This document shows, piece after piece, positions 1 through 23,317 of a DNA stretch of 23,317 bases. The notes beneath the pieces were generated by a model. The model did no database searches, was not told the DNA's origin, and worked only from the letters and a program-made list of their open reading frames with translations. Within the stretch, counting starts at the first letter, position 1; each line of letters opens with the position of its first letter. Source of the stretch: a virus; IMG/VR virus record IMGVR_UViG_3300025120_012366, positions 1 through 23,317 of that record; one strand, written 5' to 3'. Position numbers and translations under genes: made by a program.

Positions 1-256
1 TAGGTTTAATCCAATTTATATCATCTATAGTAGTATTTGGATCTACTTCCTTCCATAAGGGCATTAAATATGTTTTACCACTTATACTTGCTATTGTTGG
101 GGGCAAAACTTCACCTTTATATTCATATTTAAATCGATTTGCAAATATAGTTGGACCAAATCCACTACCAGGTATGCTTAATGCACCTTTAGTATGAATT
201 ATTCTTGACCTGTAATTTCCGTGTTTATTTAAATTTGTAAATTTCCATAATGCCAT
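1..256 (-). CDS. Hypothetical phage protein, partial (N-terminal 85 residues)
   Basis: The reading frame opens with ATG at 256 (MALWKFTNLNKHG...) and runs off the left edge without a stop, so the C-terminus is missing. The visible part is mixed polar/aromatic, with no signal peptide or membrane segment and no catalytic motif I recognise. The start is supported by an AAAGG ribosome-binding-like sequence seven bases upstream, and by a terminator plus promoter-like motif just before it (280-319). It is therefore probably the first gene of a new transcript. Its position after a probable structural gene suggests a virion or morphogenesis role, but that is inference from context only. Confidence 0.72.
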   Translation of the reverse strand, partial: MALWKFTNLNKHGNYRSRIIHTKGALSIPGSGFGPTIFANRFKYEYKGEVLPPTIASISGKTYLMPLWKEVDPNTTIDDINWIKP

Positions 257-279
257 AGTATAACCTTTATTTTATACGT

Positions 280-290
280 GAATATACGAA
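280..290 (-). promoter_or_regulatory. Promoter-like motif TTCGTATATTC (copy 1)
   Basis: On the minus strand this reads TTCGTATATTC, 24 bases before the ATG at 256 and just after the terminator hairpin. An identical 11-mer occurs at 3396-3406, also just upstream of a gene start. Both copies are followed after 11 to 14 bases by AAAGGTTATA. Repetition in the only two places with a clear intergenic leader suggests a phage promoter. The start of transcription has not been mapped. Confidence 0.5.
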
Positions 291-319
291 AAAATAGTGG
301 GGAAGCCAAGCTTCCCCAC
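287..319 (-). terminator. Rho-independent terminator
   Basis: A perfect 10-bp inverted repeat (297-306 pairs with 310-319, three-base loop) with a GC-rich stem stands out in this AT-rich sequence. On the minus strand the stem is followed by TATTTTTT. It lies just after the stop of the 343-1272 gene and should end its transcript. The T-tract runs straight into the promoter-like motif of the next gene. Confidence 0.88.
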
Positions 320-342
320 ATTTATATTTATTTAATTTGATA

Positions 343-1272
343 TTATCCTGCTATTACAGTTCTTGTAAGTTCCTGTCCTGGAGTACTAAGTGGTGGGTTA
401 GCACCTTGTCTACGAATAGCATCATTTACTTGTGTATTCCATTCACCTGAATATGTAGCAATTGTACTACCAGATAAAGCAATTGATTGTGCTGGTATGT
501 TAATTACATCACCAGTAAGGTTATTAGCAGCAATAGTAAATCCTCCACCTGTTGAACCTGTACCTAATTCATCATTACCAAATGTTAGAACATCTCCTTC
601 AATAAAATCAGTACCTGCAACAGTTGCATTAATTGTCGTTATATCACCCGCTTCTACTGTAACAGTAAATTCTGCAGTACTACCACTTGTTGTTGCTGTT
701 GTATAAGCAGCATTAACATAAGTTCCATTAACTGGAGATGTTGGTGAATTAATAATAGCTCCTCTACTTGTTACACCTGGGCCAGCTGCTAACTGTATAT
801 CTAATACATTAGCTGCAGCACCTCCATTATTAGCTGGGAATGCAATGTGATTATGTTTAAATTCTAATAATGAAGTTCCAGATCCACCAGTATAGGCATA
901 GGTAAATGTACTTACACTACCACCACCAGCTTGGCTATTATTTACTCTAATAGTTGGAATACCACCTGTAACAGTTACTGGGTAAGTAAATTGTGCTGTA
1001 ATAGATTGTGAATTTGCTGTCTGAGATAAAAATGCTGGTGAAGAAACAAAATTAACACTTTCAATCTTATTTAACACTTCATTTCCTGCATTTGTATTTG
1101 AATCAGATTGGATTGCCTGTTGTTGGGCTACAAAGTTAGCAAATTGCTGTTCAAACAATAATTGTTCTTTTAAGAATTTTCTTTTAGCCTCCAAGATAGG
1201 AAGAATTTTATTTTCCTTTCTTTTAATCCATACATTCCATGGTCCAGGAGAATCTTGTGTATATACGCTCAT
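343..1272 (-). CDS. Probable phage structural protein, Gly/Ser/Thr-rich, Ig-like region
   Basis: This 309-residue protein has two visibly different parts. Residues 1 to about 70 are charged and look helical (KRKENK, LLEAKRKFL-type stretches, Gln-rich). Residues from about 72 are rich in Gly, Ser, Thr, Ala, Asn and Val, with short beta-type repeats and alternating polar/hydrophobic strands, and loosely recall bacterial Ig-like or tail/capsid-decoration folds. There is no enzyme motif, signal peptide or membrane segment. A terminator follows the stop and the gene stands alone, which fits an abundantly made virion protein. The start at 1272 has no evident Shine-Dalgarno site (an A/T-rich TAATTAATA leader precedes it). 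I cannot name the family; tail fibre, head fibre or neck component are all possible. Confidence 0.75.
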   Translation of the reverse strand: MSVYTQDSPGPWNVWIKRKENKILPILEAKRKFLKEQLLFEQQFANFVAQQQAIQSDSNTNAGNEVLNKIESVNFVSSPAFLSQTANSQSITAQFTYPVTVTGGIPTIRVNNSQAGGGSVSTFTYAYTGGSGTSLLEFKHNHIAFPANNGGAAANVLDIQLAAGPGVTSRGAIINSPTSPVNGTYVNAAYTTATTSGSTAEFTVTVEAGDITTINATVAGTDFIEGDVLTFGNDELGTGSTGGGFTIAANNLTGDVINIPAQSIALSGSTIATYSGEWNTQVNDAIRRQGANPPLSTPGQELTRTVIAG

Positions 1273-1316
1273 TATTAATTAGTTTTATTTTGTTATAAAT
1301 ATATAAAGAGGATTAA

Positions 1317-1436
1317 CTATTCACTCTTTTTGTTCTTATGTTTAATTTTTTTGTAGTACTTTTTCCTATTCCTATAGGGGGATGGAACTTTCATGGCATC
1401 ATACCATTCATGCTGGGTGAGTACCGTTTTCTTCAT
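1317..1436 (-). CDS. Small basic hypothetical phage protein (39 aa)
   Basis: A short frame from ATG at 1436 to TAG at 1317 encodes MKKTVLTQHEWYDAMKVPS... and ends in a very Lys/Arg/Tyr-rich tail. Its start overlaps the end of the preceding 50-residue gene by 29 bases, in line with the packing seen throughout the window. The TQ.EWYDAM.VP..YRN pattern reads like a real, folded small phage protein rather than chance, but I cannot assign a function. It could bind nucleic acid, judging by charge. Length makes this call less certain than its neighbours. Confidence 0.55.
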   Translation of the reverse strand: MKKTVLTQHEWYDAMKVPSPYRNRKKYYKKIKHKNKKSE

Positions 1437-1560
1437 AATTTTTTGGTTGTAAATCCAAAGTTAAAGCCTGACATAAATTTTTTAATTGGCCAGCATTATG
1501 TACTGCCATAAAATCCTCATCTGTCATGTAATTAAAAAATGATAATGTACTTAATTCCAT
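1408..1560 (-). CDS. Small hypothetical phage protein (50 aa)
   Basis: The product begins MELSTLSFFNYMTDEDF and has no recognisable domain. A longer version could begin at 1593, adding MSKRIRGKGSK, but I prefer ATG at 1560. It lies one base after the stop of the preceding 44-residue gene and is preceded by AAGGGAAG, a good ribosome-binding site for this window, whereas 1593 has none and would overlap that gene. The protein is mildly acidic. Function unknown. Confidence 0.55.
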   Translation of the reverse strand: MELSTLSFFNYMTDEDFMAVHNAGQLKNLCQALTLDLQPKNYEENGTHPA

Positions 1561-1561
1561 T

Positions 1562-1696
1562 TTACTTCCCTTGCCCCTTATACGCTTTGACATAATTTTT
1601 ACTGTTTTTTAATTTACTAGATTTACTTTTTGCATGTACACCAGGTCGTTTTTTTCTACTATTTGGTTTGTAATTAGATACAACTATTCTTGCCAT
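1562..1696 (-). CDS. Very basic small phage protein (44 aa)
   Basis: The frame from ATG at 1696 to TAA at 1562 encodes MARIVVSNYKPNSRKKRPG followed by a Lys/Ser-rich stretch ending YKGQGK. Nearly half the residues are Lys, Arg, Ser or Asn. The gene fills the space between the transglycosylase stop (1702) and the next start (1560) with only a few spare bases on each side. The composition suggests a nucleic-acid-binding or ribosomal-protein-like peptide. I have an impression of very similar short proteins in other tailed phages, which I cannot verify here. Confidence 0.6.
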   Translation of the reverse strand: MARIVVSNYKPNSRKKRPGVHAKSKSSKLKNSKNYVKAYKGQGK

Positions 1697-1701
1697 TTTG
1701 G

Positions 1702-2232
1702 TTATAAATATAAATCATATCCTGAAAAACGTTGCATATAATTAGTTATTTTAACTCCATTACCATCTTTTTTAATTTTTCCAGTTCTAAACCATTTTTT
1801 AACACTACCAGCACCACCTAAATGAGCAGCTGCTAATAAACCTGATTCCGTCACTAATATACCATTTATAGTTTGCCCATCAAACCTATCTATATATTTT
1901 TGTAATTTTTTCTTATTATACAGTAAATTTTGTTTCATTGCATATTCTTGTAAATCGGGGCTATTTAGAAATGCTTCTTTAGTAACTTTAATTTTTAGGG
2001 TTTTTAATGTTGATTTACCAAATTGGTATTTGCCCATATAACCATATCTATTTACTATAAAATATCTATTGCCTGATTCTTGATGTCCTACTGCAAATAA
2101 AAATTCATTCATACCTTTAACTTCAATCACCTCTTTTTCAACTTCTTTAATTTTTAATTGAGGTATTGGAGTTGGTTTTGGGGTTTGTGCTGGTACAATA
2201 AATAATATAAATAATAATAAAAATGTTCTCAT
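1702..2232 (-). CDS. Exported lytic transglycosylase / lysozyme-like protein
   Basis: This probable peptidoglycan-cleaving enzyme would act in the periplasm during lysis or at the virion tail. Residues 1-15 form a hydrophobic signal-peptide-like segment (MRTFLLLFILFIVPA), followed by a Pro/Lys/Glu-rich linker to about residue 40 and a compact lysozyme-like domain from about 42. The domain holds the SLT-type signature: a catalytic Glu52 in GHQESGN, then YGYMGKYQF at 63-71, and LLAAAHLGGAGSV at 132-144. The length of 176 residues is normal for a single-domain enzyme. It sits two bases after a 56-residue gene and before three tiny genes, in a typical phage lysis/morphogenesis neighbourhood. Enzyme class is well supported; true endolysin versus structural muralytic protein is open. 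Confidence 0.82.
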   Translation of the reverse strand: MRTFLLLFILFIVPAQTPKPTPIPQLKIKEVEKEVIEVKGMNEFLFAVGHQESGNRYFIVNRYGYMGKYQFGKSTLKTLKIKVTKEAFLNSPDLQEYAMKQNLLYNKKKLQKYIDRFDGQTINGILVTESGLLAAAHLGGAGSVKKWFRTGKIKKDGNGVKITNYMQRFSGYDLYL

Positions 2233-2234
2233 AG

Positions 2235-2405
2235 TTAAAAGTTTTTTAAAAAATCACCCTTCATTGTTTTAGATTTTAATTGTTGAGCTTTTTCATCATT
2301 TTTAAGGATTTTATCTGTTAATCGTTCTAAATGCTTACTCTTTTGCTTATCATAATCTTTTGTTATTTTATGATATTTTTTATCTATTGATCTTGCCTTT
2401 TTCAT
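2235..2405 (-). CDS. Lys-rich small protein (56 aa), function unknown
   Basis: The ATG at 2405 overlaps the TGA of the HNH-like gene in an ATGA arrangement, and the stop at 2235 lies two bases before the transglycosylase start, so the gene exactly fills an otherwise empty 169-base gap. The product (MKKARSIDKKYHKITKDYDKQ...) is highly charged, probably helical or coiled-coil, and lacks Cys and Trp. No function can be assigned. Confidence 0.65.
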   Translation of the reverse strand: MKKARSIDKKYHKITKDYDKQKSKHLERLTDKILKNDEKAQQLKSKTMKGDFLKNF

Positions 2406-3016
2406 ATTCTACTAATATATTGATTAACATCATCGTCATCATCATCTAAACCTAATTCTTTTAAACGTTGTAAATGATAATCATCTACTTCCCATTCTAC
2501 TTTTTCACTTGTACCAAAATGTTCTTGTTTAGTTTCGATTTGTTTAACATCTTTAGCATTAAAAATATCACCAACAGTTAAAAAATAATGATTATAACAT
2601 AGCAACTGGACATTATCAAGACTATAATTGTTACTATTATTGTCCTTAAAGTGAAGTAATAGAGGCATTTTATAATCCATTACTCGTCTTTCTTTAAAAG
2701 AACACACAGCACATTCCTCTAATAAATATCCCTGTTCTATTAAAGCATATTTAAGTTTATTAGGGTTAAATGAAGATGCTGCTATTCTACCTTCAATTAT
2801 TTCTAACATATGAGGCATTTTTTTAGGTCCTTTTAAAAATTTAGGTATGCCCTTACCTTGCTGGTTTTTATGCCCAGCAAACAATTTATATAATTTAGCC
2901 CACTTCTTATAGTGTTGATATGACACATGAAGATATCTAGCAGCAGCCATATTTGATTTAGTTTTTGCTTGAGCTGCTAAAATTTGTTCTTTAGATAATG
3001 GTTTTGCCTTAGGCAT
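2402..3016 (-). CDS. HNH-like zinc protein with N-terminal helix-turn-helix
   Basis: Residues 7-45 look like a helix-turn-helix (NMAAARYLHVSYQHYKKWAK), which would place the protein on DNA. Residues 98-147 carry an HNH/zinc-finger-like core: C102-x2-C105, then LLHFKDNN at 120-127 and LDNVQLLCYNHYF at 133-145 with C140 and H143 as the likely second zinc pair. The first HNH histidine appears as H122. The C-terminus has a run of six Asp (191-196). Free-standing HNH genes are common in phages as homing or packaging-associated nucleases; nuclease activity here is not assured because the core is atypical. The gene starts on the stop of the zinc-ribbon gene (TAATG) and overlaps the next small gene by four bases, so it looks like part of the operon rather than an intruding homing gene. 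Confidence 0.7.
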   Translation of the reverse strand: MPKAKPLSKEQILAAQAKTKSNMAAARYLHVSYQHYKKWAKLYKLFAGHKNQQGKGIPKFLKGPKKMPHMLEIIEGRIAASSFNPNKLKYALIEQGYLLEECAVCSFKERRVMDYKMPLLLHFKDNNSNNYSLDNVQLLCYNHYFLTVGDIFNAKDVKQIETKQEHFGTSEKVEWEVDDYHLQRLKELGLDDDDDDVNQYISRI

Positions 3017-3366
3017 TAGCTTCTATCTTTATCTGTATTATTGATAATTTGGAATGGGCCTTGTAGATTACGTTCTTCTTTATCCATATTTAACATTTCA
3101 GCCTTAGCAGCTTTAGTATCTCCACGTTCAATAGCTGTTGCTACTACAAAATCTTGATATTGATCTTCTTCCATTATAATTGTTTCAGTCCAAGTATGAT
3201 CACCTGATCCTCTCATTACAGGAATACCCCGTTTGGCTCCTACTGTTGAACAAGTAATACAAAAATCATAGCCAAATTTAGTTAACCTTAATTCTGGCAT
3301 GTCTTCTTTACATCTAATACATGGTATCATTTTCACTTTGGTGGATGTTTTAATAGTCTGTTGCAT
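3016..3366 (-). CDS. Zinc-ribbon protein (DksA/TraR-like finger)
   Basis: Near the N-terminus this 116-residue protein has two CxxC pairs (C16-x2-C19 and C36-x2-C39) separated by MPELRLTKFGYDF. The arrangement resembles the four-cysteine finger of DksA/TraR proteins. The remainder (about 50-116) is acidic and partly helical without a clear motif. It is the first gene after the sugar cassette and has its own leader with the promoter-like motif at 3396-3406 and an AAAAGG sequence 10 bases before the ATG. A role in transcription control or assembly is possible. The zinc-binding prediction is strong, the biological role is not. Confidence 0.72.
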   Translation of the reverse strand: MQQTIKTSTKVKMIPCIRCKEDMPELRLTKFGYDFCITCSTVGAKRGIPVMRGSGDHTWTETIIMEEDQYQDFVVATAIERGDTKAAKAEMLNMDKEERNLQGPFQIINNTDKDRS

Positions 3367-3395
3367 AAATATATAACCTTTTAAAAATTAGGGTG

Positions 3396-3406
3396 GAATA
3401 TACGAA
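3396..3406 (-). promoter_or_regulatory. Promoter-like motif TTCGTATATTC (copy 2)
   Basis: This is identical to the 11-mer at 280-290, here 30 bases upstream of the zinc-ribbon start and followed after 14 bases by AAAGGTTATA (3372-3381). It sits in the 60-base gap that separates the sugar cassette from the left-hand phage genes, so it would uncouple their expression. I see no strong hairpin terminator between the cassette stop at 3427 and this element. Confidence 0.5.
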
Positions 3407-3426
3407 CTATTTATGCAATATCCAAA

Positions 3427-4758
3427 TTATTTGAATAAATATTTGCTAGTATCAAATAAATATTGTTTATTATCTAAATGTTCTTGATTATAATCCAATA
3501 AATTATTAATTGTTATTTTAAAACTGCCTATTTTATAGGTACCCTTATATCCCATTGGGTTAGATTTTTTAAGGTTATCAAATATTACGTTTGAATTTGA
3601 TATAAAATCTTTATTTTCTTGGCTATCTCTTTCTTTAGATAAAGTATACATATCCGTTTCTATAATAATATCCAAATCTGGGTTCCAGTTAAGTCCTACT
3701 GTTATTTTATCCTCAGCATCCTTACCCATAAATGTTGATCGTAATTTATCCCAATCTTGTTGAGTATATTTCCAACGTTGATTTGTAAAATAATGACTAT
3801 CATAATTAATCAAATTAACTAAAGCATCCTTAACAGGTTTATCATTTAATAGGATATTATCAAAATAAGGTTCAATACCAGATAATAATCCAATATCAGG
3901 TGCTGAGTTAATATCCAAAAATAGATGTGTTTTATATTTGGATCTATAATCATGCCCAAAATAACCCCATTTTCGAATAAAACGTTTTAATTCTTCTGCA
4001 TCTGCTCTACCTTGCCACCCATTAGTTATTTCTACTTGTTTATCATCATTTTTATACCATCCTGTTCCTCTAGATGAAACACAAGTATAATGATAAACAC
4101 TAGCATTCCATGTTTCTAAAGCATCTAATTTACAAGCAGCTAAACGGATAATAAAATCGGAATCTTCCCTAGAACATCTAAATCTAGTATCAAAACCACC
4201 TAATTTATCAAAATAAGTTTTTTTATATAAACCAAAAGGTGCAAAATGACCATAAATTAATGGTCTATTTTGTTTAGTTAAACTTCTAGCAAACTCCATA
4301 AATTCATCATATTGGAATTCATCTGGTGTTAGACCAAAACTTTTAGTTATTTTTTCAGGTGATTCTGGGTGTATAGGAGGCTCTATCCTAGCCATTGTAA
4401 TTACTCTATTAGTATCATTATTTAATGCTTCTAAAAAGTATTTATCAAATTCAGGGCTAACTACCATATCAGACTGTAAATAGCATACTATGTCATTTGA
4501 AGCATTTCCAAATAATATTGAAATATTTTTTTGGTATCCTATTCTATAACCAGTAGTATTTTTATAGATTTTAATATTAGATTTATCTTTCCTATATTCT
4601 AATAATTTTTCATATGTATTTTGATTATCAGAATCAATTAATACTAATACTTCATGTTTATTAAACTGGGTGTTTGCTACTAAACTATCTAACAAACCAA
4701 TAACATAATCTTTTTCATTATTGGCTGTTGTTATACAAAAACTAATTGATTGCATCAT
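3427..4758 (-). CDS. GT2-type glycosyltransferase with C-terminal extension
   Basis: This inverting GT-A glycosyltransferase probably adds a sugar to a growing surface glycan. The N-terminal 230 residues form the GT2 domain: SFCITTANNEKDYV at the start, the metal/nucleotide-binding site LQSDMVV (S96-D97-M98), an F..GLYKKTYFDKLGGFD acceptor region near 175-190, and the ED catalytic pair in REDSDF (E198-D199-S-D201). About 200 further residues of unassigned fold follow, making it longer than a minimal GT2. It is the last gene of the cassette and its start overlaps the reductase gene by 17 bases; a tandem ATG leaves 4758 or 4755 as start. Donor and acceptor are unknown, but the position directly after the branched-sugar genes makes that sugar a candidate donor. 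Confidence 0.82.
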   Translation of the reverse strand: MMQSISFCITTANNEKDYVIGLLDSLVANTQFNKHEVLVLIDSDNQNTYEKLLEYRKDKSNIKIYKNTTGYRIGYQKNISILFGNASNDIVCYLQSDMVVSPEFDKYFLEALNNDTNRVITMARIEPPIHPESPEKITKSFGLTPDEFQYDEFMEFARSLTKQNRPLIYGHFAPFGLYKKTYFDKLGGFDTRFRCSREDSDFIIRLAACKLDALETWNASVYHYTCVSSRGTGWYKNDDKQVEITNGWQGRADAEELKRFIRKWGYFGHDYRSKYKTHLFLDINSAPDIGLLSGIEPYFDNILLNDKPVKDALVNLINYDSHYFTNQRWKYTQQDWDKLRSTFMGKDAEDKITVGLNWNPDLDIIIETDMYTLSKERDSQENKDFISNSNVIFDNLKKSNPMGYKGTYKIGSFKITINNLLDYNQEHLDNKQYLFDTSKYLFK

Positions 4759-5530
4759 ATACTTTATTTATTCCTTGTTTTAATCCTATTAGATCTAACC
4801 CATCAAGATTTTTATAATTTCCTACATAAGGACTACCTAATTTTTTATTTTCTATTTTTATTTCACAGTAATGATTATTCCTTGTGTTTATATACTCAGC
4901 AATTTCTTTTAAAGTATAACTTTCTTTATAACAAGCATCTATTATTTTAATATCTGGGTGTAATATAATATGTTTTATTACAGTGGCCAAATCATCCATA
5001 TAAATAAAATCAAATAATTTATTTTGATGGATAACCATTGGTTCTTTATTTTTATAATTATTTAAACAGGTTTTAATAAATCTAGTATCCCATTCATTTT
5101 CATCAAATACTCCAAATATTCTAATATTATTTAATTTAGAATGAGAACTAATTGTATCAGCAATAATTAATTTACTTAAACCATAAGGATCTGAAGGCCA
5201 ATTTAATTCAGCTCCAGAACCAAGACTAATTAATTGTCCAAATCTATGAACATTAGCCATTAAATTATAAAACATTTTTAAATTATTAGCTAAAACATCA
5301 TTCCCATCTTTTTTTAATCTACTTCCCCCACAAATTGCTGTGTGGATAATAACATCAAAATAACCATATTTAGATAGAAAATCTGTTGTTGACTTTCTAT
5401 CTGTTAAATCAAAATCATCTCTTCCTACACCTACATAAAAATTAGGATAAGTAAAATCAAATAGTGAATCTAGCTTAGATAATAAACTACTCCCTACATA
5501 ACCATTTTTACCAGTAACTAATACTCTCAT
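4742..5530 (-). CDS. SDR-type nucleotide-sugar reductase/epimerase (YerF-like candidate)
   Basis: This short extended-SDR enzyme of 262 residues has an NAD(P)-binding GKNGYVG at 7-13, a catalytic Ser near 105 (SLGSGAE) and the YxxxK pair Y116/K120 (YGLSK). The size resembles dTDP-4-keto-rhamnose reductase and related ketoreductases more than 4,6-dehydratases, and I do not see the extra acidic dehydratase motif. It starts directly after the stop of the aldolase gene, without overlap. In yersiniose synthesis the ketone left by the TPP enzyme YerE is reduced by the SDR YerF, so the same job here is a reasonable inference. A 4-ketoreductase or an epimerase of another sugar cannot be excluded. Confidence 0.75.
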   Translation of the reverse strand: MRVLVTGKNGYVGSSLLSKLDSLFDFTYPNFYVGVGRDDFDLTDRKSTTDFLSKYGYFDVIIHTAICGGSRLKKDGNDVLANNLKMFYNLMANVHRFGQLISLGSGAELNWPSDPYGLSKLIIADTISSHSKLNNIRIFGVFDENEWDTRFIKTCLNNYKNKEPMVIHQNKLFDFIYMDDLATVIKHIILHPDIKIIDACYKESYTLKEIAEYINTRNNHYCEIKIENKKLGSPYVGNYKNLDGLDLIGLKQGINKVYDAIN

Positions 5531-6529
5531 TTATTTTTTAAGTTTTTGAGCTACTTCTAATATTAAATCTTCTTGTCCTGCTACTAATTTTCTATTACCT
5601 AACTCAAATATAAGTGAAGAATATTCAATACCATTTAGTTTAGAAGCTTTTATAATAGGTCTTTCAAAACCAGAAAATAATTTATTTAATCCTGTTAGCA
5701 CATTCACTGGGTTAGTTGTTGGGATTTTAGGTACTAAATAATCCATTACTTTGTCTGCTTCGATTATAACTTGTTTAAAATCTATATTCATATTAAAATT
5801 AGATTTTTCTAGTACTGGTAGTAATACTTCTAAAGGAGCATTACCTGCTCCAGCACCAAATCCTCTAATACAAGCATCTATATACTTAGCCCCATTTTGA
5901 GCTGCTATTAATGAATTAGATACAGCACATCCTAAATTATTATGAGCATGAAAACCTACATCAATACTAAGATTTTCAGTTAAAGCTTTAATTCTTTCTT
6001 CTACATCTGATGGTAAATAAGTACCTGTTGAGTCCATTATTATAACGGCTTCAGCTCCATATTGTTCCATAGTTTTAGCGTTTTCAACTAATGTTTTAGT
6101 ATCAGTTAAAGCTGTCATCATTAATACCCCTAAAGCAGTTACATCTTTATTTTGTAAATATTCTAAGTGTGATTTACTTAAGGTTGCTTCAGTACAATGG
6201 GTAGCAATTCTAACTACATTTACACCCATATCAATTGCTGGTTGTATATCTTTACCTACAGTAGCAATACCAGGTATAACATGAACTCCTAATTTACTAT
6301 TAGTTAATTGCTTTTTAGCTGTTTCTATTATTTCTTTGTCTGTATGAGTTGCCTTACCAATTAATAAAGATGAAGCCCCTAACCCATTTCCATGACCAAC
6401 TTCAACAATTGGTATATTTACTTTATTTGCGAATTTACAATATTCTTTAATACTTTTTAAACTAATAGTATGTTTTACGCTATGATTTCCGTCTCTAAGA
6501 GAAGAATCTGTTATAATAATATTATTCAT
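5531..6529 (-). CDS. 4-hydroxy-2-oxovalerate aldolase-like enzyme (DmpG/MhpE family)
   Basis: The TIM-barrel aldolase family interconverts 4-hydroxy-2-oxopentanoate with pyruvate plus acetaldehyde on a divalent metal. Motifs present are DSSLRDGNHSVKH at 8-20 (R12 and D13, with H16/H20) and the metal histidines H194/H196 in GFHAHNN, plus GFGAGAGNAPLE at 223-234, a family hallmark. By eye the catalytic Tyr of DmpG/BphI falls on N282 (GLNKLFSGF), which may alter acid/base chemistry. At 332 residues it has near-normal length. It overlaps the acetaldehyde dehydrogenase gene by eight bases, matching the channelling complex these two families form in aromatic catabolism. No catabolic genes are present here, so a synthetic direction feeding the adjacent TPP enzyme is more likely. 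Confidence 0.85.
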   Translation of the reverse strand: MNNIIITDSSLRDGNHSVKHTISLKSIKEYCKFANKVNIPIVEVGHGNGLGASSLLIGKATHTDKEIIETAKKQLTNSKLGVHVIPGIATVGKDIQPAIDMGVNVVRIATHCTEATLSKSHLEYLQNKDVTALGVLMMTALTDTKTLVENAKTMEQYGAEAVIIMDSTGTYLPSDVEERIKALTENLSIDVGFHAHNNLGCAVSNSLIAAQNGAKYIDACIRGFGAGAGNAPLEVLLPVLEKSNFNMNIDFKQVIIEADKVMDYLVPKIPTTNPVNVLTGLNKLFSGFERPIIKASKLNGIEYSSLIFELGNRKLVAGQEDLILEVAQKLKK

Positions 6530-7376
6530 CTTTTAAATGTTTTGTTATTTCAATTGCCGCACAATTAATTATATCTAAATTACCTGCATATTCAGGCAGA
6601 TAATCACCTGATCCTTTTACTTTGATACTTAATACTAAAATATCATCATTAATAACAGGTGGCATTACTAATTCATAATAAGGAATATAAGTTTGAAGTT
6701 TTTTTATAGTTTCATAAATTTCTTTAACTAAAGATGGAAACTTAATATTACCTGCTTTTACAAACATAGTGGTTTGCATATCAACTTGTGGTTCGGCAGG
6801 ATTTAAGTTCAATATTACTTTACATTCTTTACAATTTGTAAATTCTTTTATTGCTTTTTCTGTTGTATTAATATAATTATCAATATTAATTCTAGTTGCC
6901 ATACCAGCACTATCAGAAGCAATTTGAGATACTACTTCAATATAATCTAAATCAGAACAATGTTTAGATATTACATTTAACAATGGAGTTGATGCTTGAC
7001 CACCACAAGTAATCATATTAACATTTCCATTATCTTGTATAATTTTTGGGTTAATATTAGGAACACATAAATCTCCTACTTTAGCAGGTGTTAAATCTAT
7101 TACTTTTATTCCTTGTTTTGCAAATATTTTAGCATGTTCTATAGCATCTTTAGCACTAGTACAATCATATACTACATCACAACATTTAGGATTATCAATA
7201 AAATATTGAATACCTTTATCAGTTACAGTAATGTTTAAACCTTGAGCTAATTTAATACCATTAGATTCCATTCTTCTACCTGCAAATATTACGGGTACAA
7301 CAAAATCTGTTTTTCTTAATTTTAATAGTAAATCGGTTCCGATATTACCAGTCCCAATTATTCCTGCTTTTATCAT
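6522..7376 (-). CDS. Acylating acetaldehyde dehydrogenase-like enzyme (DmpF/MhpF family)
   Basis: The family reversibly converts acetaldehyde, CoA and NAD to acetyl-CoA and NADH. The N-terminus has the Rossmann motif GIIGTGNIGTDLL (5-17). The catalytic Cys is C124 in MITCGGQAS, the typical CGGQAT context, and the substrate/dimer region shows the ATRINIDNY and LNPAEPQ segments at about 160 and 192. At 284 residues it is slightly shorter than the usual length of about 300 to 315. It overlaps both neighbours (4 bases with the TPP enzyme, 8 with the aldolase). In this setting it could run in reverse to make acetaldehyde from acetyl-CoA for the aldolase. Assignment to family is firm; direction of flux is inference. 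Confidence 0.87.
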   Translation of the reverse strand: MIKAGIIGTGNIGTDLLLKLRKTDFVVPVIFAGRRMESNGIKLAQGLNITVTDKGIQYFIDNPKCCDVVYDCTSAKDAIEHAKIFAKQGIKVIDLTPAKVGDLCVPNINPKIIQDNGNVNMITCGGQASTPLLNVISKHCSDLDYIEVVSQIASDSAGMATRINIDNYINTTEKAIKEFTNCKECKVILNLNPAEPQVDMQTTMFVKAGNIKFPSLVKEIYETIKKLQTYIPYYELVMPPVINDDILVLSIKVKGSGDYLPEYAGNLDIINCAAIEITKHLKDE

Positions 7377-9163
7377 CTTTTAATTTGTTTTGATTTTTTA
7401 CTTATATCTACTATCATTTCATTTTTTAATTCTTCAAATGACACTAATGGAGACATTTCTTCTATTGGTGGTGCTAATATATTTCCATCTTCCATTGGTA
7501 CACCTTTTACTTTAGGTAAAAATCCCTGATTTGGATCCATAAATACTTCTAATATAGCTGGTCCATTGTGATTCAAAAATTCAGATAGTTTAGCATCTGT
7601 ATTATCCCAGTCTTTTAACTCAAAATAATTATAACCTAAAGCTGGGAATAATTTACTGAAATTAGGTAAACCAATACCTGTATTTTTATCTACACTAACG
7701 TATTTACCGTTAAATAACATTTTTTGTGTATGTTTTATCATTAAATAACCGTCATTATTAAATATAACGACCTTAACGTTTAATCCATTTTCTATAACAG
7801 TATGTAATTCTTGTAAATTCATCATTATACCACCATCACAATTAAGACATAATATGTCTTTATTAGGACAAGCTGCTGCTGCACCAACTGCTCCTGCTAT
7901 TCCATAACCCATTTCACCCAAACCTAAAGAAGTAAACATTTTTTGGTCTGATTTAAGTTTAATTGCTTGGTGACCACTTAATAATGCTGTCCCCATATCA
8001 GTAACTATAATATGGTCATTTTTTAAATGGTTAGATAATTTATCCATAAATTGATATGAATTAATATAATTATCTTTATGGTCATGTTCTTTATCTATCC
8101 AAGGGTATTTTTGTTTTTTATTATTACAATAGTCTAACCAAGTTTTATTTATAGGATTAATATCTTTAATATTATTTAATAATTGATCTAAAACAATGCT
8201 AACATTTTCTTTTATATGTAAATCAATATGTTCTTTTGGAGCTTGCAACTCATCAATATCAATACATATTATTTTACCATTACGTACAAATTCATTCCAA
8301 TCATAACCAGTTTGTGGTAAAGCTAATCTACTTCCTAATACAATTAATAAATCACAATTTTGAACTATGTAATTTGCTCCCCTTTGACCATATAAACCAA
8401 ATCTTCCAAAAAAATTAATATTACTATTATCCATTAAATCAATCCCCGACCAAGTTAAAGTTGTTGGAAGATTAGTTGTATTGATAAATTTATTAAACTT
8501 ATCTTTTGAATCTGACAATCTAATTCCATTTCCACCTAAAACTAATGGGCGCTTTGATGAATTAATAGCATTAACTAAAAATTTAGAATAATCTATAAAA
8601 TTAGCTGGAGGGTTTACTTCTATATCCCAATCCCTTTTATTTACCATTTTAGATTGAATATTAAATGGAATATCTAACCATGTAGGTCCTTTTCTATCAT
8701 CTAAAGAAATTTTAGTACATTTTTCTAATTCATCTTGGATGTTATTTTCATCCATTAAACAATGAGAATATTTAGTAACATCCTCTACCATTTTAGTTAT
8801 ATTAAATCCTTGTGTACCATACATTCTTAATTTAGAATGTTCTTCAATATGGTAAGAAGATTCATTACCTGAAATTATAATACCTGGTATTGAATCAGCC
8901 CAATTACTTACTACACCTGTTACTGCATTAGATGCTCCTGCTCCTGCTGTTACTATTGCAGCAGACATTTTTCCAGATGCTCTAAAGTGAGCTCCAACAG
9001 CCATAACTGCAGCTTGTTCATGATGTGTATTAATAATTTTAGTATATCCTAATGTATTAATAGAATCAAATATATGAGAATTTGCAGAACCTATTATACC
9101 AAATACGGTTTTTATTTTTTGTTCTTTTAAAAACTCAGCTACTAAATCACTTACTTTTACCAT
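7373..9163 (-). CDS. TPP-dependent acetolactate-synthase-like enzyme (YerE-like carboligase candidate)
   Basis: This full-length (596 aa) thiamine-diphosphate enzyme of the acetohydroxyacid synthase/benzaldehyde lyase superfamily has an N-terminal PYR domain with catalytic E49 (HHEQAA), a central domain at about 190-340, and a C-terminal PP domain. The cofactor motif there runs from CDGG (442-445) to NN (469-470), a variant of GDG. No regulatory subunit gene and no other branched-chain amino-acid genes are present, so valine/isoleucine synthesis is unlikely. It lies between an RmlB gene and the acetaldehyde dehydrogenase/aldolase pair. In yersiniose synthesis, YerE of this superfamily decarboxylates pyruvate and adds the two-carbon unit to C4 of a 4-keto-3,6-dideoxyhexose. 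I infer an analogous branch-forming reaction, with the acyl donor open (pyruvate or 4-hydroxy-2-oxopentanoate). Confidence 0.85.
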   Translation of the reverse strand: MVKVSDLVAEFLKEQKIKTVFGIIGSANSHIFDSINTLGYTKIINTHHEQAAVMAVGAHFRASGKMSAAIVTAGAGASNAVTGVVSNWADSIPGIIISGNESSYHIEEHSKLRMYGTQGFNITKMVEDVTKYSHCLMDENNIQDELEKCTKISLDDRKGPTWLDIPFNIQSKMVNKRDWDIEVNPPANFIDYSKFLVNAINSSKRPLVLGGNGIRLSDSKDKFNKFINTTNLPTTLTWSGIDLMDNSNINFFGRFGLYGQRGANYIVQNCDLLIVLGSRLALPQTGYDWNEFVRNGKIICIDIDELQAPKEHIDLHIKENVSIVLDQLLNNIKDINPINKTWLDYCNNKKQKYPWIDKEHDHKDNYINSYQFMDKLSNHLKNDHIIVTDMGTALLSGHQAIKLKSDQKMFTSLGLGEMGYGIAGAVGAAAACPNKDILCLNCDGGIMMNLQELHTVIENGLNVKVVIFNNDGYLMIKHTQKMLFNGKYVSVDKNTGIGLPNFSKLFPALGYNYFELKDWDNTDAKLSEFLNHNGPAILEVFMDPNQGFLPKVKGVPMEDGNILAPPIEEMSPLVSFEELKNEMIVDISKKSKQIKR

Positions 9164-10146
9164 ATAAAATTTTCTTTATAATATTCTATAATTTTAGGTA
9201 ATTCTTTATCAAAATCCATTTTAGGTTCCCATCCTAAATTTCTTAACTTATCATCATTTAAAGCATATCTAACATCTTGTCCCTGTCTTGAATATGAAAA
9301 ATCTAAATATTGATTTATTTGGTTTTGATCATAATGGGGAAATGTTTCAGTTATAACTTCATCTTCCGGGTGATATAATGTAATTAATCTACTTACAGTA
9401 TCCCAATTACTTTGTTCAAATCCTCCACAAATATTATATATTTCATTTTTAACTTTACTATTAATAATAGTTAATACGGCATTAGCAGTATCTTGGGCAT
9501 GTAACCAATTACGAATAGGATCACCATTATTATGTAATGGAATTTTTTTACCTAAACCTAAATATTTAACTGACTTTGGAATTAATTTTTCTGTATATTG
9601 GCCTACTCCATAATTATTTGTTGGCCTTAATATAACATAAGGTATATTATATGTTCTACCCCAGGCAGTAATTAATTGATCAGCAGCTGCTTTTGTCGCT
9701 GAGTATGGGTTTGAAGGTTTTAAAATATCTGTTTCAATATGTTCTCCTTCTGTAATATCACCATAGACTTCATCTGTTGAAAAATGCAATAATATAGGTA
9801 ATTTATCTGTTTCTGCTCTATAATTTCTAATTAATTCTAATAAATTATGTACTCCATTAATATTTGAATGAACAAAATTTTCACTTTTAACTATAGAATT
9901 ACCTACATGGGTTTCTGCTGCTGTGTTAATAATATAATCACATTCATAAAGAAATTCTATATCATTTATATCAGTTTCCTCAAAAATGAAATTGGGATAT
10001 TCTAAAAATTCATCTAATAAATTTGGGTTTGAAGCATAAGTCATTATATCTATCCCTCTTACATACCATCCTTTTTTTAAACATTCTCTTGTTACATAGG
10101 ATCCTATAAACCCTAAACAACCTGTTACATAAACTACTTTATTCAT
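9157..10146 (-). CDS. rfbB: dTDP-glucose 4,6-dehydratase (RmlB-like)
   Basis: This extended SDR would convert dTDP-glucose to dTDP-4-keto-6-deoxyglucose, the entry to many deoxysugars. Visible features are the NAD site TGCLGFIG (8-15), the dehydratase triad region FSTDEVYGD with T124-D125-E126, and Y148/K152 in YSATK. RPTNNYG and the RNWLHAQD segment near 218 are also typical. The length of 329 matches the family. STDEVYG is the RmlB form; CDP-glucose dehydratases (RfbG) have a different triad region. No RmlA, RmlC or RmlD is seen in the window, so the 4-keto intermediate is probably not destined for rhamnose; the next gene is the TPP carboligase. Confidence 0.9.
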   Translation of the reverse strand: MNKVVYVTGCLGFIGSYVTRECLKKGWYVRGIDIMTYASNPNLLDEFLEYPNFIFEETDINDIEFLYECDYIINTAAETHVGNSIVKSENFVHSNINGVHNLLELIRNYRAETDKLPILLHFSTDEVYGDITEGEHIETDILKPSNPYSATKAAADQLITAWGRTYNIPYVILRPTNNYGVGQYTEKLIPKSVKYLGLGKKIPLHNNGDPIRNWLHAQDTANAVLTIINSKVKNEIYNICGGFEQSNWDTVSRLITLYHPEDEVITETFPHYDQNQINQYLDFSYSRQGQDVRYALNDDKLRNLGWEPKMDFDKELPKIIEYYKENFIW

Positions 10147-10147
10147 A

Positions 10148-11005
10148 TTAATTATCTATATTTATCCAATTAGAAGGATAATACTTACCATTAATCCAAG
10201 ATGATGGATGTGAAGGTTCTACATAATTAGTAGGACATATTATCTTTTTATTTTTGTTTTTACTTAAAAATGCACCCCACCAAGAATAAGAACTATTAGA
10301 TATAATGTGATTGTCACATAAACTTAATAATGCCAGATCTTCTTTTTCAGATGCTGTAAAACTTTGCTCATCAACTCCTTTAGGTTCTACAAACCAAACA
10401 TTATCTCCATCTAGTACTGATTTTGAATATTCAATGTCATTTGAAAATATTAAAAAATTAAAATCATTAGCAGGCATAAAATGGGATGTTATTGCTTTTA
10501 GGAAATATTCTTGTTTAAGTTCACAAAATGAATGTTGGGGTAACAAATAATCACCTCTTCTCATATGAATACTAACAGTTGGTTTTTTTCCTAATTTAGA
10601 TTGAATTGTATCAAATTCTTGTTGTGCTATACTTTGTATTTCATCATTATATTTCCAACTTTCAATTTCATTTTTAATATCATTATACCAATAAGTGTAT
10701 AAATCAAATCTACCATTTAAATCATAATTTGATGAATCTAAACTAAATAAAGTTTCATCATAAGTAGTATTATGGAAATTAATATTTTTTAATTTAAAAT
10801 CATTAAAAAATTCATCAGGTTTTATAATTACAGGTATATTTAAAAGTTTAAATACTTTTATTCCAAATCCACGTTTAATCATAGATTCGGAAAATACTAT
10901 TTGTTTATTATTTGCTTTAGCAACAGCAGTTAAACTAGCATAGGATTGAAGTTGAGATCCCATTCCACCTGATTCGCCTAAATTTGAAAATGTTATATAG
11001 CTCAT
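10148..11005 (-). CDS. GT11 family alpha-1,2-fucosyltransferase-like enzyme
   Basis: GT11 enzymes transfer L-fucose (and close relatives) from the GDP-sugar to a galactose-like acceptor with inversion. The hallmark HMRRGDY is at 147-153 (GDP-binding Arg). The second conserved block, SNSSYSWWGAFL at 236-247, and the final YPSNWI at 276-281 are also present, and length (285 aa) is normal. It overlaps gmd by four bases, so a GDP-6-deoxyhexose made by the neighbouring enzymes is the natural donor: GDP-L-fucose, or GDP-L-colitose if the ColD-like enzyme acts first. Family is secure, donor specificity is inferred. Confidence 0.88.
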   Translation of the reverse strand: MSYITFSNLGESGGMGSQLQSYASLTAVAKANNKQIVFSESMIKRGFGIKVFKLLNIPVIIKPDEFFNDFKLKNINFHNTTYDETLFSLDSSNYDLNGRFDLYTYWYNDIKNEIESWKYNDEIQSIAQQEFDTIQSKLGKKPTVSIHMRRGDYLLPQHSFCELKQEYFLKAITSHFMPANDFNFLIFSNDIEYSKSVLDGDNVWFVEPKGVDEQSFTASEKEDLALLSLCDNHIISNSSYSWWGAFLSKNKNKKIICPTNYVEPSHPSSWINGKYYPSNWINIDN

Positions 11006-11973
11006 TTTAATTCTTTTAACCAGTATTTAATCATATCGTCCATTAAAGATACAAAATCATGTTTAGGTTTCCAACCTAAATCCCTTAATAAAGTTGAATC
11101 TCCTTTTAGGTCATGTAATTCTTCTGCCCTATAATATTTAGGATCTACTTTAACATAATCTTTATAATTTAAGTCTAATTTATTAAAAACATATTCACAT
11201 AAATCTCTAACACTATGTGATACACCAGTAGCACAAACATAATCATTTGGTTTATCTTGTTGTAATATTAACCACATAGCTTCAACAAAATCTTCTGCAT
11301 GGCCCCAGTCTCTAGTTGCTTCTAAATTACCTAATGCTAATTCATTTTTTAAACCATATTTAATTTGCACAGCAGCTTTAACTACTTTATTAGTTACAAA
11401 ATTAGTACCTCGTCTTGGTGATTCATGGTTAAATAAAATACCATTACATATAAACATATCATAAGAATTCCTGTAATTTCTGCATATATTATACGAGAAT
11501 ACCTTGGCACAACCATAGGGCGATACAGGATGTAAAGGTGTAGTTTCTCTTTGGTATCCATCGTTATCTACAGAGTTACCAAACATTTCAGATGATGAAG
11601 CCTGATATATTTTAGCGTTAGGTTTTGTTAATTTTACTGCTTCTAATAACTTAAGTGTACCAATTCCTGTGGTTTGTGCTGTATAAATTGGTTGGTCAAA
11701 ACTAATTCTAACATGAGATTGAGCTGCTAAATTATAAATTTCATCTGGTTGGCATAATTGTATTACTCTAATAAGTGAAGATAAATCGTTTAAGTCAGCA
11801 TATTCTAAATTTAATTTGGAAAATAATTCATCTGGTATTCTAGCTGTTTGATTTTCAGCTACAGAATTTCTTTTTACTGTGCCCCAAACTTCATAACCTT
11901 TCTTATTTAAAAATTCAGCTAAATAAGAACCATCTTGACCATTTATACCTGTAATTAATGCTACTTTATTCAT
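11002..11973 (-). CDS. gmd: GDP-mannose 4,6-dehydratase
   Basis: The enzyme makes GDP-4-keto-6-deoxy-mannose, the shared precursor of GDP-fucose, GDP-colitose, GDP-perosamine and GDP-rhamnose. Seen in the sequence: the GMD-type nucleotide site ITGINGQDGSYLAE (7-20), YNLAAQSHV at 80-88, the catalytic S-S-E in QASSSEMFG (126-132), Y153/K157 in YGCAK, and LFNHESPRRG at about 179-189, which is highly specific to this family. The length of 323 fits the shorter bacterial forms. It overlaps its neighbours by 4 and 8 bases. Because the ColD-like gene precedes it and a Fcl-like gene lies just beyond, the three make a compact GDP-dideoxyhexose module. Confidence 0.94.
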   Translation of the reverse strand: MNKVALITGINGQDGSYLAEFLNKKGYEVWGTVKRNSVAENQTARIPDELFSKLNLEYADLNDLSSLIRVIQLCQPDEIYNLAAQSHVRISFDQPIYTAQTTGIGTLKLLEAVKLTKPNAKIYQASSSEMFGNSVDNDGYQRETTPLHPVSPYGCAKVFSYNICRNYRNSYDMFICNGILFNHESPRRGTNFVTNKVVKAAVQIKYGLKNELALGNLEATRDWGHAEDFVEAMWLILQQDKPNDYVCATGVSHSVRDLCEYVFNKLDLNYKDYVKVDPKYYRAEELHDLKGDSTLLRDLGWKPKHDFVSLMDDMIKYWLKELK

Positions 11974-13120
11974 GTTTATTAATTATTGTTGAAATTTGAT
12001 TAATTTCATCTTCTGTTAAGTCTTGATGATTCGGGATATAAAACCCTATTTTATTTACTAATTCACAGTTAGGTAACGATGGAATATCATTTTCATTATA
12101 CCACATAGGCTTATTAGCCATATTACCTGCTATTAAAGGTCTAACTTCTATATTATTATCTTGTAACTCTTGAGCTATTTTATTTCTATTTGTATTTAAA
12201 ATAGGAATAGCAAAACTAGAAACAAAATCATTTTTATTTTCCTTTAATTTTAAAATATTATTTTTTATTTTACGTCTATAATGGTGAAAATTAACTCTGC
12301 GTTTATAAGAATATTCATCTAATTTATCTATGGCTCTTAAACCAATAAAAGCTTGTAAATCAGTTGATCTAACATTTAATCCAGGTACATAGAAATTATA
12401 TAATGAATCAAAATCACTACTATTAAATTCTTTTCTTAATTTAGTTTGAGCATCTTTAGGTAAATCTCTATCCCAACCATGGCTTCTCATCATTAAAAGT
12501 AAATGGTATAACTCTTCATCATCTGTGTTTATGAATCCTCCTTCTATAGTAGATAAATGGTGACCAAAATACATTGAATAAAATGAAGCTAAACCAAAAC
12601 TACCTAAATACTTATTTTGATTTTTAGATCCCATACTTTCACAAACATCTTCAAGTAGTATTACATTATATTGTTCACACAATAAAACTATTTCTTCCAT
12701 ATTTGGAACTAATCCAAGTGGTGATACTAATATAAAAGTTGAGGGGTCGTGTTCTTGAAATAATTGTTCTAAGTGTTTTAAATCACAAGATAAATCTTCT
12801 AAATTACAATCACACATATAAGTTTCATATCCTAATAACATAGGCGAACTTACATCTGTTGACCAACTTAATCCTGGGACTATAATTTTATCATTTCTTA
12901 ATTTACTATGATATTTTAGAGCTGCTAGGGTTAATAGTATTGAAGATGATCCTGAATTTACAAATATGGAATATTTTGTTCCTATTTTATCAGCCCATTT
13001 TTGTTCTAATTTTAATGTTAAAGGACCTTTAGTTAATCTAGGAATTTCATCTTGTGATAACCATTCTACTAAAGCTTTTATATCATTTTTATCAATTGTA
13101 TCACTAACTAATTTTATCAT
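11966..13120 (-). CDS. ColD-like GDP-4-keto-6-deoxymannose 3-dehydratase (DegT fold)
   Basis: This PLP-fold enzyme of the DegT/DnrJ/EryC1/StrS superfamily has 384 residues, the usual length. In aminotransferases the cofactor Lys lies in a K-H-I-T-T-G-E-G-G type motif; here the motif is GHHLSTIEGG, so H187 stands where Lys should be. That substitution marks ColD and E1 (RfbH) deoxygenases, which use PMP to remove the 3-hydroxyl. D158 (LLEDVCES) would hold the PLP ring nitrogen, and NSGSSS at 55-60 the phosphate. The Fe-S cysteines of RfbH are not evident, favouring the ColD mechanism (glutamate as amine donor). With gmd and an Fcl/ColC-like gene adjacent, removal of O3 on the way to GDP-L-colitose is the best hypothesis. 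Confidence 0.82.
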   Translation of the reverse strand: MIKLVSDTIDKNDIKALVEWLSQDEIPRLTKGPLTLKLEQKWADKIGTKYSIFVNSGSSSILLTLAALKYHSKLRNDKIIVPGLSWSTDVSSPMLLGYETYMCDCNLEDLSCDLKHLEQLFQEHDPSTFILVSPLGLVPNMEEIVLLCEQYNVILLEDVCESMGSKNQNKYLGSFGLASFYSMYFGHHLSTIEGGFINTDDEELYHLLLMMRSHGWDRDLPKDAQTKLRKEFNSSDFDSLYNFYVPGLNVRSTDLQAFIGLRAIDKLDEYSYKRRVNFHHYRRKIKNNILKLKENKNDFVSSFAIPILNTNRNKIAQELQDNNIEVRPLIAGNMANKPMWYNENDIPSLPNCELVNKIGFYIPNHQDLTEDEINQISTIINKHE

Positions 13121-13994
13121 AAACTTGTTTTAATCCTTCTTTTAAACCTGTAAATTTAAAATGAGGAAATATTTCTAATAACCTTTTATTACTAACATCT
13201 TTTCTAAATTGACCATCTAAATCTGGTCTATCATAAATAATTTCATAATCTTTTTCTGTAACCTCTAAAGCGATTTTAGCCATTTCATTTATAGAATAAT
13301 TAAAATCAGGTGCTACATTAAAATTTTCAGTAATATCATTACTAATAACTAATTTAATTATATCTGCTAAATCACTTGCATACATAAATTGCCTTAATGG
13401 TTTTCCTGTACCTAATAAATTTAGTTTATTATCTTTAGCATTTTTAATTTTATTTAGTAAAGCTGTAATAAAGTGCATTTTGCTATCATTATGTAAATTA
13501 TCATAATCACCATATAAATTACATGGAATTAAGTAATTATATTTAGTACCAAATTGTTTATTATAAGCATCTATTTGAACTGCTAAACAACGCTTAGCAT
13601 ACCCATAACTAAAATTAGATGGTGGTGGTGGGCCTATAAATAAATCTTCTTCAGTCATTGGATAATTTTCAACAACACTAGGATAAATACAAGTACTTAA
13701 AATACCTATAAATCTTTTAACATCATGATCCTTACATACTTTAACAATATTGGTATTAATTAAAATATTATCATCAAAATAATCTGCAGGATATTTGATA
13801 TTATCTTGAATACCACCAACACGAGCAGCTAAATGTACAACAATATCTGGTTGGTATGATGATATTAACCATTTAACTTGTGTAATATTAGTTAAGTCAC
13901 AATCTTTACTACTTAAATAAAAGGCATTAGGTAATATTTTTTGTAAATGTTTACCTACTAAACCTGAACCACCAGTAACTAAAATTTTACTCAT
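13104..13994 (-). CDS. GDP-L-fucose synthase / ColC-like epimerase-reductase
   Basis: The protein belongs to the Fcl family of SDRs that epimerise and reduce GDP-4-keto-6-deoxymannose (Fcl) or its 3-deoxy form (ColC). With the start at 13994 it has 296 residues: ILVTGGSGLVG at 4-14, AARVGGI at 56-62, S100-T-C102 in STCIYP, Y130/K134 in YGYAK, and H174 in KMHFITALL. The equivalents of Cys109 and His179, the acid/base pair for epimerisation in E. coli Fcl, are both kept. An earlier ATG at 14027 would add 11 residues (MFVTKLKNFLN) and deepen the overlap with the preceding gene. I prefer 13994, where MSKILVTGG begins in register with family members. Position beside the ColD-like gene favours ColC; Fcl itself remains possible. 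Confidence 0.85.
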   Translation of the reverse strand: MSKILVTGGSGLVGKHLQKILPNAFYLSSKDCDLTNITQVKWLISSYQPDIVVHLAARVGGIQDNIKYPADYFDDNILINTNIVKVCKDHDVKRFIGILSTCIYPSVVENYPMTEEDLFIGPPPPSNFSYGYAKRCLAVQIDAYNKQFGTKYNYLIPCNLYGDYDNLHNDSKMHFITALLNKIKNAKDNKLNLLGTGKPLRQFMYASDLADIIKLVISNDITENFNVAPDFNYSINEMAKIALEVTEKDYEIIYDRPDLDGQFRKDVSNKRLLEIFPHFKFTGLKEGLKQVYDKIS

Positions 13995-15132
13995 ATTTAA
14001 AAAATTCTTTAATTTTGTCACAAACATAATCTACGTCATCTAAATCCATACCATGATGTGCTCCTAATAAAAATCCATCTTTCATTACTTTATCAGCATT
14101 TTCAAAATCTTGTAAATATTCTCTATAAATAGGATGTCTAGTAACATTACCTGCAAATGTAACTCTTGTTTGTATATTATTATCCTCTAAATAATTAAGT
14201 AATTCTAATCTACGTTCAGTTTGTAGTGGAATTGCTAACCAATTAGGTTCAATACTATCATCTGGAAGTAGTATTTCTTTAACATCTTTAAGGTTTTTAA
14301 TATAACGTTCAATATTATCTCTTCGTTTTTGTTTAAATGTTTGAAATCGTTCTAATTGTACTAAACCAAAAGCGGCACTCATTTCGCTACATTTCATATT
14401 ATAACCTAATACTCCATATAAAAATTTATAATCATAAGGTAACCCATCAACATCATGAGCAAAACGCTCATCCATATTTTCACTATTATCTCCTATTCTA
14501 CCCCAATCTCTATACTGTAATGCTCTTTTTACGTGTTTTTCATCATTAAACATTACCATTCCTCCCATTCCACCAGCTGTAATAACATGAGAAGCATAAA
14601 AACTAGTAGTAGAAACATCTGATTCTTTTGTATAAGATACAGTGTCTGCTGAATCTTCAATAACAAATATATCTTCTCTATTTATTGCCTTTAAACCTTT
14701 TTTTAATGCTTTCCAATCTGGTTTATTTCCTATTAGATTAGGAACCATAATTGCTGTTGTATCATCTGTGATAGCATCTAATATAGCTTGAATATCAGGT
14801 ACATATGATGTTAAATTGGAATCTATAAAAATTGGAATATATCCTAACTGAATAATTGGAGCTAAAGTAGTTGAAAATGTTAAAGCAGGGGTTATAATTT
14901 TACTTCCTTTAGGTAAGTTTAAAGCAGCTAATGCAAGTAAACAGGCTGATGAACCCGAGTTAACAAATACTCCAAATTTTTTACCAAACTCTTTTGCTAT
15001 TTTTTTCTCAAATTCTACTGAGCGAGGACCAAAACCAGCTAACCAACCATCTCTAAGACATTGTTCTACTGCTTTTATTTCTTCTTCACCATAAGCTTCT
15101 AATCTATTAGGTGCATACCATACTTTTTTCAT
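13987..15132 (-). CDS. DegT-fold sugar 3-dehydratase-like enzyme, second paralog (His at PLP-Lys site)
   Basis: A second 381-residue DegT-superfamily enzyme shows NSGSSA at 58-63 for the phosphate, D160 in VIEDSAD for the pyridine nitrogen, and H182 in SFYASHVITAGGMGG where aminotransferases have Lys. The motif also differs from the usual one by what looks like an extra Gly and by Met instead of the customary Glu before GG. This makes a transaminase unlikely and a PMP-dependent 3-dehydratase likely. The clustered cysteines that hold the 2Fe-2S centre in RfbH are not apparent. It is clearly not a recent duplicate of the 11966-13120 gene: little sequence is shared outside motifs. It may supply the 4-keto-3,6-dideoxy intermediate for the RmlB/TPP branch. 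Its start overlaps the GT9-like gene in ATGA fashion. Confidence 0.8.
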   Translation of the reverse strand: MKKVWYAPNRLEAYGEEEIKAVEQCLRDGWLAGFGPRSVEFEKKIAKEFGKKFGVFVNSGSSACLLALAALNLPKGSKIITPALTFSTTLAPIIQLGYIPIFIDSNLTSYVPDIQAILDAITDDTTAIMVPNLIGNKPDWKALKKGLKAINREDIFVIEDSADTVSYTKESDVSTTSFYASHVITAGGMGGMVMFNDEKHVKRALQYRDWGRIGDNSENMDERFAHDVDGLPYDYKFLYGVLGYNMKCSEMSAAFGLVQLERFQTFKQKRRDNIERYIKNLKDVKEILLPDDSIEPNWLAIPLQTERRLELLNYLEDNNIQTRVTFAGNVTRHPIYREYLQDFENADKVMKDGFLLGAHHGMDLDDVDYVCDKIKEFFKYE

Positions 15133-16064
15133 ATTACTTCTATTATTTTATTATATACTTTTTTATAATTGGGATGACACTCAAAAGTAGGTCTATTATC
15201 TAAACACTTAACTTGAGGGGGAACTCCCATAATATCTCCCCATTCTTTAATATTATACTTCATATTACTAGAACAAAATTCAGCACATGAACCTAATACA
15301 TATTCATAATTATGTGATTGGGATCCATTTCTCCAAGGTGCTCTTAATTTAGGATGTATTGAACTTCCTAATTGTAATATACGAACATCTGTTGTCCCAG
15401 CCAAATGTAAAATACCAGAATCCATAGTAACTACCATCAATGCTTCATTTTTCATCATCCACCTTAATTCAGCAGGATCATTAGTAGGATCATTAAGTAA
15501 ACTTTTACCTAATTTAATATTAATATCCATTACTGGTTTTTGTGTATTATAAAATCCTACTTCACTAGAATCTCTACCAATTGCTACTACAGGTATTCCT
15601 GCATCATTTAATAAATCAATCAAACCCTGCCATTGTTTTTGATCCCAAGTTCTAGTTGCCCAAGTATGTGTAGGATGAATCATTACATATTTTCCTAAAT
15701 TTAATGGTCTGGGTTTTTCAATATAAATGTCAATTTCCATTTCATCTGGGGATAAAGAGAATCCTAATGATGTAGCGTGAAATTGTCTAAAATCATGATT
15801 TGAATATCTAAATTCTGTTTTTTGGCCATCTATATTATAATTTTTACCTACTATTGGACTAAATGTAGTATAAACCTTATAACCATCAGTAGATGCATCT
15901 AAAGGTAATGCTTCTTTTACTAATGGATGATTTTCAAATAAAAATGGTTTTGAGGTAAAAATAGTTAAAGGTGATTCATATGCTTCGCATAATTTCCTAA
16001 GTGTAGGAATAGCTGCTAGAGTATCACCTAGTGCTGGGGTATCTATTTTTAGTGCTACATTCAT
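15129..16064 (-). CDS. GT9 (heptosyltransferase)-like glycosyltransferase
   Basis: The 311-residue GT-B protein shows heptosyltransferase-family features: an N-terminal ALGDTLAAIPTLRKL (11-25) resembling the GD-x-x-x-x-P-x-L start of GT9 enzymes, a mid-domain MIHPTHTWATRTW segment at 128-140 that begins the second Rossmann half, and VTMDSGILHLAGT at 212-224, the nucleotide-binding loop with D215-S-G and H220. A C-terminal part with four Cys (260, 264, 287, 296) is unusual for GT9 and might bind metal. The donor need not be heptose, since no ADP-heptose genes are present. Neighbouring genes overlap by 1 and 4 bases. Confidence 0.75.
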   Translation of the reverse strand: MNVALKIDTPALGDTLAAIPTLRKLCEAYESPLTIFTSKPFLFENHPLVKEALPLDASTDGYKVYTTFSPIVGKNYNIDGQKTEFRYSNHDFRQFHATSLGFSLSPDEMEIDIYIEKPRPLNLGKYVMIHPTHTWATRTWDQKQWQGLIDLLNDAGIPVVAIGRDSSEVGFYNTQKPVMDINIKLGKSLLNDPTNDPAELRWMMKNEALMVVTMDSGILHLAGTTDVRILQLGSSIHPKLRAPWRNGSQSHNYEYVLGSCAEFCSSNMKYNIKEWGDIMGVPPQVKCLDNRPTFECHPNYKKVYNKIIEVI

Positions 16065-16687
16065 TATAATGTATTATAATACGAATTTTGTTTTTCTTGT
16101 CTTTTTATATCTTTTGGGTGATAAATAGCAAAATCTTCTAATGCTGGAAGTAATGCATGGGTTTTATGTCCTTCTAATACTTCATGTACTTTATTTCTCC
16201 ATTTAATTTCAGGTTTATTTTTCCAAATACGCCATTGATAATCAGGCCAATTAACCCAACCTTTATTATCTACTCTCCATCCCCATTTTTGTATATGTTC
16301 ATCTGTTAATTTTGTAACAGTATTAACCCTAGGTACTAAATAAACTTCATTATTAGGATTAGATTCTACTATTCGAGGTAAATTTTTTATTAATAACCTA
16401 TTTGGAACTTCATCAGCATCAATCTGGAATATATAATCACCATTACAATAAGAATTAAGTAAATTTTTCCAATCAGCAAAGTGATTATTAAAATCTCCAG
16501 AATACCACATAAATTGATTATTAACAGAATGTGATCTTAAAAATTCCTCAACTCCTTTATCACCATTTTTAGAATCATATAAAATAACTATTTCATCTTC
16601 ATCTCTTTTATGATCAAGGAGAAATAAAACTAATTTTTGTATTTCTACAAATTCATTACAAACTGTTATTGCATAACTTATTTTCAT
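16064..16687 (-). CDS. GT2 glycosyltransferase (WaaE/KdtX-like)
   Basis: This compact GT-A transferase of 207 residues starts MKISYAITVCNEF, has the acceptor/fold motif NHFADWKN at 68-75 and the metal site QIDADE at 88-93 (D90/D92), then a Trp-rich stretch near 136-170 (KWGWRVDNKGWVNW, EIKWRNKVHEVLEG). That combination resembles the WaaE/KdtX glucosyltransferase group of LPS-core enzymes. It is short for GT2 but carries the full catalytic half. It begins in an ATGA overlap with the SDR gene and ends in a TAATG overlap with the GT9-like gene. Donor and acceptor are unknown. Confidence 0.8.
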   Translation of the reverse strand: MKISYAITVCNEFVEIQKLVLFLLDHKRDEDEIVILYDSKNGDKGVEEFLRSHSVNNQFMWYSGDFNNHFADWKNLLNSYCNGDYIFQIDADEVPNRLLIKNLPRIVESNPNNEVYLVPRVNTVTKLTDEHIQKWGWRVDNKGWVNWPDYQWRIWKNKPEIKWRNKVHEVLEGHKTHALLPALEDFAIYHPKDIKRQEKQNSYYNTL

Positions 16688-17529
16688 AAACTAAATATAT
16701 AATCTCTTAATTGATCAGATGGTTCCCAACCTAATATATCTAAACTATCATCATTTTCACGTAAAGTAGTTTTATAATTACCTGGTTGGTCTGGGATTGT
16801 TATAAATTCGCAACCGAATTTTTCTTTAAACATTAAATAGACATCATTAATAGAATAATTTATTCCTGTGCCCAATTCCCAAGCATCTTTATGTTTTTTA
16901 TTTTTCATTCCAATTCTAAAAAGACCTTCAACTATATCACCTATATAGGTAAAATCTCTTCGTTGTTCACCATCTCCTACTATTGTTATAGGTTTATTAT
17001 TTTTAACTTGATCCCTCCAAATACCTATTACAGCAGCCCAAGTACCATCTACTATTTCATGTTCACCATAAACATTATAAAATCTAGCTATTTCCATATC
17101 TAAACCATAAGTTCTACGATACATTTTTATAGTTTCTTCTCCTAAAAATTTACTTGTAGCATAAGGTGAAGTATGTGGATCACACCATCTAGAAGACGAA
17201 CCGGCATAAACTAATTTAGCACCAGTTAATCTAGCAAACTCACAAACTCTTTGAGTGCCTACAGTGTTTACTCTGAATGTTTCTTGTGGATTATTAAATG
17301 ATTCTTGTATTCGAGCTAAAGCAGCTAAGTGAAATATTAAATCAAAATCCTTATCCATAGTATTAATATTAGTAATATCATTACGATGATAGGCACATCC
17401 CATTTGTTCATTAGATTTTAGTCCTGTTTCATAATTATCTAATGAATGAACATTATGGCCTTTTTTAATTAATTTTTTAATTAAATTTGTACCAATAAAT
17501 CCTGCTCCTCCTGTTACTAGTATTTTCAT
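16684..17529 (-). CDS. UDP-glucose 4-epimerase-like SDR
   Basis: This extended SDR acts on a nucleotide sugar. The NAD site TGGAGFIGTN is at 6-15, HLAALARI at 67-74, the catalytic Ser in SSS at 111-113, and Y123/K127 in YATSK. RFYNVYG at 149-155 and the IVGDGEQRRDFTYIGD block at 183-198 are typical of GalE/WbpP-type epimerases, and the absence of a T-D-E or S-S-E triad argues against a 4,6-dehydratase. The length of 281 is shorter than GalE (about 340) and similar to phage and LPS-cluster variants. It probably supplies an epimerised UDP-hexose or hexosamine for one of the flanking transferases. There is a one-base gap from the preceding gene and a four-base overlap with the GT2 gene. Confidence 0.82.
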   Translation of the reverse strand: MKILVTGGAGFIGTNLIKKLIKKGHNVHSLDNYETGLKSNEQMGCAYHRNDITNINTMDKDFDLIFHLAALARIQESFNNPQETFRVNTVGTQRVCEFARLTGAKLVYAGSSSRWCDPHTSPYATSKFLGEETIKMYRRTYGLDMEIARFYNVYGEHEIVDGTWAAVIGIWRDQVKNNKPITIVGDGEQRRDFTYIGDIVEGLFRIGMKNKKHKDAWELGTGINYSINDVYLMFKEKFGCEFITIPDQPGNYKTTLRENDDSLDILGWEPSDQLRDYIFSL

Positions 17530-17530
17530 A

Positions 17531-17974
17531 TTATTCTGGTAGTAGTCCTATATAAGATAAAGCATCTATATAATCACGTTCTTTAAATTGTTCCATGTTC
17601 CCCATGTCCATTTTATATTTTTGGCCTTCTACTTTAGCTTCGTCCCCATCTTCTAATTCTATAGCTTTAACAGCCGCCCATTTCCATTCCATAGCATTAG
17701 TACCATTTGCAAATATCATTCCTTTATCTTCTATATTAATAGTATTAGGTACCCAGATATAATTAGTTTCTGGGTCTTCCCAAGCTAAATCCTTATATAA
17801 TTCTGGTAAAGTGGACATTTGCTCATTATAAAAATCACTATCTAAAGTCATTAATGAATTAGTCCAAAACCCACAAGATAAACTTAAATAATTTGTAATT
17901 TTATCGTTTATTTCTGTTTTATAACATAAATCGCCTCCTGTTTTAGGGCAATGTATTATAGTATCATGATTCAT
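17531..17974 (-). CDS. Conserved-looking hypothetical protein, CPxTG-type Cys motif
   Basis: This 147-residue soluble protein sits inside the glycan operon with single-base gaps on each side. Near its N-terminus C9-PKTGGDLC17 looks like half of a metal-binding knuckle, with a further Cys at 34 (LSCGFW). The middle is rich in Trp and acidic residues (WEDPETNYIWVP, EWKWAAVKAIE). No signal peptide or membrane segment is present. I do not recognise an enzymatic family. Position between a transferase and an epimerase hints at an accessory role in glycan assembly, but phage genes can be co-transcribed without shared function. Confidence 0.65.
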   Translation of the reverse strand: MNHDTIIHCPKTGGDLCYKTEINDKITNYLSLSCGFWTNSLMTLDSDFYNEQMSTLPELYKDLAWEDPETNYIWVPNTINIEDKGMIFANGTNAMEWKWAAVKAIELEDGDEAKVEGQKYKMDMGNMEQFKERDYIDALSYIGLLPE

Positions 17975-17975
17975 A

Positions 17976-19253
17976 TTAATCTACTTTAGTTAGTTGAGAT
18001 AAATTAAGTTTAACTTGTTGAGATGTTTCAGGTACATTATTTTCTAAAATATCAGACAACATTTCTTTCATTTTATCATAGCTAAAATTATTTTTAGCGT
18101 GATATTTTTGTTTTTTAGCCATTTGGTGAAATTGTTTATATTTTTTATAAACATTTTTCATTTGAGACATAGCATGTTGATAACTTACTTGAAACCATTC
18201 TGATTCTGCTATTAACCAATTATTCGCTGCACTAGGGTGAACTTTTTCTAAATTCCCAGGTAATAAAGATACATATTGAGGATTTAAAAAATCAGTATGT
18301 CCACTCCAATTTGAAGCAATAATAGGTTTTCCTGATAGTGAAAATTCTAATAATGGTCTTCCAAATCCTTCTCCTTTTGTAAATGAGATTAAAGATTTTA
18401 CTTTAGGATGATTATACAATTCATTCATTTCTTCATCACTAAATTCTCCACTAAGTAAATATATATTAGGCAAATTACTTCCCCCTACTAATTCTTTTAT
18501 TGATTTAATTCTATCTAAAATTTCATCTCTACTTATATAAGAGGCAACCCCAACAGAACATTTTAAGATTAAGGCAGGTTTTACTTTTTTATTTTTAAAT
18601 GCCTCATAAAAAGTTTTTATAGTTATTCCTATATTTTTTCTATCATGACCTAATGCTCCTTGCATCCAATGTCCTACAGATAAAAAACAAAACTGTTCTG
18701 GTATATCTTTTAAATTAATAGTTTTTAATTCTTTTGGAGATAAAGTTTTATAAAGGTCTAAATTAATTCCTTCAAATAAAACTTGCATTGGTTTGTTTAA
18801 TTTTACATTTCCTACTACTTGTCCTGTTCTTTGATCTTTTTTCTCAAATGACATTCTTTGAAATGTTTCTTTAGCAAAATTAGAAGATACTAAATTTAAA
18901 TCCATTCTATTTAATCCTTCAATCCATTCTGGTTTACATGCAGTAGATTCAATCCCAGCTGTTAACCCTATATTATATTTCCCAACAGGTTGAAATTCAT
19001 TAGGAATTGTTATTTGCATCCATAAATCGGGTTTAGATTCTTGCCAATTTCTTTGAGCTAAATGTTTGTATAAAAAATTCCATTCAGGATGATCTTTACA
19101 AAACCCCCAAGATGTTTCTCCCCATTTTTGGGATAAAAGTTCAACCTTATATTTATCTAATTCAATTACTGCTTTAACAAAATCTCTTGATCTTGCTCCA
19201 TATCCTGAGTAAGTGTCAAAAGGACATGATATTACAAATCTTGGTTTATTCAT
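17976..19253 (-). CDS. GT-B glycosyltransferase, GT4-like
   Basis: The 425-residue retaining-type glycosyltransferase starts with FVISCPFDTYSGYGARSRDF (7-26), the glycine-rich N-terminal loop of GT4 enzymes. The C-terminal Rossmann half contains the E-x7-E signature with E295 and E303 in GEGFGRPLLEF, followed by GKPIIASNWSGHTDFL. This is normal family length. It starts on the stop codon of the upstream GT4-like gene (TAATG), so the two are probably translated together and may act in sequence. No membrane segment is visible. Donor unknown. Confidence 0.82.
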   Translation of the reverse strand: MNKPRFVISCPFDTYSGYGARSRDFVKAVIELDKYKVELLSQKWGETSWGFCKDHPEWNFLYKHLAQRNWQESKPDLWMQITIPNEFQPVGKYNIGLTAGIESTACKPEWIEGLNRMDLNLVSSNFAKETFQRMSFEKKDQRTGQVVGNVKLNKPMQVLFEGINLDLYKTLSPKELKTINLKDIPEQFCFLSVGHWMQGALGHDRKNIGITIKTFYEAFKNKKVKPALILKCSVGVASYISRDEILDRIKSIKELVGGSNLPNIYLLSGEFSDEEMNELYNHPKVKSLISFTKGEGFGRPLLEFSLSGKPIIASNWSGHTDFLNPQYVSLLPGNLEKVHPSAANNWLIAESEWFQVSYQHAMSQMKNVYKKYKQFHQMAKKQKYHAKNNFSYDKMKEMLSDILENNVPETSQQVKLNLSQLTKVD

Positions 19254-20692
19254 TAATATATAATTTTATGGTTTAATGTTTTTCCTTTATATTTATTTGC
19301 ATTAATAATTTCATATTTTTCTCTTGGTTTCCAAGTTTTAAATAATTCATCAAATGCTTCAATAACTCTTTTCCCTTGTTTTTCACCTGTAAATCCAGCT
19401 TCATCACTCATAGCCCATTTTCTACCAGCTAATCCTCTTTTTTCTCTTTCTTCAGGGGATAAATTATATACTTCTTTAATTCTATCTGTTACATCCTCCC
19501 AAGCACATCTATCATCATAAATGTAAGGTGTTGGAGGTGAACCTTGAATTGATCTTGAAGTAGGGTAAACTGGGAACGCCCATTCACCGTGTTTTTTATA
19601 AGTTCCTCTATGGTTAGAAGGTACATTTTCATCTGGTTCAAACCATTTTCCTTCATTATCTACAAACCTCATTTGGTCTTGCATTCCACCAGTAACATTA
19701 GCTATAATAGGTGTTCCTGCTAATATAGCTTCTGTCAATGTTAATCCCCACCCTTCATTAGATGTTATTAAAATTTGACAATCTGCCATATTATATAAAT
19801 AATTTAATTGGTTTGTTTCTAATCTATTATCAATAATTTGAACATTATTTGGATAATCCTGAGAGAAGAAATATTCTTTTACTTTCCCTAAATGTGTTCC
19901 AGCATCTGTTACTAATTCAGTTTTCATTAACAACAAACATTTATCAGCCTTCTCTTTAGGTAAACTATCTAAAAATGCTCTAAACGCTAACATTGTATCT
20001 GGAATTTGTTTTCTTCTAATATTTCTGGAGTTAAAAAATAAAACAAAATCATATTCTTTATTTCCAAAAGTATCTTTTTTCCATTTTACAAATTCTGGGT
20101 TGTCCTTTTTTATAGGTTTATAAATGTCACTATTTAAACCATGAGGAACATATTTAAATATTCTTGGTTTATTAACATTTTTTAATACTATTTTATTTAT
20201 GTTAACTGTTTGTTTTGATATTCCCATTAATAAATCACAAGCTTCATAATAAGGTTGATTATACTGTGGTGCTGGGTAGTCATCCCAAATATTTAAATAT
20301 GCAATTGGGATTGATTTTCTTATTTCTTGTTCCATATTCCAAACATGCATGAAATATCTTGGATCCGTAATTAACATTATAGCATCGGGTCTTTCTATAT
20401 TAATTATTTCTCTAATAACTCTATTTTCACCATACCCATCTACTGGATACAACATAACAGAAGGATCTTCAACACCACTCATATTTGTTGTATCTGCTGA
20501 TATGTCTAATCTCTTACCAGCTTCAGGATGTTTTATCGATCCTGCTATATTAACCCAATTAAAATGTTGGCAAGTTTGTAGAATAATTTCTTTAGCTACA
20601 GTAGCTACTCCTGAATGTACTCTAATATCATCACATATTAAGAGTATCTTTTTTCTTTTATCCTTAGGGATATATTTAAAGTCTTTATTCAT
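19253..20692 (-). CDS. GT-B glycosyltransferase, GT4-like (first of the cassette)
   Basis: This 479-residue protein has the GT4 layout: LICDDIRVHSGVATVAKEI at 18-36 as the N-terminal nucleotide-sugar loop, YVPHGLNSDIY at 181-191 (domain linker, very typical), and the E-x7-E motif E313/E321 in NEGWGLTLTEA with GTPIIANVTGG after it. Its start lies eight bases inside the ribbon-helix-helix gene, so it is translationally coupled to that regulator. It is only distantly similar to the following GT4-like gene, so this is not a recent duplication. The acceptor could be lipid-linked glycan or the phage's own target; the sequence does not say. Confidence 0.82.
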   Translation of the reverse strand: MNKDFKYIPKDKRKKILLICDDIRVHSGVATVAKEIILQTCQHFNWVNIAGSIKHPEAGKRLDISADTTNMSGVEDPSVMLYPVDGYGENRVIREIINIERPDAIMLITDPRYFMHVWNMEQEIRKSIPIAYLNIWDDYPAPQYNQPYYEACDLLMGISKQTVNINKIVLKNVNKPRIFKYVPHGLNSDIYKPIKKDNPEFVKWKKDTFGNKEYDFVLFFNSRNIRRKQIPDTMLAFRAFLDSLPKEKADKCLLLMKTELVTDAGTHLGKVKEYFFSQDYPNNVQIIDNRLETNQLNYLYNMADCQILITSNEGWGLTLTEAILAGTPIIANVTGGMQDQMRFVDNEGKWFEPDENVPSNHRGTYKKHGEWAFPVYPTSRSIQGSPPTPYIYDDRCAWEDVTDRIKEVYNLSPEEREKRGLAGRKWAMSDEAGFTGEKQGKRVIEAFDELFKTWKPREKYEIINANKYKGKTLNHKIIY

Positions 20693-20885
20693 CGTTTTTT
20701 ATGTCGAGATTAATTTGATTAGTAATTTGTTTACGAAAATCTTCATCTGTAAGATACAAAAACAGGCTACGGTCGGCAAGTTTTTGAAAAGAAAATTTAC
20801 GTTTTACACATTCAATTTTAAAATTCTCGAATAAATCGCTTTTGACTTTGACACTAGTTAGTGTCATTGGTTTTTTATTAATCAT
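20685..20885 (-). CDS. Ribbon-helix-helix-like DNA-binding protein
   Basis: This 66-residue protein fits the Arc/MetJ fold: a short N-terminal beta strand (LTSVKVKS, 9-16), helix A (DLFENFKIECVKRK, 17-30), a turn (FSFQ) and helix B (KLADRSLFLYL, 35-45), then a charged tail. Such proteins dimerise and bind operators through the strand. It is the first gene of the sugar cassette, has a 41-base AT-rich leader before it, and overlaps the first glycosyltransferase by eight bases. A role as operon-specific regulator, perhaps autoregulatory, is plausible but inferred from fold and place. I see no convincing inverted-repeat operator in the leader. Confidence 0.62.
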   Translation of the reverse strand: MINKKPMTLTSVKVKSDLFENFKIECVKRKFSFQKLADRSLFLYLTDEDFRKQITNQINLDIKNDE

Positions 20886-20926
20886 AGTCTTTATTATTTA
20901 AAACATTTATTATACATATATAAGTA

Positions 20927-21901
20927 TTATTCAAAATGCGCTCCTGCTCCACATAATTCTTTATCTTCTCCATAGGGACAAAATGTACAATTCCATTTAG
21001 AAGGTGATTTTGGATAATTTATTTCTTTAATTTTTCCGCTTGAACTAAAACATTCTGTTATAAAATCATTAACAGCACTTTTAGCTCTATTTAATTTAAT
21101 TTTACCACTTGGTGGTACAAATGTTTGTACCCTATAAGCTTGATGTGGGGACATAATTTTATCATCATCCCAATCTAATACCTTTCTTTTTACAATAAAA
21201 AATTCTATCTCAATTTTATCTAATGGTATTCCATATTGTTCAGAAAAATATTGTTTATATAAAATTAATTGAAAATGTTTATTTTCATCTTTTTTAGCAT
21301 AACTGTTCCAACCCTTAGTACTGGTTTTTATGTCGATTATTTTAAATGTATCTGTTCTTTCATTATATGTGACAATATCTAGATACCCCATATATAATAC
21401 GTTATTATACATTTTATTTGGCGCAATTACAATTGGTATTTCACAACCAACCAAATATATGCCTTTTTTACTAAAATATCTACTACGTTTTTTTTTAAAC
21501 CAATCTAAAATAGAAACTCCATCTTCATAAAATTCTCTCATTTCTTCAGCAGAAGAAAAATGTTCATTATTATTAGATTTATATTGGGATTGATATTCAC
21601 TTAAAAATTTACCTTTAAAATAATCTTCCATATGTATTTCTCTGTCTGCATGTGCAAAAGATTTTCCATAAGCTACATCTAAATAATATTGCATACTTTC
21701 ATGTATAGCAGTTCCAAATACAGTATGAATAGATGAATTAAACCTTTTAATCTTATCTTTATATTGTAGTTTCCATCTATAAGCGCAACTTCTAAAGATA
21801 GACATTTGAGAATATGATATATTCTTTTGATAAGCAAAATTAATTGGGGTAGGAGGATTATTTTTAATCTCCTTTACAATTTTTGGAATTTTTTTAGCCA
21901 A
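20927..21901 (-). CDS. Cas4/RecB-like PD-(D/E)XK nuclease with Fe-S cysteines
   Basis: A 324-residue DNA nuclease of the RecB/AddB/Cas4 group. It begins with the SYSQMSIFRSCAYRWK segment (29-44) and has GTAIHES with H67, E154, GYLDIV with D175, the metal-binding IDIKTS with D190 and K192, and HFQLILY with Q211/Y215. A single N-terminal Cys (C39) and three C-terminal Cys (C305, C308, C317) match the 4Fe-4S arrangement of Cas4 and AddB. The start codon appears to be TTG at 21901, one base after the upstream stop. An ATG at residue 33 would cut off the conserved N-terminal motif. A role in recombination or replication-end processing fits its phage context; no CRISPR array or other cas gene is present. 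Confidence 0.87.
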   Translation of the reverse strand: MAKKIPKIVKEIKNNPPTPINFAYQKNISYSQMSIFRSCAYRWKLQYKDKIKRFNSSIHTVFGTAIHESMQYYLDVAYGKSFAHADREIHMEDYFKGKFLSEYQSQYKSNNNEHFSSAEEMREFYEDGVSILDWFKKKRSRYFSKKGIYLVGCEIPIVIAPNKMYNNVLYMGYLDIVTYNERTDTFKIIDIKTSTKGWNSYAKKDENKHFQLILYKQYFSEQYGIPLDKIEIEFFIVKRKVLDWDDDKIMSPHQAYRVQTFVPPSGKIKLNRAKSAVNDFITECFSSSGKIKEINYPKSPSKWNCTFCPYGEDKELCGAGAHFE

Positions 21902-21902
21902 A

Positions 21903-22313
21903 CTATTTTTTCCATTTATCTCGACCTACTAAAAGACCGATTATTCCATAATTAGCAATATCTATAAATGTATCTTGCATGCCTTCACCTTCAACAAATG
22001 ATCTACCATTTACTAATAGATTTTTTAAACGTGATATTTTGTCAGTTAACCTAATACACAACCCAGTTAGTGAAAATTGTTTATCATCGCTGTTATTAAC
22101 GATGTCTCCACCTAGAGCAATGTTATTTAACCCATAATCCATATGTTTACGAGCAAACATTTCATACATTTCTTTTTGAATTACCTTAAACTCTTTGGAT
22201 AGTTCAGGATATTCTTTTTCAAATGCTTTTATTGCCGCCTTATCTGGGTGTTTAGCATCCATAATTTCTCTATCACTCATCATTTCATAATATTTAGTTA
22301 CTGTATCACCCAT
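21903..22313 (-). CDS. DUF1599-type (nucleotide-metabolism-associated) protein
   Basis: The 136-residue all-helical protein contains KHMDYGLNNI (56-65), GLCIRLTDKISRLKNLL (84-100), a Glu pair E108/E110, and DTFIDIANYGIIGLLV with D114, D118, N121 and Y122. The KxxDYG...RxxDKxxR...DTxxDxANY pattern is the one I associate with DUF1599 proteins. The E/D spacing recalls all-alpha NTP pyrophosphatases (MazG/dUTPase-like), so nucleotide-pool housekeeping or base-modification support is plausible. It overlaps the upstream gene by eight bases and is followed one base later by the nuclease. Confidence 0.7.
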   Translation of the reverse strand: MGDTVTKYYEMMSDREIMDAKHPDKAAIKAFEKEYPELSKEFKVIQKEMYEMFARKHMDYGLNNIALGGDIVNNSDDKQFSLTGLCIRLTDKISRLKNLLVNGRSFVEGEGMQDTFIDIANYGIIGLLVGRDKWKK

Positions 22314-22533
22314 TAACTTGCCCCTTATTGGTAAAATATTTTTCTAATATTTCTAATCTTTCATCAGCAGATGATAATAATTTAAGAGCTTCAGTACAAT
22401 TATCCCAATAATCTTTAGTTGAGTGATCACCTATACCCGCTGGGTTATTTGTTAAAAGTTCTATACTTGCTAAAGCTTTATTTTTATCCGCTTCAGCTTC
22501 GGATTTTAAAAATTTGTAAACTTGAATTTTCAT
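22306..22533 (-). CDS. Hypothetical helical protein (75 aa)
   Basis: A short, acidic, helix-forming protein (MKIQVYKFLKSEAEADKNKA...) without Cys-pair, signal or membrane features. An internal segment GIGDHSTKDYWDNCTEALK precedes a final LSSADERLEILEKYF helix. It overlaps the upstream gene in an ATGA arrangement and the DUF1599 gene by eight bases, which supports it being real. No family recognised. Confidence 0.62.
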   Translation of the reverse strand: MKIQVYKFLKSEAEADKNKALASIELLTNNPAGIGDHSTKDYWDNCTEALKLLSSADERLEILEKYFTNKGQVNG

Positions 22534-22943
22534 TTTAGTATGGTTTTAAGTTCTTTTTTATCTAGCCCTCTATCTGTTAATATACGACTAATTTTTGGTT
22601 TGTCCAACATATAAATATATTCTTTTGCTTCTTTACTTGAACATTCAAAATAATTTTTTATATGATTTATTAAATCTTTATTAGGTTGTTTAATTTTGGA
22701 TTTAATATATTTATTCCATTTATTATTTTTAGGAATAAATTCTTTGTAAATAGAATATATTTTCTTTTTATCTTGAGGTAATATCTCTTGAATATCATTA
22801 ACTATCTCAATATAAGAACGATCCATAGATAAAAATCTATGAATCATATAACTGTTCCAAACCTCCCAATCTTTATCAGTAAATGACTCAACAGGAGGTT
22901 TAGTATTATTAATTGCCTTTAACCAATCAAAGATATTTTTCAA
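22530..22943 (-). CDS. Clamp-loader small-subunit-like protein (T4 gp62-like candidate)
   Basis: This 137-residue helical protein begins NIFDWLKAINNTKPPVESFT and continues NSYMIHRFLSMDRSYIEIVN at about 30-49. The F-D-x-L-x-x-I-N...K start followed by a (F/Y)M(I/V)xRxLS block is what I recall from gp62-like clamp-loader subunit A proteins of T4-type phages. These load the sliding clamp with gp44. The length is short relative to T4 gp62 (about 187), though shorter versions exist. A C-terminal segment FECSSKEAKEYIYML fits the same impression. If right, the gp44 ATPase should lie near, outside the window. The match is from memory of pattern, so treat it as a candidate. Confidence 0.5.
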   Translation of the reverse strand: MKNIFDWLKAINNTKPPVESFTDKDWEVWNSYMIHRFLSMDRSYIEIVNDIQEILPQDKKKIYSIYKEFIPKNNKWNKYIKSKIKQPNKDLINHIKNYFECSSKEAKEYIYMLDKPKISRILTDRGLDKKELKTILK

Positions 22944-22945
22944 AC

Positions 22946-23191
22946 CTAGTCCATTAATTCATCAGCTAATTCTTCTCTAAGTTCTTTTGGAACTGATGAT
23001 TTAAGAATTTTCTTAGTTGATGGATCATAAAAAACTGGGATTGGTAGTAAAGCATCTTCATCTGTACCCATTACAAATTTAGATACAGTTCTTAATACTA
23101 CTCCTTGTTGAAAGATAATTCCACCATCAAAATTTTTAATAGCTGTGGTGTTTTTTAGATCAATTGGGGGTTGTTTTACTGGTTGTTGCAT
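22946..23191 (-). CDS. Hypothetical phage protein (81 aa)
   Basis: The product starts MQQPVKQPPIDLKNTTAIKN and has a beta-rich middle (GGIIFQQGVVLRTVSKFVMG), then LLPIPVFYDPSTKKIL and an acidic helical end (ELREELADELMD). There is no signal peptide or metal motif. It lies two bases after the upstream stop and two bases before the clamp-loader-like gene. Coherent secondary-structure pattern and tight spacing make the gene itself credible; function unknown. Confidence 0.65.
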   Translation of the reverse strand: MQQPVKQPPIDLKNTTAIKNFDGGIIFQQGVVLRTVSKFVMGTDEDALLPIPVFYDPSTKKILKSSVPKELREELADELMD

Positions 23192-23193
23192 AA

Positions 23194-23317
23194 TTATTTA
23201 TATTTTATTAAAGTTTGAATTAATGACATTATATTTATTTCCTTGTCAATACGGAAATTTGCTTTATATTGGTGTTCGTTTATTGTTAATGCTGCTGTAC
23301 CCTCTTTATCTTTATAA
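23194..23317 (-). CDS. Hypothetical protein, partial (C-terminal 40 residues)
   Basis: An open frame enters from the right edge and stops with TAA at 23194-23196, two bases before the next ATG. The visible residues (KDKEGTAALTINEHQYKANF...) form a probable beta hairpin followed by a helix (SLIQTLIKYK). The fragment is too short to assign. The close spacing to the next gene supports it as a real coding end. Confidence 0.55.
   Translation of the reverse strand, partial: YKDKEGTAALTINEHQYKANFRIDKEINIMSLIQTLIKYK

Follow-up and report, generated by a model that had tools for sequence, protein, structure and literature searches.

Does a phage make its own C4-branched, long-chain deoxy sugar? This question is raised by a virus record of 23,317 bases, which was analysed over its whole length (hereafter, the window) and is itself a fragment. 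As listed in Table 1, an RmlB-like dehydratase, a ThDP carboligase, an acylating acetaldehyde dehydrogenase (AcDH), an aldolase, and an SDR are encoded by a five-gene module (4742-10146), in which adjacent genes abut or share 4-8 bases. The module sits within a 17-gene sugar operon. The initial annotation had reported these five ORFs at the same positions, overlapping or abutting, and assigned to the same families, and this was confirmed. It had also proposed that AcDH works in reverse, that the aldolase product is transferred to a sugar C4 by the ThDP enzyme, and that the SDR reduces the result; this core mechanism fits all the comparative evidence obtained. What the genes encode, their active-site residues, their synteny, and the selection on them are read directly from the sequences, whereas the reaction direction, the nucleotide, the stereochemistry, the role of the SDR, and the final acceptor are inferred. 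On this basis, I consider it likely that a T4-like phage carries the pathway as proposed.

Table 1. Genes of the sugar operon in the window
Position	Strand	Length (aa)	Product	Remarks
3427-4758	minus		GT2 glycosyltransferase	PF00535; directly downstream of the module
4742-5530	minus	262	Extended SDR, NDP-sugar epimerase/reductase type	PF01370; GxxGxxG and YGLSK motifs
5531-6529	minus	332	DmpG/BphI-class pyruvate aldolase	Communication domain (DmpG_comm); TIGR03217, 327 bits
6522-7376	minus	284	Acylating acetaldehyde dehydrogenase (AcDH)	TIGR03215, 309 bits; best solved relative 7z3s, 236 bits
7373-9163	minus	596	YerE/JanthE-like ThDP carboligase	Three TPP domains; CDG motif; probable C4-branching enzyme
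9157-10146	minus	329	RmlB-like NDP-glucose 4,6-dehydratase	Probable source of the 4-keto-6-deoxy intermediate
10148-11005	minus		GT11	Colitose-like set
11002-11973	minus		Gmd	Colitose-like set
11966-13120	minus		ColD-like 3-dehydratase	Colitose-like set; best solved relative ColD/WbdK, 202 bits; His kept
13104-14027	minus		GDP-fucose-synthase-like	Colitose-like set
13987-15132	minus		PLP-type sugar 3-dehydratase, DegT fold (RfbH-like)	Best solved relative RfbH 3bcx, 200 bits
15129-20692	minus		GT9, GT2, SDR, 147-aa protein, two GT1-type enzymes	Remaining operon

The gene order (RmlB-like, ThDP enzyme, AcDH, aldolase, and SDR) is repeated in dozens of viral contigs, and the dN/dS values of four core genes are about 0.05-0.21 (against loci L007, L018, and L002). 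Thus, the gene set is far beyond chance. In most viral loci, a GT2 homologue follows the module. A Gp23-type capsid protein exceeds the cut-off in 7 of 20 related viral contigs and is absent from the window, which is a fragment. Among deposited annotated phage records, no close relative was found; the best matches have about 30% identity, and several of them bear the annotation acetolactate synthase and come from records apparently containing bacterial DNA.

Which sugar would be branched? The RmlB-like protein, whose translation carries the STDEVYGD and YSATK motifs, scores 289 bits with the dTDP-glucose 4,6-dehydratase model TIGR01181 (cut-off 365 bits) and only 65 bits with the CDP-glucose dehydratase model. 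Its best solved relatives are RmlB proteins, and the closest is the dTDP-glucose dehydratase 2hun. Of 39 dereplicated viral loci, 35 carry such a gene on the upstream side of the ThDP gene, no further than two genes away. In the window there are no RfbF and RfbG genes, the CDP-glucose entry of the erwiniose pathway, and neither the RmlA nor the RfbF (TIGR02623) model exceeded its cut-off in 20 related viral records, mostly fragments. The phage sugar is probably dTDP-linked rather than CDP-linked.

It was revealed that the five genes, which the initial annotation had taken as a dideoxy-sugar route, are insufficient alone. The annotation omitted the RfbH-like 3-dehydratase and the colitose-like set, both of which lie upstream of the module in the same operon. 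The RfbH-like enzyme is the probable 3-deoxygenation enzyme making the 4-keto-3,6-dideoxy acceptor. As in ColD and RfbH, the aminotransferase Lys is replaced by His in both DegT proteins of the window; the motif TSFYASHVITAGG of the RfbH-like protein aligns its His with the catalytic His of RfbH, which is Lys in the 3bb8 variant. However, it differs from RfbH in having no [2Fe-2S] cysteines in the relevant region, and it scores 262 bits with the NCBIfam RfbH model NF011936 (cut-off 423 bits). A His-type 3-dehydratase was found in 25 of the 31 viral loci that have sufficient DNA, and the RfbH-like 3-dehydratase is kept together with the ThDP module in L001-L007, L018, and L058. The RmlB-like and RfbH-like enzymes would convert host NDP-glucose, probably dTDP-glucose, to NDP-4-keto-3,6-dideoxyglucose.

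The same branching may instead take place on GDP-4-keto-3,6-dideoxymannose, which the Gmd and the ColD-like enzyme, encoded directly upstream within the window, could provide. This is unlikely, because the His-type ColD-like gene is confined to the window, L007, and L015 among the viral loci, whereas an RmlB-like gene and an RfbH-like or ASH-type 3-dehydratase gene go with the module across these loci. Since conservation with the module does not extend to the Gmd and ColD-like genes, this acceptor was set aside. Together with the GDP-fucose-synthase-like and GT11 genes they fit a separate colitose-type set, which probably serves a second sugar.

With NDP-4-keto-3,6-dideoxyglucose as the acceptor, the ThDP enzyme would decarboxylate 4-hydroxy-2-oxopentanoate and attach a 3-hydroxybutanoyl unit at C4 of the keto sugar. 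Among solved structures, its closest characterised relative is JanthE (8rph, 557 bits). The identity is 43% over 593 residues, and thus the fold is settled. The rare CDG motif is common to both enzymes, and Glu53, Y268, P293, Y297, H494, F564, and K567 of JanthE are kept. V121 and S498 of JanthE are replaced by Thr and Met, respectively, while most other active-site residues are kept. In the phylogenetic tree, the phage enzyme branches beside a bacterial clade containing JanthE. It is a decarboxylase-type ThDP enzyme with its nearest relative within the YerE-like group, and the genomic context is also YerE-like, with a His-type 3-dehydratase and an RmlB-like gene in the window and in most relatives. 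The structure 5ahk (249 bits), presumably PpYerE, is more distant from the phage enzyme than JanthE is. JanthE is reported to accept 4-hydroxy-2-oxovalerate as a donor with benzaldehyde, but it also takes pyruvate and further keto acids (PMC12188165). A sample of 399 genomes from the order to which KB13 belongs did not contain the gene cluster of JanthE itself.

The yersiniose pathway of YerE and YerF is not known to include an aldolase or a dehydrogenase. There, a ThDP enzyme likewise branches a 4-keto-3,6-dideoxyhexose at C4, but the donor is a two-carbon unit from pyruvate and the sugar is CDP-linked (PMC12247030), whereas the phage module has both an aldolase and a dehydrogenase. Could the phage ThDP enzyme also add a two-carbon acetyl unit, with the aldolase and AcDH serving another role? 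Pyruvate is used by YerE (PMC12247030) and accepted by JanthE (PMC12188165). Nevertheless, such a reaction is quite unlikely, because, in every one of the 38 dereplicated viral relatives whose downstream DNA suffices, a pyruvate aldolase gene adjoins the ThDP gene, even where an HpaI-type pair (3 loci) replaces the DmpG-type (35 loci). In addition, the gut Firmicutes relatives without the aldolase-dehydrogenase pair form a separate, distant clade. Within the viral ThDP clade, GDG is found instead of CDG only in the three loci with the HpaI-type pair, an association that represents a single clade. In distant bacterial ThDP enzymes, GDG and a DmpG-type pair occur together. The initial annotation had suggested looking for the AcDH-aldolase-ThDP trio in bacterial loci, and there the trio was indeed found next to the CDP-3,6-dideoxyhexose genes RfbF-RfbG-RfbH (over the cut-off: all three in L065; RfbF and RfbG in L061).

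What would the aldolase-dehydrogenase pair supply for the four-carbon branch? The aldolase and AcDH exceed the cut-offs of TIGR03217 (286 bits) and TIGR03215 (282 bits), respectively. The aldolase keeps the metal and catalytic residues R17, D18, H21, H200, and H202 of DmpG, and the catalytic Cys of AcDH is present in all 70 aligned sequences. Thus, the pair resembles DmpG-DmpF and BphI-BphJ in its two subunit families, catalytic and metal residues, and communication domain, but differs from them in its separate clade, in two aldolase residues, and in the predicted biosynthetic direction and product. AcDH would probably run in reverse, from acetyl-CoA to acetaldehyde, which the aldolase would join to pyruvate to give 4-hydroxy-2-oxopentanoate. 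The window aldolase has His and Phe in place of BphI Leu87 and Tyr290, the (4S) stereospecificity residues, which are a trait of catabolic enzymes and not of the whole DmpG/BphI family. Among 71 sugar-locus aldolases, the former position is His in 70 and the latter Phe or Met in all, whereas in the 29 enzymes from Burkholderiales used for comparison these positions are Leu/Ile and Tyr, respectively. Since the sugar-linked aldolases form a single clade separate from the catabolic comparison enzymes and the change is ancestral to it, this counts as about one event. The BphI variants L87N/Y290F and L87W/Y290F are (4R)-specific (PMC3962088), and the phage product is predicted to be the (4R) form. 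Two aldolase loci branching nearest to the sugar clade have surroundings without sugar genes and look catabolic.

The pair might make another 4-hydroxy-2-oxo acid, for example from propionyl-CoA, resulting in a five-carbon branch. BphI-class enzymes accept propionaldehyde (PMC3962088), and ErwE uses 4-hydroxy-2-oxo acids of several lengths (PMC12247030). However, at the position of the chain-length-limiting Leu89 of BphI, the sugar-linked and the comparison sets alike have Ile or a different hydrophobic residue. Thus, this position does not point to longer chains, and a five-carbon branch is very unlikely. It is hardly credible that the genes serve auxiliary metabolism, with the ThDP enzyme as an acetolactate synthase and the pair supplying the host with acetyl-CoA and pyruvate: although the ThDP protein has matches to general models of acetolactate synthase (below the cut-off among the matches listed), JanthE scores far above any acetolactate synthase among solved structures, the genes lie within a glycosyltransferase operon with no upstream hydratase-pathway gene seen, and the sugar-linked aldolase clade is separate from the comparison enzymes.

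The four-carbon branch is well supported by these comparisons, although unproven. Its ketone is probably reduced by the SDR, whose gene follows the aldolase gene in 30 of 33 viral loci with sufficient DNA; the SDRs of viral and bacterial loci are not alike. The product would be a 4-C-(1,3-dihydroxybutyl)-3,6-dideoxyhexose, with the carbon skeleton of erwiniose. The initial annotation had called the product erwiniose-like, and the predicted skeleton agrees, but the phage sugar is probably dTDP-linked and therefore need not be erwiniose. It had also supposed that no enzymatic route to erwiniose was assigned. This is incorrect, since a 2025 review describes ErwE of Pectobacterium atrosepticum, which forms erwiniose from a hydroxy 2-keto acid and CDP-4-keto-3,6-dideoxyglucose; ErwE prefers 4-hydroxy-2-oxo acids, takes several lengths of them, and does not use pyruvate (PMC12247030). 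Thus, the chemistry is not new. ErwE and the phage enzyme, likened here by reported chemistry, would share a YerE-like ThDP step that joins a 4-hydroxy-2-oxo acid with a 4-keto-3,6-dideoxy sugar, but ErwE is bacterial and CDP-linked, while the module is viral and probably dTDP-linked. The donor-making genes next to the ThDP gene are conserved in the viral loci. The claim that the occurrence on a phage is new holds for the annotated phage records searched, and no earlier description of the viral module was found in the literature searched, where a single paper on a groundwater virome mentions the aldolase among auxiliary genes, with no sugar context. The novelty lies in the viral setting of a four-carbon-branch chemistry previously assigned only to bacteria, in its conservation, and in the residue predictions, together with the separate His/Phe clade of sugar-linked aldolases.

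Where would the sugar go? The genes at 15129-20692 are contiguous and overlapping, and no clear membrane protein is encoded among them; further genes may be missing because the window is a fragment. The glycosyltransferases of the operon would transfer the sugar to an acceptor in the cytoplasm, for which a virion protein is a candidate. The target it decorates probably lies within the infected cell and may be the phage particle itself. A fuller scheme, in which T4-like phages have evolved their own dTDP-based route with an aldolase of inverted (4R) stereospecificity and swappable donor cassettes that go with the motif of the ThDP enzyme, and place the sugar on their own virion or another cytoplasmic target and not on the host LPS, is possible but rather doubtful as a whole.

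The conserved viral version shows phages to be able to carry a route to a long-branched sugar, either in full or for the most part, and it suggests a phage glycosylation system without a recognised exporter. It also offers dozens of natural variants whose donor cassettes can be read from the sequence. The prediction is that the donor is followed by two residues of the aldolase and perhaps by the CDG/GDG motif, and thus the basis of donor choice in these enzymes is directly testable.

The ThDP enzyme of the window scored 557 bits against JanthE of Janthinobacterium sp. HH01 (8rph), double that of the second-best structure, 5ahk (presumably PpYerE). At the JanthE residue positions taken from PMC12188165, the CDG motif and Y268, P293, Y297, H494, F564 and K567 are retained, while V121 is replaced by Thr and S498 by Met. 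According to a review (PMC12247030), ErwE forms erwiniose from a hydroxy-functionalised keto acid and CDP-4-keto-3,6-dideoxyglucose. Its favoured donors are 4-hydroxy-2-oxobutanoate, -pentanoate or -hexanoate, and pyruvate is not accepted; its activity was demonstrated in vitro on an acceptor analogue. The review also points to viruses as a possible source of new functions. Thus, the chemistry proposed in the initial annotation, a four-carbon branch donated by 4-hydroxy-2-oxopentanoate, was right in kind but is no longer unassigned, because ErwE already makes erwiniose. In three related loci (L052, L053 and L060), two adjacent ORFs each align with a portion of the ThDP enzyme, resembling a two-subunit version of it. 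The ThDP enzymes of actinobacterial MAGs (L069-L071 and L074) have TDG at the position of CDG.

Both the aldolase and the acetaldehyde dehydrogenase are over curated cut-offs, and the aldolase retains the DmpG communication domain. It is known that the catabolic aldolase BphI produces only (4S)-4-hydroxy-2-oxopentanoate, that Y290F loses stereocontrol, and that L87N/Y290F and L87W/Y290F are active on (4R) only (PMC3962088). Among 71 sugar-locus aldolases, a set of related sequences that includes the window and many close relatives, the Leu87 position is His in 70 and the Tyr290 position is Phe in 68 and Met in three. In the 29 comparison aldolases, from genomes of one bacterial order (that of KB13), the first position holds Leu or Ile and the second Tyr; in this sample, a His/Phe aldolase was found only in KB13 itself, which bears a sugar cluster. 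The sugar-linked aldolases form one clade (SH-aLRT 100). Since their His is not among the engineered (4R) residues of BphI (Asn or Trp), their (4R)-4-hydroxy-2-oxopentanoate product is a prediction from sequence. If erwiniose is a D-gulo-octose derivative, its C7 would be (R), matching (4R).

The viral scan gave 60 loci and the genome scan 28. Of the viral loci, 54 exceed 45% identity, and 41 remained after dereplication at 97%. The viral records are mostly fragments. Of the 38 dereplicated viral loci with at least 2.2 kb downstream, 35 have a DmpG-type aldolase and 3 an HpaI-type pair; in 35 of 39 loci, an RmlB-like gene precedes the ThDP gene by no more than two genes. In L026, L039 and L046, the place of the dehydrogenase-aldolase pair beside the ThDP gene is taken by two HpaI-family proteins and an LdpA-like Fe-S protein, and only these loci within the viral clade have GDG and a Leu at F564. 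The three branch together as a single clade within the viral group; thus, the HpaI/GDG exchange was one event. In comparisons with the related loci L007, L018 and L002, the 3-dehydratase has a dN/dS below 0.1, and the aldolase, dehydrogenase, ThDP and RmlB-like genes have values of about 0.05-0.21; dS estimates of roughly 0.8 or more are partly saturated. The module SDR is under weaker constraint.

The window is a complete virus record of 23,317 bases with a GC content of 28%, and almost every gene is encoded on the minus strand. A single compact run of 17 ORFs, overlapping or spaced by no more than one base, contains GT1, GT2, GT9 and GT11 type glycosyltransferases, sugar-modifying SDRs, two DegT-fold proteins and the five module genes. 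Clamp-loader-like and exonuclease-like genes lie upstream of the run, and lysozyme-like and HNH-like genes downstream. T4 Gp23 capsid protein was found in seven of 20 related viral contigs, all seven longer than 130 kb. The sole long ORF on the plus strand lies opposite part of the GT1 gene and is probably spurious. A 147-aa protein without family matches is again found next to the GT1 gene at many of the viral loci. The Ser/Thr/Gly-rich protein has a weak Golvesin_C match; it may decorate the virion or form part of a fibre, and is a possible glycan acceptor.

Features of the window and of two related viral loci
Position	Strand	Feature
343-1272		Ser/Thr/Gly-rich protein
3427-20692		17-ORF run
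4742-5530	minus	module SDR
5531-6529	minus	aldolase
6522-7376	minus	acetaldehyde dehydrogenase
7373-9163	minus	ThDP enzyme
9157-10146	minus	RmlB-like protein
10148-14027		Gmd, ColD-like, GDP-fucose-synthase-like SDR, GT11
11966-13120		ColD-like protein
13987-15132		RfbH-related protein
17531-17974		147-aa protein
20349-20834	plus	long ORF
L005:3757-4320		2OG-Fe(II) oxygenase
L026:11764-14375		HpaI-family and LdpA-like proteins

The RmlB-like protein is under the equivalog cut-off, and its nearest relatives are dTDP-glucose dehydratases; this homology favours dTDP as the nucleotide. Twenty viral records, mostly fragments, gave no RmlA or RfbF match over the cut-off, so the phage probably uses NDP-glucose of the host. 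The protein with RfbH as nearest relative, the probable 3-dehydratase for the 3-deoxygenation step, has a His at the aminotransferase PLP-lysine position and lacks the Fe-S cysteines of RfbH, so it may work in a ColD-like mode. It is kept alongside the module in L001-L007, L018 and L058, and a longer RfbH-like protein takes its place in other viral loci. The ColD-like protein is not conserved with the module; a His-type ColD was found again only in L007 and L015. The gene set from Gmd to GT11 resembles that of the GDP-colitose pathway, which would serve a second sugar within the same phage operon. In L005, an oxygenase gene lies between the 3-dehydratase and RmlB-like genes, possibly for further sugar modification.

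Neither a flippase (PF01943) nor an initiating transferase (PF02397) was found in the same 20 mostly fragmentary records, and a crude hydropathy scan gave no clear membrane protein in the window operon. The acceptor would therefore more likely be cytoplasmic, e.g. a virion protein, than a surface polysaccharide of the standard Wzx/Wzy kind. In bacteria, the dehydrogenase-aldolase-ThDP genes commonly adjoin RfbF, RfbG and RfbH homologues; all three are over cut-offs in L065, and RfbF and RfbG in L061. Four gut Firmicutes relatives without the dehydrogenase-aldolase pair form a separate clade. L061 is a Flavobacteriaceae contig that has homologues of RfbF, RfbG and RfbH; its ThDP gene falls within the viral clade, which suggests phage-host exchange.
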